Below, in pieces: positions 1 to 64,000 of a stretch of 64,000 nucleotides of DNA. A program made the translations under genes and the position numbers. How positions within the stretch are numbered: position 1 is the first letter of the stretch; every line of letters begins with the position of its first letter. This stretch comes from Bacteroidales bacterium. GTDB taxonomy: Bacteria; Bacteroidota; Bacteroidia; Bacteroidales; GCA-2748055. The notes beneath the pieces were generated by a model. That model had not been told where the DNA came from. It saw only the letters and a list, made by a program, of their open reading frames with translations, and ran no database searches. The stretch is taken from contig JARGFP010000021.1 in the NCBI GenBank assembly GCA_029210585.1, forward strand, positions 1-64,000. The letters are read 5' to 3'.

Positions 1-1
1 C

Positions 2-109
2 GTTGGTCTGGCTGTGGCATCATATAACCTGCAGCGAATCGGGCAGGAGTTGATTGCGATTCAAAGAAATTTACAACAGCTTGAATTAGAATATAGTACA
101 GCGGCTTAA
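2..109 (+). CDS. C-terminal end of a truncated gene, function unknown
   Basis: The window opens inside a reading frame that runs 35 codons from base 2 to a TAA at 107-109. The visible tail is rich in Gln, Glu, Leu and Ile with a heptad-like pattern, so it probably ends in an amphipathic helix or short coiled coil. Nothing in these residues identifies a family. The coding call rests only on the open frame reaching the window edge and on helical, low-complexity-free composition, so it is tentative. Confidence 0.4.
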   Translation, partial: VGLAVASYNLQRIGQELIAIQRNLQQLELEYSTAA

Positions 110-294
110 GTGCCGCAGTTGACATGTGTTTTTCAAAGTTCAGTCGGGAGAGATATGTCCAAAAGTCAAAAAACCTATGTATATTTTTGATACAGGGTGA
201 GGAAAATGTAAAAATTAAGACAGAAATCTAATTTTTAAATTGCCAATGAGCCTGGAAGTCCGGGTTGAAAGGAAAAATAACCTATAAATTTTGA

Positions 295-498
295 AAAAGA
301 GGGAGTTTTCTTTCTGGCTATATAAATATGGAAGAGACCTGGTACCCGTACCAGTTGAAAAAAGGGAAGCAGGTGACATTGAATCTTGACCACAAAGTTA
401 GTGGAGTGGGTGGAACTCCTGTAACTGTCAGGCACCAGTACAGGACCTATCCTGATGAATACCATTACCGGATTCGTGTACAGCCTGTTCAAAAATAA
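295..498 (+). pseudogene. C-terminal remnant of a GH2 beta-galactosidase-like protein
   Basis: This frame opens just after a TGA at 292-294 and ends with TAA at 496-498. Its translation contains SGVGGTPVTV followed by YRTYPDEYHYRIRV, which resembles the last strand pair of the C-terminal beta-sandwich of GH2 beta-galactosidases, where a conserved GVGG precedes a Tyr-rich end. The catalytic domains are absent and the upstream 180 bases hold stops in all frames, so I read it as a scrap of a deleted gene. A short functional gene starting at the ATG at 328 cannot be excluded, but no such stand-alone family is known to me. It fits with the two broken glycoside hydrolase genes that follow on the same strand. 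Confidence 0.5.
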
Positions 499-529
499 GA
501 TGGCTTTTAACATCCAAAATAATCACAGT

Positions 530-1973
530 ATGAGAAAGCTCACCAGGATCGATTTCCTGTTTTCGATATGCATCCTGCTACTGGCAGATAGTTCCCGGGG
601 ACAGGAACAGGGAACGGTTATTGAAGTATATCCTGACTCCGTCATCTCCGATATCTCAGCGCATCCGGTTGGGATCAATCTTGATTATTTTACTGATGAT
701 GACAATTACCTCCAACCGGAAAGAAGCACCACCGATGCCATCAAAGCTGGGTGTAAAAATTCTGCGGTATCCGGGAGGAAACAAATCTGATTTTTATTTC
801 TTTTCAGTACCTCCATACGAGAAATCGGTACCCACCCTGGCCCGCACCGGGAAAGGAGCGGTAGGTGGAAGGCATAAAATGCTGACAGATTATTCGGAAT
901 TCGCAGTTGATGTGCTCGACTTTGATGAATTCATGGAGATGTGCCGGGAGGTGGGCGCTGAACCGGTTATTTGTGTTGCAGCAGATGAGTACCTGGTAGA
1001 TTATCCGGAAGGAAGCAGCTGGGCAAGCCGGGAAGAGCTTATTCAACATGCGGTTGAATGGGTCAGGTATGCAAACATTAAAAAGAAATACAACATCAGA
1101 TACTGGATGATTGGCAATGAATCATGGCACGAGCAGAATAAAAATTCTTCGGCAGAGATCTACGCACAGGATGTAATCGACTTTTCCATAGCCATGAAGC
1201 AGGTGGATCCCGATATTCTGATCATACCCAACGGGCATAAAATTGCATTCAGTCAGACAGTTCTTGAGATTGCCGGCCAACACATCGACAGGCTGTGTAT
1301 CAGTAATTATCCGATCTATGGATACAAGGCAGGTTATGCCACATACCGGGACACATTGCAGGACCTGATTACACCAGTGCGTGATGCGCTCACTGCTATT
1401 GAAAATGCCGGTTTGAAAGACAAGCTACCTGTTATAGTTGCAGAATACGGACCGTTTGACTGGGCGTATGACTGGCCGATGATCAATGACATGGGTCACA
1501 ATCTGTGCAATTTTGAGATGACCGGTGAATTATTGCAAGTTCCGGAAGTGGAATTTTCAGTTTTTTGGAATACACGGTGGATCGATAATGACCTGGATGA
1601 AAACAGTGTTTTTGATGCATTGGACAAAAACGGAAATTTCAATGCAAACGGAATGGGATTAATGATCTGGGGCAATTACCTCGGTGACCAGATGGTACTA
1701 ACATCTTCAACTTTGCATCTGCGTTCATTTGCAAGCTATGTTCCGGATGAGCAGAAGTTATTTGTTTATATCCTGAATAAATCAGATACCGAAGAGCAGG
1801 TCAGGCTCAATATTGAGAAGATCAGGAAACCGAAATTGATGATGGCCAGGGAACTTATCAGCACAGGGCCCGACGACCTGGATCCGGTATGGCAGGAGGT
1901 TGAAAATATCGATAATCCGCTTCATTTCACTGTCGGCGGAACAAGTATAACAGTGATTGAATACCGGCTGTAA
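530..1973 (+). pseudogene. Frameshifted alpha-L-arabinofuranosidase-like glycoside hydrolase
   Basis: A lipid-poor signal peptide starts at the ATG at 530 (MRKLTRIDFLFSICILLLA). The frame reads well to about 746, where the family pattern jumps to the next frame: residues up to TTDAIKA are in one frame and LGVKILRYPGGNKSD continues in another from 747. Two bases appear lost (or one gained) in AAAGCTGGG. Downstream the frame is open to 1973 and shows the clan GH-A (GH51/GH39-like) acid/base motif IGNESW and a nucleophile candidate in VIVAEYGPFD, followed by a C-terminal beta-sandwich. Apart from the shift it looks full length (about 480 residues) and would have acted on arabinose- or xylose-type side chains in the periplasm. 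A sequencing error is possible, but the next gene is broken twice as well, so decay is more likely. Confidence 0.75.
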
Positions 1974-2056
1974 ATTGTGATTTTTTCTGGTTCAGAAAAA
2001 TGCCTTGAAACAAGAAATATTGCGCCTCACAGGGTGCCTCAACTGAAAAAATAATT

Positions 2057-4140
2057 ATGATGAGAAATTTGTTAATCGGATTGTTTTGCCTGACGTTAAC
2101 TTCAAGTGTACAGCCGAAGTATAAGCAGTTGATATTATTCGATCCAGCCATTAAGGGTATGGATAAGCTGGTATCCCTTACTGATGATACGCTTTATGCT
2201 GGCGATCACAGTATCAGGGTGGATTTTTCGTTGGCAAATGAAACGTCCGTTATTGCGTGTTATCCGGATAAAGGAACCTGGGACGCATCTGCATACCGGT
2301 TCGTGCGCTGTAATGTGGAGAATCTGGGGAGTGAGCCACAGATCGTTGAACTAGGGTTTGCCGATTACGATCTTACATTGGGGGCCACCATTGTACAGCC
2401 CGGGGAGACAAATACCCTGAAAGCGGTAATCTACAGAACGGAACACCCGGCCTATATCGACAGCCTGTTTCCTGTCATGCATGGCAAACCCGATGGTACT
2501 TTGAGAGGCTGGATGGATTCAACGTCCGATTCCATCGCATATATTAAGCTGTTGTTTCCTGAACTCAAGCCGGGGGCAGCTGTAAACATTGGGAAAATAT
2601 GGCTGGAGGAGCCCTATGTGCTCTATTCTGAAGCAGAGTTAAGGGAGAAATATTATCCGTTTGTGGATAGGTTTGGACAATTTATGTACGATCAATGGCC
2701 AGGAAAAATCAAGTCGGTTGATGATCTGACCGGGTATGATGAGAAGGAAACCAAAGCGCTTGAAAACATGGAGCCCGTGAAGGCCTGGAACCGGTTTGGT
2801 GGCTGGGAGAACGGGCCAACTATGGAGGCCACCGGAAGATTCAGGGTGGAGAAATATGACGGCAAGTGGTGGTTTGTGGATCCGGATGGAAAATTATTCT
2901 GGTCACACGGTCAGGATTGTGTAGAGTTTGGCACCCAGACAAGGACACAGATAACGGACCGGGAGCATTATTCCCAGGAATTACCGGAAGAGGGAAGTGA
3001 GGAAGCCGGACTTTACACCACGAGCGAAATCGACGGCAACACCACCAGGTATTTAAGCTTTCATGCTTTGAATATTTTTAGAAAGTATGGTGCAGATTGG
3101 AAAGAAAAGAGCAGGGAGCGTCTCCATGCAAGATTCAAAAACTGGGGTTTCAATACCATTGGCAACTGGTCCGATCCCGGTATTTACCTGAAGCGGAAAA
3201 CACCTTATGTCTTAACGGCCTACTCCCTTAAAACCGGTATCCTGTCCGATCCTTATGCTCCCGGTTTCAGAGAGGACCTGGAAGCTACCCTCAGGGCACG
3301 CGAGGAGGAGATTGGTGATCCGTGGTGTCTTGGCGTGTTTGTGGATAATGAATTGAAATGGGGAGTAAAATGGGGCCCTAAGATAGCCGAACAGATTATA
3401 ACGGCACCGGCAGATCAGCCCGCAAAACTTGTTTTAATAGAGAGAATACAGGAAAAGTATGGAACAATAGATGGATTGAATGAAGCCTGGGGCACTGTTT
3501 TCAGTGGATGGGACGGTTAATTGAACAATTCTGAATTGATACCAGGGGCAGCAGATGATATGCGGGAGTTTATGACAGAATTCACCACACGCTACTATGC
3601 AAGCTGCAGCAGTGCCGTTAAAGCGGTTGATGAGAAGATGCTTTACATGGGGTGCAGAATGGATTTCCATCTCTATCCTGAAGACACCTCACTGAACTAC
3701 ATCATTCGTATCGCTTCAAAGTACTGTGACGTGGTAAGTTTTAACCGTTATCGTTATACCTGTTCAGGGTTGGTGCCTCCTGACGGAGGGGATTATCCCA
3801 TCATTATCGGGGAGTTTCACTTTGGTTCCCTGGAAACGGGACTCCTTCAGCCTGGCCTGCGTATGCTGCCAACAACCAGGAGCGGGCAGCTTTCTATGAT
3901 CATTATGTACATAGTGCGCTTACGAATCCCTATATCGTGAGGACCCACTGGTTCCAGCTCGTGGACCAGTCGGTGACCGGACGGCCTGATGGTGAGAATT
4001 ACCAGGCCGGTTTTCTGACAGTTGGGGATGTGCCACAGCAGGAGATCATCTCGGTATCGAGGGCCCTTGGGTATAATATGTACGATATCAGGTCGGGTGT
4101 TGATCGTTCTCCTACCGTTTCTGGTCAACTTCAACCATAG
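2057..4140 (+). pseudogene. Agarase-like glycoside hydrolase, broken by a stop and a frameshift
   Basis: The first part starts at 2057 with a hydrophobic signal segment and runs to an in-frame TAA at 3518-3520. The same frame continues without a break (NNSELIPGAADDMREFM) to about 3860, where the protein continues one base over (YAANNQERAAFYDHYV) and stays open to TAA at 4138-4140. Joined, the three pieces give about 690 residues resembling exported beta-agarase-like clan GH-A enzymes: an N-terminal carbohydrate-binding-like sandwich, then a barrel with RFRVEKYDGKWWFVDPDGK, GVFVDNELKWG (acid/base candidate) and YPIIIGEFHFG (nucleophile candidate). One nonsense change and one single-base deletion are needed to explain it. 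The polymer is probably a red-algal galactan, which agrees with the GH2 scrap upstream. Confidence 0.8.
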
Positions 4141-4214
4141 AATATACCATAAAGATTGAAAAAATATTTGCAATTCTGGAAGGATCAGCGTACAGATAAT
4201 CCAGAAGCAACATG

Positions 4215-4249
4215 TCAAGAGGTCATCGGTTCGACTCTGATATGCTCCA
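4215..4249 (+). other. 3' fragment of a tRNA gene (tRNA-Ala-like), possible attachment-site remnant
   Basis: Bases 4225-4229 (ATCGG) and 4237-4241 (CTGAT) form a five-pair T stem around the seven-base loop TTCGACT, preceded by a canonical AGGTC variable loop (4220-4224) and an anticodon-stem half TCAAG (4215-4219). They are followed by the acceptor half ATGCTCC and discriminator A. The 5' half of a tRNA is missing: no GGAGCAT partner lies upstream. The TCAAG half and acceptor remind me of Bacteroidota tRNA-Ala(GGC), from memory. Such 3' tRNA ends are what integrases leave at one edge of an inserted element. Confidence 0.6.
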
Positions 4250-4318
4250 TCTTCGCTCGCCAAATTAATATTCAAACATAGGTCATTCAATACTGCAAAT
4301 TCCGCTTTTCAAACTGCT

Positions 4319-6694
4319 TTAAGAAATCAGCTCCTTCAAGGGCACGGGAAAGTCTTCGTCATAAAGCATTTTATAATCCCTGATGAACGCGTTGTAAGTG
4401 TCTTTTGCCATACTGTGTTTTCCCAGTGCAACCAGGGTTTTGCACTTAATCTCGACGGCATGCTCATTGATCATGTCGAAAAGAAATATTGTATCTGCAA
4501 TATTCAGATACAATTCCAGATTGTCTTTAATGTTATGCTGTTCTGAGTATTCTACCAGCAAGTCTATTATTTCATTGGAGATGTTTGCTTTGAACGAATC
4601 GAGCCATTCGTAGTTTGTGTTCAGCAGAAGGCCTCCCCGTTTTGTGAGGTGTATAAGATTCAGGATCTGTACTTCATTTGACCTGTTTTCAGAACGCAGA
4701 ATTCTCCATGTTTCCCAGAAGTCGCAGAATACAAGGTCCTTTTTGTCAGAGAGATCAAATTTCCAGTATCCTGACACATGAACCAGCAGCTCACTCATCT
4801 CAGGACCAATAATCACTCTGAGCTTATTGATGTTTACTGAAAGGTTGTTTTTTGCATTTTTCAATGACATATCCCCCCAGATCTGCTCCAGCAATTTCTT
4901 TACGGATGCTCCATTTTCATCCTGTGAGGAATATAAAAGGATCAACAGGAAAAGCTCCTTCAGTATCGGGGAGAATTTCCCGGAAATCTCCTGGTCGGGT
5001 CCAAGGTAGAACTGAAATCCTCCCAAAAGATAGATCCTGTTGTCAGGAAGTACTGTCTCTTTATCCAGATCATCCGATTTCCAGTTATTCTCCAATAGGT
5101 CCTTCGAAAAGAAACCAGGCACATACTCCGATTCCTTCTTTTCATCATGTTTGAATCTTCTCTTCCTTACAGTAATAATTACCAAAACGGCAGTATCCAG
5201 TAAAATTATCAGGATGATCCATATCCACATTCTCCGAACGCTTGCTTGTTCCTGAATTATCTCCAATGGTACTCCGGGAGGATAATACAAAGAATAACTC
5301 TTCAGGATTGTTTGATCAAGGCTATCGGAGTAATAAGATGTGAGGCAAAACATCTTTTTATCGCCGGCATGATAGAACAAAGCTATATCCGATTTCTCCG
5401 GTATAAAAGAATAAGGAACCGGGTCAGCCATTATATTCCATTTGGGATTCCTCAGGTTTCCTTTAATTAACTGTAATTTTGTATTCTTGGACAATGGATT
5501 AAATTTCAGGGCATAATAGCAATTTTCTATGCTGTCTATGATCATCGTTCTTCCAAAGGCATGCGTTCCAAAGCCTTCCTCATAATCAAATAACTTGGAA
5601 AAAACGCTGTCCTGTATTGAATATGCCCAGAAATCTGAGTAAAAATGCGGATTCAGAAGCGGATTTCCACTCTTGCTTCCATACCCCCCCAATATGAATA
5701 AACTGTCACCTGAATCATCTATTCCCATTGCGCTCAGGTACCTTGGAGTCACGGCAGATCCGCCTGCCTCTATCTCATTCCATCTGGAGCTATTACTGTC
5801 ATACTCCAGCATGCTGTTCCTGTATGCCTTGCCATTAAAACCCCCAAATATGTAGTAGTTGCTTTTGAGTGGATCAGAGGCGAATGCGTAATGCCAAAGG
5901 CTATCCGGAAATAATAGCTTTTCCTGCTTAAGTGTATCCTTATGGAACTTATGAAAGTAAAGATCCTCCAGCGCTATTTTCCCCGGATAAGAATCCTTCT
6001 CTTCAAATTCCCATTCAATATGCCTTATCGCTAACCAAACCGGATTGGTTACCAGTGCTTTTCTGTGATTTTCTCCACCATCCGCAAAGTTCCCGCTATG
6101 CTCATTCAAGGGCCAGTGCAACTCCCTCTTATTGTCAATCTGCAGATATATATCCCTAACATTCATTGCCGGGACATTCGTAGTCTCGAAATTACTCATA
6201 GAATTTGCCCCGAAAAAGAAGTTAAACAAGTGCTGCCCTCTGAGTCCGATATTGACAGCTGTACAAAGAGTATCTCCGATAATAAAAGATGCAATGTCCT
6301 GAACCAGGTCTACCTCGAGCCTTATTTGACCCCATTGGTCAATAAGATTGAGATCGTTGATATCCAGTGAAATCGAGGTGAAATCCTGCCCTGCGATAAG
6401 CACTATATCATTCTTCCCTTCACTGAAATTGTCATAAATAATACCGAGGTTCGCTCCCTTATCCCCAATAATCCTGAGGATATATCCAAATTTTGTCTGC
6501 CTGTCACTTCTTAACTGAAGATCAAAGACGACCGTGAATTCATCTGCAATTTTAAAGGACCTTCTTCCTGTCAGGTCAATACCGGTTACCTCCTGGTTAT
6601 TATTTGCCCCTTCATTGAAATAAAGTCCATAGTTCTGTGCATATTCCGTGAACGATGATATGAGCAGAACCACAACTAACAGTATCTTCCCCAT
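4319..6694 (-). CDS. Membrane-tethered SARP-type transcription regulator with periplasmic LamG-like and kelch domains
   Basis: A 791-residue one-component regulator. After a signal-like N-terminus (1-19) comes a LamG-like beta-sandwich (about 20-225), kelch-type propeller motifs (about 268-450, for example IFGGFNG and ILGGYGS), one transmembrane helix (about 489-508) followed by basic KRRF, and a cytoplasmic winged-helix of the OmpR/SARP type (about 553-648) ahead of a helical BTAD-like tail to the end. This topology places a sensor in the periplasm and the DNA-binding domain in the cytoplasm. It is divergent from the seven-gene peptide locus starting at 6926, so it is the natural candidate to control it. 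The ligand is unknown; a peptide or glycan is possible. Confidence 0.75.
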   Translation of the reverse strand: MGKILLVVVLLISSFTEYAQNYGLYFNEGANNNQEVTGIDLTGRRSFKIADEFTVVFDLQLRSDRQTKFGYILRIIGDKGANLGIIYDNFSEGKNDIVLIAGQDFTSISLDINDLNLIDQWGQIRLEVDLVQDIASFIIGDTLCTAVNIGLRGQHLFNFFFGANSMSNFETTNVPAMNVRDIYLQIDNKRELHWPLNEHSGNFADGGENHRKALVTNPVWLAIRHIEWEFEEKDSYPGKIALEDLYFHKFHKDTLKQEKLLFPDSLWHYAFASDPLKSNYYIFGGFNGKAYRNSMLEYDSNSSRWNEIEAGGSAVTPRYLSAMGIDDSGDSLFILGGYGSKSGNPLLNPHFYSDFWAYSIQDSVFSKLFDYEEGFGTHAFGRTMIIDSIENCYYALKFNPLSKNTKLQLIKGNLRNPKWNIMADPVPYSFIPEKSDIALFYHAGDKKMFCLTSYYSDSLDQTILKSYSLYYPPGVPLEIIQEQASVRRMWIWIILIILLDTAVLVIITVRKRRFKHDEKKESEYVPGFFSKDLLENNWKSDDLDKETVLPDNRIYLLGGFQFYLGPDQEISGKFSPILKELFLLILLYSSQDENGASVKKLLEQIWGDMSLKNAKNNLSVNINKLRVIIGPEMSELLVHVSGYWKFDLSDKKDLVFCDFWETWRILRSENRSNEVQILNLIHLTKRGGLLLNTNYEWLDSFKANISNEIIDLLVEYSEQHNIKDNLELYLNIADTIFLFDMINEHAVEIKCKTLVALGKHSMAKDTYNAFIRDYKMLYDEDFPVPLKELIS

Positions 6695-6884
6695 TTGTTT
6701 GACTCCTCAAATAATTATCTCTTTATTACGGTACTGAAAGTCGATGTTGAATGATGCCTGAGTAAGAAAATAGCTATCAGTAAAACATTTACAATAACAT
6801 CATTCTTTTCTTTATCAAATAAACAAACTATAAACGTTAATTAGAAATTATGTCAAAATTAATCAGTTTGTTCAGTGCTGAAAA

Positions 6885-6892
6885 TATATTTG
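6885..6892 (+). promoter_or_regulatory. Candidate -7 box for the peptide locus
   Basis: TATATTTG matches the Bacteroidota sigma-ABfr -7 consensus TAnnTTTG exactly and lies 33 bases before the ATG at 6926. A TTTG at 6867-6870 is nearer than the usual -33 spacing, so only the -7 box is claimed. The surrounding 6695-6925 is an AT-rich 231-base divergent spacer that probably also holds the regulator's own binding site. Confidence 0.5.
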
Positions 6893-6925
6893 TTTACTAA
6901 ACTACAATTAAACTTTTGAATTTTT

Positions 6926-8290
6926 ATGCAAATCGTAGGTATAATACTCGCAGTCCAGTTTACCATAGTTACTGCTTACTTGCTGTTCAGGAAATACAAT
7001 CCCCAGGCAGTATTACTGTTTAGCGGATTGCTGATGTTGGCCCTTGCACTTATAATAGGCTTTCCCATCCCAGACCTCCAATCGGACACAGGCTTCGAAG
7101 GATTCAATCTTTTTGCAGCAATAACGGAATCATTCGCGAGCAAAGGAGCTGGTGTGGGTTTGATGATCATGACCATCGGAGGTTTTGTGTCATATATGAA
7201 GAAGATCGGGGCCAGTGACGCCCTTGTGTATATTTCCATGCAACCTCTGTCGCTCTTCAAAAAACATCCTTATATCGCAGCCTCGCTGGTGATACCGATT
7301 GGCCAGTTATTGTTTATTTGCACTCCCTCTGCCACAGGCTTGGGACTCCTGCTGGTAGCCTCCATCTTTCCGGTACTTGTGAGCCTGGGGATAAGCAGGT
7401 TATCCGCTGTTTCAGTAATAACTGCCTGCACGGTATTTGATATGGGACCTGCATCTGCCAATACGGCCAGGGCCGCAGAATTAATCGGCAAGAACAACGT
7501 AGAATATTTCCTGGAGCATCAACTTTCTCTTACCATACCGCTCACCATTTTCCTTATGATCATTTATTACTTCATCAACAGGCATGCCGACAAAAAAATG
7601 GGACATAACCCGGAAAAGATTGAACAGAAAGACTTTCAAGCAAATGCTCCTCTTATTTACGGAATTCTTCCTATTCTCCCGCTTATTCTGCTGATTATAT
7701 TCTCTTCGGTCTTTAGTTTCACCAATCCTCCCATTGTGCTGGACACCACCACAGCGATGATCATGTCCATGGTGGTTGCATTTATCTTCGAACTCATAAG
7801 AATAAGAAGTATTAAGAAAGTATTCAGTTCCCTGAAGATATTCTGGGAAGGCATGGGTAAGGTATTCGCCTCGGTCATTACGTTAATTGTCTGTGCTGAA
7901 ATATTCTCACGAGGATTAATCAGCCTGGGTTTTATTGAAGGGCTGGTTCAAGGTTCTCAGGCCATCGGTTTTGGAGCCATAGGTATTGGCGTTATTATGA
8001 CGATAATGATCTTTACTGCTTCAATCCTCATGGGTAGTGGTAATGCATCCTTCTTCTCTTTCGGACCACTGGTACCAGATATAGCTACAAAACTTGGAGT
8101 AGAGGGAGTTTCAATCATCCTGCCGATGCAACTTGCATCAAGTATGGGCCGGGCCACTTCGCCTATCTCTGGTGTCGTTATTGCAACCTCTGAAATCGCC
8201 GGGGTATCTCCTTTTGACCTTGCCAAAAGAAACTTCATACCCCTTGTATCAGCACTTGTTATTATGCTTTTCTATTATTCAATATTTTGA
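6926..8290 (+). CDS. DcuC-like anaerobic C4-dicarboxylate carrier
   Basis: A 454-residue, strongly hydrophobic protein with about twelve membrane segments and no signal peptide. It has the length and helix pattern of the DcuC family, which exchanges or exports succinate, fumarate and related C4 acids during anaerobic growth. Glycine-rich re-entrant stretches (MIMTIGGFVSYMKKIG, and LMGSGNASFFSFGP near residue 375) are typical of this ion-transporter superfamily. It is the first gene of the run to 17917, and its stop overlaps the start region of iadA. Next to an isoaspartyl dipeptidase, aspartate or a C4 product of aspartate breakdown is the likely substrate, though this is inferred from context. 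Confidence 0.8.
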   Translation: MQIVGIILAVQFTIVTAYLLFRKYNPQAVLLFSGLLMLALALIIGFPIPDLQSDTGFEGFNLFAAITESFASKGAGVGLMIMTIGGFVSYMKKIGASDALVYISMQPLSLFKKHPYIAASLVIPIGQLLFICTPSATGLGLLLVASIFPVLVSLGISRLSAVSVITACTVFDMGPASANTARAAELIGKNNVEYFLEHQLSLTIPLTIFLMIIYYFINRHADKKMGHNPEKIEQKDFQANAPLIYGILPILPLILLIIFSSVFSFTNPPIVLDTTTAMIMSMVVAFIFELIRIRSIKKVFSSLKIFWEGMGKVFASVITLIVCAEIFSRGLISLGFIEGLVQGSQAIGFGAIGIGVIMTIMIFTASILMGSGNASFFSFGPLVPDIATKLGVEGVSIILPMQLASSMGRATSPISGVVIATSEIAGVSPFDLAKRNFIPLVSALVIMLFYYSIF

Positions 8291-8292
8291 TC

Positions 8293-9441
8293 ATGAAAAT
8301 TCGGATCCTGAAAAATGCCCGCTTGTTTACACCTGTTCCATCAGGTATGAAGGATATCCTGATCGTTGGTGAAAAAATAGTATCGATAGAGAAAAATATA
8401 TCCTGGATTCCGGGAGGTGCAGAAACAACTGATCTGCAGGGAAAAACCGTTACCCCGGGCCTTATCGACCAGCACATCCATATTACAGGGGCCGGCGGAA
8501 AGCAGGGATATCATTCAATGACCCCGGATACGAGTGTTGAGGATCTTATTTCGTGTGGCACAACCACAGTATTGGGATTGCTTGGAACAGACGGAGTAGC
8601 CAGAAGCCTGAACGGACTCTATGCCAAGGTCAGGGCACTTGAACTGGAAGGCGTCTCTGCCTATATGCTAACAAGCTATTTTGGCCTTCCGCCACTCACC
8701 TTTACCGGGAGTGTACTCAATGACATGGTACTGATCGATAAAGTGCTGGGTTGTAAGATTGCCATCAGTGATCCGCGGTCATCATTCCCAACAGAGAATG
8801 AGCTCTTGAAGATCCTGAGGGAGGTGCACGTTGGAGGACTTACCTCGGGGAAAGGGGGTATTTTGCATGTACACCTTGGTGCCATGGAAACAGGAATGTC
8901 GCTTCTCCTTGACATGGTGAAGAAACATAAGTTTCCCATTCAGCATATCTCACCTACACATGTGGGAAGAACGAAGCCATTATTTGAAGAAGCCATTGAA
9001 TTTGCGAAGCTTGGCGGTATAATCGATATATCAACCGGAGGTACAAAATATGACGAACCCTATAAGCAGGTCCTCTATGCACTTGACCAGGGTGTTCCTG
9101 TTGAGCAGATGACTTTCTCCAGTGATGGAAATGCAGGTATGGCAAAAAAGAACAAAGACGGTGAGGTCATCGGCTTTTATAAGGCTCCCATTGATCTGAA
9201 CCTGGCGAATATGCGTTCACTGGTCAGTGATGCGGGCCTGCCGCTTGAACAGGCAATAACACTGATCACTTCAAATCCTGCAAGGAACCTGTCCCTCAAG
9301 CATAAAGGAAGATTGGAAAACGGATGCGATGCAGACCTCTGTGTGTTTGAAGATGATCTTAGCCTCTGTGATGTCATGGCAAGAGGAGCCTGGGCGATGA
9401 AAGACAAAAAGATATTATTTCAAAATGCCTTTTCAACGTGA
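8293..9441 (+). CDS. iadA: Isoaspartyl dipeptidase (metallo-dependent amidohydrolase)
   Basis: This 382-residue enzyme belongs to the M38 amidohydrolases and hydrolyses beta-aspartyl dipeptides formed from damaged Asn/Asp residues. The binuclear metal site is visible: H61 and H63 in QHIHITG, the lysine to be carbamylated at K155 in GCKIAISDPRS, H194 in HVHLGAM, H223 in PTHVGR, and the catalytic D278 in FSSDGN. The ATG at 8293 is preferred over the TTG at 8287 that overlaps the previous stop. No signal peptide, so it is cytoplasmic. It follows the DcuC-like carrier directly and overlaps the next gene by four bases, so translational coupling is likely. Confidence 0.92.
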   Translation: MKIRILKNARLFTPVPSGMKDILIVGEKIVSIEKNISWIPGGAETTDLQGKTVTPGLIDQHIHITGAGGKQGYHSMTPDTSVEDLISCGTTTVLGLLGTDGVARSLNGLYAKVRALELEGVSAYMLTSYFGLPPLTFTGSVLNDMVLIDKVLGCKIAISDPRSSFPTENELLKILREVHVGGLTSGKGGILHVHLGAMETGMSLLLDMVKKHKFPIQHISPTHVGRTKPLFEEAIEFAKLGGIIDISTGGTKYDEPYKQVLYALDQGVPVEQMTFSSDGNAGMAKKNKDGEVIGFYKAPIDLNLANMRSLVSDAGLPLEQAITLITSNPARNLSLKHKGRLENGCDADLCVFEDDLSLCDVMARGAWAMKDKKILFQNAFST

Positions 9442-10994
9442 AATTAAAATTCCTATACCCAATACCGATCGTTCTTATTGCCTGTCTGGCTGGCAATACG
9501 AAATCCTATTCTCAGCAAAGTGAGAATGAGATGAAATCCTCCCTGCTCAGGGAACTTGATTTACAAATAGAAAGCCCTGCATTTAATAAAGATACAGGAT
9601 TCACGGATTACGTGGAAATGATCTCTTTTCTTGAAGAAAAATCCTCCACAGCCCCTTTTGAATTTCAAATAAAGTATATCGGGACAAGCCAAAAAGGAAA
9701 GAAAATTCCTGCGGTAATTATAGGTTCTGAATCTCCTGATAAGATAAGAATATGGTTACAGAGCGGATTGCATGGAAATGAACCCGCAGGAACGGAAGGA
9801 TTATTAATGTATATCTCATACCTGGTTGATCAGAATCCGCAGGATGTGCTGGATCACCTTGTGCTGATGATCCTACCCATGACCAATATAGACGGTTATG
9901 AAGTGCAGTCGCGCTATGCTGCTGACGGGGCAGATTTGAACAGGGATCAGACAAAGCTCTATGAGCCTGAAACAGTAGCATTAAAGAAAGCATTTGCTGC
10001 TTTCAATCCGCATGTAGCCATCGATATTCATGAATACCGCCCTTACAGGTCGGGTTTGAAAACGATATCCGAAGATATTGGTTCAATAGCCTATGATGTA
10101 CTCTTCCTTCCCAGCGGGAACTTGAATATTCCCTCTCCATTGCAAGAGATGGTGCATGATGTTTATCTTCCTGTAGTAAGTCAGAAGCTTACCTCCGAGG
10201 GATTGAGCTCCACTTTTTATTTTCTGCCCCGAACGAAGGACGATGATTCGGTATACCTTAAAATGGGAGGGGCAAGTCCGAGATCCAGTGCAACATCCTT
10301 TGCGCTGTCAAATTCTGTTTCTATCTTATTCGAGATCCGGGGCATCGGCCTTGGCAGGGAATATTTCAAAAGACGTACCTACAGCTCCTTCCTGCTCGCC
10401 AGTACCGTTGTGAAGACCACACTTGAAAACAAAGATCGTTTGCTGTCTGCATATGAAAAAAGCATCGTTATATCCGGTAAAAAGAAAAAAATAATACTCA
10501 GCTATTCACCATCGATCTATGAAGATGAATTCCTCTTCTATAATACATCAATAGATAGCCTGATTGCAAAGAAACTTGAAGTCCACGATACGAACAGATC
10601 CACAGCAGAAATAACAAGGAAGAATCCCCGTGGATATATCATTCTCCCGGAAGCGATCCACATCGCTGAGAAACTGAAGATCCTCGGTGTTGAAATGTAC
10701 CCACTGAAAAATGAGAAAAAGGTCCTTGTAGAAAAATACCTTATAACGGCAAATTCAACGAATGGAAATGAAGACCAGCTTGCTGTAAATAATGTATCCG
10801 TCGAACTCCGGAAAGGGAGAGAGCTGCTTCCAAAGGAGGCCTATTATATACCTGCAGAGCAGGAAAACTTTGGCTACGCATCATGCCTCCTTGAACCTGA
10901 AATGCCAAACGGCTTTGTCAATTATGGTGTTTTGGAAGTGATCATCGGAGAATTCCTTCCTGTTTACAGACTTTTAAAACCAAAGATCAAATAA
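9438..10994 (+). CDS. M14-family zinc carboxypeptidase, lipoprotein
   Basis: A 518-residue exported peptidase. The start is a GTG overlapping the iadA stop (GTGA). The signal ends in a lipobox LIAC with C16, so it is probably membrane-anchored. The M14 zinc site is clear: H112 and E115 in HGNEPAG and H198 in AIDIHEY, with the substrate-binding NR pair at 168-169 in DLNRD and the catalytic Glu299 in ILFEIRGIG. The C-terminal 200 residues form a beta-rich extension. Its role is probably to trim peptides outside the inner membrane before SusC uptake or further digestion. It is the third gene of the peptide locus. Confidence 0.88.
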   Translation: MKLKFLYPIPIVLIACLAGNTKSYSQQSENEMKSSLLRELDLQIESPAFNKDTGFTDYVEMISFLEEKSSTAPFEFQIKYIGTSQKGKKIPAVIIGSESPDKIRIWLQSGLHGNEPAGTEGLLMYISYLVDQNPQDVLDHLVLMILPMTNIDGYEVQSRYAADGADLNRDQTKLYEPETVALKKAFAAFNPHVAIDIHEYRPYRSGLKTISEDIGSIAYDVLFLPSGNLNIPSPLQEMVHDVYLPVVSQKLTSEGLSSTFYFLPRTKDDDSVYLKMGGASPRSSATSFALSNSVSILFEIRGIGLGREYFKRRTYSSFLLASTVVKTTLENKDRLLSAYEKSIVISGKKKKIILSYSPSIYEDEFLFYNTSIDSLIAKKLEVHDTNRSTAEITRKNPRGYIILPEAIHIAEKLKILGVEMYPLKNEKKVLVEKYLITANSTNGNEDQLAVNNVSVELRKGRELLPKEAYYIPAEQENFGYASCLLEPEMPNGFVNYGVLEVIIGEFLPVYRLLKPKIK

Positions 10995-11019
10995 TATAAA
11001 CCAACTAAAACCAGATTCT

Positions 11020-13944
11020 ATGAAATGGATAATTGCAACGTTGCTTTTGCTGTTGAGCCTGGTCGCTTATGGACAGGTGAGCGGCACAGTAACAGATGAA
11101 GCCAGTAATGAGCCCTTACCCGGTGCAACCGTTCTTATCAAAGGAACGATGACAGGTACAATTTGTGATGCGGAAGGGCGCTTTACCATTGATGCGGAAA
11201 TCGGGGATGTCTTAGCTATTAGCTACGTGGGGTATCTTACCGCTGAAGTAGAGCTTACAAGCACAAACGACATTAGTGTTTCCCTGGCAGCAGCCACTGA
11301 AGAGCTGAATGAACTTGTCGTGGTCGGATATGGTACCCAGAAAAAGAGTGATGTGACCGGTTCGGTAGTTTCAATTGACGCAGAAAAACTGGAAGACAGA
11401 CCTTCCACAAATATTGTTCAGGCCCTGCAAGGCTCCATGGCAGGACTGAGGGTCTCTGTTACCGGTTCAACTGCAGAAGGATCATCTACTTCCATGCTGA
11501 TACGGGGACAAAACTCGATCACTGCAGATAATGATCCGCTTATAATCATTGACGGGATCCCTTATTCAGGACGCATGTCGGAGATCAATCCCAACGATAT
11601 CCAGTCCATCGAAGTCTTAAAGGATGCATCCTCATCGGCAATCTATGGCGCCAGGGGAGCAAACGGTGTTATACTGATCTCTACGAAAAAAGGGAAAGCC
11701 GGACAAATGAGGGTATCCTATGATGGATATTACTCGCTTGATCAGATCGCATATATCCCTGATATGATGGACGGAGAGACCTTTTACCAGAGTAAACTTG
11801 ACTATGGAGAGACATTCACCGTGCTGGAACAGGAAAATTATGATGCTGGGAAATTTACAGATTTCATTGAAGAAGCAACACGCCCAGGCAGTAAAACACA
11901 GCACAACCTTTCAATGAGCGGTGCAACCGATAAGAACAGGTATTACATTTCCGGTTCATACAGTGATATAAAAGGGGTGGCCAAAAACGACAATTTCAAT
12001 CGTTACACCACCCGGATAAATATTGAACAGGATTTGAACAACTGGATGAAACTTGGTACGAATACTTCTCTTGGTTATTATGACAGGAGTGGTCAGAAAG
12101 CAGATTTCTACGATGCATTCAGGATGAATCCCCTGGGTAATGCATATAATGATGACGGAACCATCGCCCTTCTGGCATGGGAAGATCCGCAATATGCCGT
12201 GAATCCATTGAATGCACTCAATATCGTTGATTCGGATATCAGCAGGCGGATCAACACCAACAACTACCTTCAAATGGATTTTCCCTTCCTTGAAGGGCTT
12301 TCATATCGGTTGAATACTGGTATTGAATTTATCTCAAAACTACACCAGACTTATGCAGGCAGGGATACCTATACAGGGTATCAGACCAGTGGTGAACTCC
12401 GTATATTCAATAGTTACGAGCAGAACTGGATCGTTGAAAACATACTTTCTTATGCAAAGACTTTCGGAGTTCACAGCCTGTTCCTGACAGCTCTTTACAG
12501 TGCCCAGCAAGAGCAGTTCCAGTCAAATTGGATTGAAGGAATAAACTTTCCCAGCGATGTGCTTACCTTCTTCCAGCCTGACAAAGCTGCTTCGTCACAG
12601 TCTTATTCAAGCTACGAAGACCAGTCTCATCTCTCGCAGATGTTCCGGGCAAATTATTCCTACGACAGCAAGTACCTGGTCACATTCACAGTACGCCGGG
12701 ATGGATTTTCAGCCTTCGGACAGGACAGGAAATTCGGGATCTTCCCTTCATTTGCTGTAGGATGGAACATCAACAACGAAGATTTTTTCAAAAGCGCTGT
12801 TGACAATCGTACCATTAACCGCCTAAAACTGAGAGTATCTTACGGTGTGAATGGAAATGAAGCGATAACACCCTATTCCACGCTCCCCTACCTCTCATCG
12901 AAAGATTACCTGACAGCAGATTACAGACCGGCATTTGGATTTTATCCTGAAAAGCTGGGGAACCCAACACTTGGCTGGGAAACCACCCGCTCATTCAACA
13001 CAGGGATCGATTTTGGAATTCTTTCTAACAGGATAACAGGATTGGTAGATTTATACTGGTCAAGAACGACAGACCTTTTATTGGATAAGACCATATCTCC
13101 AATGAATGGTGATATTTATATACGCTCCAATATAGGTGAAACCAAAAATCAAGGCATTGAGTTCCAGATAAGCTCGGTTAATATAAGCCGTTCAAAATTT
13201 ACCTGGAGAACTGATTTCAATATTGCACGTAACAGAACATCGATCGTCAATGTAGGCTTAACTGATGAAAATGGAAATTATATTGATGACATTGCCAGCC
13301 GGTGGTTCATTGGAGAACCAATAAATGTGAATTATGATTATATATTCGATGGCATATGGCAGGAGGAAGATGATATTGCCTCAGGGACGCAGCCTACAGC
13401 CCATCCGGGAGATATCAAATACAAGGACCTTGACGGAAATAGTGAGATAAATGCGGATGACAAAGCGATCATCGGATCGAGAATACCCACATTTGTAGCC
13501 GGCATGTCCAACACTCTGAAGTATGGTAATTTCTCACTCAGCTTCCTGCTTAACTCTGTTTATGGTATAACCAGGCCCAATTATCTCCTTGGTACCGGGG
13601 ATATTTCATTCAGGATCAGGCCCTATAATAAGGATTACTGGACAGTGGAAAATCCGAACAATGAATATCCGGCGAATGTTGACCGGGATGTAAATCCATA
13701 TGATATGAACTTCTACATGGATGCCAGTTTTATCAGGTTGCAGGACATCACCCTGGCCTATAAGATGCCGGCAAGGTTAACTCAGAACATATACATGCAG
13801 AATCTGGAATTCTATATCAACCTGAAAAACATGGCAACCTGGACAAACTGGACCGGGCTGGATCCTGAATTCCTGACGTCCTCACAACAAAGGGCAACGC
13901 CACAGCTTAAAAGTTACCTGTTTGGAATTAAACTTAGTTTTTAA
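11020..13944 (+). CDS. SusC/RagA-family TonB-dependent outer-membrane transporter
   Basis: A 974-residue receptor with signal peptide (1-18), CarboxypepD_reg-like beta-sandwich (about 19-95, SGTVTDEASNEPLPGATV), a TonB box region (ELVVVGYGTQKK), plug domain (about 115-220, ending IEVLKDASSSAIYGARGANG) and a 22-strand barrel ending in an aromatic F. The plug signature is diagnostic for SusC/RagA. It pairs with the SusD gene 19 bases downstream. Because the neighbours are peptidases rather than glycoside hydrolases, peptides are the likely cargo, as in RagAB; this is inferred. Confidence 0.95.
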   Translation: MKWIIATLLLLLSLVAYGQVSGTVTDEASNEPLPGATVLIKGTMTGTICDAEGRFTIDAEIGDVLAISYVGYLTAEVELTSTNDISVSLAAATEELNELVVVGYGTQKKSDVTGSVVSIDAEKLEDRPSTNIVQALQGSMAGLRVSVTGSTAEGSSTSMLIRGQNSITADNDPLIIIDGIPYSGRMSEINPNDIQSIEVLKDASSSAIYGARGANGVILISTKKGKAGQMRVSYDGYYSLDQIAYIPDMMDGETFYQSKLDYGETFTVLEQENYDAGKFTDFIEEATRPGSKTQHNLSMSGATDKNRYYISGSYSDIKGVAKNDNFNRYTTRINIEQDLNNWMKLGTNTSLGYYDRSGQKADFYDAFRMNPLGNAYNDDGTIALLAWEDPQYAVNPLNALNIVDSDISRRINTNNYLQMDFPFLEGLSYRLNTGIEFISKLHQTYAGRDTYTGYQTSGELRIFNSYEQNWIVENILSYAKTFGVHSLFLTALYSAQQEQFQSNWIEGINFPSDVLTFFQPDKAASSQSYSSYEDQSHLSQMFRANYSYDSKYLVTFTVRRDGFSAFGQDRKFGIFPSFAVGWNINNEDFFKSAVDNRTINRLKLRVSYGVNGNEAITPYSTLPYLSSKDYLTADYRPAFGFYPEKLGNPTLGWETTRSFNTGIDFGILSNRITGLVDLYWSRTTDLLLDKTISPMNGDIYIRSNIGETKNQGIEFQISSVNISRSKFTWRTDFNIARNRTSIVNVGLTDENGNYIDDIASRWFIGEPINVNYDYIFDGIWQEEDDIASGTQPTAHPGDIKYKDLDGNSEINADDKAIIGSRIPTFVAGMSNTLKYGNFSLSFLLNSVYGITRPNYLLGTGDISFRIRPYNKDYWTVENPNNEYPANVDRDVNPYDMNFYMDASFIRLQDITLAYKMPARLTQNIYMQNLEFYINLKNMATWTNWTGLDPEFLTSSQQRATPQLKSYLFGIKLSF

Positions 13945-13963
13945 ATAGCAAAATTACTTGCAC

Positions 13964-15622
13964 ATGAAAATCAAAAATTACATAATAGCCGCACTCCTGG
14001 TGATTACCGGAGTTTATTCATGCGATGAAGACTCTTTCCTAACAGAGGAACCCAGGGATAACATTTATGCTGATAACCTGCTGCAGAGTTATGATGGTTT
14101 TGTGAATATGATGAACTCTGTTTATGCCTGGGTAAGGGCAGAAAAAAGCCGTTTAATACCTGTTGGAGGAATCCCTATTACAAGGTCCATGTGCTGGACA
14201 AGTGGAGTGGATAATGCGTTCATGAATAATGGACATTCAAAGGTTGTTTTTCTTAACTTGCCTACGAATATTAATCCGGAAATGGATTACTTCGATGATA
14301 TGTTTAAATGGTTATATAAGATTATCAACATTACGAATATGGTCATTGAACGGGCTGAAAACCCCGATGTGGACTGGCAGGGAGGAAGTGCGGAAGCAAA
14401 TGCTGTAAATAAGAATTACATCATAGCACAGGCCAGGGTGATCCGCGCATGGGCATACCGTCACCTGACCTACTCCTGGGGAGATGTTCCCTTAAGCCTG
14501 ATTGAAGTAAGCGGCGCAACCATCAAGGATGACTGGGAAAGGGCTCCTGTAGATGAAGTCAGGACCCAGATGGTAAAAGACTTGAAGTTTGGCATCGACC
14601 ATCTTGAAATACGTGATGAAAACCCAGCTATAGTAAATGAAGCCGTTGCAAGGCACTATTTAGCCGATACCTATCTTACGATGCAGCAGTATGATTCTGC
14701 GGAGATCGTGGCAAAAGTCTTATGCGAGGGGACGGACTATCGTTTAATGACAGAACGCTTCGGATCGACTGCCGGGGATCCCGGGAATGCATTTATGGAC
14801 ATGTTCCACACTCCCCTTCCTGCAGACGGTAACGAGGAAGCCCTGTGGGTATTCCTGAATACCGAGCCGGAAAATGTCTCCTACGGTTACGAACCGGGAA
14901 GTTACCTTAATAACATGTGGCTGACCTATTACTCCAAGGATGAAATAATAAAGACCCTTGACATACAAACCTTCTATATTTATAATGGTGGCCGTGGAGC
15001 GGGTCGCACATCAATAACAGAATCCGCCTTATCCTGGTATGAAGACCAGGACGACCGCTTTTCTGAATTTGCAATTGTCAAATTCCTGTTGATGCCAAAC
15101 GAGACCACTGGTTTGCTTGATACCGTGCTGTGGACGAATACCGACTTTGAAATCACAGAAGGCAAGTATGACCTGGATCATTACCAGTGGCCCTCCACGA
15201 GGAAATGGGAGTACGTCCATCCGGATCCTGCGCAGTTCAATGAAAGAAATCATTTCGAGGATATTATGTATATCAGGCTGGCCGACACTTACCTTTTATT
15301 GGCTGAAGCACTGCATATGCAGGAGAAAGATGATGAAGCCGCTATTTGGATAAATAAGGTCAGGGAGCGTTCAAATGCAACACCGATAACAGGAGCAGAC
15401 GTTGACATAGACTTTATCCTGGATGAAAGGTCGAGGGAACTGATCACTGAGGAGCACCGAAGACATGCGCTCATCCGGACCGGGAAATTAGTTGAACGTA
15501 TTCAACTGTATAATGAGTTTGCTGGGCCCACAATCGCTGAAGCTCCGCACTTGTGGCCAATTCCGCAAACTGTGATAGATGCAAATACAGGACGGAAGAT
15601 GGAACAGAATCCGGGATTCTAG
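13964..15622 (+). CDS. SusD/RagB-family surface lipoprotein
   Basis: This 552-residue protein has a lipoprotein signal (Cys in GVYSCDED) and the helical TPR-like SusD fold: the N-terminal FLTEEPRDN, the central RVIRAWAYRHLTYSWGDVPL and the C-terminal IRLADTYLLLAEAL and ERSRELITEEHRR are family hallmarks. It caps the SusC barrel and binds substrate at the cell surface. I use the ATG at 13964 instead of the TTG two codons earlier, because it starts the MKIKNYIIAALL signal. It is immediately after SusC and 12 bases before the DASS symporter start. Confidence 0.93.
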   Translation: MKIKNYIIAALLVITGVYSCDEDSFLTEEPRDNIYADNLLQSYDGFVNMMNSVYAWVRAEKSRLIPVGGIPITRSMCWTSGVDNAFMNNGHSKVVFLNLPTNINPEMDYFDDMFKWLYKIINITNMVIERAENPDVDWQGGSAEANAVNKNYIIAQARVIRAWAYRHLTYSWGDVPLSLIEVSGATIKDDWERAPVDEVRTQMVKDLKFGIDHLEIRDENPAIVNEAVARHYLADTYLTMQQYDSAEIVAKVLCEGTDYRLMTERFGSTAGDPGNAFMDMFHTPLPADGNEEALWVFLNTEPENVSYGYEPGSYLNNMWLTYYSKDEIIKTLDIQTFYIYNGGRGAGRTSITESALSWYEDQDDRFSEFAIVKFLLMPNETTGLLDTVLWTNTDFEITEGKYDLDHYQWPSTRKWEYVHPDPAQFNERNHFEDIMYIRLADTYLLLAEALHMQEKDDEAAIWINKVRERSNATPITGADVDIDFILDERSRELITEEHRRHALIRTGKLVERIQLYNEFAGPTIAEAPHLWPIPQTVIDANTGRKMEQNPGF

Positions 15623-15633
15623 CTAAAGTTTGG

Positions 15634-17151
15634 ATGGATCAGGCAAAGAGCAATAAGCTTGCCAGGCTGTCAAGAGGATTATTTCCTCTGATTGCACTGT
15701 CTATCGTAGTGTTTAATCCTGTGAATACAACACCGGAGATAAACAGGATGATCGCTGCAGTTGTTTTGATGGCCGGCTGGTGGATTTCCGAGGCTGTACC
15801 GATAGCCATTACATCTTTGCTACCCCTCGTTCTTTTTCCATTGTTTGGAATCATGAACGGGGGTACAACCGCCGAGCAGTACTTCAACGATATCATCTTC
15901 CTGTTTATGGGAGGTTTTATCCTTTCTCTTGCCATGGAGAAATGGGACCTGCATCTGAAAATCGCCTTCAGGACACTTCTTTTGTTCGGATCCAAACCAT
16001 ATAGAATATTGCTTGGTTTTATGGTAACATCTTCTATCCTGTCAATGTGGATGTCGAATACTGCCACAGCGATCCTGATGTTACCTATTGCCATATCGGT
16101 TATACGGGAACTTGAACATCTCCATGGGAAAGAGAAGATGAAACGATTTAAAATCGGAATACTACTCGGTATTGCTTATGCCTGTTCTATTGGTGGTATC
16201 ACTACCCTGATCGGAACGCCTCCGAACCTGGCATTGGTAGCAATATTTTCTAATCTGTATCCTGAAGCAGAAGCACTTTCTTTTTCCACCTGGTTCATTT
16301 TTGCACTGCCGGTATATATAATTCTTTTGAGCACTGCATCAGTGGTTCTTTACTATATATTCAAACCGAAGTTTGAAACAGTTGGAACATTCAGAAAATA
16401 TGTCCGCACAGAATACCAGAAAATGGGAAGATCAACCTCAGAGCAGAAAATAATAATGGGAATCTTTCTGACATTTGCACTATTATTGATCACAAGGAAT
16501 GACCTGAACATAATTGATTTTACGCTCCCGGGATGGAGCAATCTATTCAAAACACCCTCCTTTATTAAGGATGGCACCGTAGCAATAAGTCTGGCCATTC
16601 TCTTGTTTGTCATTCCCTCTGTAAACAAGAAAGGTCAACAATTAATGGATTGGGAAACAAGCTTAAAGCTTCCCTGGGAAATCATTTTACTTTTTGGCGG
16701 CGGATTTGCACTTGCCAGGGCATCTGTTGAATCCGGCCTGACGCTGTGGATTGGTGAGGGGCTTACACAGTATGCCGGGATACCTCCACTTTTCTTTATC
16801 GGGATCAACACCTTTCTGATGGCATTTCTGACAGAATTCACCTCGAACGTAAGTACTACCCAGATCCTGCTCCCGGTAGTGTCTGCGATGTCTGATTCCC
16901 TGATGATCAATCCCAAATTCCTGATGATACCTGTTACCATGGCCTCTTCCCTGGCATTTATGCTGCCTATTGCCACTCCGCCAAATGCAATAGTATTTGG
17001 ATCTGGATTGTTACATATAAAAGATATGATCCTTCCGGGTTTTATCCTCAATATTCTGGGGATCGTTGTGGTAACACTGGCAATGTATCTTTGGGGAATG
17101 AATTTATTTGAAATTGATCTTGCTGTATTTCCCGAATGGGCACAACGATGA
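15634..17151 (+). CDS. DASS-family (SLC13-like) sodium/anion symporter
   Basis: A 505-residue inner-membrane carrier with about eleven to twelve helices. DASS hallmarks are the SNTAT motif (MWMSNTATAIL), the GTPPN motif (LIGTPPNLAL), a second SNVSTTQIL and the C-terminal signature LPIATPPNAIVFGSG. These carriers import di- or tricarboxylates with sodium. The frame extends upstream into susD, but the ATG at 15634 just after the susD stop gives the normal N-terminus. It is the second dicarboxylate carrier in the locus, beside the DcuC-like protein, pointing to an aspartate- or succinate-like compound as the final product. Confidence 0.88.
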   Translation: MDQAKSNKLARLSRGLFPLIALSIVVFNPVNTTPEINRMIAAVVLMAGWWISEAVPIAITSLLPLVLFPLFGIMNGGTTAEQYFNDIIFLFMGGFILSLAMEKWDLHLKIAFRTLLLFGSKPYRILLGFMVTSSILSMWMSNTATAILMLPIAISVIRELEHLHGKEKMKRFKIGILLGIAYACSIGGITTLIGTPPNLALVAIFSNLYPEAEALSFSTWFIFALPVYIILLSTASVVLYYIFKPKFETVGTFRKYVRTEYQKMGRSTSEQKIIMGIFLTFALLLITRNDLNIIDFTLPGWSNLFKTPSFIKDGTVAISLAILLFVIPSVNKKGQQLMDWETSLKLPWEIILLFGGGFALARASVESGLTLWIGEGLTQYAGIPPLFFIGINTFLMAFLTEFTSNVSTTQILLPVVSAMSDSLMINPKFLMIPVTMASSLAFMLPIATPPNAIVFGSGLLHIKDMILPGFILNILGIVVVTLAMYLWGMNLFEIDLAVFPEWAQR

Positions 17152-17161
17152 AAAACAAACG

Positions 17162-17917
17162 ATGATGAAATTTCTGCTCTACTCATGCCTGGTAACAGGC
17201 TTCCTTTTCGGATGTCAGGAAAACAACATTCCGGAAATTATTGATCCTCTTCCCGTGAAGGATACTTCCAACATGGTATTGTTTATAGGAAACAGTTATA
17301 CTTACTATAACGATGGAGTGGATTATCATTTAGAGCAGCTTGTGCTTGCCGACACAACAGTGGATTCTGTGAGCTACGTCATAAAATCTGTAACCAAGGG
17401 AGCATACAGGCTGGAATATCACTGGAACGATAATGTAAGTACAAGCATGATTACCAGTCAGAATTGGGATTATGTGGTTCTACAGGAACACAGTACAAGG
17501 CCTTTTGTCGAATATGAACTCTTTGAATTGTATGCTACAAAACTTGACAGCCTGATCAGAGAAATGGATTCTCAAACTGCTTTGTTTATGACATGGCCTT
17601 TAAAAGATGAGCCCTGGAATATTACCCTCCTTGATAATGCCTACAGCAAGGTGGACGAAAAGCTGGATGCTTTACTGGCTCCAGTTGGGCGAGCATGGGA
17701 ATACGTCAAAACCACTCACCCGGAAATTAACCTTTACTCTTCCGATGATAAGCACCCTTCTCTTTCCGGAACGTATCTTACATCCTGCATCTTTGAGATC
17801 GTTCTGTTCGGAATGGATCCAAGGGACTCTGATTACGTACCTTATGGTATGACCTTCATAACAGCCGCCAAGCTGAGGACAGCAGCTTTTGACTATATGA
17901 TAAGCCTGGAGGCGTAA
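17162..17917 (+). CDS. SGNH/GDSL-type hydrolase lipoprotein
   Basis: A 251-residue exported protein with lipobox LFGC (C18). SGNH features are a block I serine motif FIGNSYTYY (S45), VVLQEHS in the middle and a C-terminal SDDKHPSLSG carrying the Asp-His pair. Such enzymes remove acyl groups from sugars or lipids; the substrate here is unknown. The frame can be extended to 17108, overlapping the symporter, but the signal peptide begins at the ATGATG at 17162. It is the last gene before a strong terminator, and thus the end of the peptide locus. Confidence 0.75.
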   Translation: MMKFLLYSCLVTGFLFGCQENNIPEIIDPLPVKDTSNMVLFIGNSYTYYNDGVDYHLEQLVLADTTVDSVSYVIKSVTKGAYRLEYHWNDNVSTSMITSQNWDYVVLQEHSTRPFVEYELFELYATKLDSLIREMDSQTALFMTWPLKDEPWNITLLDNAYSKVDEKLDALLAPVGRAWEYVKTTHPEINLYSSDDKHPSLSGTYLTSCIFEIVLFGMDPRDSDYVPYGMTFITAAKLRTAAFDYMISLEA

Positions 17918-17921
17918 AAAA

Positions 17922-17949
17922 AGCGTCTTTGTGAAATCACAAAGACGCT
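17922..17949. terminator. Strong bidirectional hairpin terminator
   Basis: AGCGTCTTTGTGA (17922-17934) and its exact complement (17937-17949) form a 13-pair stem with a two-base spacer, flanked by A-rich sequence on the left. It sits between the convergent SGNH gene (stop 17917) and the lamin-tail gene (stop 17977), so it should end transcription from both sides. Confidence 0.8.
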
Positions 17950-17976
17950 CTATTCACAAATCTTGAGAGTCAATTA

Positions 17977-18864
17977 TTACCTGATGATCATTCGTTTTGC
18001 CGTACTTCTTTCCGTATTACTGATAAAATAGATTCCCTGAGGAAGATCAAGTGAAATATTATTTACACCAGGCACAACCCTGAAATAGGATACATTTCTG
18101 CCTGTAGCATCAATTACATGTACTTTCATCTCCTCCTTGGTTTCATAAATGAAATTTCCATCATTTGGGACAGGGTATACCAGGTCGCCGCTCAATTCAT
18201 GAACAAAAACATTAACTGTACCGGTGCATTCAGTAGTGTGCATGCCAACATCGGCAGTATCGTTTTCAGCTTTAACGATCCATTGAGAGTTTGAATAACT
18301 CGTACCGGCCGATGCTGGCCAGTCAGTAGTTGGACTACAAATATCAGACTTACGGATAAGCGTATGATTCTGTGTGCCGTTTGTTGAGTCACCTACAGGC
18401 CAGTTACTTCCGGGATCATTATTTGGTTCTCCGATAACATCAATGAGAACAAAAACACCGGTTCCGTCATCCTTGGCAAGGCCGATGGCATCATCACCAC
18501 TAATATTCATGAAACTCCAGCGCATATCAGCAGTAACTTCAGAATTATCCTCTACCGGTCTGGCTATCACGAATGTTTCCCCATTAGCAAGTGCACCATC
18601 CAGTTGAAACGGACCCACCTCAATAGTTCCGTCCATTCCCCAACCTTCCCCATTCTTTGCTCTCCAAAGCTGGTACTTTGTCATGTCAACCTCTTCACCT
18701 GTTCCATTGTATAATTCAACATAATGATTAAAGTTTTCCGGGGAAGCAAGTTTATGATTCCATTCACAATACTCAGATATAAACAGATCTGAAGCATTCT
18801 GCTGCGCAAACGCTGATAAGGAAATAAACGTTCCGACAGTAAAAATTAGTAATTTTCTTTTCAT
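17977..18864 (-). CDS. T9SS cargo protein with lamin-tail (LTD) domain
   Basis: A 295-residue exported protein: signal peptide 1-20 (ending AFAQ), an LTD-type beta-sandwich (about 25-205, with LFISEYCEW, YVELYNGTGEEVDMTKYQL and the closing NHTLIRKSDI), and a C-terminal type A sorting domain (about 225-295, LVYPVPNDGNF, IYFISN, KRMIIR) recognised by the type IX secretion system. It should be released to or anchored at the cell surface. The LTD domain has no fixed enzymatic role; in exported bacterial proteins it accompanies nucleases and adhesins. The larger LTD protein encoded upstream on the same strand may be functionally linked. Confidence 0.82.
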   Translation of the reverse strand: MKRKLLIFTVGTFISLSAFAQQNASDLFISEYCEWNHKLASPENFNHYVELYNGTGEEVDMTKYQLWRAKNGEGWGMDGTIEVGPFQLDGALANGETFVIARPVEDNSEVTADMRWSFMNISGDDAIGLAKDDGTGVFVLIDVIGEPNNDPGSNWPVGDSTNGTQNHTLIRKSDICSPTTDWPASAGTSYSNSQWIVKAENDTADVGMHTTECTGTVNVFVHELSGDLVYPVPNDGNFIYETKEEMKVHVIDATGRNVSYFRVVPGVNNISLDLPQGIYFISNTERSTAKRMIIR

Positions 18865-19030
18865 AGCTAATCTGGTTTAATTAATAATGTGAATAAAAAT
18901 AAGCTCAACGCAATAACAAACCGCTTAATACTTACTTAACAACAGCATAACAGAGCAAGAACCGGGAAATTTTTTAAAAATATTTTTGATGTAATACTAC
19001 TCCCAATAGCATGATACAATACCAATTGGA

Positions 19031-19077
19031 AAGAAAAACATGAGGCTGTATCACAAGCAGTGATTGACAACCTCATG
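19031..19077 (-). terminator. Hairpin terminator of the cohesin/dockerin gene
   Basis: CATGAGG (19039-19045) pairs with CCTCATG (19071-19077), extended inward by TGT/ACA and ATCAC/GTGAT around a short AAGCA loop. Read on the minus strand the stem is followed by TGTTTTTCTTT, a proper U tract. It lies 115 bases past the stop of the gene at 19192. The rest of the 327-base gap 18865-19191 shows no gene. Confidence 0.7.
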
Positions 19078-19191
19078 CATTTTAAACCTCTCAGCAATTT
19101 TCGTGTCGGGATATGCATCAACTGTGTTGACCCTGAAACGACGTTGGACGTCAGCAGTCACCTATTCAGTGTTGCAGCATGCTTTTTCTCC

Positions 19192-21279
19192 CTATTGTTT
19201 CACGAATTTCCCCGTCTTTTGTCCGCTGTTGTCGCTCATACGTATCATATAGATACCTGGGGCCAGGTCTCCGACATCGAGCGGATCAGAAGTATGCCAG
19301 CCGCCTTTCTCCAGCACTACCCTGCCCCGGATATCACAAATCTGCACATGCACCTCTGTTCCAGGTCCGCTTACCATGAGAAATCCATCTGCCGGGTTCG
19401 GGTAGAGCCTCATTCCGGCTTCCAGTTCTTCGTGGTTGCCGGTGTACATGTCCACGGTGGTATGGTATTCATTTGTATTTACGGTAATTTCGAGCTCCAC
19501 CGGGGCTTCTCCTGAACAGGGCAGCAGCATCACTACCGTTCCCTCTGCCGGTGGCTCGTCTGTACAAACAGCTGCACGGTAGGTTGTAGCCGAGATATTG
19601 CTGGCCGACAGGAAGCGGGCCGATGGAAATTCAGGTACCCCGAGTCTGCCCGCGTGGTCATCGGCACTGATGTTCAGGCCAAGTAAACCTTCGTTTGCAT
19701 ACACAACGATGTATCCGTCCTCCATTTTGAGTATAACCTCATCCGGTATTCCTGCGCTTTTTTTCATTCCCGGAACATTTTGAATCCCCACTGAATATTG
19801 CAGTATCAGGCCGGCATCATAAGCTGTAATGGATCCGTCTCGGTTGATATTTGCCGTACTGTCACGCCATGCCTCCCATGGAAGCGGGTCCACCTCAGGC
19901 ATCGGATCCAGTCCCACGGAGTGCTGCAATGCCAGTGCGGCATCATAAGCCTGCACCACGCCGTCATCGTTGACATCCCCGGGTCGGAGCGGAATAATAT
20001 CAAATGTGCCGCCCGCCGTCGGAGCAGCAACCACCGGGTTACCATTCATGTCGGCACCATTTGCCAGTTGTACATTCACCGTTCCCCCGGCACGCGGAAT
20101 AAAATAGAGATAGCTGTACTCCGTGGCACTCAGTCGTACCATCTCAAGGGCCGATTCCGTTACTGCCCCTGTCATCTCCAGGGTTACAGGATTTGCAGGA
20201 TCCATCTCCTCACTGAAGATGGCAGTAATCTGCAGCATATCAGACAACCGGTTCACCGTATCACTGTATGTGACAATGGCAGAAGGCGGATTTGATTCAG
20301 ACACCAGTACGTTCCCGCCGTAGAGTTCAGTCACCGAAAGGTTATTCAGGAACGCATTGGAAAGGGTAACATCGGTACTGCCCATTCCCAAAGTGTTGAA
20401 TGTCAGCAGCAGGATCTCTCCCGAGCCAATCAATGGGTCAGCTGTCATATAACTGATAGAGACCATGCCCGGTTGTGTGTTGTTTTCTGCAAGCGTTCCG
20501 CCATCTGCGATAGTGCCAATCACTGATGCATATGTATATTCCAGGAAAGAAGCATCGTATGCGATATCAAACTGGTAGGAGATGATATCATCAGAGACGA
20601 ACAGTTCGCTCACCAGAATGCCGAGTTGAAAGGGTTCGCCCGCCTCTACCGTATCGGATGCCACATAGATCGCAAAATCACCCACAGGAACGACCGGACC
20701 CCCGCCAGGCGACCCGTTGTGGGTGCCGGGATCACAATCGGCGATGCCGGCAGGAGCGATGGTCCACTCCGAAGCAAACCACAGCATCCCGGGACCGTCG
20801 ACATATTCATCCCTTACCGCCCTGGAATCGGTGTACTCCCACGCCTCCCCGGTGCCGTCGGTATTGGTCGCTCCGTAGATATCGTGCAGACTCCCGGTTT
20901 CATGGTTCCCACCGATGTAGAGTGAATAGGGATCATCGCCGTTCCCTGTAAGGATTCCCGTAACCAGGTCGGGTGCAAATCCATAAAGCGACTCAAAGGC
21001 ACTGCCACCGATCACGTATGTGCGCCCCGGCGCTACTGTGCCTGTAAGCTGAACAGTTCCCCAGGTGGTTCCGCCATTGCTCTGCCGGGTCAGGTACATC
21101 ACCGTGGTGCCAAAATCGACAGTTTCACTGCCGGCATTGAAAAGCTCAATAAAACGACCTGTATACTCATCCGCGGGATCGGCAATCTCGGAGATGAACA
21201 GTCCGTCCTGCGCCTGGGTCGCAAAATGACTCACCAGGAACACAAGCATCCAGAATTTTGTAAATTTTTTCATCATCAT
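19192..21279 (-). CDS. T9SS cargo protein with LTD, cohesin-like and dockerin-like modules
   Basis: A 695-residue modular surface protein. Order: signal peptide (1-24), LTD sandwich (about 25-190), cohesin-like domain (about 202-327, FAIYVASDTVEAGEPFQLGI to the GGNVLVS end), an Ig-like domain (about 330-430), a dockerin-like unit with two calcium loops (DVNDDGVVQAYDAALALQ at 435-452 and NINRDGSITAYDAGLILQ at 477-494), a linker and a T9SS type A sorting domain (about 610-695, LYPNPADGFL). Cohesins and dockerins bind each other in cellulosomes; having both in one chain suggests self-assembly or a structural role. The base composition is GC-rich compared with the LTD gene downstream. Confidence 0.82.
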   Translation of the reverse strand: MMMKKFTKFWMLVFLVSHFATQAQDGLFISEIADPADEYTGRFIELFNAGSETVDFGTTVMYLTRQSNGGTTWGTVQLTGTVAPGRTYVIGGSAFESLYGFAPDLVTGILTGNGDDPYSLYIGGNHETGSLHDIYGATNTDGTGEAWEYTDSRAVRDEYVDGPGMLWFASEWTIAPAGIADCDPGTHNGSPGGGPVVPVGDFAIYVASDTVEAGEPFQLGILVSELFVSDDIISYQFDIAYDASFLEYTYASVIGTIADGGTLAENNTQPGMVSISYMTADPLIGSGEILLLTFNTLGMGSTDVTLSNAFLNNLSVTELYGGNVLVSESNPPSAIVTYSDTVNRLSDMLQITAIFSEEMDPANPVTLEMTGAVTESALEMVRLSATEYSYLYFIPRAGGTVNVQLANGADMNGNPVVAAPTAGGTFDIIPLRPGDVNDDGVVQAYDAALALQHSVGLDPMPEVDPLPWEAWRDSTANINRDGSITAYDAGLILQYSVGIQNVPGMKKSAGIPDEVILKMEDGYIVVYANEGLLGLNISADDHAGRLGVPEFPSARFLSASNISATTYRAAVCTDEPPAEGTVVMLLPCSGEAPVELEITVNTNEYHTTVDMYTGNHEELEAGMRLYPNPADGFLMVSGPGTEVHVQICDIRGRVVLEKGGWHTSDPLDVGDLAPGIYMIRMSDNSGQKTGKFVKQ

Positions 21280-21663
21280 GTACTTTTTTGAGTTAATATT
21301 CAGCTGTTAATGTGATGAGCGGTCCGAATCTCACCCAAAAAGCCAAATGAGATGCATATTTTTTTCAGGTGTACTTGCCGGGGCAATGTGGGGAACTCCC
21401 TGACTGTCTGTATGTATGTCCCATTCAGAACAGTGCAAATGAAGCATCAGGAACCACCTGCAAACTGAACGTTTTTTTTATTTGGTCTGAATAAGTATTG
21501 GGGAGAACATTCCGTATCTACCATGAGAAATCAATCTTTTTTTTCATAACTTGTCTCATGCCTACCCTACAGGAAAACCAGGGCGGCGCATTCTCTTACA
21601 AGCCTTCATGCAGGCAAGGTGTTGATACACATACAGGATTCCGAACCTCCTAATACAGCAAGT
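21280..21663. other. Divergent intergenic spacer, no gene seen
   Basis: The 384 bases between the outward-facing gene at 21279 and the activase gene contain no plausible coding frame with good codon use. A GTG at 21619 is in frame with the activase and could be an alternative start. No exact TAnnTTTG box was found on either strand, so the promoters that must be here are not recognised. Confidence 0.4.
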
Positions 21664-24600
21664 ATGTCCAACGCAAGCGACAGGGTTCACCTCGGTTTCG
21701 ATATCGGCTCTATCTCCATCAATACGGTGGTGATGGACGACCGGAAGCATATCATTGAAGAGCGTTACGACCATTGCCAGGGGAAGCCTTTTATGAAACT
21801 CCGGACGATCATGGAAGCACTGATCAGCAGGTATGGTCAGCACAGCTTCGGCAACCTCGGGTTTACAGGTACCGGAGGCAAACTGGCGGCCGAAAAGATG
21901 GGTGGACACTACATCAACGAAGTCATCGCCCAATCCACCTCCGTGGCCAGCCTCTACCCGCAGGTCAGGACGATCATTGAGATGGGCGGTGAAGACTCCA
22001 AGCTGATCTTCATGGAGGAGACTGAAGAGGGCGCCTCCAGGCTGTCGGATTTCACCATGAATACATTGTGCGCCGCAGGAACCGGGTCGTTTCTCGACCA
22101 GCAGGCCAAGAGGGTGGGTGTGAAAATCGAAGATGAATTCGGCGCACTGGCGCTCAAATCTGAAAATCCGCCCAGGATCGCAGGGCGTTGTTCGGTCTTT
22201 GCCAAAAGCGACATGATCCACCTGCAGCAAATTGCTACCCCGGTGCACGACATCGTTGCCGGGCTCTGTTTTGCCGTAGCGCGTAATTTCATCAGTACAC
22301 TCGGACGAGGTAAAACCATTGAATATCCGGCGATATTCCAGGGAGGTGTAGCTGCCAACAAGGGAATGGTACGTGCATTCAGGGAACTGCTGAAGACAGC
22401 GGAAGGCGACCTGGTCATCCCTGAACACCATGCTTCCATGGGAGCCATAGGGGCACTTTATTATATGCTCGACAGACGTGGAGAATCATTTGTCCCCTTC
22501 CAGGGTATGGAGCAACTCAATGCCTATATCGACGGGGAAAAATCCAGGGGCAAAACATTTAAGCCACTGCATCAGCCGGATTCGAACATCAACAAGGAAG
22601 TATACCCGGTACCGGATGGGGTGTATGACTACCCGGTATACCTCGGGCTGGATATCGGTTCGCTGAGTACGAACGTGGTATTGATCGATGATGAGAACCG
22701 GGTGATCGCCCGGCGTTATCTTCCAACGGCCAGCAAGCCCCTTGAAGCGATCAGAAGGGGTATGAGCGAAATTTTTGAAGAGATCGGCGACCGGGTGGTC
22801 GTTCATGCTGCCGGCACCACCGGTTCGGGCAGGTACCTGACAGGTGATTTCATTGGTGCCGACCTGATCCGCAACGAGATCACCGCCCAGGCAACCGCTG
22901 CCATTGCTTTCGATCCGGAGGTGGACACCATTTTTGAGATCGGCGGTCAGGATTCCAAGTATATCAGCATCGATAACGGTGTGGTGGTGGACTTTGAAAT
23001 GAACAAGGTCTGCGCAGCCGGTACCGGCTCCTTCCTCGAAGAGCAGGCTGAAAAACTGGGGATCAATATCGTAGATGAATTCGGCCGGATGGCACTTGGG
23101 GCAGGTCAGCCTGCGGGCCTGGGAGACCGCTGTACGGTATTTATGGAGTCCGACCTGAACTCCTTCCAGCAACGGGGGGTTGAAACAGACAACCTGGTGG
23201 GCGGTCTCGCCTATTCCATTGTGCACAACTATATTCAGAAGGTAGTCAGGAAGAAAAGGATCGGGAAACATATCCTGTTCCAGGGCGGCGTTACCAACAA
23301 CCGGTCGGTGGTGGCAGCTTTTGAACAGGTGACGGGGAAAAAGATCCATATTCCGCCGCATTTCGATGTGACCGGCGCCATCGGGGCCGCCATGCTGGCA
23401 CGTGATCATGTAAAGGAAAACAAGCTGAAAACCCGGTTCAAAGGATTTGATATCAGTAAGATCCCCTATACTGTAGACAAATTCACATGCAAGGCCTGCT
23501 CCAACCAGTGTGAGATCAGGCGCGTGCGGATCGAAGGCGAAAGCAAACCGTTGTTCTATGGTGGCCGGTGTGAAAAATATGAACTGGACGAACGCAAGGG
23601 AAAAGGCCTTGATATTCCCAATTATTTCGAAGAAAGGCTCGAAATGCTCCAGGAAAGCTATGAGGAACAACCCGCAGAAGAAAGAAAAGTCACCATCGGG
23701 ATTCCACGCGGACTCATGATCTATTACCAGCAGTTCCCGTTCTGGAGGACCTTCTTCGAGGACCTTGGATTCAGGATCGTTGTGAGCGAGACGACCAATA
23801 ACCAGACGGTGAAAAAGGCACTGAACCTGATCGTTGCAGAAACCTGCTTCCCGGTGGAAGTGATGCACGGACATATCTACGAACTGCTTGAGGATGAATC
23901 AGTGGATTATGTCTTTACACCTTTCATTATCAACAACAAGGGGGCCAAAGACAATCCCACAACCAACTGCAACTGCCCCTGGGTGCAGACCTTCCCGTTC
24001 ATGGTGAAAGCATCCGTCGACAGGAAGAAGCGGGAAAAGATGCTCATCCCGGCACTGAATTTCAGGTATTTCGGATCCGTAACTGCCAACGAACTTTATA
24101 AAAGTATCGGGAAAAAGTTCGGGATTTCAAAACGTCGCATCACCGTGGCCATGCACAAGGCAGACATGAAGCAGACAGCATTTGAACAAAAGGTGGCAGC
24201 CCGGGGGCGCGAGGTCCTGGCCAACCTTCCGGAAGACAAGGAATGCGTTGTCGTTGTGGGACGGCCCTACAATACCGGTGATCCATCATTGAACCTGAGC
24301 ATGGTGGAGAAACTGATCAACCTCGATGTGGTGCCTGTCCCCATGGATTACCTTCCCCTGGAAGAACAGCATATCACACGGGAATACGGACAGATGTACT
24401 GGCCCAACGGGCAGCGGATCCTTGCCGCCGCCAGGATCATCTCCGAACATCCTAAACTGCACGCGGTGTATATGGGGAACTTCCGGTGCGGACCCGACTC
24501 CTTCCTCGCCCATTTCTTCCACGAGGAGATGGCCGGCAAACCCTATATGGAAATTGAGATCGATGAGCACAGTGCCGATGCAGGTATGATTACACGGTAC

Positions 24601-25950
24601 GAAGCATTCCTCGACAGCCTGAAGGGATCAAAAGAGGAGGCCTCTGACGCCCCGAAAACCATCAACCGGCCGGGTGTTTCTGCCACTTCCCCCATGGAGG
24701 GCAGGACCCTTTTCTTCCCATACATGAGTGATGCTTCCTACCTGGTGGCCGGGGCGTGCCGGGGATTCGGTATTAATTCTGAGTCCCTGCCGATGCAGAC
24801 CGACGAAGACCTGGAACTGGCGCGAAAATATACTTCTGCAAGGGAATGTTTCCCGATGATCGCAACCACCGGCAGTTTCCTGAAAAAACTGATGGCACCG
24901 GGGATCGATCCGACCAAAGTGAGCTTTTTCATGCCCGACCACAACGGCCCCTGCCGTTTCGGACAATACAACAAGTTCCAGCGGATCCTTTTCAACAGGC
25001 TGGGATTCGATAAGGCAGAGATCATCTCTCCCAGCAATGACAACAGTTATGAGGATATTTCGGGTGGACATGGTACCCGGCTGCGGATCAACATCTGGAA
25101 ATCCTTTGTTACCTTCGATATCCTCAGGAAATTCAAGCAGGAACACAAACCCTATGAACTGATCCCCGGCAATACTGACCAGGTTTACAAGCACGGACTG
25201 GATCAGCTGGTGGCCTGTGCCGAAAACGGTGCAAAGGATATTCCTGAAACACTGGAGCGCATCGGGAAATCATTCAGGGATATCCCGCTTTCGAATGGAA
25301 AACGCAAACCGGTGGTGGCTGTGCTGGGTGAAATATTCATGCGGGACAACCCGTTCTGCAGCGCCTACCTGGTCGACCGGCTGGAAAAGTTCGGGGCCGA
25401 AACATGGATTGCAGGACTCTCGGAATGGCTCGTTTATTCCACCATACGCTATACGCGCGACAGCAAATGGAAAGGGGATTATGGCGGCATACTTAAATCA
25501 AAAATACAGGAGCTGACACAAAACATGTCTGCCAAAAAAATCATCAAACCCGTACAGGAAATGTTCGATCATCACCTGGAAGTATCGGTAATGGAAATGC
25601 TTGAGGCGTGCGGACCCTATGTACACAGGCATTATGACGGGGATCCCGCCCCCAACCTGGGCACATCGGTTGCACTGGCCAAACGCGGGATCTCCGGGAT
25701 CGCCAACATCGAGCCCTTTACCTGCATGCCGGGAACCCTCGTCACTTCGCTGTCTGACAGTTTCAGGGCAGACCACGGTAATATCCCGATGGTTGGGATC
25801 GCCTACGACGGTCAGGAAGACGCATCCATTGAGCTCAGGCTGCAGGCCTTCATGCACCAGGCCTACCAGTTCAGGGATGCGAAGGGATTTACACAATTTA
25901 ATAAACACCTGAATCGCGATAAAGTAAACCAATCAGTCCTGGCGAAGTAA
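21664..25950 (+). CDS. Giant 2-hydroxyacyl-CoA dehydratase activase/reductase fusion
   Basis: A 1428-residue cytoplasmic protein with two tandem BcrA/BadF-type ATPase modules. The first has LGFDIGSISIN, EMGGEDSKL and the cluster-binding cysteines in NTLCAAGTGSF and GRCSVFAKSD; the second has LGLDIGSLSTN, EIGGQDSKY, NKVCAAGTGSF and GDRCTVFMESD. A Cys-rich stretch CKACSNQC follows, then a DUF2229/HgdB-like region beginning IGIPRGLMIYYQQFPFW with conserved ETCFPVEVMHGH and NCNCPW. The first two modules are activator-like, which use ATP to drive one electron into a dehydratase iron-sulfur cluster; the C-terminal part resembles the dehydratase itself. The physiological substrate of this large fused class is not established. 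The ATG at 21664 is preferred to the GTG at 21619. Confidence 0.85.
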   Translation: MSNASDRVHLGFDIGSISINTVVMDDRKHIIEERYDHCQGKPFMKLRTIMEALISRYGQHSFGNLGFTGTGGKLAAEKMGGHYINEVIAQSTSVASLYPQVRTIIEMGGEDSKLIFMEETEEGASRLSDFTMNTLCAAGTGSFLDQQAKRVGVKIEDEFGALALKSENPPRIAGRCSVFAKSDMIHLQQIATPVHDIVAGLCFAVARNFISTLGRGKTIEYPAIFQGGVAANKGMVRAFRELLKTAEGDLVIPEHHASMGAIGALYYMLDRRGESFVPFQGMEQLNAYIDGEKSRGKTFKPLHQPDSNINKEVYPVPDGVYDYPVYLGLDIGSLSTNVVLIDDENRVIARRYLPTASKPLEAIRRGMSEIFEEIGDRVVVHAAGTTGSGRYLTGDFIGADLIRNEITAQATAAIAFDPEVDTIFEIGGQDSKYISIDNGVVVDFEMNKVCAAGTGSFLEEQAEKLGINIVDEFGRMALGAGQPAGLGDRCTVFMESDLNSFQQRGVETDNLVGGLAYSIVHNYIQKVVRKKRIGKHILFQGGVTNNRSVVAAFEQVTGKKIHIPPHFDVTGAIGAAMLARDHVKENKLKTRFKGFDISKIPYTVDKFTCKACSNQCEIRRVRIEGESKPLFYGGRCEKYELDERKGKGLDIPNYFEERLEMLQESYEEQPAEERKVTIGIPRGLMIYYQQFPFWRTFFEDLGFRIVVSETTNNQTVKKALNLIVAETCFPVEVMHGHIYELLEDESVDYVFTPFIINNKGAKDNPTTNCNCPWVQTFPFMVKASVDRKKREKMLIPALNFRYFGSVTANELYKSIGKKFGISKRRITVAMHKADMKQTAFEQKVAARGREVLANLPEDKECVVVVGRPYNTGDPSLNLSMVEKLINLDVVPVPMDYLPLEEQHITREYGQMYWPNGQRILAAARIISEHPKLHAVYMGNFRCGPDSFLAHFFHEEMAGKPYMEIEIDEHSADAGMITRYEAFLDSLKGSKEEASDAPKTINRPGVSATSPMEGRTLFFPYMSDASYLVAGACRGFGINSESLPMQTDEDLELARKYTSARECFPMIATTGSFLKKLMAPGIDPTKVSFFMPDHNGPCRFGQYNKFQRILFNRLGFDKAEIISPSNDNSYEDISGGHGTRLRINIWKSFVTFDILRKFKQEHKPYELIPGNTDQVYKHGLDQLVACAENGAKDIPETLERIGKSFRDIPLSNGKRKPVVAVLGEIFMRDNPFCSAYLVDRLEKFGAETWIAGLSEWLVYSTIRYTRDSKWKGDYGGILKSKIQELTQNMSAKKIIKPVQEMFDHHLEVSVMEMLEACGPYVHRHYDGDPAPNLGTSVALAKRGISGIANIEPFTCMPGTLVTSLSDSFRADHGNIPMVGIAYDGQEDASIELRLQAFMHQAYQFRDAKGFTQFNKHLNRDKVNQSVLAK

Positions 25951-25982
25951 CCAGGCGATCATGCCGCCAAACAGCCAAACCC

Positions 25983-26669
25983 TTAAAGCACCGGAAGCAT
26001 CCTTGCAAAAGTGATTTCTTCCGGTGTTACTTTTGCCTGTACCACCAACACTTCAACGCCGGCAGCCATTGCTTTACCGAGTGCTGCTGCATACCCGGGA
26101 TCGATCTCTGCTGCAGGTGCAAAGGAGTCCACATCCATACGCTGGACAAAATACAGCATGACCGCCCGCATTCCCTGTTCCTTCACCCTGATCAGGGTTT
26201 CGAGGTGCTTCCGGCCGCGGGTGGTGACCGCATCGGGGAACATGGCCACATCATCCACTTTAAGGGTCACGTTCTTGACCTCAACAAAACACTGCTCCTG
26301 TTCATTGGCAAGCCAGATATCAAAGCGGCTGTCTTCCCAATTCACCTCCCTGCGGAATACATCGTACTGCTCAAATCCGCCGATAACGCCCATCCTGATC
26401 CACTCGAATGCCACCTGGTTGGGAATGCCTGTATTGATTCCCACCCAGCCTTCGCCGATCCTGATCATCTCCCAGGTGAACCTTGTCCTGCGTTTCGGAT
26501 CCTTTGCCGGGCTGAAATATACCTCGGCACCCTCTTCCAGGCAGCTTTTCATGGAACCTGAATTGGCACAATGCGCAAGGATAACCGACCCGTCCTCCAG
26601 CGATATATCGGTAAGGAACCGTTTGTATCTTTTGATCAGTTTCCCTTTTTGTAATGACTCATATTTCAT
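25983..26669 (-). CDS. sfsA: SfsA family DNA-binding/nuclease-like protein
   Basis: A 228-residue protein of the SfsA family, usually 230-240 residues. Diagnostic stretches are LIKRYKRFLTDI at the start, HCANSGSMKSC, TRFTWEMI, SRFDIWL and CFVEVKNVTL, then FPDAVTTRGRKHLETL. The ExK in VEVKNV, with the upstream Asp, resembles a PD-(D/E)XK nuclease core, and FPDAVT fits the conserved C-terminal motif. Named after sugar fermentation stimulation in E. coli; its cellular role remains unclear. It is convergent with the activase gene, 32 bases between stops. Confidence 0.93.
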   Translation of the reverse strand: MKYESLQKGKLIKRYKRFLTDISLEDGSVILAHCANSGSMKSCLEEGAEVYFSPAKDPKRRTRFTWEMIRIGEGWVGINTGIPNQVAFEWIRMGVIGGFEQYDVFRREVNWEDSRFDIWLANEQEQCFVEVKNVTLKVDDVAMFPDAVTTRGRKHLETLIRVKEQGMRAVMLYFVQRMDVDSFAPAAEIDPGYAAALGKAMAAGVEVLVVQAKVTPEEITFARMLPVL

Positions 26670-26747
26670 AAACCTGTACGTTAATGAAAGCTTTACATTT
26701 TTTGTTTATAAGATAACCGATATTTCACTTCGAATGGTTTTATTCTT

Positions 26748-26755
26748 TAAATTTG
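26748..26755 (+). promoter_or_regulatory. Candidate -7 box upstream of the DUF4412 gene
   Basis: TAAATTTG fits TAnnTTTG exactly, 152 bases before the ATG at 26907. No matching -33 box is evident, and the long leader would be unusual, so this is a weak call. Confidence 0.3.
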
Positions 26756-26906
26756 TTGATGGGGCACGCTGAACCCATGAGCTGTTTTTCTCATACTGAA
26801 CATAACACCGCTATGTTTACAACAGCCAGGGCGTGGAATTGATCATGAGGATACGCTGTATATTGAACACTTGTCATCATATGATCTGAATTTAAAATAT
26901 AAGAAA

Positions 26907-27947
26907 ATGAAAAAAATTGTCGCAATTGCACTCACATTATGTATTGCTGCACTCACCTCCACTGCCTATTCCCAGGTTGTCACCAGGCTAATCAACAAAG
27001 CTGCAAACAAAGCCGAAGACAAGACCGAAGAGCGCATTGAAGATGAAGCAGACAAAGCAGTGGAAAAACAGGTGAACAAAGCTTTTAATAAGCTATTCGG
27101 AAAGTCTGATGAAACATCCGATTCCATTGATTCTTCTGATAATACTCCTTCCGCATCAGGCAGCGGAGGATCTGCTTCTTCAGCAAGTTCACGGGCAGCG
27201 AAGAATGCATACCTGAACGCCCTGGGCATGTCCACCGGAACAGCCAATGTGAAACCCCTGTATGAATTCGACGGGTACATCGAGATGACTGTTTCGGAAT
27301 TTGAAAAAGAGAAAGAGAAAGAAAAGACCATTTACACAACCTACATTGACTCCAAATCATTTGATTATGGAATACATTTCAAAACTCCGGAAGAGGAGGA
27401 TTACTCTCTCATGATCTTCGATACGGACAACAACCTGATGGTCACCCTGTCAGATGCCAACGGGGAAAAAACCGGGTTTGCCGTTGCATTCACGCCTGAA
27501 CAGGCAGAAGCGATCGCAGAAGAGGCTGAAGAGGACACCGCTGAAGGGGATGCCGCAACAGAAGATGCCTACAAAGCCTATAAAACAGGAAAAACCAAAA
27601 ACATTCTCGGGTACACCTGTGAAGAATACCTCATCGAAGATGAAAACGAGACTGTAACCATGTGGATCACCCGGGACCTGAATAAGGAGATGAAAAAAAC
27701 ATACATGAAGAATTCCACATTCACGGGACTGTTCTCATATGCATACTATACCGACGGGGTGGTAATGGAATATATCATCGAAGACAAGAAGGATGGCGAC
27801 AAGAGTGTCATGACGGTCACCGATATTGATCTCAGCAAGAAATCTTCTTTCAATACCATGGGATATACAATCATGGACATGAGCGGCATGATGCCCGATG
27901 AGGAAACGGGCACCGGGGATGCCGCGGAGGAAAGTGATGAAGAATAG
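26907..27947 (+). CDS. Exported DUF4412 domain protein
   Basis: A 346-residue protein with a signal peptide (1-22, ending AYSQ), an Ala/Lys/Glu-rich helical segment (about 25-70, repeated NKAANKAEDKTEERIEDEADK-like heptads), a Ser/Gly linker and a DUF4412 beta domain (about 105-310) with MWITRDLNKEM and ILGYTCEEYLIE. The C-terminal tail is very acidic. DUF4412 proteins are periplasmic or outer-membrane-associated and have no established function. A start 12 codons upstream is possible but would spoil the signal peptide. The stop is five bases before the next gene, suggesting an operon. Confidence 0.8.
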   Translation: MKKIVAIALTLCIAALTSTAYSQVVTRLINKAANKAEDKTEERIEDEADKAVEKQVNKAFNKLFGKSDETSDSIDSSDNTPSASGSGGSASSASSRAAKNAYLNALGMSTGTANVKPLYEFDGYIEMTVSEFEKEKEKEKTIYTTYIDSKSFDYGIHFKTPEEEDYSLMIFDTDNNLMVTLSDANGEKTGFAVAFTPEQAEAIAEEAEEDTAEGDAATEDAYKAYKTGKTKNILGYTCEEYLIEDENETVTMWITRDLNKEMKKTYMKNSTFTGLFSYAYYTDGVVMEYIIEDKKDGDKSVMTVTDIDLSKKSSFNTMGYTIMDMSGMMPDEETGTGDAAEESDEE

Positions 27948-27952
27948 CATTG

Positions 27953-28468
27953 ATGGATCTGAAGGATTTCCTCACGCATGCAGTTGTATCTCTCAGGAAA
28001 GAGGAGATCGGAACGATCATTGGTCCCGATCCTGAACAATTCAACGCCCTTTTTGAACTTGCATTTTCAAGGGAGATGCCTGTATGCTGGAGGGCGACCT
28101 GGATCATGGATTACCTGTCCGAATTGCACCCCTGGCTGGCGATACCCCATATTGAAAAAATATGGCAGGAGATTCCTGAACAACATCCCGATGGCGTGAC
28201 ACGAAGTGCGCTTCGGCTGCTTTCCCGCCACAAGATACCGGAAGACTTCCAGGGCATTGCTGCAGATCTCTGCCTGTCGTGGCTGGAGCAGGAGTCTGTC
28301 CCTGTGGCCATCAAGGCCTACAGTATGGAGGTGCTGCTGAAGATCGCCACTGCATATCCGGAATTCACCAATGAGTTTATCACTGTCATTGAAACACAGG
28401 CACCCCACAATTCAGCCGGGTTTAAAGCCCGTTCACACCATATTACAAGGGCCATGAAACAACTCTGA
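27953..28468 (+). CDS. HEAT-repeat-like hypothetical protein
   Basis: A 171-residue cytoplasmic protein made of amphipathic helices (RATWIMDYLSELHPWLAIPHIEKIW, RSALRLLSRHKIP, IKAYSMEVLLKIATAYPEF) in the style of HEAT or ARM repeats. Such proteins are small scaffolds; no catalytic motif is present. It follows the DUF4412 gene by five bases. The C-terminal codons lie in a 21-base tandem duplication. Family unknown to me beyond the repeat fold. Confidence 0.65.
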   Translation: MDLKDFLTHAVVSLRKEEIGTIIGPDPEQFNALFELAFSREMPVCWRATWIMDYLSELHPWLAIPHIEKIWQEIPEQHPDGVTRSALRLLSRHKIPEDFQGIAADLCLSWLEQESVPVAIKAYSMEVLLKIATAYPEFTNEFITVIETQAPHNSAGFKARSHHITRAMKQL

Positions 28469-28489
28469 AGGGCCATGGAACAACTCTGA
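28448..28489 (+). repeat. Two-copy 21-base tandem repeat over a stop codon
   Basis: AGGGCCATGAAACAACTCTGA (28448-28468) is followed at once by a copy with one change (28469-28489). The first copy holds the last six codons and the TGA of the HEAT-like gene, so the second is a non-coding echo. A recent slippage duplication is the simplest explanation. Confidence 0.8.
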
Positions 28490-28636
28490 CCGTTTCCGCT
28501 GCAGGACGAATTACATCATTCCGGCACTGAACAGGGCCTGCAGTGCGACAAAAACAGTGTTCACGGATCCTGGCGGAACTAACCGATGCTACCCGTATCT
28601 CCCGGGTGAACGTGGGCCAAACACAGATAACTTGGT

Positions 28637-28644
28637 TATCTTTG
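28637..28644 (+). promoter_or_regulatory. Candidate -7 box of the TrmJ-like gene
   Basis: TATCTTTG is an exact TAnnTTTG match 26 bases before the ATG at 28671, the usual distance in Bacteroidota. No clear -33 TTG at the expected spacing. Confidence 0.55.
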
Positions 28645-28670
28645 ATACTGAATTCTAAATACATTGCTAC

Positions 28671-29483
28671 ATGGCAGACCCGGACTTCTGTTTCATACTG
28701 TACAGGCCGGCAGTACCCGGGAATATCGGTGCTGCTGCTCGTGCCATTAAAACCATGGGATTCAGCGAACTCCGACTGGTTGACCCGGCAGATCATCTCT
28801 CCGCTAAGGCGAAAATGATGGCACATGGCTCGCATGACATCCTGGAAAACAGCAAGGTATACACAACCTACGAAGCTGCGGTGGATGATATTGATTTCAT
28901 CGTGTGCACGACTGCGAAAAAGAAGGGTGCCAAAGTGGATTACGTCCCGTCCGGGCAGCTGAACAGGTTTATTGCTGAAAAAATACCGGTGGCGCGCAGG
29001 ATCGGGATCGTGTTCGGAACCGAGGAAAGCGGATTGCCCAATTCCATCCTGTTAACTGCAGATGCCGGCGTGACCATTCCCATGGCCACCACCCACCCTT
29101 CCCTGAACCTTGCCCAGTCGGTAATGGTCATCGCCTACGAATTATCCGGCCTGTTGCACAATGAAGCATCGAAAAGGCCTCCTAACCAGGTACCCGGGGG
29201 AGCGCAACAACTGCCGGATACTGCAGGAGCGCCGCAACAACAAGCGAACAGTGAAACATCAAGAAAACAGGAGTCCGCGACAGTGCTGCAACAGCCGGAG
29301 ACCTGGCGGCAACTGCGTGAACGAACTGAAACGATCCTCCAACAGGCCGGTATCCGGCCCGGCACACCCCTTTATCACCGCATCCTGGAACGCATGTCGT
29401 TTATGAAAGCTTCGGATGCCCGCCTGGCCCACTCGGTAACCAGCAGGGTGATGGACCTTATTGACCAGGTGTCACGGAAATAG
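28671..29483 (+). CDS. TrmJ-like tRNA/rRNA 2'-O-methyltransferase (SpoU family)
   Basis: A 270-residue SPOUT methyltransferase. Motif 1 is RPAVPGNIGAAARAIKTMGF, motif 2 IGIVFGTEESGLPN and motif 3 IPMATTHPSLNLAQSVMVIAYEL, which together form the knotted SAM site. The N-terminal RPxxPGNIGAAARA is typical of TrmJ, which methylates the ribose at tRNA position 32, and the C-terminal helical extension (about 170-270, Gln-rich linker) fits TrmJ as well. The exact target base cannot be read from sequence. Confidence 0.85.
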   Translation: MADPDFCFILYRPAVPGNIGAAARAIKTMGFSELRLVDPADHLSAKAKMMAHGSHDILENSKVYTTYEAAVDDIDFIVCTTAKKKGAKVDYVPSGQLNRFIAEKIPVARRIGIVFGTEESGLPNSILLTADAGVTIPMATTHPSLNLAQSVMVIAYELSGLLHNEASKRPPNQVPGGAQQLPDTAGAPQQQANSETSRKQESATVLQQPETWRQLRERTETILQQAGIRPGTPLYHRILERMSFMKASDARLAHSVTSRVMDLIDQVSRK

Positions 29484-29547
29484 GTAACAGAAGGACCTGT
29501 ATTTCAGCACCACGGAACACAGGCCTGGTTTTCGTCCGTTCACCCGG

Positions 29548-30675
29548 TTATTTTTCCGCATTCTGGAAAAAGATATCCATCAGTTCCTGGTCAACCTCGC
29601 CATTTTTATCGAAAATCCCAAAGCTGCCTTTGTAGCACCAATTGGCCCAGGCGACGCCCATTTCCTCCATCACAGTGATCATGTCGTTGTACCATCTCAG
29701 CGCGTCCTCACGGGGCGCAGGACTATATACACCGAACTCGCCGCAATACACAGGCAGGTTTCTTTCCCTTGCATATTCTACAGGCTTGCGCATCTGCTTC
29801 CTGATGGTATCGATTGTAAAGTACGTGCCGGCCCATCGCATCTGCTGGGCCAGTTCATCGGGCCATCCTTCCAGGTCTTCCTCCTTCACAACCTGGCCGG
29901 GATATTGTACCGGTCCGTCGTAAGCCCTGATCCCGGTCCAGCTTGCCTGGTGGTGCGTAAGCGCGAAGGGAGAATAATAATGATAACTGAGCAGGATATG
30001 GGGATCCTCTTCCGGGATCTCCAGGTCGTCGAACGTATCCACCGACTGCCACCTGTTGGAGCCGATCACAATAATGCGTTCCGGCTCCAGCCCGCGAAGC
30101 ACGGCAGTTGCCTCATCGATCAGCCTGTTCCACAATGCCGGATCATCAGCCACTGCCTCATTCATCAGCTCATACGCGACCATTCCCACCGGGTACTGGC
30201 TGAGCTCGGCGGAAAGGTCCCTCCACAGGTCAAAAAATTTTTCCTGTTCTTTCCTGTCGGTCCACAAGGGTTTCTCTCCTTCATTAAAGTGATGGGATCT
30301 CAGGATATGCAGGTCGACAATAACCCTGAGGCCGGTTTCCCTGCACCACCCGATGGCATTATGCAATAGCTCGAATGCCTCCGTGTGCTGTTGCATGTTC
30401 TCGTCCCACATCTGCTCCTCATCGATGGGCAGCCTGATGTGGTCAAATCCAAGTGAGTCGATGAGCTGCACATCTTCGCGGGTAAAAAACGCTGCGCGTT
30501 CATCCCCCCTTTTATCACTCTGACTCAGAAAATGTGCAATGTTGGTTCCTCTCCTGATTTCGAATGTTTCGAAGGCATTGCCTGTCTGGCCTGGCTGTCC
30601 GCAAGCAACCAGGGAAAAAATAAATACAGCAAGAAAAAACTTCGGTACGTGTTTGATTCCTGTTAGGTGTTTCAT
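29548..30675 (-). CDS. GH5-family cellulase-like lipoprotein
   Basis: A 375-residue glycoside hydrolase with lipobox LVAC (C25). Clan GH-A features are RRGTNIAHFLS at the barrel start, FDHIRLPID, VIVDLHIL, the acid/base E173 in ELMNEA, and the nucleophile E313 in YCGEFGVY, with WANWCYKGSFGIFD closing the barrel. It is a compact single-domain GH5 enzyme, probably anchored to a membrane and acting on a beta-glucan, mannan or related glycan. It shares an operon with the upstream hydrolase gene on the minus strand (13 bases apart). Confidence 0.88.
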   Translation of the reverse strand: MKHLTGIKHVPKFFLAVFIFSLVACGQPGQTGNAFETFEIRRGTNIAHFLSQSDKRGDERAAFFTREDVQLIDSLGFDHIRLPIDEEQMWDENMQQHTEAFELLHNAIGWCRETGLRVIVDLHILRSHHFNEGEKPLWTDRKEQEKFFDLWRDLSAELSQYPVGMVAYELMNEAVADDPALWNRLIDEATAVLRGLEPERIIVIGSNRWQSVDTFDDLEIPEEDPHILLSYHYYSPFALTHHQASWTGIRAYDGPVQYPGQVVKEEDLEGWPDELAQQMRWAGTYFTIDTIRKQMRKPVEYARERNLPVYCGEFGVYSPAPREDALRWYNDMITVMEEMGVAWANWCYKGSFGIFDKNGEVDQELMDIFFQNAEK

Positions 30676-30688
30676 AGTAGTTGGTATT

Positions 30689-33064
30689 TTAATGGTTCGT
30701 GAATCCGATATTATCGATGCTTACCATTCCATCCGGGGCACGATCGAATATAAATTGAATCGAAGACAATTTTTCTTTATCAAATGCGGGATTGCCCGAA
30801 TAAAAATACTGCAAATTGATTTCCACATGCTGGGGTACAGGCTCCGGTGTTGTGTCGAAATTAAATGCCTTTAATTTGTACATCGGGATTTGCTCAGGAA
30901 CCATGAGCGTGTAATGCTCCGAAACAGCCACACTTGCTGTATTCCCCGCCTTGTCGGTCAGCAAGATCGTAAACCCGGTTTCCCCCGGCTCCCCGTCGCC
31001 CGTTTCATACCATGCGGATCCGGTCTCCCCGTTATCCTGACTGGTGACACCATCATTCATCTCATCGCCTCCCGGGGATTCCCCTTGATTCATTCGTTCT
31101 CCAGGGTACCGGTCGATCACCGCCACATCAAATTGAAATGCCCCGAACGAGCGGGCTTTCAGATCGAGTGGCGGGTCAAAACGGATCATGTATTTTCCAG
31201 GGGAATCGGCATCGGAATTGTTCCACCCGATCATTGCCGTTTTCGTTCCAAGGGTTCCTTTGCGCAATTCATTTTCTTCTTCAAACAATGCAGCCAACCC
31301 ATCGAAGTCAATGGCAGCGCTGTCGCCCAGTGAAGCAGTAAGCAAGTCCACATCCTCTTCAAAATCAGCTATGATATACATCCTGTTGTCGGCAAACTGG
31401 CTGATGTAGCCGGTTTCCGGAAGCCAGTCACGCCCGGTGAGATGGTCCCGGAACAGCTGTACATACCCTTTTTCCTCATCCAGCGCAGCTTTCACAAAGG
31501 CAGTTATCAGGACAAGTGCTGCCTGCTCCTGTGCTTCGGCGCTCAGAAGCACGCTCCGGTTCAGTAGCAGTCCGTTCGGATACCCCGCATCATTCACTCC
31601 CCAGCTGGTATTGAACTGTCCATGATTTGCATTCAGGATGTATAACCCGGCTTTGAAATGATAGTCTGAATCAGAAAAACGAATCCTGTTAAACTGGTGC
31701 AGGCCCATGTAGGAATCCAGGTCCGCATCCATGGAGCCCTGTATCGCCAGGTAATTCACATCCGAAATCGGAGTGGGCCGGTTCCCGGGGGTATACTGTC
31801 CGTCCACCGGGGCGATGGCAACAATTCCCCGGACGCCGAAACTGAAATCAAATTTTTCACTTGCATCGTCGGGGAAACATGACAGCGCATTAAAGCAGGC
31901 AGCGATACTGACGGCTTCCCCGCCGCGTGAATGACCAACCAGGATCACCTGTTCGGTATCTGCTTTCCCAAAAAAAGCCGAAGTCCTGTCACTGTTCCAG
32001 TTACGCAGCAGCTCCAGGTGCTTCAGCACCAGCCAGCCCCGTGCGTCATTCTCTTCCTCAAGAGAATGGTTGAAATCTGTCAGTCCATGGTTCAGGAAAT
32101 TTTCATCAACGGATACGGTAAGATAGCCATGAGATGCCAGGTGTTCTGCAAGGTAGGCATAGCCGGAATCTGAAAAATCCCTGTCAAAATGATTGCCGTG
32201 AACGATCAGGATCACAGGAAAAGGACCCGCGCCTTCAGGCATCCATACGCGTCCGTTCAGTGGCAACGCTCCTGGTCCGAATCCCCAGTAGGCGCTTCGC
32301 AGTTTACCGGGAAGCCGGTCCCAGCCTCCGAGGAACGTGCTGCCATCAACTGTCCCGGAAAGTACTGACGCTGTTTCACCAAATTCTTTCCTGTGCTTGT
32401 CGTTACCGGCACCATAGGTCAGCACATCAACTCCGTACCCTCCCGGTTGCGAAGGATCAGGAAGCGCCAGCTGGCCGACAGGATGCAGCACCTCCCGGTG
32501 CGCATCAGTATACGACGCCTGTTCCCGTCCGGGAAACGAAAGAAAAATGGTTGCCACGATCAGGTTGGTTACACCCACACACAGGAAAAAGATATTCAGC
32601 AGCCTTTTCCTCCGGTGCAACTGTTTCCATCCCCGCGACAGGATATTTGACAATGCACCTGCAATGAATATAAACGTGAACAGGATATAAAACAGCAGGA
32701 TGAGCACTCCTTTCAGCGGAAGACTGAAATAGATAAAAAACAGGGCGCCTGCTGAAAAGAGAAGCCAGCCTGCGTGCACCGGAATCCTCCCTGCAATGAT
32801 CAGCCCGGTCTTGATCATTCCGCCATACATGATGGGGAAGGCAGCTGCGATCAGTCCGGCGATGAGCATCCACCAGGGATGGAGGGATCCCAGGTGAAAT
32901 ATCATGTTTCCGGCAACATACAGGAGAATAACCAGCAGTGAAGCTGCAGATATCCATTTCCAGTTGCGCCTGTTCAGGCAGAAAAGGTCCTTTGTCAGTG
33001 TTGCCCACACATACCGGATTCCAGCAATGAAGTTCCTGAGTGTATCTTTCAACGGGGCGTACAT
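30689..33064 (-). CDS. Membrane-anchored alpha/beta hydrolase
   Basis: A 791-residue protein with five predicted N-terminal membrane helices (about 35-190) followed by an alpha/beta hydrolase domain. VILIVHGNHFD gives the oxyanion region, VILVGHSRGGEAVS holds the nucleophilic Ser, and NANHGQFNTSWG the catalytic His; an acid in IQGSMDADL is the likely third member. The C-terminal 250 residues form a beta-rich domain resembling a carbohydrate-binding fold. The large hydrolase domain resembles platelet-activating-factor acetylhydrolase or dienelactone-hydrolase relatives, so an ester substrate is likely. Combined with the GH5 downstream it may de-esterify a polysaccharide, which is inferred. Confidence 0.75.
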   Translation of the reverse strand: MYAPLKDTLRNFIAGIRYVWATLTKDLFCLNRRNWKWISAASLLVILLYVAGNMIFHLGSLHPWWMLIAGLIAAAFPIMYGGMIKTGLIIAGRIPVHAGWLLFSAGALFFIYFSLPLKGVLILLFYILFTFIFIAGALSNILSRGWKQLHRRKRLLNIFFLCVGVTNLIVATIFLSFPGREQASYTDAHREVLHPVGQLALPDPSQPGGYGVDVLTYGAGNDKHRKEFGETASVLSGTVDGSTFLGGWDRLPGKLRSAYWGFGPGALPLNGRVWMPEGAGPFPVILIVHGNHFDRDFSDSGYAYLAEHLASHGYLTVSVDENFLNHGLTDFNHSLEEENDARGWLVLKHLELLRNWNSDRTSAFFGKADTEQVILVGHSRGGEAVSIAACFNALSCFPDDASEKFDFSFGVRGIVAIAPVDGQYTPGNRPTPISDVNYLAIQGSMDADLDSYMGLHQFNRIRFSDSDYHFKAGLYILNANHGQFNTSWGVNDAGYPNGLLLNRSVLLSAEAQEQAALVLITAFVKAALDEEKGYVQLFRDHLTGRDWLPETGYISQFADNRMYIIADFEEDVDLLTASLGDSAAIDFDGLAALFEEENELRKGTLGTKTAMIGWNNSDADSPGKYMIRFDPPLDLKARSFGAFQFDVAVIDRYPGERMNQGESPGGDEMNDGVTSQDNGETGSAWYETGDGEPGETGFTILLTDKAGNTASVAVSEHYTLMVPEQIPMYKLKAFNFDTTPEPVPQHVEINLQYFYSGNPAFDKEKLSSIQFIFDRAPDGMVSIDNIGFTNH

Positions 33065-33113
33065 AAGCCAGTTATTGGAAATGGCGGGTTTGTTATGCTG
33101 AGATCAGGGCAAA

Positions 33114-33153
33114 GATGAGAAAAAAAGGCTGACATCTGAAATGCCAGCCTTTT
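33114..33153 (-). terminator. Terminator of the Gfo/Idh/MocA gene
   Basis: AAAAGGCTG (33123-33131) pairs with CAGCCTTTT (33145-33153), extended by CAT/ATG around CTGAA. On the minus strand the stem is followed by TTTTTTT (complement of 33120-33126), a classic Rho-independent signal 18 bases beyond the stop of the oxidoreductase gene. It isolates that gene from the hydrolase gene downstream. Confidence 0.85.
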
Positions 33154-33170
33154 ATCATACCAATAACAGG

Positions 33171-34664
33171 TTACAATAACTTCCAGCCTTCCCTGTATTC
33201 GTGCCTGATCATTTCTTCAGCAAATGGTTTGGCCTTCACTGTTGCGTGTTCGGTCTCGAAGTGCGGATGGCCGTTCTTCACGTAGAAAGTGTCTGAGCTA
33301 ACAATCCTCACTTCGTCGTTGTCATTGATGTTGGTGATCTTCATTGCTTCACCATCCCAATGCAATTCGCATTTGAGATCCTGAAGGCGCACGGCCAGGT
33401 TCCCCATTACCACCATTTCATTCAGTGGTCCGGAATAATTGAAGTTCGAGCTGGGCTCCACCCTGTTTTCCGGGCTTTCCTTGCAGGCACGTACCCAATC
33501 CATCTCGTGGGAGGTTTCAACCCTGCGCAGCACCTTGGGTGCCTTGTATTCACTGGTGGCTTCCTTACCACCGATCCACAACCTTGGATTTGCAGCATAG
33601 CATCCACACATGATCTTTCCTTTCTCCCCTTCAAAGACAACACCTCCGCTCCAGTCGCCCATCATCTCTCCGTCTTTAAGTTCCGGGATCCGTTCGGGCA
33701 TCATGCCGCCATCATACCAGGTGGCATGCACAGCCGGCATTGCAAACTTCGGCATATTCTCCCTGGCAGGGAATTTATAATGCACCACTTCTGCCTGGGG
33801 CGCACTTTCCGTATTGAACTGCGTGGAGCTTGCCTGGACTGCCGTTGGGTGACCAAGTTTCAGTCCCATGAAAACAGGATCCAGGATATGGCAGGCCATA
33901 TCTCCCAGTGCACCTGTACCAAAGTCCCACCAGCCTCTCCAGTTCCATGGTGTATACGCTTCATGATAGGGTCGCATGGGTGCGGGGCCGATAAAGAGGT
34001 CCCAATTAAGGGTCTTCGGTACCTTCATCTTTTCATCCGGGCGTTCCAGTCCCTGCGGCCAGATCGGGCGGTTGGTCCAGGCATGCACCCGTTCAACCGC
34101 ACCAATTGCGCCATCCCACAGCCATTCGCATATCGTGCGCAGTCCGTCGCCCGAATTTCCCTGGTTGCCCATCTGGGTGGCAATGCCATATTCTTCTGCT
34201 TTCAGGCGCAGTATCCTTGATTCATATACTGTATGGGTAAGCGGTTTCTGAACATACACATGTTTGCCCAATTGCATGGCTGCCATTGCAGTGATCGCAT
34301 GTGTGTGGTCGGGTGTGGCAATGACGACGGCATCAATAGAGTCTGCCATCTCATCAAACATCTTGCGGAAATCCCGGTATTTTTTTGCACTGGGATAGTC
34401 AGCAAAGGTACCTTCCGAATAGTTCCAGTCCACATCACAGAGGGCCACGATATTTTCCGACTTCATGTTATTGATATTGGTGTGTCCCACTCCGCCAATA
34501 CCGATGCCGGCAATATTCAGCTTATCACTTGGAGCAGTCCGGCCCCTGGCGCTGATAATACCACTTGGCAGGATGGTCAGGCCGGCAGCTGCGGCTGCAG
34601 AGGTGGCAACAAACCGCCGACGTGAAACATGGTTTTTCTCACGGGGACTTTCAGGTTTTTTCAT
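33171..34664 (-). CDS. Tat-exported Gfo/Idh/MocA-family oxidoreductase
   Basis: A 497-residue NAD(P)-dependent dehydrogenase. The N-terminus carries a twin-arginine signal (SRRRF at 14-18 followed by an Ala-rich hydrophobic stretch). The Rossmann motif is IAGIGIGGVGHTN, with DVD after the second strand, and the conserved VYVQKPLTHT replaces the usual EKP. WNWRGWWDFGTGALGDMACHI is typical of the exported subgroup common in Bacteroidota and Planctomycetes that acts on sugars or inositols. It is probably folded with bound cofactor before export. Monocistronic between its own terminator and the divergent AlbA_2 gene. Confidence 0.9.
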   Translation of the reverse strand: MKKPESPREKNHVSRRRFVATSAAAAAGLTILPSGIISARGRTAPSDKLNIAGIGIGGVGHTNINNMKSENIVALCDVDWNYSEGTFADYPSAKKYRDFRKMFDEMADSIDAVVIATPDHTHAITAMAAMQLGKHVYVQKPLTHTVYESRILRLKAEEYGIATQMGNQGNSGDGLRTICEWLWDGAIGAVERVHAWTNRPIWPQGLERPDEKMKVPKTLNWDLFIGPAPMRPYHEAYTPWNWRGWWDFGTGALGDMACHILDPVFMGLKLGHPTAVQASSTQFNTESAPQAEVVHYKFPARENMPKFAMPAVHATWYDGGMMPERIPELKDGEMMGDWSGGVVFEGEKGKIMCGCYAANPRLWIGGKEATSEYKAPKVLRRVETSHEMDWVRACKESPENRVEPSSNFNYSGPLNEMVVMGNLAVRLQDLKCELHWDGEAMKITNINDNDEVRIVSSDTFYVKNGHPHFETEHATVKAKPFAEEMIRHEYREGWKLL

Positions 34665-34824
34665 AGTAATTGGTTTTTATAAATTGATAGAATAATGAAT
34701 AGTCATTGACAGAAACAGGCTTGAAAGTTAACAATTCAGTTTAAAAATTCCTAAACAATACTGCGCCTCCTTGTACCTGCTGACTTTGAAAAGAAAATTA
34801 ACTGAAAAATCGCCCGGGACATAT

Positions 34825-34832
34825 TACCTTTG
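34825..34832 (+). promoter_or_regulatory. -7 box of the AlbA_2 gene, nearly leaderless
   Basis: TACCTTTG fits TAnnTTTG exactly and ends five bases before the ATG at 34838. Transcription would start at or next to the start codon, so the message is probably leaderless or very short-leadered. Confidence 0.55.
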
Positions 34833-34837
34833 TACCC

Positions 34838-35485
34838 ATGCGGGGTGATGATGAAAAATATATCAGGGACCTTATTGCTGAGGGAGAGCACCAGCAGCAG
34901 GACTTCAAATTTGAGATCACAAGTTCCAGGAAGATCGCTAAAACACTGGTTGCTTTTGCCAATACGGATGGGGGAAGGTTGCTGATCGGGGTGAAGGACA
35001 ACGGGAAAATTTCAGGCATCAAAACCGATGAAGAGTATTACATGATCGAAGCGGCGGCATCCCTGTTCAGCAAACCGGAAATTCCATTTGAAAGCCACCA
35101 CAGGATCGTGGAGGGAAAAACCATCCTGGAAATCACGATTCTCCCGTCGGAAAAAAAACCACACTATGCCCGCAGCGAGGAAAACCGGTGGCTGGCCTAT
35201 CATCGCGTTAATGACAAGAACTTCCTGGCAGATTACATCCTGCTGCAGGTATGGAAACGGGAAAAAAGAACCAGGGGTACCTTCATTGTTTATTCAGATA
35301 ATGAGCAGAAAGTACTGGAGACATTGAACACCGGGGAATGGCTTGATCTCAATGAAATCCATGAGCAGACCCGTTTTGGAAAAAAGACGCTGCAGCAGAT
35401 TCTGATCAATCTTGTGTCACTGCAGGCGGTGAAAATGAGTTTTCGGGAAGAACAAATACGCTTCGCCCTGGAAGAACAGCCATAA
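34838..35485 (+). CDS. AlbA_2 (Schlafen-like) putative nucleic-acid-binding protein
   Basis: A 215-residue cytoplasmic protein. Residues about 8-125 match the AlbA_2 fold (EGEHQQQDFKFEITSS, AFANTDGGRLLIGVKDNGKISGI, LEITILPSEKKPHY, WLAYHRVNDKNF), a domain found in Schlafen-like and putative ATP-dependent regulators. The rest (about 140-215) is a winged-helix-like region (LDLNEIHEQTRFGKKTLQQILINLVSL). The domain pair suggests a small DNA- or RNA-binding regulator; the target is unknown. It is single and divergent from the Gfo/Idh/MocA gene. Confidence 0.75.
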   Translation: MRGDDEKYIRDLIAEGEHQQQDFKFEITSSRKIAKTLVAFANTDGGRLLIGVKDNGKISGIKTDEEYYMIEAAASLFSKPEIPFESHHRIVEGKTILEITILPSEKKPHYARSEENRWLAYHRVNDKNFLADYILLQVWKREKRTRGTFIVYSDNEQKVLETLNTGEWLDLNEIHEQTRFGKKTLQQILINLVSLQAVKMSFREEQIRFALEEQP

Positions 35486-35541
35486 GATTTGTCGGTCGGC
35501 CTGGTTACAGGGAGCAGAACGGTTGACAGGGAGCCGGTATG

Positions 35542-36246
35542 TTAACCATTGTAACTGCTTTCTATACGCTGCAGCAACGTGGTCAGGATCCGCTTCCCGT
35601 CGGCATCCCTCCTGAATTCGGAAACAGCCCTTTCAGGCTGCGGAATCATACCGAAAACGGTATGTTCAGGGTTGCTGATACCGGCGATATTGTCCTTTGA
35701 ACCGGTTTCATTAACTGATTCCGTGATCCGTCCTTCATAATCGCAGTAACGAAACAGGATCTGTCCTTCCTGGCGCATTCCCACAAGCACCTTTTCATCT
35801 GCTTCAAAGTTGCCAAAGGCAGTTGCTATGGGCGTACGGAAAACCTCATCCGGATCCAAATCAGCTGTTATTGCATTCAGCTGGTTTTCTGCCTTAATAT
35901 ACACATGTTTGCAGATGAACCTTCCCGTGCTGTTCAGCTTCAGCTCCCCCTGCAGCAGTCCTGTCTCGCATAGCAACCGGAAACCGTTGCCGAACCCGAT
36001 CACATATCCCCCCCGGGAAACAAATGTTTCCAGGTAATGCAATGCCGGCGATTCGTCGAGACACTGATGCCCCGGCTCAAGGTGGTTGCAGGGAAAACCT
36101 CCCCCGATGAACAGCGCACCCAGGTCCGCATACGATTCTTCCAGGTACCATACTTCACGGACCTCCTTATTGAAATACTGCCTGAGAATATGGACCAGTT
36201 CCGCATCTCCGTGTCCACCGGGATATTTCAGTACGCCAAATTTCAT
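35542..36246 (-). CDS. PurQ-like glutamine amidotransferase lacking catalytic Cys and His
   Basis: A 234-residue relative of PurQ, the glutaminase subunit of FGAM synthase in purine synthesis. The start MKFGVLKYPGGHGD, GALFIGGGFPCN and LLCETGLLQGELKLN match the family in order and length. However the nucleophile elbow normally GICNGFQ reads GFGNGFR, where a GGC codon replaces the Cys TGC, and the terminal MPHPERA reads MIPQPERA, with Gln for the catalytic His. Only the Glu remains. It cannot release ammonia from glutamine by the usual route, so it is either a structural/regulatory subunit or a decaying paralogue. The ATG at 36246 is chosen because the longer frame (to 36339) has no family match. 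Confidence 0.8.
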   Translation of the reverse strand: MKFGVLKYPGGHGDAELVHILRQYFNKEVREVWYLEESYADLGALFIGGGFPCNHLEPGHQCLDESPALHYLETFVSRGGYVIGFGNGFRLLCETGLLQGELKLNSTGRFICKHVYIKAENQLNAITADLDPDEVFRTPIATAFGNFEADEKVLVGMRQEGQILFRYCDYEGRITESVNETGSKDNIAGISNPEHTVFGMIPQPERAVSEFRRDADGKRILTTLLQRIESSYNG

Positions 36247-36410
36247 AGAAAGCAAGCTTGATGGTTTCAAAGTTATATATAAAAGTGAATCAGCCAAATG
36301 GCAGAGTGATGTCATTTCAGCAGAAGACAGTCCCTGCAACCAGTTCCTTTGTTGTTATCCGATTAATCATTAGATTTACAAAGCACCTTACAGCACAGCA
36401 AGAAAGTGAT

Positions 36411-37262
36411 ATGGATATAGATGAAAAGGAGATCAGGCGCTTTCAGTCAACGATCAGCAAACATTCCACATACGATTTCAGTGAGTACTCCGTCAACTCC
36501 CTTAAAAGAAGATTATCAAAGCTGCTGAAGGATTACGGATCAGATTTCAACAGGCTCATCATGACAATTGAGTCTGATGCTGTCGTCATGGAGCAGGTGG
36601 TAAAGAGAATTACCGTTAACACAACCGAACTTTTCCGGGACCCGAAAATATGGCGAAACATCATGCTGGAGCTGCTGCCTCGCTTCAGCACATACCCCTC
36701 TATAAACGTCTGGCATCCGGGGTGCTCTACAGGACAGGAAGTCTATTCCATGATGATTGTCCTGGATCAGCTCGGATTGCTTGAAAGATCCAATATCTTC
36801 GCAAGCGACCTGAATACGGACGTGCTTGAAAAGGCCAGGGCCGGGACTTACAGGCTCAGGTTCAACAGGGAGTATGTCGACAATTTCAATGAAGTATTTC
36901 AGCAGGGGGTAAATGGCCGGCCGGAACAGGAATACAAACCATTCCGGTCCTATTTCAGTATCGATGAAACCAGGGACCTGATCAGGATGAATAAATTCCT
37001 TTGTGAAAAGCCGGTGTACAAAAAAATTGACCTGGTGATGGATGATAATCCCTTTTTTATGAATTTTGACATTATCATCTGCAGGAACGTAATTATCTAT
37101 TTCAATTATGCATTGCAAAACAGGGTCCTGTCATTGTTCCACCGGAACATGCACGAAAACGGGTGCCTGGTCCTGGGGCTGCATGAATCCATTATTGGTC
37201 CATGTGGCAACCTGTTCACGAAACGGGATCATTTTTATGTAAAGCGAGACAATAAAACCTGA
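36411..37262 (+). CDS. CheR-type protein methyltransferase
   Basis: A 283-residue SAM-dependent methyltransferase. An N-terminal helical domain (about 1-70, YDFSEYSVNSLKRRLSKLL) precedes the catalytic fold: ITVNTTELFRDP, VWHPGCSTGQEVYSM (SAM loop; the family norm is GCSTGEE), DLNTDVLEKARAGTY and IIICRNVIIYFN. CheR adds methyl groups to glutamates of chemoreceptors. There is no CheB, CheA or MCP signalling tip nearby, but the next gene encodes a chemoreceptor-like membrane sensor nine bases downstream, a likely partner. The ATG at 36411 starts the conserved region. Confidence 0.88.
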   Translation: MDIDEKEIRRFQSTISKHSTYDFSEYSVNSLKRRLSKLLKDYGSDFNRLIMTIESDAVVMEQVVKRITVNTTELFRDPKIWRNIMLELLPRFSTYPSINVWHPGCSTGQEVYSMMIVLDQLGLLERSNIFASDLNTDVLEKARAGTYRLRFNREYVDNFNEVFQQGVNGRPEQEYKPFRSYFSIDETRDLIRMNKFLCEKPVYKKIDLVMDDNPFFMNFDIIICRNVIIYFNYALQNRVLSLFHRNMHENGCLVLGLHESIIGPCGNLFTKRDHFYVKRDNKT

Positions 37263-37271
37263 CGGACCAAT

Positions 37272-39251
37272 ATGAATTTTTTTGAGCGGACATCAGTAAA
37301 AATAAGATACCTGTACCTGATCCTGGTCATCATCATCTTCACTGTTGTCTCAGCACTCACTTTTCTGCATACCCTCCATTCCATTGCCGCACTGGGTGAA
37401 CTGAAAAAAGAAGTGGATACCTGCTTTACTGACATTCACCTCCTCGATCACCAGCTCGCGGATTTTGGAGCAGCCCTCACGGATTCATCACAGGATGTGG
37501 CAACGATCAGGCAGGAGATCTTTACAATGTGCGATGACTTTGCGGCAGCAATGGCGTTGCTGAAAAATGAACCGCTGATCAGGGATACCGATACGATTCC
37601 CCAACATATCGACCTGGTCATGGCAGGCATTACCGGAATCAAAAAGAGTGTGTCTGATCTTCCTGCGGATGCCGGGCCGGGGAATCACGGAATGGTTGTT
37701 TCCGGTCTGCACAATGCCTTGATCGACCCACTCCTTGAAGCACATGCAACGATCCGGGAATCGCTCTACCAGGCATCCTTCCTTCAACAAAAAAAATACA
37801 CCCTGAACCTGGTCTTCATACTGTTCATCAGTATCACCGCCCTGATCCTGATGGTGTCGCTGACTGAAATCAGCAATTACAGGAACATCAGGCAAATTCT
37901 GGATTTCTCCTTGGACCTTGAACGGGGCGACCGGAAGGCAAAGATCCGTCTTACCTCGGGCAGGGAATTCGTGGAAATCTCCCGGAAGCTTAACAGCTTC
38001 CTTGAAAAACAATCGGAAAAGATCCGTTTCCTGAGGACCATCGGCGAGGGAAAAGATCACAGCAGTTTTGAGCCGGAAAGCGCTGACATCCTCGGGAACG
38101 AAATCATGGTGATGGCCGGCCGGCTGCGCAGGAGCCAGGAAGAAGAGACAAACCGGCAGGCAGAAGACAGCCGGCGAAACTGGACTTCTGAAGGGATTGC
38201 ACAATTTTACGAGCTGCTTCGTTCCGAACGCGAAAATGTCAGGGAACTTGCACACCTGGTGATCCAAAAGCTGGTCACCTACCTGCATATTGAAATGGGA
38301 ACCCTGTTCCTCGCCATGGAAGATGAGCAGAAGGAGCGGTGGCTGGAGACCATCGCTGCCTATGCGTATGACCGGAGAAAGTACATCAACGCTACGTTTC
38401 GGTTCGGGGAAGGACTGCCGGGAACATGCGCTTTGGAAAAAGAGAAGATTTATATGAACGATATTCCTGAAACATTCAGTAATATTATTTCCGGTACAGG
38501 TCAGACCAGGCCCAGGCACGCACTGCTGGTACCCCTCAGGATCAGGGAGGAGATCTTCGGGGTCCTTGAACTGGCATCGTTCAGGGCCCTTGAAAAACAT
38601 GAGCTTGATTTCGTCGACCAGATCGCAGACAGCATTGCCTCGGGCCTGGAAGCGGTAAGGAACAACGAGCGGACTGCGCTCCTGCTTCAGCAATCCAGAG
38701 ACCAGGAAAAACAATTGCGCCAGCAGGAGGAGGAGCTGCGGATCAACCTGCAAATGCTGGAAAGTGCTCGCGAAGAATCCCTGGAAAAGGAATCAGAGAT
38801 CTCGGGTATCCTGTATGCGGTCAACGAATCCTCCATGGTGGCAGAATACAGTACCACCGGTCGCTTTACGCAGATCAACGATAAATTCCTTGAATTTCTG
38901 GAAGCCCAGGGCGATATGGTACTTGGGAAACATCATTCAGAATTTGCTGTTATTGACCGACATACAGATGAATACAAAAAATTCTGGGAAGCCCTGAAAT
39001 CCGGGGAGATCATCAACAGGGATGAAATGTTCAGATTGTTCTCGGGGAAAGAGGTCTGGCTGCGACAAACCTACACCCCAGTGCTTAACGAAGAGGGAAA
39101 AGTATCCAGGATCCTGAACATTGCATCCGACATCACAACCATGAAAAAACAACAGGAGCTGCTGAACAGGCAGGATGCTGAAACCACAGCCTTACAGCGG
39201 GAACTTGAAAGTATCCGCAGTGAACTTGACAGGTTAAAAAAGCAATTCTGA
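37272..39251 (+). CDS. Membrane sensor with four-helix periplasmic domain, GAF and PAS
   Basis: A 659-residue sensor. Two membrane helices (about 14-36 and 176-198) bracket a helical periplasmic domain like the four-helix bundle of chemoreceptors. Then come a HAMP-like linker, a coiled-coil, a GAF domain (about 320-455, with FGEGLPGTCALEKEKIYM and ALLVPLRI), another coiled-coil and a PAS domain (about 510-630, NESSMVAEYSTTGRFTQIN to ILNIASDIT), ending in a short coiled-coil. It has no kinase, cyclase or MCP signalling module, so it must act through partners, probably the SpoIIE phosphatase downstream. The signal sensed is unknown. Confidence 0.8.
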   Translation: MNFFERTSVKIRYLYLILVIIIFTVVSALTFLHTLHSIAALGELKKEVDTCFTDIHLLDHQLADFGAALTDSSQDVATIRQEIFTMCDDFAAAMALLKNEPLIRDTDTIPQHIDLVMAGITGIKKSVSDLPADAGPGNHGMVVSGLHNALIDPLLEAHATIRESLYQASFLQQKKYTLNLVFILFISITALILMVSLTEISNYRNIRQILDFSLDLERGDRKAKIRLTSGREFVEISRKLNSFLEKQSEKIRFLRTIGEGKDHSSFEPESADILGNEIMVMAGRLRRSQEEETNRQAEDSRRNWTSEGIAQFYELLRSERENVRELAHLVIQKLVTYLHIEMGTLFLAMEDEQKERWLETIAAYAYDRRKYINATFRFGEGLPGTCALEKEKIYMNDIPETFSNIISGTGQTRPRHALLVPLRIREEIFGVLELASFRALEKHELDFVDQIADSIASGLEAVRNNERTALLLQQSRDQEKQLRQQEEELRINLQMLESAREESLEKESEISGILYAVNESSMVAEYSTTGRFTQINDKFLEFLEAQGDMVLGKHHSEFAVIDRHTDEYKKFWEALKSGEIINRDEMFRLFSGKEVWLRQTYTPVLNEEGKVSRILNIASDITTMKKQQELLNRQDAETTALQRELESIRSELDRLKKQF

Positions 39252-39283
39252 ATCCAGGCAATACAACATAGAAACAATAATTA

Positions 39284-40051
39284 ATGGGCATCAGGAAACA
39301 ACAATACATTTTCACCTGGATCGCACTGATCTCAATTATCACCGCGGCTACCGTGCTGCTTCTGATTCCGTCATTTGTATCCCTGTCGGCCGGAATGAGG
39401 ACACTGATCGCTTTCATTGCCTGGGGACTGACGGTGGTCCCGGCGATATTTCTTTTTCTTGCAGGTTCCAGGGGAACGCTTGCAAAAATGATCCGCACAA
39501 AAGAGGTCCCGGAATCAGATACCGATACACCCCTGAACCGGTCCCTGGTGTCCGGGCAGAAAGAAACCATGAATATCCAGTCAGTGGCAGGAAAAATAAC
39601 GCGAAGGACCGATCCCCGGCAACCGCCCGGGCAATGGGGCAGGGAACTCATCAACATGCTCGTTTCAGAAATTGAGATCATGTCTGGACTCTTCTTTTAC
39701 CGGGATCAGCAAGACACATTTACAGCACTGGCTACTTATGCGTTTCCGCACAATGAAGCACCGCGCCGGTTCGTCGAAGGCGAAGGACTGAACGGCCAGG
39801 TGGCAAAAAACGGCCAGGTACAGGTCATCAGGAACATCCCCGACCATTACGCAACAGTGTTTTCGGGACTTGGGTCAGGAAAACCAGCCTACCTGGCCAT
39901 CATTCCGCTGGTTGCGAACGAACACACCCTTGCGGTGATTGAAGTGGCCGGATTCAGGTGGTCCGATGACAACCTCGAACAATTGTTCCACGTCATTGCC
40001 CGCACATTATCGGAGAAAATTCAGGCTGCAGACCAGGAACAGAAGCTATGA
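39284..40051 (+). CDS. Two-helix membrane protein with GAF domain
   Basis: A 255-residue protein: two membrane helices close together (about 9-30 and 41-63) with a loop, a basic linker and a GAF domain (about 115-250) with GEGLNGQVAKNGQVQVI and PAYLAIIPLVANEHTLAVIEVA. It is very like the GAF modules of its two neighbours, which suggests they arose by duplication. The gene overlaps the phosphatase gene by four bases (ATGA), so the two are probably made together and may form a complex in the membrane. Confidence 0.75.
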   Translation: MGIRKQQYIFTWIALISIITAATVLLLIPSFVSLSAGMRTLIAFIAWGLTVVPAIFLFLAGSRGTLAKMIRTKEVPESDTDTPLNRSLVSGQKETMNIQSVAGKITRRTDPRQPPGQWGRELINMLVSEIEIMSGLFFYRDQQDTFTALATYAFPHNEAPRRFVEGEGLNGQVAKNGQVQVIRNIPDHYATVFSGLGSGKPAYLAIIPLVANEHTLAVIEVAGFRWSDDNLEQLFHVIARTLSEKIQAADQEQKL

Positions 40052-42675
40052 AAAAAGCAATAAGGAAGCACCCGTCTGACCGGTACAGGGCGCTGCTGGC
40101 ATCGCGCAACATCATGCTGTATACCCTTGCCGGTCTGCTCCTGGTCGTCGTTGCAATGATCAGCCTTTCCTGGAATCCGGGAACCGGTTTTCGCTTTGAA
40201 ACCCTGGTGCAACTGCACCAGGCTCATCCGGCCATCTTCCTGCTCGAGGCATTGCCGGTCTATATCTGGATCATCCTCCGGGTGGCGCGAAAAAATCTTC
40301 AGAAAACTGAAAGATCCTACCGCCTGGAAGTTGAAAAGACCACGGAAATCCTGGAGAAGAATTCCGGATATGCCAGGGCTGTTTCTGAAGGGGATGATCC
40401 TGCGCCGTTTGACGGGATGCTGGATACGGAACTCGGACAGGCACTCAAGCTGATCCACCTGAACATCCGGTCGAACCGCAGGAAGGAAAGAGAAATCACC
40501 TGGATCACCGAAGGCAAGGATATGATTTCCCGTGTCCTGAGGATCCACAACGAGATCGACACGCTCTCCTATCAGGTGCTGAAGAGCCTGGGAAAGTACA
40601 TTGATGCGGTCCAGGGAGCCATGTACCTGTTTGATGAAGAAACGCAGCGGATCAGGAATGTGGCGCTATACGCCTATAACAGGAGAAAATATGCGGGACA
40701 GGAATTTGGGATCGGTGAAGGACTGGTGGGACAGTGCGCCTATGAAATGGATTACATTTACCGGACCGAGATACCGGATGATTACATTACCATAACCTCG
40801 GGAATCCTGGGCGACCGGAAACCGTCATGTATCCTGCTGGTACCCCTGATCACGAATGATCAGCTCCAGGGGATCATCGAATTTGCATTCCTCGAACCAA
40901 GGATCCCGAAACTGACCATCCAGTTCATGCTGGAACTGGGGGAAATCATTGCCCGGACCCTGTTCAACCTGCAGGTAAACATGAAGACCCGCATGCTCCT
41001 GGAGGAATCAAGAAAAATGACAGCGGAACTGCAGCAAAACGAACTGTTGATGAAACGCAACGCAGAAGAGATGCAGTCCACCCAGCAGCAGCTTCAGAAT
41101 GCCAATGCCCAGCTGCAAAAAAAGATCGGGGAAGAGAAACTGGCGCAGGACAGGTTGCACTGGTTGCTTGAAAACGCTTCCGAGGTGATTTCCATTTACG
41201 ACAAGGATTACCAGCTGAAATACATCAGTCCTTCCGTGGAACGCATCCTCGGTTACCGGCCCGGGGAGATGGTCACGGGCAAGGATTTTGAACGCATCGA
41301 CCAGAAAAGCAGCAACGATATCAGGAAGGCATTCGAATTGCTGATAGAAGCTCCGGCACAAACAATTCGTCTCGAGTACAGCTATATCAGGAAAGACGGC
41401 AAAAGGATTTTTCTCTCGTCCAGTATCCGGAACCTGCTGAATGACCCGTCTGTGAACGGCTTTATTTTCAACACGCGCGACATCACCGAATCAAAACAGG
41501 TTGAAAAAGAACAGCGGCTGAAGTCAAGGATGCAATCCCTTTCAGAGAATTCCCTGGACCTCATCCTGAGAATCAGTACCTCCGGTATGATCTATTATGC
41601 CAATCCGGTTGTGGAGGATTATTCAGGAGTCGCGCCCTCGCGGATCGTTAACAAGCCGCTGGAGGAAGTTACCTTCAACAAGGCAATCACGGAACTATTG
41701 AAAGATACCCTGCACAAGGTGACCGGGAACCCTCAGAAAATGAACAGGGAAATCACCATTCCGGTTGCCATAGGAGGAAGGAGTGGGGAAAGGATCATCC
41801 ACTTTAATATCATCCCTGAATTCCAGGACCAGGAGCTGGAGACCATCCTCTTTGTGGGACATGATATCACCGAGGCAAAAAGAATCGAAAAGGAAATCAA
41901 AATTACCAACAGGAAGATGCAGGACAGTATCAATTACGCGGAACGCATCCAGTCCTCCATATTACCATCTACGCAGAGCATCCGGAAAGCATTCCCCGAA
42001 AGTTTTGTTTTCTATATGCCCCGGGATGTGATCTCCGGAGATTTTCCCTGGTTCGTCGAAACAAAAGACGCGTATTTCATTGCTGCAATTGACTGTACCG
42101 GTCACGGGGTTCCCGGTGCGCTGCTATCGTTCATTGGTTTTTTCCTGCTGAACAATATTACGGTGCTCAATGCAGGGAAAAAGGTGGGGGAAATCTGTGA
42201 CGAACTGAACAGGGAGGTTCGCCGGACGCTGAAGCAGGACAGGAAAGACCCTGAAACAAGGGATGGGATGGACCTTGCACTCTGTAAAATTTATAAAAAA
42301 AAGGAGAAAGTTGAATTCGCAGGGGCACATCGCCCGATGTACCTGCTGAGGGAAGGAGAGATTTCCGTATACAAGGGAGACCGCAGATCGATTGGTGGAA
42401 TTGTACACCCCCGCAGGCCGGAGAAAGACTTCACTACCGTTGAAGTCCAGCTCCGTAAGGGCGATCAGCTTTTTATCTTCACGGATGGATTGACAGATCA
42501 GCTGGGAGGACCCGATGGGTTGAAATATGCTGCTGCCAGGGTCAGGGAAATGCTGCTTCAACACCCGGGGATGACCATGGAGCAATACCATGATCATTTC
42601 AGGGATGATTTTGCAAGCTGGCTCAGTGGACATCCCCAGATCGATGATGTATTGATGATCGGACTAGGGTTCTGA
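40048..42675 (+). CDS. Membrane GAF-PAS-PAS-SpoIIE serine phosphatase (SiaA-like)
   Basis: An 875-residue PP2C-type phosphatase. Two N-terminal membrane segments (about 21-45 and 64-81), a GAF domain (about 170-320), a coiled-coil (about 325-370), two PAS domains (about 371-490 and 494-615), and a SpoIIE catalytic domain from about 655 to the end. Metal-binding acids are visible in DVISGDF, AAIDCTGHGVPGALLS, RDGMDLALC and FIFTDGLTDQLGG. In the SiaABC system SiaA dephosphorylates SiaC; SiaB and SiaC homologues follow 144 bases downstream, which assigns this enzyme the SiaA role by context and fold. Confidence 0.88.
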   Translation: MKKAIRKHPSDRYRALLASRNIMLYTLAGLLLVVVAMISLSWNPGTGFRFETLVQLHQAHPAIFLLEALPVYIWIILRVARKNLQKTERSYRLEVEKTTEILEKNSGYARAVSEGDDPAPFDGMLDTELGQALKLIHLNIRSNRRKEREITWITEGKDMISRVLRIHNEIDTLSYQVLKSLGKYIDAVQGAMYLFDEETQRIRNVALYAYNRRKYAGQEFGIGEGLVGQCAYEMDYIYRTEIPDDYITITSGILGDRKPSCILLVPLITNDQLQGIIEFAFLEPRIPKLTIQFMLELGEIIARTLFNLQVNMKTRMLLEESRKMTAELQQNELLMKRNAEEMQSTQQQLQNANAQLQKKIGEEKLAQDRLHWLLENASEVISIYDKDYQLKYISPSVERILGYRPGEMVTGKDFERIDQKSSNDIRKAFELLIEAPAQTIRLEYSYIRKDGKRIFLSSSIRNLLNDPSVNGFIFNTRDITESKQVEKEQRLKSRMQSLSENSLDLILRISTSGMIYYANPVVEDYSGVAPSRIVNKPLEEVTFNKAITELLKDTLHKVTGNPQKMNREITIPVAIGGRSGERIIHFNIIPEFQDQELETILFVGHDITEAKRIEKEIKITNRKMQDSINYAERIQSSILPSTQSIRKAFPESFVFYMPRDVISGDFPWFVETKDAYFIAAIDCTGHGVPGALLSFIGFFLLNNITVLNAGKKVGEICDELNREVRRTLKQDRKDPETRDGMDLALCKIYKKKEKVEFAGAHRPMYLLREGEISVYKGDRRSIGGIVHPRRPEKDFTTVEVQLRKGDQLFIFTDGLTDQLGGPDGLKYAAARVREMLLQHPGMTMEQYHDHFRDDFASWLSGHPQIDDVLMIGLGF

Positions 42676-42818
42676 GTTGAAACTTGTTGATTGATTTTTC
42701 GTATCCATACATGTCTTTACAGGTATTATATATATATTTATCGGTCTTCTCTGAGGATAACATGAAATGTACAATTAAGAAAGCACAACCCGGTAACATG
42801 CGATCTGCCTAATTCCAC

Positions 42819-43397
42819 ATGAGCATGATGGATACTGTCAAAGGATATTTTGCACTGATTAATGAATATTACAGCAACCTCCTGGAAAAAGAAATCATCA
42901 TTGCCTATGATGGGGATGTTACCCACCAGGTAATGAAGGCTTTTACCTCGCTGTTAGAACAGAAACTGATCAGTGAGCATGAAAAAGAAACAGTCATCAG
43001 GAGATTGTACCACATCCTCGTGGAATGCCTGCAGAATATCAACCGGCATGCAGAGGGGTTCTATCCGAAAGAACATGTCGAGGACTACCCCGGTCGCGGG
43101 GCCTTGCTGGTAAGCAAATCAGATGAGTTTTACAGGGTCATCACTGCCAACCTGGTGCGAACAGAACATGCCGCAGTACTGAAAACCTTCCTGGATAAGA
43201 TCAATCCACTGAACCGTGCCGAACTGAACGAATACTATAAAACACAACTCATGAACGGGGACCTCTCTTCAAAAGGAGGTGCCGGACTGGGCTTTATTGA
43301 CATCAGGAGAAAAACTTCCAGGAAGCTGGATTTCCATTTTGTTGATTTTGACGGGGAGTACTCTTTTTTCCTGTGTAACGTAACATTATCAAGGTAA
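42819..43397 (+). CDS. siaB: SiaB-family protein kinase
   Basis: A 192-residue kinase with a GHKL-type ATP site: an N-box-like VECLQNINRHA (E69, N73) and a glycine lid GGAGLGFID (153-161) with IDIRRKTS after it. Such SiaB proteins phosphorylate SiaC and thereby counter the SiaA phosphatase. Length and motif order agree with the family. It lies 144 bases after the phosphatase gene and five before siaC. The 42676-42818 spacer has no clear promoter. Confidence 0.85.
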   Translation: MSMMDTVKGYFALINEYYSNLLEKEIIIAYDGDVTHQVMKAFTSLLEQKLISEHEKETVIRRLYHILVECLQNINRHAEGFYPKEHVEDYPGRGALLVSKSDEFYRVITANLVRTEHAAVLKTFLDKINPLNRAELNEYYKTQLMNGDLSSKGGAGLGFIDIRRKTSRKLDFHFVDFDGEYSFFLCNVTLSR

Positions 43398-43401
43398 GCT
43401 T

Positions 43402-43782
43402 ATGGCAGCATTAAGAATTGAACCTGCAGATGATACGCCGCTGATTATTCTCAATCGCGAAGAGGAACGATTTGAGATCTCCGGAAAGTCGATGCCGGAA
43501 GATGTCATCGATTTCTATCAGCCGGTGCTTGACTGGCTTGCATCATACAGGTCAGCTCCGCTTGAAAAGACCATTTTTGACATCCGGCTGATTTACTTCA
43601 ATACCGCCTCTTCAAAACTCCTGCTCGATCTGCTGATGATCCTCGAAGAAATCCGTGAGCAGGGACATGAGGTACTGGTCAGGTGGCATTCCATGACCTA
43701 CGATGAAGACATGCAGGAAGCTGGTCGGGAATATGCCGACATGGTTGACCTGGATTTCGAATACCTTACCTACGATAAATAA
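43402..43782 (+). CDS. siaC: SiaC-family regulatory phosphoprotein (DUF1987)
   Basis: A 126-residue protein of the SiaC family. The phospho-acceptor motif IYFNTASSKLLLDLL places Thr68 in FNTASS, the position modified in Pseudomonas SiaC. The N-terminal half has a beta-strand RFEISGKSMPEDVIDFYQPV and the C-terminal half the acidic YDEDMQEAGREYADMVD. In Pseudomonas the unphosphorylated form activates SiaD, a diguanylate cyclase, but no GGDEF gene is present here, so the target must differ. It is five bases after the siaB stop and 97 before the ABC gene. Confidence 0.88.
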   Translation: MAALRIEPADDTPLIILNREEERFEISGKSMPEDVIDFYQPVLDWLASYRSAPLEKTIFDIRLIYFNTASSKLLLDLLMILEEIREQGHEVLVRWHSMTYDEDMQEAGREYADMVDLDFEYLTYDK

Positions 43783-43879
43783 TTGTCTGTCTATATATTA
43801 CAGCGTATGTGCCATATTTTTCCAAGATCGGTGCGTACGGACATTATGGACAGATACTGAATAAATACTGTAAAAATAC

Positions 43880-46800
43880 ATGAGCGAAGAGGTCCTGCGG
43901 GCATTGATGGAATTGTTCGCCATCATCATCAAACAGGATGGCGGACTTTCAGAGCGTGAGAAATCCTATGTGCACAGATTCCTGGTACAACAGATCGGCA
44001 TTGAATCGGCACAGAAATATTTCGCCCTTTTCCTCGCTACCGCAAACTCCGATCAGGACAAAAAGCAGGATAACAAGAAACACCTGACCTCGGTTCTGGA
44101 TTCGGTAAAGATTCTGAAGATCGGAAAAAAGATCAGCAAGACCCTCAATCAGCAGCAGAAAGTGGTGGTGCTGATACGCGCCATCGAATTGATCAATACC
44201 GAATACAAGCTTACCGACCAGCGCCAGGAAATCATCAAAACCCTCGCTGATGTATTCCGGATCAACAGGGTTGAATACAAGAGTATGCTGAATTTTGCAA
44301 CCGGGCAGTTAACTGTTGCACTGCAGGATGCGCATATACTGGTGATTTCTCAGCGCTCCGGCACTGCTGAAGGGGATCATGTTGCGGCAGAGGGCAGCGC
44401 AGGTGATGAAAGTGCAGGAAAAGTCAGGAACAAACCTGATGCGGATGCAGCAGGGACCAAAGAAGAACCTGCACCGAAACGTATCCTGGTGGAAAGCCTC
44501 GACAGGCCGATCCATGTGCTGCGGGTCCCCTCCGTGGAGCTGTACTTTCTGAAATATGCAGGGAATCTCGAAATCCAGCTCAACGGCCATCCGTTGCATG
44601 TTGAAACGATCTACATCCTGGCAAATGGCAGCAGCATCAGGCTTCCTGTTGGTCAGCCGCTCTATTACAGCGACATCGTTTCGCGGTTCCTTTCGAACCG
44701 CAGTACGGTGAGGATCAGCCTCACAGCCCGGAAAATCTCCTATTCTTTCTCTCAGCACGTGAAGGGTCTCCAGGACATTACCTTTTCGGCTGAGCAGGGC
44801 AACCTGGTCGGGATCATGGGAGCCAGCGGCTCAGGCAAAACCACCCTGCTGAATGTGCTTTCAGGCGTATACACCCCTACCTCCGGTGAACTGTTCATCA
44901 ACAATACCGATCTTTTCAGGGAGCCGGAAAAATTACGCGGTATCATGGGATATGTCCCGCAGGACGATCTCCTGGTCGAGGAACTGACTGTATTTCAGAA
45001 TCTCTGGTACAATGCAAAGTTTTGTTTCAGCGACCTGCCTGATGAAAAAATCCGGGAGAAAGTCGACAACATGCTCGACCAGCTGGGTCTGCTGGAAAAA
45101 AAAGACCTGAAAGTGGGGTCGTTGATGAACAAGACCATTTCGGGCGGACAGCGAAAAAGGCTGAACATCGCCCTGGAACTGATCCGGGAACCTGCGATAC
45201 TGTTCCTGGACGAACCCACCTCGGGGCTCTCCTCCCGCGATTCCGAAAATGTAATAGACCTCCTCAGGCAACTGGCCATACGTGGAAAACTGGTATTCAA
45301 CGTGATCCACCAGCCCTCTTCCGAGCTGTATAAAATGTTCGACCAGGTGATTGTCCTGGACGAGGGTGGTCAGATGGTGTATTTTGGCAACCCGGTGGAG
45401 GCGGTGGTGTATTTCAGGAAGATCGACCAGCAGGTCAATTACGGGATCGGGGAATGCCCGGTGTGCGGGAACACCAATCCTGAGCAGATCTTCAATATCA
45501 TCGAGGCAAGGCAGGTGGATGAATTCGGAAATTACACCAGCCAGCGCAAGATCAGTCCGGAGAAGTGGCGCGAATATTTTGAAGCCTCAAGGAATACCGG
45601 GGCGCGTCCCTTGCCGAAGGAACCTCCCGCTTCAAATCTGAACGTCCCTGCCTGGCCCGGTCAGTTCCTCAACTACCTGAAAAGGGATTTCAGGTCCAGG
45701 ATCAGCAACCGGCAATACATCTTCCTGGTAGTGGCTGTTTCACCGCTGCTGGCAATCATTCTTTCCTATATCACGAGGTATATTGCAGATCCCGGGAGCC
45801 GTAATTATATTTTCAGGGACAATGAAAATATTCCCATCTATATCTTTATATCGATCATCGTGGCCCTGTTCCTGGGGCTGATCATGAGTGCAGAGGAGAT
45901 TTTTCGTGACCGCAAGATCCTGGTACGTGAGAAATTTCTGCACCTGAGCCGCTCCGCCTACCTGTCGTCCAAGATCATCAACATATTTCTGATGTCTGCC
46001 TTCCAGGCCCTGCTTTTTATTCTGATCGCGAACAACGTGCTCGGGGTCAGGTACATGACCTTTTACTACTGGTTTGCACTGTTCTCGGTGGCTGCATGCG
46101 CCAACCTGATCGGGTTGATCATCTCCTCTGCCTTCAATTCAGCAGTGACCATCTACATCCTGGTCCCTCTTGTGATGATCCCGATGATGGTCCTGAGCGG
46201 CGCCATGTTCAGCTTTGAGAAACTGAACCGTACGATCACCAGTGTCAACAAGGTACCGCTTGTTGCCGAGGCCATGCCTACCCGCTGGGCTTACGAAGCG
46301 CTGATGGTCAAGCAATTCAGGGACAACCCGTTCCAGGAAACCTTCTTTGAACTCGACCGTGAGATCAGCCGTACCAATTTCAGATCGGCATATTATATTC
46401 CGGTGCTGGAAGACCGCGTGGCCGCACTTTCGGAGGCAGTTACTGAAACAGGGAGTATCACCGGTCATGCCGATGCGCTTATAGTGCTGAAAAATGAGAT
46501 CCTGCGCGAACAGGATTCCCTGGGCATTTCAACATTCACCGCAGCAGATTTTACACCGGAAAAATTCAGCCGGGAAACTGTAACTGCAATCACAGAATTC
46601 CTTTCCGGGTTAAACGATCATTACCTGCGGAAGTATGCGACCGCCAGCAGGGTGAAGCAGAATATGCTCAGCCAGGTGATGCGGCAGGACCGGTCGCTGT
46701 ATTATTCAATGCTCAATAAATACCACAATGAAAGTATTTCTGAACATGTAAAAAAAATCTATGAGAAGAACAAGATCATCGCATCAGGTGGCAGGCTCTA

Positions 46801-47014
46801 CCAGCAGTCAGACCCGATATACCTGCTCCCCGAATCGGTACGATCCCATTTTTATGCCCCGTTAAAATATTTTTTCGGCACCTATGTGGATACCTACTGG
46901 TTCAACATGGCCATGATCTGGGTGCTCTCTGTCCTCTTTTACCTGGTGTTGTATTTCGACCTGTTGCGACGGTTGATCGCCATGCCGGTTTTCAGGAAAA
47001 AAAGCTACATTTGA
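43880..47014 (+). CDS. TerB-ABCG fusion transporter
   Basis: A 1044-residue half transporter. The N-terminal 145 residues form a helical TerB-like domain (ELFAIIIKQDGGLSEREKSYV), then a linker and a small domain, an ABCG ATPase (about 290-510) with Walker A GASGSGKTT (about 313), signature ISGGQRKRLNIA (about 419), Walker B ILFLDEPTSGLSS and H-loop IHQPSSELYK, a CPVCGN zinc-like knuckle, and an ABC2 membrane domain with about six helices (about 610-840). A long coiled insertion and a last membrane helix (about 1010-1035) end the chain. It may export a lipid or peptide under SiaC control; substrate unknown. Confidence 0.85.
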   Translation: MSEEVLRALMELFAIIIKQDGGLSEREKSYVHRFLVQQIGIESAQKYFALFLATANSDQDKKQDNKKHLTSVLDSVKILKIGKKISKTLNQQQKVVVLIRAIELINTEYKLTDQRQEIIKTLADVFRINRVEYKSMLNFATGQLTVALQDAHILVISQRSGTAEGDHVAAEGSAGDESAGKVRNKPDADAAGTKEEPAPKRILVESLDRPIHVLRVPSVELYFLKYAGNLEIQLNGHPLHVETIYILANGSSIRLPVGQPLYYSDIVSRFLSNRSTVRISLTARKISYSFSQHVKGLQDITFSAEQGNLVGIMGASGSGKTTLLNVLSGVYTPTSGELFINNTDLFREPEKLRGIMGYVPQDDLLVEELTVFQNLWYNAKFCFSDLPDEKIREKVDNMLDQLGLLEKKDLKVGSLMNKTISGGQRKRLNIALELIREPAILFLDEPTSGLSSRDSENVIDLLRQLAIRGKLVFNVIHQPSSELYKMFDQVIVLDEGGQMVYFGNPVEAVVYFRKIDQQVNYGIGECPVCGNTNPEQIFNIIEARQVDEFGNYTSQRKISPEKWREYFEASRNTGARPLPKEPPASNLNVPAWPGQFLNYLKRDFRSRISNRQYIFLVVAVSPLLAIILSYITRYIADPGSRNYIFRDNENIPIYIFISIIVALFLGLIMSAEEIFRDRKILVREKFLHLSRSAYLSSKIINIFLMSAFQALLFILIANNVLGVRYMTFYYWFALFSVAACANLIGLIISSAFNSAVTIYILVPLVMIPMMVLSGAMFSFEKLNRTITSVNKVPLVAEAMPTRWAYEALMVKQFRDNPFQETFFELDREISRTNFRSAYYIPVLEDRVAALSEAVTETGSITGHADALIVLKNEILREQDSLGISTFTAADFTPEKFSRETVTAITEFLSGLNDHYLRKYATASRVKQNMLSQVMRQDRSLYYSMLNKYHNESISEHVKKIYEKNKIIASGGRLYQQSDPIYLLPESVRSHFYAPLKYFFGTYVDTYWFNMAMIWVLSVLFYLVLYFDLLRRLIAMPVFRKKSYI

Positions 47015-47030
47015 AATAAACTAACTGAAT

Positions 47031-47924
47031 ATGAAACAAAGATCCATCGCACTTTTCCTGGTGATCTTGATGCTCGGTTCCTGCGGAAATCGTAAAAAAG
47101 AAACGCTCCCGGTATCCTATGAAGAACCTGATCCTGATGAACTGGTGGTATCCGACGAAGCAATGGACGAAGTGATTGAAAATATCGCCAGTCCAATTGA
47201 AGTGGCTTCTCTTCTGAATGATCTGAATGTTCCCTTTTCGGTTTCCTACCTTGCCGATCCGGACAAAATGTCCTCCTACGCAACCAACTACGAGATGGCC
47301 TATTACCTTGGGGCACTCAGTTCTGACCTGGGATACCTGAACATGTACAACAAAACCGGTTCGGCCATCAATTACCTGGGCACCATCAACAAGCTCACCG
47401 AAGCCCTTGATGTGGGTCAGTTCTTCGATTTCGTCAAGATGAAGCGACTGGCCACCGGGCAGAACACGCTGGATTCACTGCTGTTTGTTTCGATGAACAG
47501 CTATAACCAGATGGATGATTATCTGAAAGCCACCAGCCGCGGAAATCTCAGCGCGCTGATGGTCTCCGGGGTATGGATCGAGGGGTTGTATCTTGCCACC
47601 CAGGTATATGATAAATCGGCAGTGGAGGAGATTCGTGATGTGATCGGACAGCAGAAGCTGATACTGAACAACCTGCTGATCATCATGGAAAAATACAAGT
47701 CGGATGATTATTTCGCCGTGTTGCTTGCAGATTATTACCTGATCAAGGACCAGTTCGACAATGTGAAAATCACTTATGAGATCGGGGAACCCAAAACCGT
47801 GGAAGTTGACGGCATGCTGATGGTGATCCAGGACGAAAGCAGTTCCATTGATATCCCGGAGGAAACCCTGTCGGAGATCATAAAAGTGACTGAGCTGATT
47901 CGCAACAAACATTTAAACATCTGA
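47031..47924 (+). CDS. Helical lipoprotein of unknown function
   Basis: A 297-residue protein with a lipoprotein signal (LMLGSCGN, Cys in GSC) and a mostly helical, acidic mature part. Conserved-looking stretches include YEMAYYLGALSSDLGYLNMYNK and VSGVWIEGLYLATQV. No catalytic motif and no family I can name. It starts 16 bases after the ABC transporter gene and ends four before the next, so it should belong to the same transcription unit and may be the periplasmic partner of the transporter. Confidence 0.65.
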   Translation: MKQRSIALFLVILMLGSCGNRKKETLPVSYEEPDPDELVVSDEAMDEVIENIASPIEVASLLNDLNVPFSVSYLADPDKMSSYATNYEMAYYLGALSSDLGYLNMYNKTGSAINYLGTINKLTEALDVGQFFDFVKMKRLATGQNTLDSLLFVSMNSYNQMDDYLKATSRGNLSALMVSGVWIEGLYLATQVYDKSAVEEIRDVIGQQKLILNNLLIIMEKYKSDDYFAVLLADYYLIKDQFDNVKITYEIGEPKTVEVDGMLMVIQDESSSIDIPEETLSEIIKVTELIRNKHLNI

Positions 47925-47928
47925 TCCC

Positions 47929-48360
47929 ATGAGAACATTCTACAATATACTGGCCATTGTGATGTTTCTCGGGACAACAGGGTTTTTGTCACAGGATACA
48001 TCGGATGAAGTGATGGAGTGTGCTGACAAGGCCGGGAAATCGGCTGTCTACCTGAAAGACTTCCAGGTGGAATTGCCGGCTGCCGAACCGGGTGAACGTC
48101 CGCCCATGTTCCGACAGGCACTGGTACTGCGCGGAAATAATATTTACCGTTTCAATCTCTGCAATCAACAGGGCGAGGCCGTGATCAGGATCTATGACAG
48201 TTCCCGCATGTTGCTGTCCTCTTACGATACCGCCTCCGGGGAGGAATACAACCCCATCCAGTTCCTCTGCCAGAAAACCGGTCCGTACAACATTGTGATC
48301 ACCTTCAAAAACGGCACCGCCGGTGAGGCGATCGGGATCATGAGTCATGTGAAACGGTAG
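47929..48360 (+). CDS. Small exported protein of unknown function
   Basis: A 143-residue protein with a signal peptide (1-22) followed by a beta-rich mature part: RQALVLRGNNIYRFNLC, EAVIRIYDSSRMLLSSY and YNIVITFKNGTAGEAIGIM. Two Cys (NLCNQQ and LCQKTG) could form a disulfide. It follows the lipoprotein gene by four bases, and together they close the signalling block. Unrecognised family. Confidence 0.6.
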   Translation: MRTFYNILAIVMFLGTTGFLSQDTSDEVMECADKAGKSAVYLKDFQVELPAAEPGERPPMFRQALVLRGNNIYRFNLCNQQGEAVIRIYDSSRMLLSSYDTASGEEYNPIQFLCQKTGPYNIVITFKNGTAGEAIGIMSHVKR

Positions 48361-48390
48361 CAGTTATTTGGCTGTTAAGTCCAATAACTG
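48361..48390 (+). terminator. Possible hairpin at the end of the signalling block
   Basis: CAGTTAT...TGG and CCAATAACTG pair over ten bases with one bulged T around a nine-base loop, starting right after the stop at 48360. No U tract follows, so a terminator is only possible. The 48391-48504 remainder shows no gene. Confidence 0.4.
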
Positions 48391-48504
48391 TGTTACGCTT
48401 GTTCTAAAATTGGTCATTTACAACAGTAAGCCCACATTTTTCAAACTGCGCAGCCTTGTTATTGAACTTTTTAGTTCAAACACATAGTTATATGGACAGG
48501 CTGG

Positions 48505-49548
48505 TCAGTGGCCCCCCATGAACTTCCTGATCCGCCAGCGCTGGAGAATACTCCACAACACAGCCCATTTATACCTTGCACCGGGCTTGAGCCCGAACAG
48601 GTAGAGGTGGCGGTTCAACTTCGTCCCGGGGCCCGGCAGTTCCGGTCCCAGGATCCGCTGCTCACAACGCGCTGCAAGCCTTTGCACTGCCTTGTTTTCT
48701 GAGACCAGCTCCCGGTATGGCTCCGGTACCTCCGCTGCAAACCAGCGTTCAGCCAGCAACAGGGCAATCCCGGCCATCCGCTCGAGTCCGAGGGAACGCA
48801 TTTTTTCAAGAATCTTTGCATGGTCGAGCTCCCACTGCTGCAGTGCCTCTGCCACATCGCGCAGCCAGAACAGCCTGAAAAACTGGTGCAGGCAGCCGTG
48901 GTACACCAGGTAGATGAAGGTGGTGGCCCGATCGAACACGACGAGCGCTTCGTTATGAAGTTCCACCCGTTCCGTCGCATCGCGGATCGCCGGTTCATCG
49001 GCACGCCGCAACAGTTCATGCACATAGATGCCGTAGTGCAACTCGATAAACATCCGCTGCTCCCGGTTGTAGAACCCGACATCCTTCTTGTACCGGGCGT
49101 AGATCCGCTCCTGCCGCGGGGTAAGCCTGCGCGGATAAGACTGGCTGTACCCGCAGCCTGTCAGCACACGGGCGGTCCGGTCTATATCGGCCCGGTTGAT
49201 CAACAGGTCGATATCGTTGCAATGACGCAGTCCCACATCCCCGTAAAGCATTTGTGCCAGCACCGAACCCTTCAGGGGAATGGCAACGACACCCTCCTGT
49301 TTCAGCAGTTGGATCAGTCGCGCCGTTTCGGCAGAGAGTTGCAACGAATGAAGGGTCTTTTGCTGCAACAGTTTTTTCCACTGTTCCTGCTGCTCCTCCG
49401 GAAGCTGCTCCCGCACCGCTGACGACAGAGGCATCAGGCGGTGTCGCTGAAACATCTGCAGCAGCCTGTCCGCATCGGTTCCCTCCGGCAGGGAGGTCAA
49501 CTCCCCCCGCAGTAAACGAAACAATACCTCTTGCTCTGTCGTGAACAT
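48505..49548 (-). CDS. Nucleotidyltransferase-family protein (NTP_transf_5 type)
   Basis: A 347-residue protein with the minimal nucleotidyltransferase motif KGSVLAQMLYGDVGLRHCNDIDLLI, where the two acids of NDID follow the GS pair. The C-terminal part is helical (about 180-345). In other species such proteins accompany RiPP, including lasso peptide, clusters and glycan clusters; pseudomycoidin has one. Here it is on the same strand as the cyclase, separated by a KilA-N gene. GC-rich codon use sets it apart from the AT-rich lasso genes, so membership of the lasso cluster is plausible but not certain. Confidence 0.7.
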   Translation of the reverse strand: MFTTEQEVLFRLLRGELTSLPEGTDADRLLQMFQRHRLMPLSSAVREQLPEEQQEQWKKLLQQKTLHSLQLSAETARLIQLLKQEGVVAIPLKGSVLAQMLYGDVGLRHCNDIDLLINRADIDRTARVLTGCGYSQSYPRRLTPRQERIYARYKKDVGFYNREQRMFIELHYGIYVHELLRRADEPAIRDATERVELHNEALVVFDRATTFIYLVYHGCLHQFFRLFWLRDVAEALQQWELDHAKILEKMRSLGLERMAGIALLLAERWFAAEVPEPYRELVSENKAVQRLAARCEQRILGPELPGPGTKLNRHLYLFGLKPGARYKWAVLWSILQRWRIRKFMGGH

Positions 49549-49668
49549 TCTTAATTTCGGTAATTTATCAATATATACTTTGCACTTGTGATTAGAATGG
49601 AGTATTCAGCTCTTTGAAAAGTGTATTGGTGGCCAGAAGCAAAACTCTTTCCATTAGATGAAAGATTA

Positions 49669-50445
49669 TCATTTAGTGAGATTTTTCAGATTTGAATTAT
49701 TAACCAAAGAAGTCATTTGAGTAATGGCGATCTGGTTAAGCTGCTTTAAACGTTGAGATTGGTTTAAGTCGTGCCTGATCAATAAGGCATTAATGCTTTC
49801 AAGATTAGATAGGACCACCAGTTGTTCCAGGGTTGCATAATCCCGCATATTGCCTTTAGCCTCCTGATTTTCCTCTCGCCAATTTGAGGCTGTCGTGCCA
49901 AAGAGAGCCATATTAAGTAAATCAGCTTCCGAAGCATATACCGACGAAGTTTGCTTTGCTGTGAGTTTACCAGGGATTAATCTTTCTTTAATGGCATCGG
50001 TGTGAATAATATAATTAACTTTTGCCAGGGTCCGTTGCAAGTTCCAATCGAGTTGATGGCGATCGTTTTCTTGCTGTTTTAATCGTTTGTATTCCTGAAT
50101 AAGGTATACTTTAAACTCGGCACTTATCCACATCCCAAATTCCAAGGCTATGTCAACATGTGCATATGTACCACCATAACGACCTGCTTTTGCCTTTACG
50201 CCTATCGCATTGGTCTTTTCGGTCCACTCTTTAACACTGATTTTGTAATTATTCAGACCGGCTTGATTTCTAATTGTGGCAAATTCGCCATAATTAAAAT
50301 CAGGATTATTAACAGATTCCCATACGCCAAGAAATTCAACTGTATTACGGTTTCTTAGCCAATCTGAAATAAAAAAATCACCATCTTTTTCCTGAATAAC
50401 TGCTATTCGGGTTCCTTTAACATCAATTTCTTTATTCTTTGTCAT
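49669..50445 (-). CDS. KilA-N domain protein, phage-type
   Basis: A 258-residue protein starting with a KilA-N domain (about 10-125): KGTRIAVIQEKDGDFFISDWLRN and GGTYAHVDIALEFGMWISAEFK. KilA-N is a DNA-binding domain found in phages, large viruses and mobile regions. The rest is helical. It is AT-rich and sits between the nucleotidyltransferase gene and the cyclase gene, on the same strand. It may be a late insertion in the cluster. No integrase or repeat boundaries are seen around it. Confidence 0.85.
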   Translation of the reverse strand: MTKNKEIDVKGTRIAVIQEKDGDFFISDWLRNRNTVEFLGVWESVNNPDFNYGEFATIRNQAGLNNYKISVKEWTEKTNAIGVKAKAGRYGGTYAHVDIALEFGMWISAEFKVYLIQEYKRLKQQENDRHQLDWNLQRTLAKVNYIIHTDAIKERLIPGKLTAKQTSSVYASEADLLNMALFGTTASNWREENQEAKGNMRDYATLEQLVVLSNLESINALLIRHDLNQSQRLKQLNQIAITQMTSLVNNSNLKNLTK

Positions 50446-50527
50446 AGCGCCATTTTAACATTCCAAATTAATCCTTTTCAGCATCTTGCACAAAAAATAT
50501 ATGTTTTCGCTGCCTCTGTACATATTC

Positions 50528-52417
50528 CTACCACCTGATCCCCGACCGGAACGTTCCCTCCCGTTCCATCTCCTGCAACAGCAAAATCTGCAGTGAGTTG
50601 AGAAACCCTACAGGATAAACTGGTTGCCTGAGGTTCCTGCGATTTTCAATTTTGCTCTGCCATTCAAGCATCCTTGCATAATCAAGATAATGATATCGAT
50701 TTTTTTCCTGCGACCTTTTTATAAGTTTCTCGATTGAATTATGATCTTCAATTATTCGTAATTGAAGTGACGGCAAGGTATTTCCAAATTTATCTTTCCG
50801 GGTCCTTATGCTTTCAGGGACTTTACCTTTCAACACCTCCCTGTAAATATACCTGTCTTCACCAGGCCTTGTTTTAAATTGTCTTGGCAATTGGTAATAA
50901 AATTCAATCAAATCCAGATCCAGTAAAGGATATAGATACTCGATATTAAAATAGCGTGCAGTATGATATGAAAATTCAAGGCGTTGCGAAAAAGCAGATG
51001 AGCTGAGACGCATCAACATATTCTCTTTCATACTTGATCCATTTTGTCCCATTCTCAGCTTTTTTGTCCGGTCTTTTAGTAGATTTGGATCTTTATAGAA
51101 CGAACTGACAGCAAAATTTTCCAGTCTTTTATTCACGATCTTGTTTGATATGCCTGGTTCATTGAGGAGCCACCTTCTGCTGACAGGAAAAACTTTCAAC
51201 AGTATGTATTTCAGGTTTTTTCTCAGGCTAGCCGTATTATTATTATGTAGAATAAAATTCCGCAAATCAGCCCACTCTGCTTCTGCAATCAACTCCTGAT
51301 AGAGGCCTGAATTCTTAGCTGTAATACCCTCATCACCTCCATGCCCTGAAAAAAGATAGCGTATATCCATATCTTTCACCGATTTCAACAACTGGTCAGA
51401 AAGCATATGATAGCTGCCTTGAGAGGGTCCTGACTGAATAAATATATCATTGCTCAATGAGTTCAAAACACCACTTCCCTCACCGGTAATGATAGAGTGC
51501 TCATCTGTACCCAAATAATCACAAACTTCCATTGAAAACTTTCTTTCATCTTTATAGGGAAACAAAGTGTTATGAAAAGATTCAGGCAAACCATGAGAAA
51601 ATGCGTGGAAAGGAACACCAGCATCCTGACATGCCATGTATAAGAGGCTTGAGATACCAGAAGAATCCAAACCCCCACTTAATTCAGAGCCTACAGAATC
51701 TAACGAAGACATTCGCTTCAATACAGCATTTTGAAGAAATTGAAAAAAAACTTTTACTTCATCTCCATGATATCCAACCGTAGAATCAGGTGTGCTCACC
51801 AAGTGCCAATACCTGGATTTTTTAATGTGAGTATTGTAATACAAGCGCTCTGCAGGCTCCAGTTTTCGAATGTTTTTGTAATAAGTTCGGAAAGATTCAG
51901 ATCGCGTTGCAGTAATGCAATCTGACAAATACATCTCATCAATTTCAAAAGAATCAATTTTTGTCAACGAGGCTATTTCTGTGGAGAAGGCAATAAAAGA
52001 AGTTGTTTCAAAATAATACAATGGTCTGGCTCCCAGCTGATCCCTTATCAGTACCAATTGATCATCAAACTTATCATAAACCGCAGCAACAAAATCTCCC
52101 CGCAATAATTGTGGATTATTAACAATCCTTTCAATTTGATGATAAGTAAAGCCTATATTTCTTTCGCTTTCTTGTTCTTTTCCGGATTCATCAAATCGAG
52201 CATTAATTGCTCCAAGGTATCGTTCATTTTCTATAATCGTACGCTCCTCTTCATCAATCAATCCGGATAATTTTTCAGCTGCCAATGCAAATCTATTAAC
52301 ATATGATCTTTGCATCTCCATAGATGCATCATAAGCGACAAGCATATTTTCAAGCAATCTTTTATCAACTTTTTGCTGCTTCTTCATTAATACCCCACAA
52401 AAAGATCGTATTGGCAT
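50528..52417 (-). CDS. Lasso peptide cyclase (asparagine-synthetase-like)
   Basis: A 629-residue asparagine synthetase homologue that should activate the side-chain acid of the precursor with ATP and close the isopeptide ring. The synthetase domain has the pyrophosphate loop ELSGGLDSSGIS (SGGLDS at 247-252), YLFSGHGGDEG and a C-terminal YPLLDLDLIEFYYQLP. The N-terminal part keeps the amidotransferase-like fold (LLRGDFVAAVYD, LGARPLYY) but does not begin with the Cys2 needed for glutaminase activity, as in lasso cyclases. The start at 52417 (MPIRSFCGVL) is preferred over the one at 52492, which would overlap the divergent kinase promoter. AT-rich. Confidence 0.88.
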   Translation of the reverse strand: MPIRSFCGVLMKKQQKVDKRLLENMLVAYDASMEMQRSYVNRFALAAEKLSGLIDEEERTIIENERYLGAINARFDESGKEQESERNIGFTYHQIERIVNNPQLLRGDFVAAVYDKFDDQLVLIRDQLGARPLYYFETTSFIAFSTEIASLTKIDSFEIDEMYLSDCITATRSESFRTYYKNIRKLEPAERLYYNTHIKKSRYWHLVSTPDSTVGYHGDEVKVFFQFLQNAVLKRMSSLDSVGSELSGGLDSSGISSLLYMACQDAGVPFHAFSHGLPESFHNTLFPYKDERKFSMEVCDYLGTDEHSIITGEGSGVLNSLSNDIFIQSGPSQGSYHMLSDQLLKSVKDMDIRYLFSGHGGDEGITAKNSGLYQELIAEAEWADLRNFILHNNNTASLRKNLKYILLKVFPVSRRWLLNEPGISNKIVNKRLENFAVSSFYKDPNLLKDRTKKLRMGQNGSSMKENMLMRLSSSAFSQRLEFSYHTARYFNIEYLYPLLDLDLIEFYYQLPRQFKTRPGEDRYIYREVLKGKVPESIRTRKDKFGNTLPSLQLRIIEDHNSIEKLIKRSQEKNRYHYLDYARMLEWQSKIENRRNLRQPVYPVGFLNSLQILLLQEMEREGTFRSGIRW

Positions 52418-52479
52418 AGCTAATTTTATCTTGTAAATCTGGTCACTCCGCACATATTCCTGAAAGCTTAAAATTACCT

Positions 52480-52487
52480 TATCTTTG
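52480..52487 (+). promoter_or_regulatory. -7 box of the lasso kinase-sulfotransferase unit
   Basis: TATCTTTG matches TAnnTTTG exactly. Transcription would start near 52494, which excludes the TTG at 52485 as the kinase start codon and favours the TTG at 52500. Confidence 0.55.
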
Positions 52488-52499
52488 CACAAAAAACAA

Positions 52500-53405
52500 T
52501 TGATCCATAATTATAAATACCTGGCATTCGGACTCAAAATACAATCTGAATTATGTTTTCCAGAATTACACTCTTCTGAATTTAAAGATCCGGATGTCCA
52601 AATCAGCTTTGGTAAAAATCCCAAAGAATTGACCGATATCAAATCTGTCGGGGTGCTTTTTCAGGCAAAAAAGAATGATTTTCTTTTCAGACTTGATACT
52701 GTTGGCTCCTTTAGGGTTCAAAATGGTAACAGCATCATTATTGAACCTTCCAAAAGTGCAACAGAAGAAGAGGTACGGTTATTCCTTCTTGGATCAGCCA
52801 TCGGGGCATTGTTACAACAGCTTGACCTGTTCACATTTCATGGGAGCACAGTTATAAAAGACGATATTGCTTATGTTATAGGAGGGAAAAGTGGCACAGG
52901 AAAATCAAGTCTTGCAGCCACGCTGTTAAACAAAGGTTTTCAATTACTGGCAGATGATATTTCAATTATAAAAAACATAAAAGGAATACCGATGGTTTAC
53001 CCAGGAATTCCACATTTAAAATTATGGGCTGATGTCATGGAAGCCTTGAAGCTGGATATAGAATCATATCCAAAGGTAAGGCCCCAAATTCTTAAATACC
53101 GAAAACCCGTCCTGCATAAATTCTCTAATAGTCCTCATAAGCTTGGATCTATCGTAATACTCAACACAAAAAACACATTAGATTTTGAAATAGAAGAAAT
53201 CAAAGGATCTAAAAAATTTGAACTGCTCAAAGAAAATACATACAGGTACCGATTCCTTGAGGGACTTGAAAAAACAAACGAACATTTTCATGCGGTAACC
53301 TTACTGGCTGGTTCATCTAATCTCTTTCTTATAAAGCGCCCAGGCACACCGTTACAATTATTTGACCTTGCAGATTTCTTTATCAAAAATATCGTTGATT
53401 CCTGA
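52500..53405 (+). CDS. HPr-kinase-like lasso peptide kinase
   Basis: A roughly 301-residue protein of the HprK-like group. It has FTFHGSTVI, the Walker A GGKSGTGKSSLAA, the second acidic motif LLADDIS, and MVYPGIPHLKLW, the order seen in HPr kinases and in lasso tailoring kinases such as that of paeninodin, which phosphorylates the C-terminal Ser of the peptide. The precursor encoded here ends in Ser. The N-terminus is uncertain: no ATG is available, and the TTG at 52500 is chosen from the promoter position. The sulfotransferase gene follows by 19 bases. Confidence 0.85.
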   Translation: MIHNYKYLAFGLKIQSELCFPELHSSEFKDPDVQISFGKNPKELTDIKSVGVLFQAKKNDFLFRLDTVGSFRVQNGNSIIIEPSKSATEEEVRLFLLGSAIGALLQQLDLFTFHGSTVIKDDIAYVIGGKSGTGKSSLAATLLNKGFQLLADDISIIKNIKGIPMVYPGIPHLKLWADVMEALKLDIESYPKVRPQILKYRKPVLHKFSNSPHKLGSIVILNTKNTLDFEIEEIKGSKKFELLKENTYRYRFLEGLEKTNEHFHAVTLLAGSSNLFLIKRPGTPLQLFDLADFFIKNIVDS

Positions 53406-53424
53406 GCCTGTTAATAATCACCCG

Positions 53425-54273
53425 ATGGAAAGAGACAACAGGAAAATAGTGTGGATTGCATCATACCCGAAATCCGGGAACACATGGTTCAGACTTGTGC
53501 TTTCACATCTTTTGGAAAAAAATGATATTCCACTAAATATTAACAATATATATTCTGCTTCAATTGCCAGTTCAAGAGTTCACTTTGATAATATTTCCGG
53601 CGTTTCCGGTTCCGATCTCACCTCTGAGGAAATCGATGCAATCCGTCCGGAAATATATAGGCGCATGGCAGTGGAATCTGAAGACCTGATCTTTAAAAAA
53701 GTCCATGATGCATGGACGATCAATGAGGCTGGAAAACAAATCTTCCCGACAGATATTACAAAGGCCGTCGTATACATGATCAGAAACCCGCTTGATGTTG
53801 CAGTTTCATATGCATTTCATTCCGGCACTAACTTTGCAAACATTATTGAGGATATGAGCAACAGTAAACATGCGTTGGCTGATAAACCCGGAAAGCTACA
53901 CAACCAACTCAGACAAAAACTTCTGAATTGGTCAGAACATGTAATAAGCTGGATTGATTCGTCCGGGATGCCGGTTAAAGTTATCCGATATGAAGATCTG
54001 ATAGAAAATCCTTTTAAGGAATTTAGTACCGCATTCAACTTTATCGGGATGAATTATGAAGCTGAGGACCTCATTCGGGCAATAAAAAATTCTGAATTTA
54101 GCAAAGTATCCCAACAGGAAGAAAAATTCGGATTCAAGGAAAAGCCTTTACAAATGAGCCTGTTTTTCAGAAAAGGAGAACCGGGTGATTGGAAGAACCA
54201 TCTTAGCGTTCAACTAGCGGATGAAATAAGGAAAAAGCACAGTGATATAATGAAAAGATTCAATTATTTGTGA
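53425..54273 (+). CDS. PAPS-dependent sulfotransferase
   Basis: A 282-residue sulfotransferase. The 5'-phosphosulfate loop is SYPKSGNTWFR (about 13-23), the 3'-phosphate site VVYMIRNPLDVAVSY (about 115-129), and the C-terminal RKGEPGDWKNHL matches the conserved RxGxxGDWKNxF motif. It transfers sulfate from PAPS to a hydroxyl. The ATG at 53425 is preferred over the start at 53362 inside the kinase gene. Between the kinase and the RRE gene, on the same strand, it is the natural candidate for decorating the lasso peptide at Tyr12, Thr or Ser, or the phosphate-bearing tail. Confidence 0.9.
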   Translation: MERDNRKIVWIASYPKSGNTWFRLVLSHLLEKNDIPLNINNIYSASIASSRVHFDNISGVSGSDLTSEEIDAIRPEIYRRMAVESEDLIFKKVHDAWTINEAGKQIFPTDITKAVVYMIRNPLDVAVSYAFHSGTNFANIIEDMSNSKHALADKPGKLHNQLRQKLLNWSEHVISWIDSSGMPVKVIRYEDLIENPFKEFSTAFNFIGMNYEAEDLIRAIKNSEFSKVSQQEEKFGFKEKPLQMSLFFRKGEPGDWKNHLSVQLADEIRKKHSDIMKRFNYL

Positions 54274-54311
54274 TAATCTAACATTTAAGACAATTACTTA
54301 CGTATTTTTTG

Positions 54312-54319
54312 TAAATTTG
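54312..54319 (+). promoter_or_regulatory. -7 box of the RRE-B2-precursor unit
   Basis: TAAATTTG is an exact TAnnTTTG match, 32 bases before the ATG at 54351. It suggests the RRE, B2 and precursor genes have their own transcript besides read-through from the kinase unit. Confidence 0.55.
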
Positions 54320-54350
54320 ATTGGGAGGAAAAGAAGCGCGAAAGGAAACC

Positions 54351-54653
54351 ATGAAGAAAAATAAAACAGAAAAGTTATCTGTTAATTCTGTTGTGCAAAG
54401 GAATCCTGCTCAGGAATTCTCCAAAATTGATGAAGAAATCATCATGCTCAATGTAAACAAAGGTGAGTATTATGCGTTAAACGACGTTGCCTCCAGAATT
54501 TGGGAAATGATCGACACACCTGTTCAAGTAAACGACCTTTTAAACAAATTGATTGAAGAGTATGAAATTGACACGCAAACATGCCAGCAAGATACGCTCA
54601 GATGCCTGGAAGATTTCAGAAATAAGTCAATCATTATCATTGAGAATGAATAA
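54351..54653 (+). CDS. PqqD-like RiPP recognition element (lasso B1 protein)
   Basis: A 100-residue PqqD-fold protein: VVQRNPAQEFSKIDEEIIMLNVNKGEYYALNDVASRIW contains the beta-strands that bind the leader, followed by the helical bundle (VNDLLNKLIEEYEID). In lasso systems the stand-alone B1 protein binds the leader and presents it to the B2 protease. It overlaps the B2 gene by eight bases. The ATG at 54351 is preferred over the upstream TTG at 54321, which lies next to the promoter box. Confidence 0.9.
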   Translation: MKKNKTEKLSVNSVVQRNPAQEFSKIDEEIIMLNVNKGEYYALNDVASRIWEMIDTPVQVNDLLNKLIEEYEIDTQTCQQDTLRCLEDFRNKSIIIIENE

Positions 54654-55032
54654 AAAGCTTTGGAAATACAGGAAACTGATCTGGCTGGTTGTAATTGTTT
54701 TTACTAAATACCAGATATTGAGAAGTTTTACAAGTGATAAAGCTTTTTTAAATTCAATTCGCCGGGAAAAAGAATCTTGTCGTTTACCTGATGAATCGAA
54801 CATGCAACCTTTTAAAAACTACTCCCGTCTAATTGATATTATAATCAATAAATTAGCTCCCTCATCAACCTGTGTCATCCGAAGTTTGGTAAAAAGGGAT
54901 GTTTTATCAAATTATGGATTAAAAACAGAGGTGTTTTTTGGTTTGTTAAGAAAAGATAATGAAATTCGTGCTCATGCCTGGCTATCAACTGAGCACGATC
55001 ATGGCTATTCAAAAGTATATAAAGTATCATGA
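54646..55032 (+). CDS. Lasso peptide B2 leader peptidase (transglutaminase-like)
   Basis: A 128-residue protein of the B2 type, the cysteine protease that removes the leader. The likely catalytic residues are C76 in STCVIRSLV, H110 in AHAWL and an Asp in TEHDHG (D118 is the candidate). The N-terminal 70 residues are helical with a hydrophobic stretch, as in other B2 proteins. It overlaps the B1 gene upstream and the precursor gene downstream by four bases (ATGA), so the three are translationally coupled. Confidence 0.9.
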   Translation: MNKKLWKYRKLIWLVVIVFTKYQILRSFTSDKAFLNSIRREKESCRLPDESNMQPFKNYSRLIDIIINKLAPSSTCVIRSLVKRDVLSNYGLKTEVFFGLLRKDNEIRAHAWLSTEHDHGYSKVYKVS

Positions 55033-55163
55033 AGCATAGGAAAGAAACTATAAAGAAAAAATGGAATCAACCAAAATTGGAATCAATTCCCTTTAAAAAT
55101 ACACTCACTGGAGGTTTCGTGGACACTCTTGCTGAAGATGCCACGTATTCACTCCCGTCTTAA
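55029..55163 (+). CDS. Lasso peptide precursor (A gene), 44 residues
   Basis: This short gene begins with ATGA overlapping the B2 stop and ends with TAA at 55161-55163. The leader is basic and shows the conserved lasso pattern W-x-x-P-x-L-x-x-I-x-F-x-x-x-T-x-G: WNQPKLESIPFKNTLTG, where Thr sits at -2. The predicted core after TG is GFVDTLAEDATYSLPS. Gly1 would supply the amine, Glu8 the acid for an eight-residue ring (Asp9 would give nine); residues 9-16 would form loop and tail. The C-terminal Ser and Tyr12 are candidate sites for the kinase and sulfotransferase. Placing the precursor last after B2 is unusual compared with A-C-B order. Mass and modification are predictions. Confidence 0.88.
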   Translation: MKHRKETIKKKWNQPKLESIPFKNTLTGGFVDTLAEDATYSLPS

Positions 55164-55174
55164 AACCCAAATTT

Positions 55175-57829
55175 ATGAAATACCTAATTGGATTCATTAC
55201 TGCATTTATATTCCTGGCTGGTCTAAATGGTCAGGGTATTATTTCATCAGGAGCGATAAATGGGAATGGTGATATTACCATCATTCAATCAGAATCTTCA
55301 TCTAATGGAGATATCTATGTATTTGGGCATTTCACTGGCACAATTGACTACCCCTCTGTTCTGGGCACCTCTTTAGGTGGTCGTGATTATTTCATTGCAA
55401 AAATTGACAGTTCACTTAAAGTACAATGGTTAAGTCAACTATCCAGTCCGTTAAGTGTTTATGTATACGGCGGAATAACAGTAGATGCAAATAATGATGT
55501 GTATGTTACGGGGGGATTCAGAAATTATATCAGGGTCAGTGATGCAGACAGCATATTCTCCAGTGGTGCATTTGATACGTTCCTCGCAAAATATGATGCT
55601 TCCGGTACACCACTTTGGTTAAAAGCTGTTGGTGAAGGAGGTCGTAATGAAAGACCTAATGCCTTATCTGTTGATCTGAGCGGCGACCTTCTCATCGGAG
55701 CTTTCTTTTCAGATAGCATTCAATTCGATGATAATCTCACATTATACAGTGATGATGGCATAGATGATTATTTCTATGGAAAGTTTGATCCCAATACAGG
55801 GGATAGAATCTGGGCCAGACAGATCATTGGTATTAACAATAACCTCTCGGGTCGAATATTCGATATAGTGGCCACATCAGATTCATATTACATGACCGGT
55901 CCTTACGCAGATTCAATAGGGTTTGAAAATGATACCATCGTATCCGTCAACAATAATTATGACGTGCATTTAATTAAGACCGATCTGGATGGAAATGTGA
56001 ACTGGGTTCGCTCAATTAAAGGTGATCTGGCAGACAATTCCTGGTCCTTGACCACGGATGAGAATGATAATGTGTATATAGCTGGCTGGTATGATACGCC
56101 TGCCGGACTTATAGTAGATTCAACTGATTCAGATGAGGTTACTTTCCCCGGCAGTGATGGAGATGAGCAACTGAACGTTTTTATAGCCAAATACGATACG
56201 CAAGGAACACTCCAATGGATAAGAGCTGGTGACCGTGCAAATCATGGTGGAATTGTTGATGAAAAAATATTTGATATAGAAATTTTTGGCGGGCAGTTAA
56301 ATGTCTGTGGCTATTATGAAAATGTATTCACTTGGGGAGCCAACACCTTAACAAGTAATGGCCCTGGTGACTTCAATATGTTTGTTGCAAGTATGACCTT
56401 TAACGGTGAGTACCGTAGCGCTGTCAGCTACTCAAGACAGGAAACAAAAAATGGTTATGAGGCTTCGAGAACACTATTTCAAAGAGGAGATGAGCTTTAT
56501 GTTGTCATTGAATCAACCAGCACTAGACTCGTGTATCAGGATAGTATTTACGATAATACAGACGGCTTATTGATGGTAGCTATCCTTCAAATAGGATGCC
56601 TTCCTTTAGCAATAGGCAATACAGTAGTAACTGATGTGGTAGGATGTAATGGGGATAGTAAAGGTTCTATTCAAATTGTTGTATCAGCCGATTCTTCGGG
56701 CTGGGGGTCACCCTATCTATTTTCTATTGACAATGGGAGCACATACCAGGAAAGTCCGTTCTTTGATGAATTACCTGCCGGAACATATAATCCTGTAATT
56801 TATGATAGCAGGGGGTGTACTTTCGCTGGCGATCCGATTGTGATTGATCAGCCTGATCCAATTGTTATAGATACAAATTCTGAGAGTGTTCTTTGTTTTG
56901 GTGACAATTCAGGATCAATTACGATCAATGTAACAGGAGGAGTGTCACCCTACCAGTACTCATCTGATGGTGGTACCACATTCCAGGCAGCTTCAACTTT
57001 CTCAGCCCTCACATTCGGAGATTATCCTATCCAGGTACTTGACAGCGATGCCTGTCTTGCAGAGGGAGATACGATTGAAATCACTCAACCCGAATCACCA
57101 CTCACCATTGCTCTTGTATCAACAACCGATGTACCATGCAATGGAAAGACGAATGGAGCGATTGAGGTCAGTGCTGATGGTGGAACTAAACCATACGAAT
57201 ATTCCATCGACGGTTCCAACTACCAGGCAGAAGCAACTCTTGGTTCACTTTCGGCAGGCACATATACACCTTTGGTATTGGATGCAAATGATTGTGTAAC
57301 GCAATTAGACGCCGTTGTAACTATTGATGAACCGAAACCTCTTACAATATCCATCGATAGTATCAAATCCAAACAAGGAAATGACCTTGGATTAATAATT
57401 GCCACTGCATCAGGTGAAACAGGAAATTATACTTTTTCTATTGATCCGGCTATTGGAAATCAGGATGAACCTGGTAAATTTACTAATCTTGATAAAGGTA
57501 TTTACACTGTCACGGTGACAGATGATTTATGTAATAGTACTGATTCTGAAAGTTCTATTGAGATTGTAGGTTTCTTTAACTTAGAATACATCCCAGCCTC
57601 CATCTACCCGAACCCGTCCTCCGGGATGGTCACGGTGGAATTCACTACCGACAAGCAGGAGATGACGCTGGAGATTTTTAGTATCGACGGAAGAAGCGTG
57701 ATGCACCGACAGGTGTACAGCGCTGGCGGGCAGGTTAGGGAAACACTGGATCTTTCAGGGCTCGACAAAGGCATGTATATGCTCCGGATCGACCAGCAGA
57801 CCCTCACCAGTGGTGTTGTACTGAAGTAG
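55175..57829 (+). CDS. T9SS surface adhesin with SBBP and SprB-like repeats
   Basis: An 884-residue exported protein: signal peptide (1-19), beta-propeller-like SBBP repeats (about 30-470, motifs such as DVYVTGGF and YIAGWYD), three SprB-like repeats (about 490-745, each starting CNGDSKGSI, CFGDNSGSI or CNGKTNGAI and ending near GTY-P), and a T9SS type A sorting domain (about 800-884, SIYPNPSSGMVTVEF, MYMLRID). SprB repeats occur in gliding adhesins. It starts 12 bases after the precursor gene but is probably a separate functional unit. Composition changes sharply near 57,590, at the start of the sorting domain. Confidence 0.85.
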   Translation: MKYLIGFITAFIFLAGLNGQGIISSGAINGNGDITIIQSESSSNGDIYVFGHFTGTIDYPSVLGTSLGGRDYFIAKIDSSLKVQWLSQLSSPLSVYVYGGITVDANNDVYVTGGFRNYIRVSDADSIFSSGAFDTFLAKYDASGTPLWLKAVGEGGRNERPNALSVDLSGDLLIGAFFSDSIQFDDNLTLYSDDGIDDYFYGKFDPNTGDRIWARQIIGINNNLSGRIFDIVATSDSYYMTGPYADSIGFENDTIVSVNNNYDVHLIKTDLDGNVNWVRSIKGDLADNSWSLTTDENDNVYIAGWYDTPAGLIVDSTDSDEVTFPGSDGDEQLNVFIAKYDTQGTLQWIRAGDRANHGGIVDEKIFDIEIFGGQLNVCGYYENVFTWGANTLTSNGPGDFNMFVASMTFNGEYRSAVSYSRQETKNGYEASRTLFQRGDELYVVIESTSTRLVYQDSIYDNTDGLLMVAILQIGCLPLAIGNTVVTDVVGCNGDSKGSIQIVVSADSSGWGSPYLFSIDNGSTYQESPFFDELPAGTYNPVIYDSRGCTFAGDPIVIDQPDPIVIDTNSESVLCFGDNSGSITINVTGGVSPYQYSSDGGTTFQAASTFSALTFGDYPIQVLDSDACLAEGDTIEITQPESPLTIALVSTTDVPCNGKTNGAIEVSADGGTKPYEYSIDGSNYQAEATLGSLSAGTYTPLVLDANDCVTQLDAVVTIDEPKPLTISIDSIKSKQGNDLGLIIATASGETGNYTFSIDPAIGNQDEPGKFTNLDKGIYTVTVTDDLCNSTDSESSIEIVGFFNLEYIPASIYPNPSSGMVTVEFTTDKQEMTLEIFSIDGRSVMHRQVYSAGGQVRETLDLSGLDKGMYMLRIDQQTLTSGVVLK

Positions 57830-57856
57830 AACCAGTTCACTCACATAGCACAGGAA

Positions 57857-57887
57857 AGCGCGGAGCCACAAGCTTCGCTCTTTTTTT
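57857..57887 (+). terminator. Rho-independent terminator after the adhesin gene
   Basis: AGCGCGGAGC (57857-57866) pairs with GCTTCGCTCT (57872-57881) with one mismatch and one G-U pair around CACAA, followed by seven T (57881-57887). It lies 28 bases past the stop at 57829 and would close the transcript from the lasso cluster or the adhesin. Confidence 0.85.
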
Positions 57888-57973
57888 GCGCACTCCCTTC
57901 TCCATTCATTCATTTTATATTGCCCCGTGTCACCTCTTCCCCTAAACCTGGCTCCCCGTACTTGAAATTTTCC

Positions 57974-57981
57974 TATCTTCG
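57974..57981 (+). promoter_or_regulatory. Near-consensus -7 box of purD
   Basis: TATCTTCG differs from TAnnTTTG at one base and lies 28 bases before the purD ATG. Weak support. Confidence 0.35.
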
Positions 57982-58009
57982 TATCCATAACCTGTAAAAC
58001 ACTGCATCC

Positions 58010-59278
58010 ATGAATATCCTTATCCTTGGTTCGGGCGGACGCGAACATGCACTGGCCTGGAAAATCGCACAGAGTAAAAAACTCACCCGGCTGTTCATCG
58101 CCCCGGGAAACGCCGGAACAGCGGCACTCGGAACCAACCTCGACCTTCCCGCCGAAGATTTTGAAGCAGTGAAACAGGCGGTACTCGAAAACCATATCCA
58201 TATGGTGATCGTCGGACCGGAAGCTCCACTCGTAGAAGGGATTCACGATTTCTTCCTGGACAATGACGACCTGAAGGAGATCCCGGTAATCGGTCCCACT
58301 AAAGCCGGTGCAAGACTGGAGGGCAGCAAGGATTTTGCCAAGCTGTTCATGCTGAAATTCAATATCCCGACGGCCGATTTCCGCACCTTCCTCGACTACA
58401 CCATGCACGAAGGACAAAAATACCTGGCAACGATACAACCACCTTATGTGCTGAAAGCCGACGGACTGGCGGCAGGGAAAGGGGTGCTGATCCTGCACGA
58501 CCTGGAAGAGGCGCAACAGGAACTGGAAAATATGATCAGCGGAAAATTTGGTGCGGCATCCAAAAAAGTAGTGGTGGAAGAATTCCTGAGCGGCGTGGAG
58601 CTCTCTGTGTTCGTGCTCACCGACGGTAAAGGATATGTCGTCCTGCCCGAAGCAAAGGATTACAAACGCATCGGGGAAGGAGACACCGGGCTGAATACCG
58701 GCGGAATGGGCGCTGTGTCCCCCGTGCCTTTCGCCGACAAAACGTTCATGGAAAAGGTGGAAAAAAGGATCATCCAACCCACCATTGAGGGACTGATCAG
58801 TGAAGGAATTCCCTACAGGGGATTCATCTTCTTCGGACTCATCAACGTGAAAGGCGATCCTTATGTAATTGAATACAACGTACGCATGGGGGATCCGGAG
58901 GCAGAAGTGGTGCTCCCGAGAATAAAAAGCGATTTCGTGGACCTGCTGACTGCCACGGCAGAGGGCACACTGAAGGAGGTCACGCTGGAGATCGATCCGC
59001 AAACGGTCACAACCGTAATGCTGGTATCCGGTGGCTATCCCGGCAGCTATGAAAAAAACAAGCATATTTCCGGTCTGGAAAAGGTGGATGACAGCATCGC
59101 CTTCCATGCTGGTACCAGGCTTGCCGGAAAAGAGGTCCTCACCAACGGGGGCAGGGTCATCGCCGTCAGCGCCTATGGGGAAAACATGCGGGATGCCCTG
59201 TCAAAATCCTACAAAAACGCCGAAATAATCGATTTTGAAAAAAAGAACTACAGGAAAGACATTGGATTCGATCTGTAA
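58010..59278 (+). CDS. purD: Phosphoribosylamine-glycine ligase
   Basis: A 422-residue ATP-grasp enzyme that joins phosphoribosylamine and glycine to GAR in purine synthesis. Family marks are MNILILGSGGREHALAWKI at the start, IVGPEAPLVEGI, GPTKAGARLEGSKDFAK, VLKADGLAAGKGV (ATP-grasp lid), LNTGGMGAVSPVPF, EYNVRMGDPEAEVVLPR (metal and ATP) and VMLVSGGYPGSYEK near the end. Full length. Its stop is 28 bases before the next gene. Monocistronic or with 59306. Confidence 0.95.
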   Translation: MNILILGSGGREHALAWKIAQSKKLTRLFIAPGNAGTAALGTNLDLPAEDFEAVKQAVLENHIHMVIVGPEAPLVEGIHDFFLDNDDLKEIPVIGPTKAGARLEGSKDFAKLFMLKFNIPTADFRTFLDYTMHEGQKYLATIQPPYVLKADGLAAGKGVLILHDLEEAQQELENMISGKFGAASKKVVVEEFLSGVELSVFVLTDGKGYVVLPEAKDYKRIGEGDTGLNTGGMGAVSPVPFADKTFMEKVEKRIIQPTIEGLISEGIPYRGFIFFGLINVKGDPYVIEYNVRMGDPEAEVVLPRIKSDFVDLLTATAEGTLKEVTLEIDPQTVTTVMLVSGGYPGSYEKNKHISGLEKVDDSIAFHAGTRLAGKEVLTNGGRVIAVSAYGENMRDALSKSYKNAEIIDFEKKNYRKDIGFDL

Positions 59279-59305
59279 GAATTTGCCTGGTAACAGGAAT
59301 CGCAT

Positions 59306-60298
59306 ATGATCCTTCAACTGCTGAAAAACAACCACCTTCCGGGAATCATCTTCCTTGTATTCCTGGTTGCGCTTACCTGGCTGAGGTCATTCATTGCCCT
59401 GCCGGAACCAGGAGAGGTTGTCTCCATGCCCTTCTACCAACTCGTCTTTGGCGCATTCGAAGGAAATAAAGTGTTGCCACTGATCTCCGGTATTGTCGTC
59501 TATACCATCATCATGTTGCTGATCATCAGGCTGAATGTGCTGCATTTCCTGCTTGATGACCGCTCCTACATGCCGGCAGCATTCTTCCTGATGATCGCCG
59601 CTTCATGGCCACCTGCCCTGCAGATAAATCCCATCCTGCTAAGCAGTCCATTCCTTGTACTGGCCCTGCTGGTGCTGATACGTGGAGACAAACACAGGGC
59701 AGAGCCACTGGCCCTTTTCAATGCCACCCTGATTCTCGCACTCGGCAGCCTGTTCTACCTGAAAATCATCTGGTTGATCCCCTTCCTGTGGATCTCCGCC
59801 TCGGTGATCAGGCCCCTGAAATGGCGGGGGATCATCAACCCGCTGCTTGTATTGCTGCTCATGGGATTGTTCTTTGTCACTTATTACTGGGTGATCAGGG
59901 AAAACCTGTCATTGCTGCCCGAACTGCTTGAAAAACAACTCGCATTCTCCCTCAGGGAATTTCCAGGCTTTGATACGCCGGTATACCTGTTACTCGGATA
60001 CCTGTTTTTGTTAATCCTCATCGCCAGCGTGCATCTCCTTGGCAGGTTCCAGTTCAAAAAGATCATGGTAAGGAAACTCTACCAGGTATTGTTCATCCTG
60101 TTCATCTATTGCCTGCTGTTCTATGTTTTTATTTCCGGGTTCAGATCAGAAGTGCTTACGCTGGTGGCCATACCGGTTGCCTACCTGCTGTCCAATTTCT
60201 TTCAGCAAAAAAATACCGGGTGGCTGCATGAACTGATGATCTGGATATGGCTGATCCTGATCATCTATGTCCATTTTGAGGAACTGATCTTTACGTGA
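59306..60298 (+). CDS. Polytopic membrane protein (DUF6427-like)
   Basis: A 330-residue protein with about ten hydrophobic segments (for example FVALTWLR, LISGIVVYTIIMLLIIRLN, FLMIAASWPPALQINPILL, LLVLLLMGLFFVTYYW) and no catalytic motif. The layout matches a Bacteroidota membrane family that I recall as DUF6427, which lies near purD or lipid genes; the function is unknown. It overlaps the convergent deacetylase gene by eight bases at the 3' end. Confidence 0.75.
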   Translation: MILQLLKNNHLPGIIFLVFLVALTWLRSFIALPEPGEVVSMPFYQLVFGAFEGNKVLPLISGIVVYTIIMLLIIRLNVLHFLLDDRSYMPAAFFLMIAASWPPALQINPILLSSPFLVLALLVLIRGDKHRAEPLALFNATLILALGSLFYLKIIWLIPFLWISASVIRPLKWRGIINPLLVLLLMGLFFVTYYWVIRENLSLLPELLEKQLAFSLREFPGFDTPVYLLLGYLFLLILIASVHLLGRFQFKKIMVRKLYQVLFILFIYCLLFYVFISGFRSEVLTLVAIPVAYLLSNFFQQKNTGWLHELMIWIWLILIIYVHFEELIFT

Positions 60299-60902
60299 TT
60301 ATTTTTGGCTGGTATCCCTCCCGGTGCAAAAATTCAAGCACCCCGGGCAGCGCGGCAAACAGGTTTTTACTTGCCTTCACAGAATCATGAAATACGATGA
60401 CCGAGCCGGGACGAACATTTTCCAGCACGTTCCTGACAACCTGTTCTCCCGGTATACCGGCGTTATAGTCTACGCTTAACACCGACCACATAATGATCCG
60501 GTAGTTCTTATTCAGTGCCCTGACCTGCGCAGGCAGGATCCTGCCATAGGGAGGACGGAACAAATCCGAATGAATCAGCTCCGCGGCATTGTCCACATCT
60601 TCAACATAACTGCGCACGGATGTCCTGAATCCCTTTTTGTGGGAATAGGAATGATTCCCGACAGCATGTCCCCGCTCAAGGATCTTTGCATAGATCCCGG
60701 GGTGTGTTTCCACATTATTCCCAAGACAAAAAAAGGTAGCCCTGAACTGGTGTGCATCCAGCTGCTCTAACGCCCATTCTGTAATCCCGGGGGTGGGTCC
60801 ATCATCGAAAGTCAGGTACACATTCTTCTCCCCTGCAGGAAGTTCCCAGGTAAGCGATCTGAAGGTCCTGCGTAATAAACGCGGTATCCTGGCGATGAGC
60901 AT
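60291..60902 (-). CDS. NodB-type polysaccharide deacetylase
   Basis: A 203-residue carbohydrate esterase family 4 domain: YLTFDDGPTPGITEW (motif 1, metal-binding Asp), GHAVGNHSYSHKKG (motif 2, HxxxH), LFRPPYGRILPAQ (motif 3), WSVLSVDYNAG (motif 4) and IVFHDSVKASKN (motif 5). The lack of a clear signal peptide suggests a cytoplasmic or membrane-anchored enzyme; the N-terminus is basic. It deacetylates N-acetylated sugars, perhaps in peptidoglycan or a glycan. Its ATG overlaps the stop of the DUF2723 gene by one base, so the two are co-translated. Confidence 0.92.
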   Translation of the reverse strand: MLIARIPRLLRRTFRSLTWELPAGEKNVYLTFDDGPTPGITEWALEQLDAHQFRATFFCLGNNVETHPGIYAKILERGHAVGNHSYSHKKGFRTSVRSYVEDVDNAAELIHSDLFRPPYGRILPAQVRALNKNYRIIMWSVLSVDYNAGIPGEQVVRNVLENVRPGSVIVFHDSVKASKNLFAALPGVLEFLHREGYQPKIIT

Positions 60903-63900
60903 CAGGGACGGTAATATTGCTCAAACACCGGGACGAATCCATCCACCTTTTGCTGCAAACGAAGCGCTGTATCGGTTTCACCATATCCCCTGGCTATACT
61001 GCTCAATGTATTCAGATCACGGATCATCTGCAGGAAATCATTCTGCATTTTTCCTGCTTTTGCAGGTTTTGACCGGATCACTTTGCTGAAATATTCCAGC
61101 TCCTGCTCGGTAACCTGCTCCATCTTTTCCGTCAGATCCAGGGCTTTCTCCACTGCGCCTGCAGCATAATAACTCTGGATCAGCGGTACAATGGAAAAAT
61201 TAAAGGGAATCCGCTCGTGCGGCATATGTTCCATGCAATAATCCAGCACCTCAACTGCTTTTTCATCGTTGCCCTCATCGGCCAGTGCGCGGGCAAGGGT
61301 AGCGTATGCATACCGGTACTTGATGGTCATCCGTACATTGTTCTCATCCATATACACATCCGGATTGTCCAGCCCGCCCCATTCAAATTCTTCAACCAGC
61401 CGCTGGTACATGCGATCGGTATCGATCACACCCAGCATCGACGAATTTTCAATATTAATGGGTGCCACACGATATGCCAGGCCTTCCTGCACAAATGATT
61501 GCTCAAGACCCAGGAAATTGTCGTTGGAAACCGTGTTCGAGAAATAAATCGGCCGCTCCCAGTTGTTATTTGCCAGCATGTCAAGCTGGGCAATGGCATT
61601 CTTATAAATAACTTCTTCTCCCAGCCTGAACCGCACCTGGTCAACCAGGTAAGGCGTAATTGCTTCGGTTTTGACCATGTCACTCAATCCTGCTGTATCC
61701 ACCGGCAGCACAAATTTCCTGGCAGGAATAAAATACCTTGAATCCCTGAAGCGCGGATCGTCAGAAGCAAGGAAATCAATAGCGTCCTTTAATGGTGCGT
61801 AGTCGGAATCGATCGTCCTGATCAGGCTTTCCATGTTCCCGATAAGGTCCTGCAGCCCTTCCGTGTCGATCGAAATTCTTTCCGCAACTTCATCTCCTGC
61901 AAATGCCCGCAAATAAGAATAGAGTCTGAAAGGATCCATCTCATTCTCCAGCGCCTGGAAAGCTTTGTAATCATTTGGGAATCCCGAAGGAATCCTCGAG
62001 GCTTCCACAAGGTCTGCGGCACTGCGGTAGAGGCGCATCACTTCATCATCGTACTTTTCCCTGTTGGCCGCATACTTCTGCCTGATCAGTGCAGTGGCGG
62101 TTTCAACCAGGTAGGCATAATCCCTTGTTCCCTGCCTGTATTGCCTGGTGGTCATGCTCAGCGGAAGCGGCTCCGACTCATAGAACTTGTACATCATCTG
62201 TTCAATGTACCAGTCGGCCGTAAGGTAACTGAGGTTGACCACCCTGACATCGGTACGGAATCCTTCCACTTCCTGAACATACCAGAGTGGAAAGGTATCG
62301 TTATCTCCATTGGTGAAGATGATCGCATTCTCATCACAGGAGTTCAGGTAATTGCGTGCAAATGCCCTGGCAGTGTAACGCTCCGACCTGTCATGATCAT
62401 CCCAGTTCTCAACAGCCATCAGACCGGGAACTGCAACCAGCGATATGGCTGTTGCCAAAATGGGTATGGCTGCATGATCGACGTTCTTCCTGATGTACTC
62501 AATGATCCCGACCACCCCAAGACCGATCCATATGGAAAAAGCATAAAAGGATCCGGCATAGGCATAATCCCGTTCCCGGGGTTGCAGCGGGTACTGGTTC
62601 AAATAAACGACAATGGCAAGCCCGGTAAGTATGAACAGCAGGGCCACGACCCATGCATCTTCAATCTTCCTCCTGAAGTGGAAAATCATCCCGATGAGTC
62701 CGAAAATCAGCGGCAGGAAGTAATACTTATTATGGGCCTTGTTGTTTTTAATGGAATCAGGCAGTTCATCCTGGGGCCCCAGCCTGGCTTCATCGATGAA
62801 TTTTATCCCGCTGATCCAGTTGCCCTTGTGCAGTTCACCATGTCCCTGCAGGTCGTTCTGCCTGCCGGCAAAATTCCACATGAAATACCGCATGTACATA
62901 TGTCCAACCTGGTAACGGAAAAAGAACCGCATATTTTCCGCAAAGGTTGGCTTGTCCTTGGGCGAATTCCTGTCGAACTGCATTTCTCCCATCCGTCCGA
63001 CCACCGGCTGACCATTTGCATCTGTACGCACGTTATAGAGCCTTGACTCCTTCAGTTTACCCCAGTAAATATAATCCTCGGCATGGTTCGCCTGGCTGCT
63101 CCACATCCGTGGCAGGAATCCTTCAAATGTATTGTTGTACACATATTTCCGGTCTTTCACTATCTCTTCATATTCTTCGTCTCCCTTGTAGTAGCTGGAC
63201 TTTCCTTCCTCCACCGCCTCGGGCCGGGCATTGAAATAGGCGCCATGAAACAGCGGCCGGTCGCCATACTGCTCCCTGTTGAGATAGCTGGACAGTGTAA
63301 AGATGGTTTCCGGATTACTTTCATCAAGCGGGGTGTTGGCCACCGACCTGATCATAATCACTGTATACGTGGAGTACCCCACCATGATCACGAAAAAAGC
63401 CAGGAGCACAGTATTCCATATCGCTTTCCCTTTTTTACGGGTGGTATAGATCCCGAAAATGATCAGTCCGAACAGCAGGAGCATGGAAAAGATCACTCCT
63501 GAATAGAACGGGAGCCCGAAGCTGTTAACAAACAGCAGCTCCACCCTGGAAGCAAACACGGGTACGCCGAGAATAATCACCTCCAGGATGACCGCAAGGA
63601 TCAGCACTGATACCCCGATGGAAGTAAGAAATCCCCTGACCGAGAAGGTATACTTACGAAAATAGTAAATGAACACGAGTGCCGGCAGGGCCAGCAGGTT
63701 CAGCAGGTGCGTCCCGATTGAAATCCCCATCACAAATGCAATGAGGATCAGCCAGCGGTTGGCATAGGGTTCATCCGCGATGTTCTCCCATTTCAGCATG
63801 GCCCAGAATACGAAAGCGGTAAAGAGCGACGAGGTGGCATACACTTCAGCTTCCACTGCCGAAAACCAGAAGGTGTCGGAAAAAGTATATGCCAGTGCAC

Positions 63901-64000
63901 CCAGCGCACCTGCTCCCAGGATGGTGATCAGTTCGGGAAGTGCATATTTTTTACTGTGTCCGTAAAACTTCCTTACCAGGTGGGTGATGGTCCAGAAGAG
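60902..64000 (-). CDS. DUF2723 membrane protein, 5' end outside the window
   Basis: The visible 1032 residues come from a large integral membrane protein with at least eleven helices in the N-terminal half, then a soluble tail with TPR-like helices (about the last 130 residues, VEVLDYCMEHMPHERI). FSDTFWFSAVEAEVYA followed by SLFTAFVFWAML is the DUF2723 signature, with GTHLLNLLALPAL after it; FTNGDNDTFPLWYVQEVEGFRTDVRVVNLSYL is a conserved soluble motif. It is related to protein O-mannosyltransferases (GT-C fold). The frame stays open to the window edge (no start needed at the GTG at 63856). Function not established. Confidence 0.9.
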   Translation of the reverse strand, partial: LFWTITHLVRKFYGHSKKYALPELITILGAGALGALAYTFSDTFWFSAVEAEVYATSSLFTAFVFWAMLKWENIADEPYANRWLILIAFVMGISIGTHLLNLLALPALVFIYYFRKYTFSVRGFLTSIGVSVLILAVILEVIILGVPVFASRVELLFVNSFGLPFYSGVIFSMLLLFGLIIFGIYTTRKKGKAIWNTVLLAFFVIMVGYSTYTVIMIRSVANTPLDESNPETIFTLSSYLNREQYGDRPLFHGAYFNARPEAVEEGKSSYYKGDEEYEEIVKDRKYVYNNTFEGFLPRMWSSQANHAEDYIYWGKLKESRLYNVRTDANGQPVVGRMGEMQFDRNSPKDKPTFAENMRFFFRYQVGHMYMRYFMWNFAGRQNDLQGHGELHKGNWISGIKFIDEARLGPQDELPDSIKNNKAHNKYYFLPLIFGLIGMIFHFRRKIEDAWVVALLFILTGLAIVVYLNQYPLQPRERDYAYAGSFYAFSIWIGLGVVGIIEYIRKNVDHAAIPILATAISLVAVPGLMAVENWDDHDRSERYTARAFARNYLNSCDENAIIFTNGDNDTFPLWYVQEVEGFRTDVRVVNLSYLTADWYIEQMMYKFYESEPLPLSMTTRQYRQGTRDYAYLVETATALIRQKYAANREKYDDEVMRLYRSAADLVEASRIPSGFPNDYKAFQALENEMDPFRLYSYLRAFAGDEVAERISIDTEGLQDLIGNMESLIRTIDSDYAPLKDAIDFLASDDPRFRDSRYFIPARKFVLPVDTAGLSDMVKTEAITPYLVDQVRFRLGEEVIYKNAIAQLDMLANNNWERPIYFSNTVSNDNFLGLEQSFVQEGLAYRVAPINIENSSMLGVIDTDRMYQRLVEEFEWGGLDNPDVYMDENNVRMTIKYRYAYATLARALADEGNDEKAVEVLDYCMEHMPHERIPFNFSIVPLIQSYYAAGAVEKALDLTEKMEQVTEQELEYFSKVIRSKPAKAGKMQNDFLQMIRDLNTLSSIARGYGETDTALRLQQKVDGFVPVFEQYYRP

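Follow-up and report, generated by a model that had tools for sequence, protein, structure and literature searches.

A predicted lasso peptide cluster with a recurrent kinase-sulfotransferase pair and a putative type IX secretion partner in a Bacteroidales genome

Introduction

The described systems closest to the locus reported here are lasso peptide clusters of the paeninodin type (Paenibacillus dendritiformis; kinases ThcoK and SyanK). They share with it a cyclase (C), the B1 and B2 proteins, an HprK-like kinase (K) with H-K-D-D residues, a C-terminal Ser in the precursor and a Y/W-x-x-P-x-L leader. In a Priestia plasmid cluster annotated as "paeninodin family" the order is C-A-K-B1-B2-ABC transporter, and K is annotated as "aldolase". 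Compared with these, the present cluster adds a sulfotransferase gene (S) and then a further gene (P), and no lasso-type exporter was found in it. Pseudomycoidin (psm), in the sections of PMC9266682 that describe it, has a kinase and an annotated nucleotidyltransferase in common with our locus; the latter differs in having S and in its nucleotidyltransferase gene (N), which has a different composition and is separated from the rest by a KilA-N gene (PsmN being compared by annotation only). That lasso clusters can hold genes for a kinase, a sulfotransferase and a nucleotidyltransferase was noted previously, in parts of PMC8498205 (citing Zhu 2016c) and of PMC4289311. The Firmicutes and anaerobe clusters concerned share kinase and sulfotransferase genes with ours by description only, and those parts do not describe P.

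Results and Discussion

Gene content of the locus

The window analysed here is a stretch of 64,000 nt of contig JARGFP010000021.1 (assembly GCA_029210585.1); the locus occupies positions 48505-55163 (Table 1). Reading frames, Pfam and NCBIfam matches bear out the six proteins and the precursor that a first-pass annotation had named there. Likely starts, each checked as an ATG, are at 52417 (C), 53425 (S), 54351 (B1) and 54646 (B2); the C frame as mechanically called extends to 52492, and the ATG at 52417 gives the 629-aa product. The start of K, a TTG codon, is uncertain. A overlaps B2 by 4 nt, P starts 11 nt behind A, and the transcription unit appears to continue beyond 55163 into P. Since the same gene set recurs in other genomes, it is not a chance assembly; its presence there also rules out a combination unique to the source genome.

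Table 1. Genes of the locus and of the adjoining gene P (window coordinates)
Gene	Position	Strand	Product	Match or motif
N	48505..49548	-	NTP_transf_5 nucleotidyltransferase-like, 347 aa	PF14907 157.6 bits
KilA-N domain protein	49669..50445	-	between N and C	PF04383 59.9 bits
C	50528..52417	-	lasso cyclase, 629 aa	PF00733 114.1 bits + partial GATase_7 match
K	52485..53405	+	HprK-like kinase	PF07475 31.6 bits, under curated 33.3
S	53425..54273	+	PAPS-type sulfotransferase	PF00685 91 bits
B1	54351..54653	+	stand-alone PqqD-like RRE	PF05402 65.8 bits
B2	54646..55032	+	leader peptidase	PF13471 33.1 bits
A	55029..55163	+	precursor peptide, 44 aa	W-x-x-P-x-L leader motif
P	55175..57829	+	exported beta-propeller/SprB-repeat protein, type IX secretion C-terminal domain	

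The lasso biosynthetic set

C contains an SGGLDS motif, and B1 and B2 match PF05402 and PF13471, respectively, above cut-off. NCBIfam lasso models match C, B1, B2 and the leader of A, all four with scores under the NCBI cut-offs: C has 189 bits against NF033535 (cut-off 525), versus 161.1 against the asparagine synthase model TIGR01536; B1 has 73.9 bits against NF033536 (cut-off 80), B2 31 bits against its lasso model (cut-off 33), and the A leader, over residues 9-19, 15.5 bits against the paeninodin precursor family NF033524 (cut-off 27). B2-type peptidases have a catalytic Cys and His; Cys77 and His111 of B2 are invariant in 13 sequences.

The relationship of C to asparagine synthetases, named beforehand in the first-pass annotation as one of the points on which its proposal could fail, was examined in a tree of 60 rows that includes 37 cluster cyclases. 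The asparagine-synthetase clade (support 100) comprises 16 rows, 12 of them starting with MCG plus four others, and contains none of the 37. C from the window falls outside it and groups among the lasso-cluster cyclases, its sister being the source genome's own second copy (support 97). The tree thus rules out C as a primary asparagine synthetase. Taken together, domain matches, leader motif and tree uphold the proposed C/B1/B2/A set: judged from its sequence, the locus encodes lasso peptide biosynthesis, and a cyclised product is predicted.

The core of A is probably GFVDTLAEDATYSLPS or GGFVDTLAEDATYSLPS, the cleavage site being ambiguous. Calculated monoisotopic masses for the predicted lasso forms are 1666.773 for GFVDTLAEDATYSLPS (1746.739 with phosphate, 1746.729 with sulfate, 1826.696 with both) and 1723.794 for GGFVDTLAEDATYSLPS (1803.760, 1803.751 and 1883.717, respectively). 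A cut between TG and GFVDTLAE leaves both a Thr at -2 and an acid at core position 7-9. If the Thr at W+13 is taken as -2, the core has no acid at 7-9 and a Glu at 10; with W+13 spacing, the L074 and L079 cores show the same pattern, without acid at 7-9. We considered a ring size of 10 as a new lasso class (window, L074, L079) and do not claim it, because a shifted cut accounts for the pattern equally well; a literature search for ten-residue rings found no such lasso peptide. For metanodin, the relevant part of PMC12670498 places the novelty in an N-terminal Asn, not in ring size. A tblastn search for plasmid relatives of the precursor gave a best E of 0.08, taken as chance.

A recurrent kinase-sulfotransferase pair

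Across 28 kinases, H119, G139, K140 and D157 of K do not vary and D158 hardly varies; the H-K-D-D residues match the lasso kinase motif reported in part of PMC9266682. Together with the C-terminal Ser of A, which ends in LPS, these residues sustain the kinase assignment of the first-pass annotation. For comparison across loci, precursors were called blind to Tyr, requiring an aromatic-x-x-P-x-hydrophobic motif, a Thr and an acid at 7-9, a filter that leaves loci such as L041, L074, L079, L152 and L203 out of the K+S+ set of 46. A C-terminal Ser is found in 38 of the 46 K+S+ loci and in 6 of 16 K+S- loci, counts to be read with the facts that the sets of 46, 16, 115 and 42 loci include near relatives (e.g., L175/L176/L205, L043/L149, L128/L129 and L070/L154), that a W-type leader is present in only 7 of the 16 K+S- loci, and that the kinase sets derive from a search alignment made mostly of S+ cluster kinases and partly from genomes first reached via S. 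The C-terminal Ser fits well as the acceptor of K.

In 75 of the best 80 sulfotransferase loci, the gene immediately upstream of S is K; the record titles span many phyla. Because of this recurrence, and contrary to the first-pass annotation, the kinase-sulfotransferase combination is not unusual; it is a module already in print. The K-S cluster type recurs in Bacteroidota and beyond.

The explanation that we favour, and consider somewhat probable, is a tailored lasso cluster whose peptide is phosphorylated on Ser by K and sulfated on Tyr by S, with P in the same gene run. What is observed is the genes, their conserved residues and order, and the cyclase tree. The pathway would begin with B1 binding the WNQPKL leader. 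By analogy with characterised homologues, B2 would then remove the leader, C close the ring between the N-terminal Gly and Glu, and K phosphorylate the C-terminal Ser. More tentatively, S would sulfate the Tyr shortly after the ring (in EDATYS), giving a lasso peptide whose tail is strongly anionic, and P, in place of an ABC exporter, would be a surface beta-propeller protein exported by the type IX secretion system (T9SS). A peptide acted on by both K and S would bear phosphate and sulfate; given the recurrence of the pair, this chemistry would in that case be spread over many phyla and not a one-genome curiosity.

Gene P behind the precursor gene

Gene P, absent from the first-pass annotation and new here, encodes a protein with a T9SS domain (PF18962, 55.3 bits; TIGR04183, 43.3 bits, cut-off 23) and an N-terminus that, read by eye, is signal-like with a Gln behind it. 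The AF2 model of residues 1-491 (pLDDT 81) has as its best PDB match the Friedel-Crafts enzyme CylK (TM 0.65-0.67 on query, 21-22% identity), a likeness that we read as a shared beta-propeller. With the gliding adhesin pair SprB/SprF, P has SprB repeats and the T9SS C-terminal domain in common, and in L039 a PorP/SprF gene comes after it; unlike SprB, it carries a beta-propeller part at its N-terminus, and its gene follows that of a lasso precursor.

In 14 clusters, which represent at least three gene orders, A and P stand next to each other. A lasso-type ABC exporter was found in none of the 15 P loci within the stretches examined (42001-62000 in the window) and in all four loci of the order that have A without P. 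In five of the order's loci, A has no P next to it (L042, L048, L097, L135 and L150). P may replace the ABC exporter, and its most likely role would be to serve the mature peptide outside the cell, in binding, display or self-protection.

A serious competing view, to which we give appreciable weight while expecting it to be wrong, is that P is unconnected with the peptide and is an old neighbour of purD in front of which the lasso cluster was inserted. Of the 15 P loci, 10 have purD behind P (window, L035, L036, L074-L079 and L097), and the flanking genes at 47031-48360 have relatives in L036, L097, L074 and L077. L039, however, has the order C-A-P-PorP/SprF with no purD in the remaining 1.2 kb behind P, and in L038 the genes B1-B2-A-P are oriented against K-S-C-N. 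The spacing in 14 loci, where the start of P lies between -26 and +44 nt relative to the stop of A, and the lack of a lasso-type exporter in the examined stretches of P loci also speak for a functional tie. We suggest, as a tentative idea, a Bacteroidales type IX secretion-coupled system that produces both P and a lasso peptide bearing phosphate and sulfate, and in which P, standing in the ABC exporter's place, carries, displays or receives the peptide outside. Should P truly belong to the system, it would connect lasso peptides with type IX secretion and hint at how exporter-less clusters deliver or tolerate their product. A literature search on lasso peptides combined with type IX secretion found no paper.

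The acceptor of S and the supply of PAPS

Sulfotransferases of this type carry PAPS-binding motifs and a catalytic His; in S, PKSGNTWxR, K93, H95 and RNPxD are invariant in 14 sequences. The AF2 model (pLDDT 92) has the SULT/Teg12 fold. Teg12/Teg14, StaL and the cytosolic SULTs, the nearest solved relatives by sequence, share this fold and the PAPS motifs, with identities of 18-24% among the structure alignments listed; the acceptor of S is putative. These motifs and the PF00685 match corroborate the annotation as a PAPS sulfotransferase. Teg12 and SULT1 enzymes act on phenols.

A tail Tyr is present in 25 of 46 K+S+ loci versus 4 of 16 K+S- loci, kinship being ignored (one-sided nominal p 0.04 with all loci counted, 0.09 with W-type leaders alone, and 0.09 when a Tyr at any core position is counted); the kinase tree offers only 2 supported independent pairs for the association of Tyr with S. 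A Tyr no more than 5 residues behind the ring acid occurs in 15 of the 23 S+ cores of the Bacteroidota type, in 12 of the 37 remaining K+S+ cores and in 3 of the 16 K+S- cores. Nine of the 11 rows in the window's kinase clade (modest support, 84) are S+ with a tail Tyr. The pattern is suggestive of the tail Tyr as the sulfate acceptor of S.

Alternatively, K may phosphorylate the C-terminal Ser in the manner of paeninodin and S have a different target: a tail Ser/Thr, a sugar or phosphate on the terminal Ser, or another molecule. The called tail has no Tyr in 21 of the 46 K+S+ loci, where S is still present; Tyr is therefore not the sole acceptor across the family. Moreover, with K next to S in 75 of the best 80 loci, S could act on the product of K, and the N-type enzyme of pseudomycoidin is reported, in part of PMC9266682, to add a hexose to the phosphorylated Ser. 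Weighed against the Tyr in nine of the 11 clade rows (support 84) and the phenol-acting Teg12 and SULT1 among the nearest solved relatives, we regard such a different target as possible but rather unlikely, and retain the tail Tyr as the candidate.

CysD and CysN are present in the source genome. An APS kinase was not found in this draft (116 contigs, 99% complete), the sole match being a P-loop inside another protein, which we take to be SRP Ffh; PAPS supply in this genome is consequently unproven. In the control, E. coli, an APS kinase is present. APS kinase is present in 48 of the 49 genomes holding S, the source genome being the exception, versus 78 of 149 genomes of the order. An open-access literature search, made mostly by listing, found no characterised sulfated lasso peptide; the available parts of PMC12325987, PMC10978704 and PMC8776678 contain nothing on the subject.

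N, the KilA-N gene and the second copy

K92, G93, D111, D113, H216 and D230 of N are invariant in 23 sequences; a comparison with solved structures gave no match. N has a GC content of 58.5%, versus 33-39% for C to A. In the window it is on the strand of C with the KilA-N gene between them; it lies directly beside C in L035, L037, L038, L040, L072 and L074-L078, and no N match was found in the examined stretch of L036, a cluster of the same family. N is possibly a further tail-modifying enzyme. The KilA-N gene, for which no relatives were found in the other loci searched, is probably an insertion outside the pathway. A second C-K-S copy in the source genome (contig C91) ends at the contig edge.

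The missing APS kinase match in the draft, the KilA-N gene between C and N and the interrupted second copy could together be taken as signs of a decaying or silent locus, with PAPS synthesis lost, a gene inserted and the duplicate broken. We find this improbable: all reading frames are open, the conserved residues are intact, and the second copy on C91 breaks off where the contig ends and not at a stop codon. Least probable is an asparagine-synthetase-like amide ligase that alters the peptide or another substrate in some non-lasso way, a view that draws on the below-cut-off lasso models and the ambiguous ring position and is countered by the leader motif, by the joint presence of B1, B2, C and A, and by the place of C in the tree.

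An Rfam scan of the window and a tRNA search gave no match. Promoter-like sites number 28 (25.9 in shuffled sequences) and terminator-like sites 11 (7.4); such sites, to which we attach little weight, include 57860-57878 behind P and 55212-55236 within the start of P.

A lasso cluster in the window

ORF and domain scans recovered every gene on which the first-pass annotation had based a lasso cluster with kinase, sulfotransferase and nucleotidyltransferase. B2 retains Cys77 and His111, and the leader of A carries a W-x-x-P-x-L motif. That annotation had also named grouping of the cyclase with asparagine synthetases as a possible refutation. In a 60-row cyclase tree, C lies outside the asparagine-synthetase clade (12 rows starting MCG and 4 others; support 100), as do all 37 cluster cyclases. 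The lasso rows do not group as a single clade and are interspersed with seven rows of unlabelled kind, two of which represent genes already present as lasso rows. C pairs with a second copy from its own genome (support 97). NCBI lasso models match the cluster proteins, all under the curated cut-offs, which we read as divergence and which counts against simple filing. By genes and phylogeny, the locus is a real lasso cluster.

Genes of the lasso locus and its flanks
Gene	Positions	Strand	Remarks
N (NTP_transf_5 protein)	48505-49548	minus	ORF and domain scans
KilA-N gene	49669-50445	minus	between N and C
C (lasso cyclase)	50528-52417 (from ATG)	minus	ATG checked
K (HprK-like kinase)	52485-53405	plus	start codon uncertain
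S (PAPS-type sulfotransferase)	53425-54273	plus	ATG checked
B1 (RRE)	54351-54653	plus	ATG checked
B2 (leader peptidase)	54646-55032	plus	ATG checked
A (precursor)	55029-55163	plus	precursor peptide gene
P (beta-propeller/SprB protein)	55175-57829	plus	directly 3′ of A

Because B1/B2 and B2/A overlap (8 and 4 nt) and only 11 nt separate the A stop from the P start, K-S-B1-B2-A-P looks like a single unit, pointing away from C and N. In N, a candidate member of the pathway, residues K92, G93, D111, D113, H216 and D230 are invariant (23 sequences). N adjoins C on the same strand in loci L035, L037, L038, L040, L072 and L074-L078; the stretch examined of L036 (same family) gave no N match. In the window the two are split by the KilA-N gene, which has no relative in the other loci searched. 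The GC content of N (58.5%, versus 33-39% from C to A and 46.7% for the window) makes the cluster a mosaic. Left of it lies a large ABC-type transporter gene (43880-47014), related to a gene of the syntenic locus L036; the lasso exporters used as queries did not match it.

A predicted type IX-secreted protein behind the precursor

P combines a signal-like N-terminus, a beta-propeller part (AF2 pLDDT 81), SprB repeats and a T9SS C-terminal domain. In 14 loci (window, L035-L040, L074-L079, L083) its start lies between -26 and +44 nt relative to the stop of A, three of these P genes running off contigs; L083 is titled Calditrichia and the other 13 are in, or titled, Bacteroidales. Most have the order N-C | K-S-B1-B2-A-P. 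Since B1-B2-A-P opposes K-S-C-N in L038, and L039 reads C-A-P-PorP/SprF, the A-P pair survives rearrangement of the remaining genes. Part of the pattern is explained by shared descent of one locus, as purD follows P in 10 loci; L039 is the clearest case outside.

Propeller-part matches occur in 15 loci: 13 of 115 with both K and S (K+S+), plus L039 and L083. None occurs among 42 loci with K and no S (K+S-), one of which, L155, matches the SprB repeats only. Five Bacteroidales loci have A without adjacent P: L042, L048, L135, L150 and L097. In L097, P is found on the opposite side of C. Four S loci titled Bacteroidales (three) or Bacteroidetes (one) (L072, L073, L086, L080) showed no A, P or exporter in the stretch examined.

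With the exporters of two lasso plasmid clusters as queries (matches over at least 250 aligned residues, E 1e-20), an ABC exporter was found in none of the 15 P loci, several of which stop at contig ends beyond which one may lie. Of the 102 remaining K+S+ loci, 25 have such an exporter (Fisher p 0.04). All four Bacteroidales loci with A and without P (L042, L048, L135, L150) have one; L097 has a weaker ABC match. A possible tie of the cluster to a T9SS surface protein, in place of an exporter, is what we would follow first. Searches of an open-access library yielded no paper linking lasso peptides with type IX secretion, and no sulfated lasso peptide. The abstract of PMC7533575 confines complete lasso clusters of the rumen to Firmicutes, and passages of PMC10352776 mention lasso twice and neither sulfotransferase nor type IX.

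The kinase-sulfotransferase pair and PAPS supply

The AF2 model of S (pLDDT 92) matches SULT and Teg12 structures; its PAPS motifs and one His are invariant in 14 sulfotransferases. Across 28 kinases, H119, G139, K140 and D157 do not vary and D158 hardly does, in agreement with the His-Lys-Asp-Asp motif reported for lasso kinases in PMC9266682.

The kinase-sulfotransferase combination had been thought unusual, a view not borne out by the genome scan with the sulfotransferase alignment. Among the best 80 loci kept from the matches listed, 75 have a kinase directly upstream of S on the same strand, and 68 of the 80 also carry at least one of C, B1 and B2 within the stretch examined. They are titled Bacteroidales, Acidobacteria, Chloroflexi, Verrucomicrobia, Proteobacteria, Actinomycetes and others, mostly MAGs; the tailoring pair is widespread, not unique. 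S lacks an adjacent K in only 5 of the 80. K occurs without S, since S follows it in just 8 of 26 strong-K loci among L041-L071 and 20 of 37 among L152-L191 (all brought in by K or B2), the latter set being biased towards S by a kinase alignment mostly from S+ clusters and genomes partly reached via S. The system is uncommon: sampling recovered K in 15 of 295 genomes from the class and S in 6 of 296 from the phylum. Three of those six (G344, G392, G396; one family) carry tandem, weaker-scoring genes of the S kind. In L043, a 228-aa ORF next after the precursor resembles, by eye, a sulfotransferase of another family.

Of 49 genomes with S (in one, the source of L134, S has no K next to it), 48 give a strong APS kinase match, as do 78 of 149 Bacteroidales genomes at E 1e-20. 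In the window's own genome, a 99% complete draft, none was found; the sole match (21 bits) is a P-loop, in what we take to be the SRP protein Ffh. CysD and a CysN-like gene are present (contigs C94, L197:7818-10049, and C36, L192). In this draft assembly, the lack of an APS kinase match counts against sulfation. Contig C91 carries a second C-K-S set (L032:42-3595, GC 52-55%), its kinase 60% identical to K. The contig end cuts this set inside S, and the genome probably holds two such clusters.

Core peptide and sulfate acceptor

The precursor reads MKHRKETIKKKWNQPKLESIPFKNTLTGGFVDTLAEDATYSLPS. A canonical ring preceded by Thr at -2 would make the core GFVDTLAEDATYSLPS, with Glu8 or Asp9 as ring acid. 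T-x before GG, seen in many Bacteroidales relatives, would instead favour GGFVDTLAED... as the core, its acid being Glu9 and its -2 residue not Thr. If Thr stands at W+13, the usual spacing, the window, L074 and L079 have the acid at position 10. An acid stands at 7-9 in 63 of 78 candidate precursors; some of the other 15 are probably spurious. With Thr at -2, the first usable acid falls at 10-12 in the candidates L041:10936-11109, L074:10762-10914, L079:3678-3806, L152 and L185, which would mean either larger rings or a shifted cut. One candidate (L046:12090-12269) lacks Thr before the core and has Ile at the possible -2 position.

With precursors called blind to Tyr, a tail Tyr is present in 25 of 46 K+S+ versus 4 of 16 K+S- loci (one-sided Fisher p 0.04; p 0.09 for W-type leaders alone, and again 0.09 when Tyr is counted at any core position). 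Among tail residues, 7.5% are Tyr in the former group and 2.7% in the latter. Independent S/Tyr pairs on the kinase tree are too few to weigh either way. Tail Tyr occurs in 9 of 11 rows of the window's kinase clade (support 84), and in 15 of 23 Bacteroidota-type cores a Tyr follows the ring acid within 5 residues. On these counts and positions, Tyr would be the likely sulfate acceptor in the window peptide, yet it cannot be the sole one across the family. A phosphate on the peptide is likely, and a sulfate, at a putative site, plausible.
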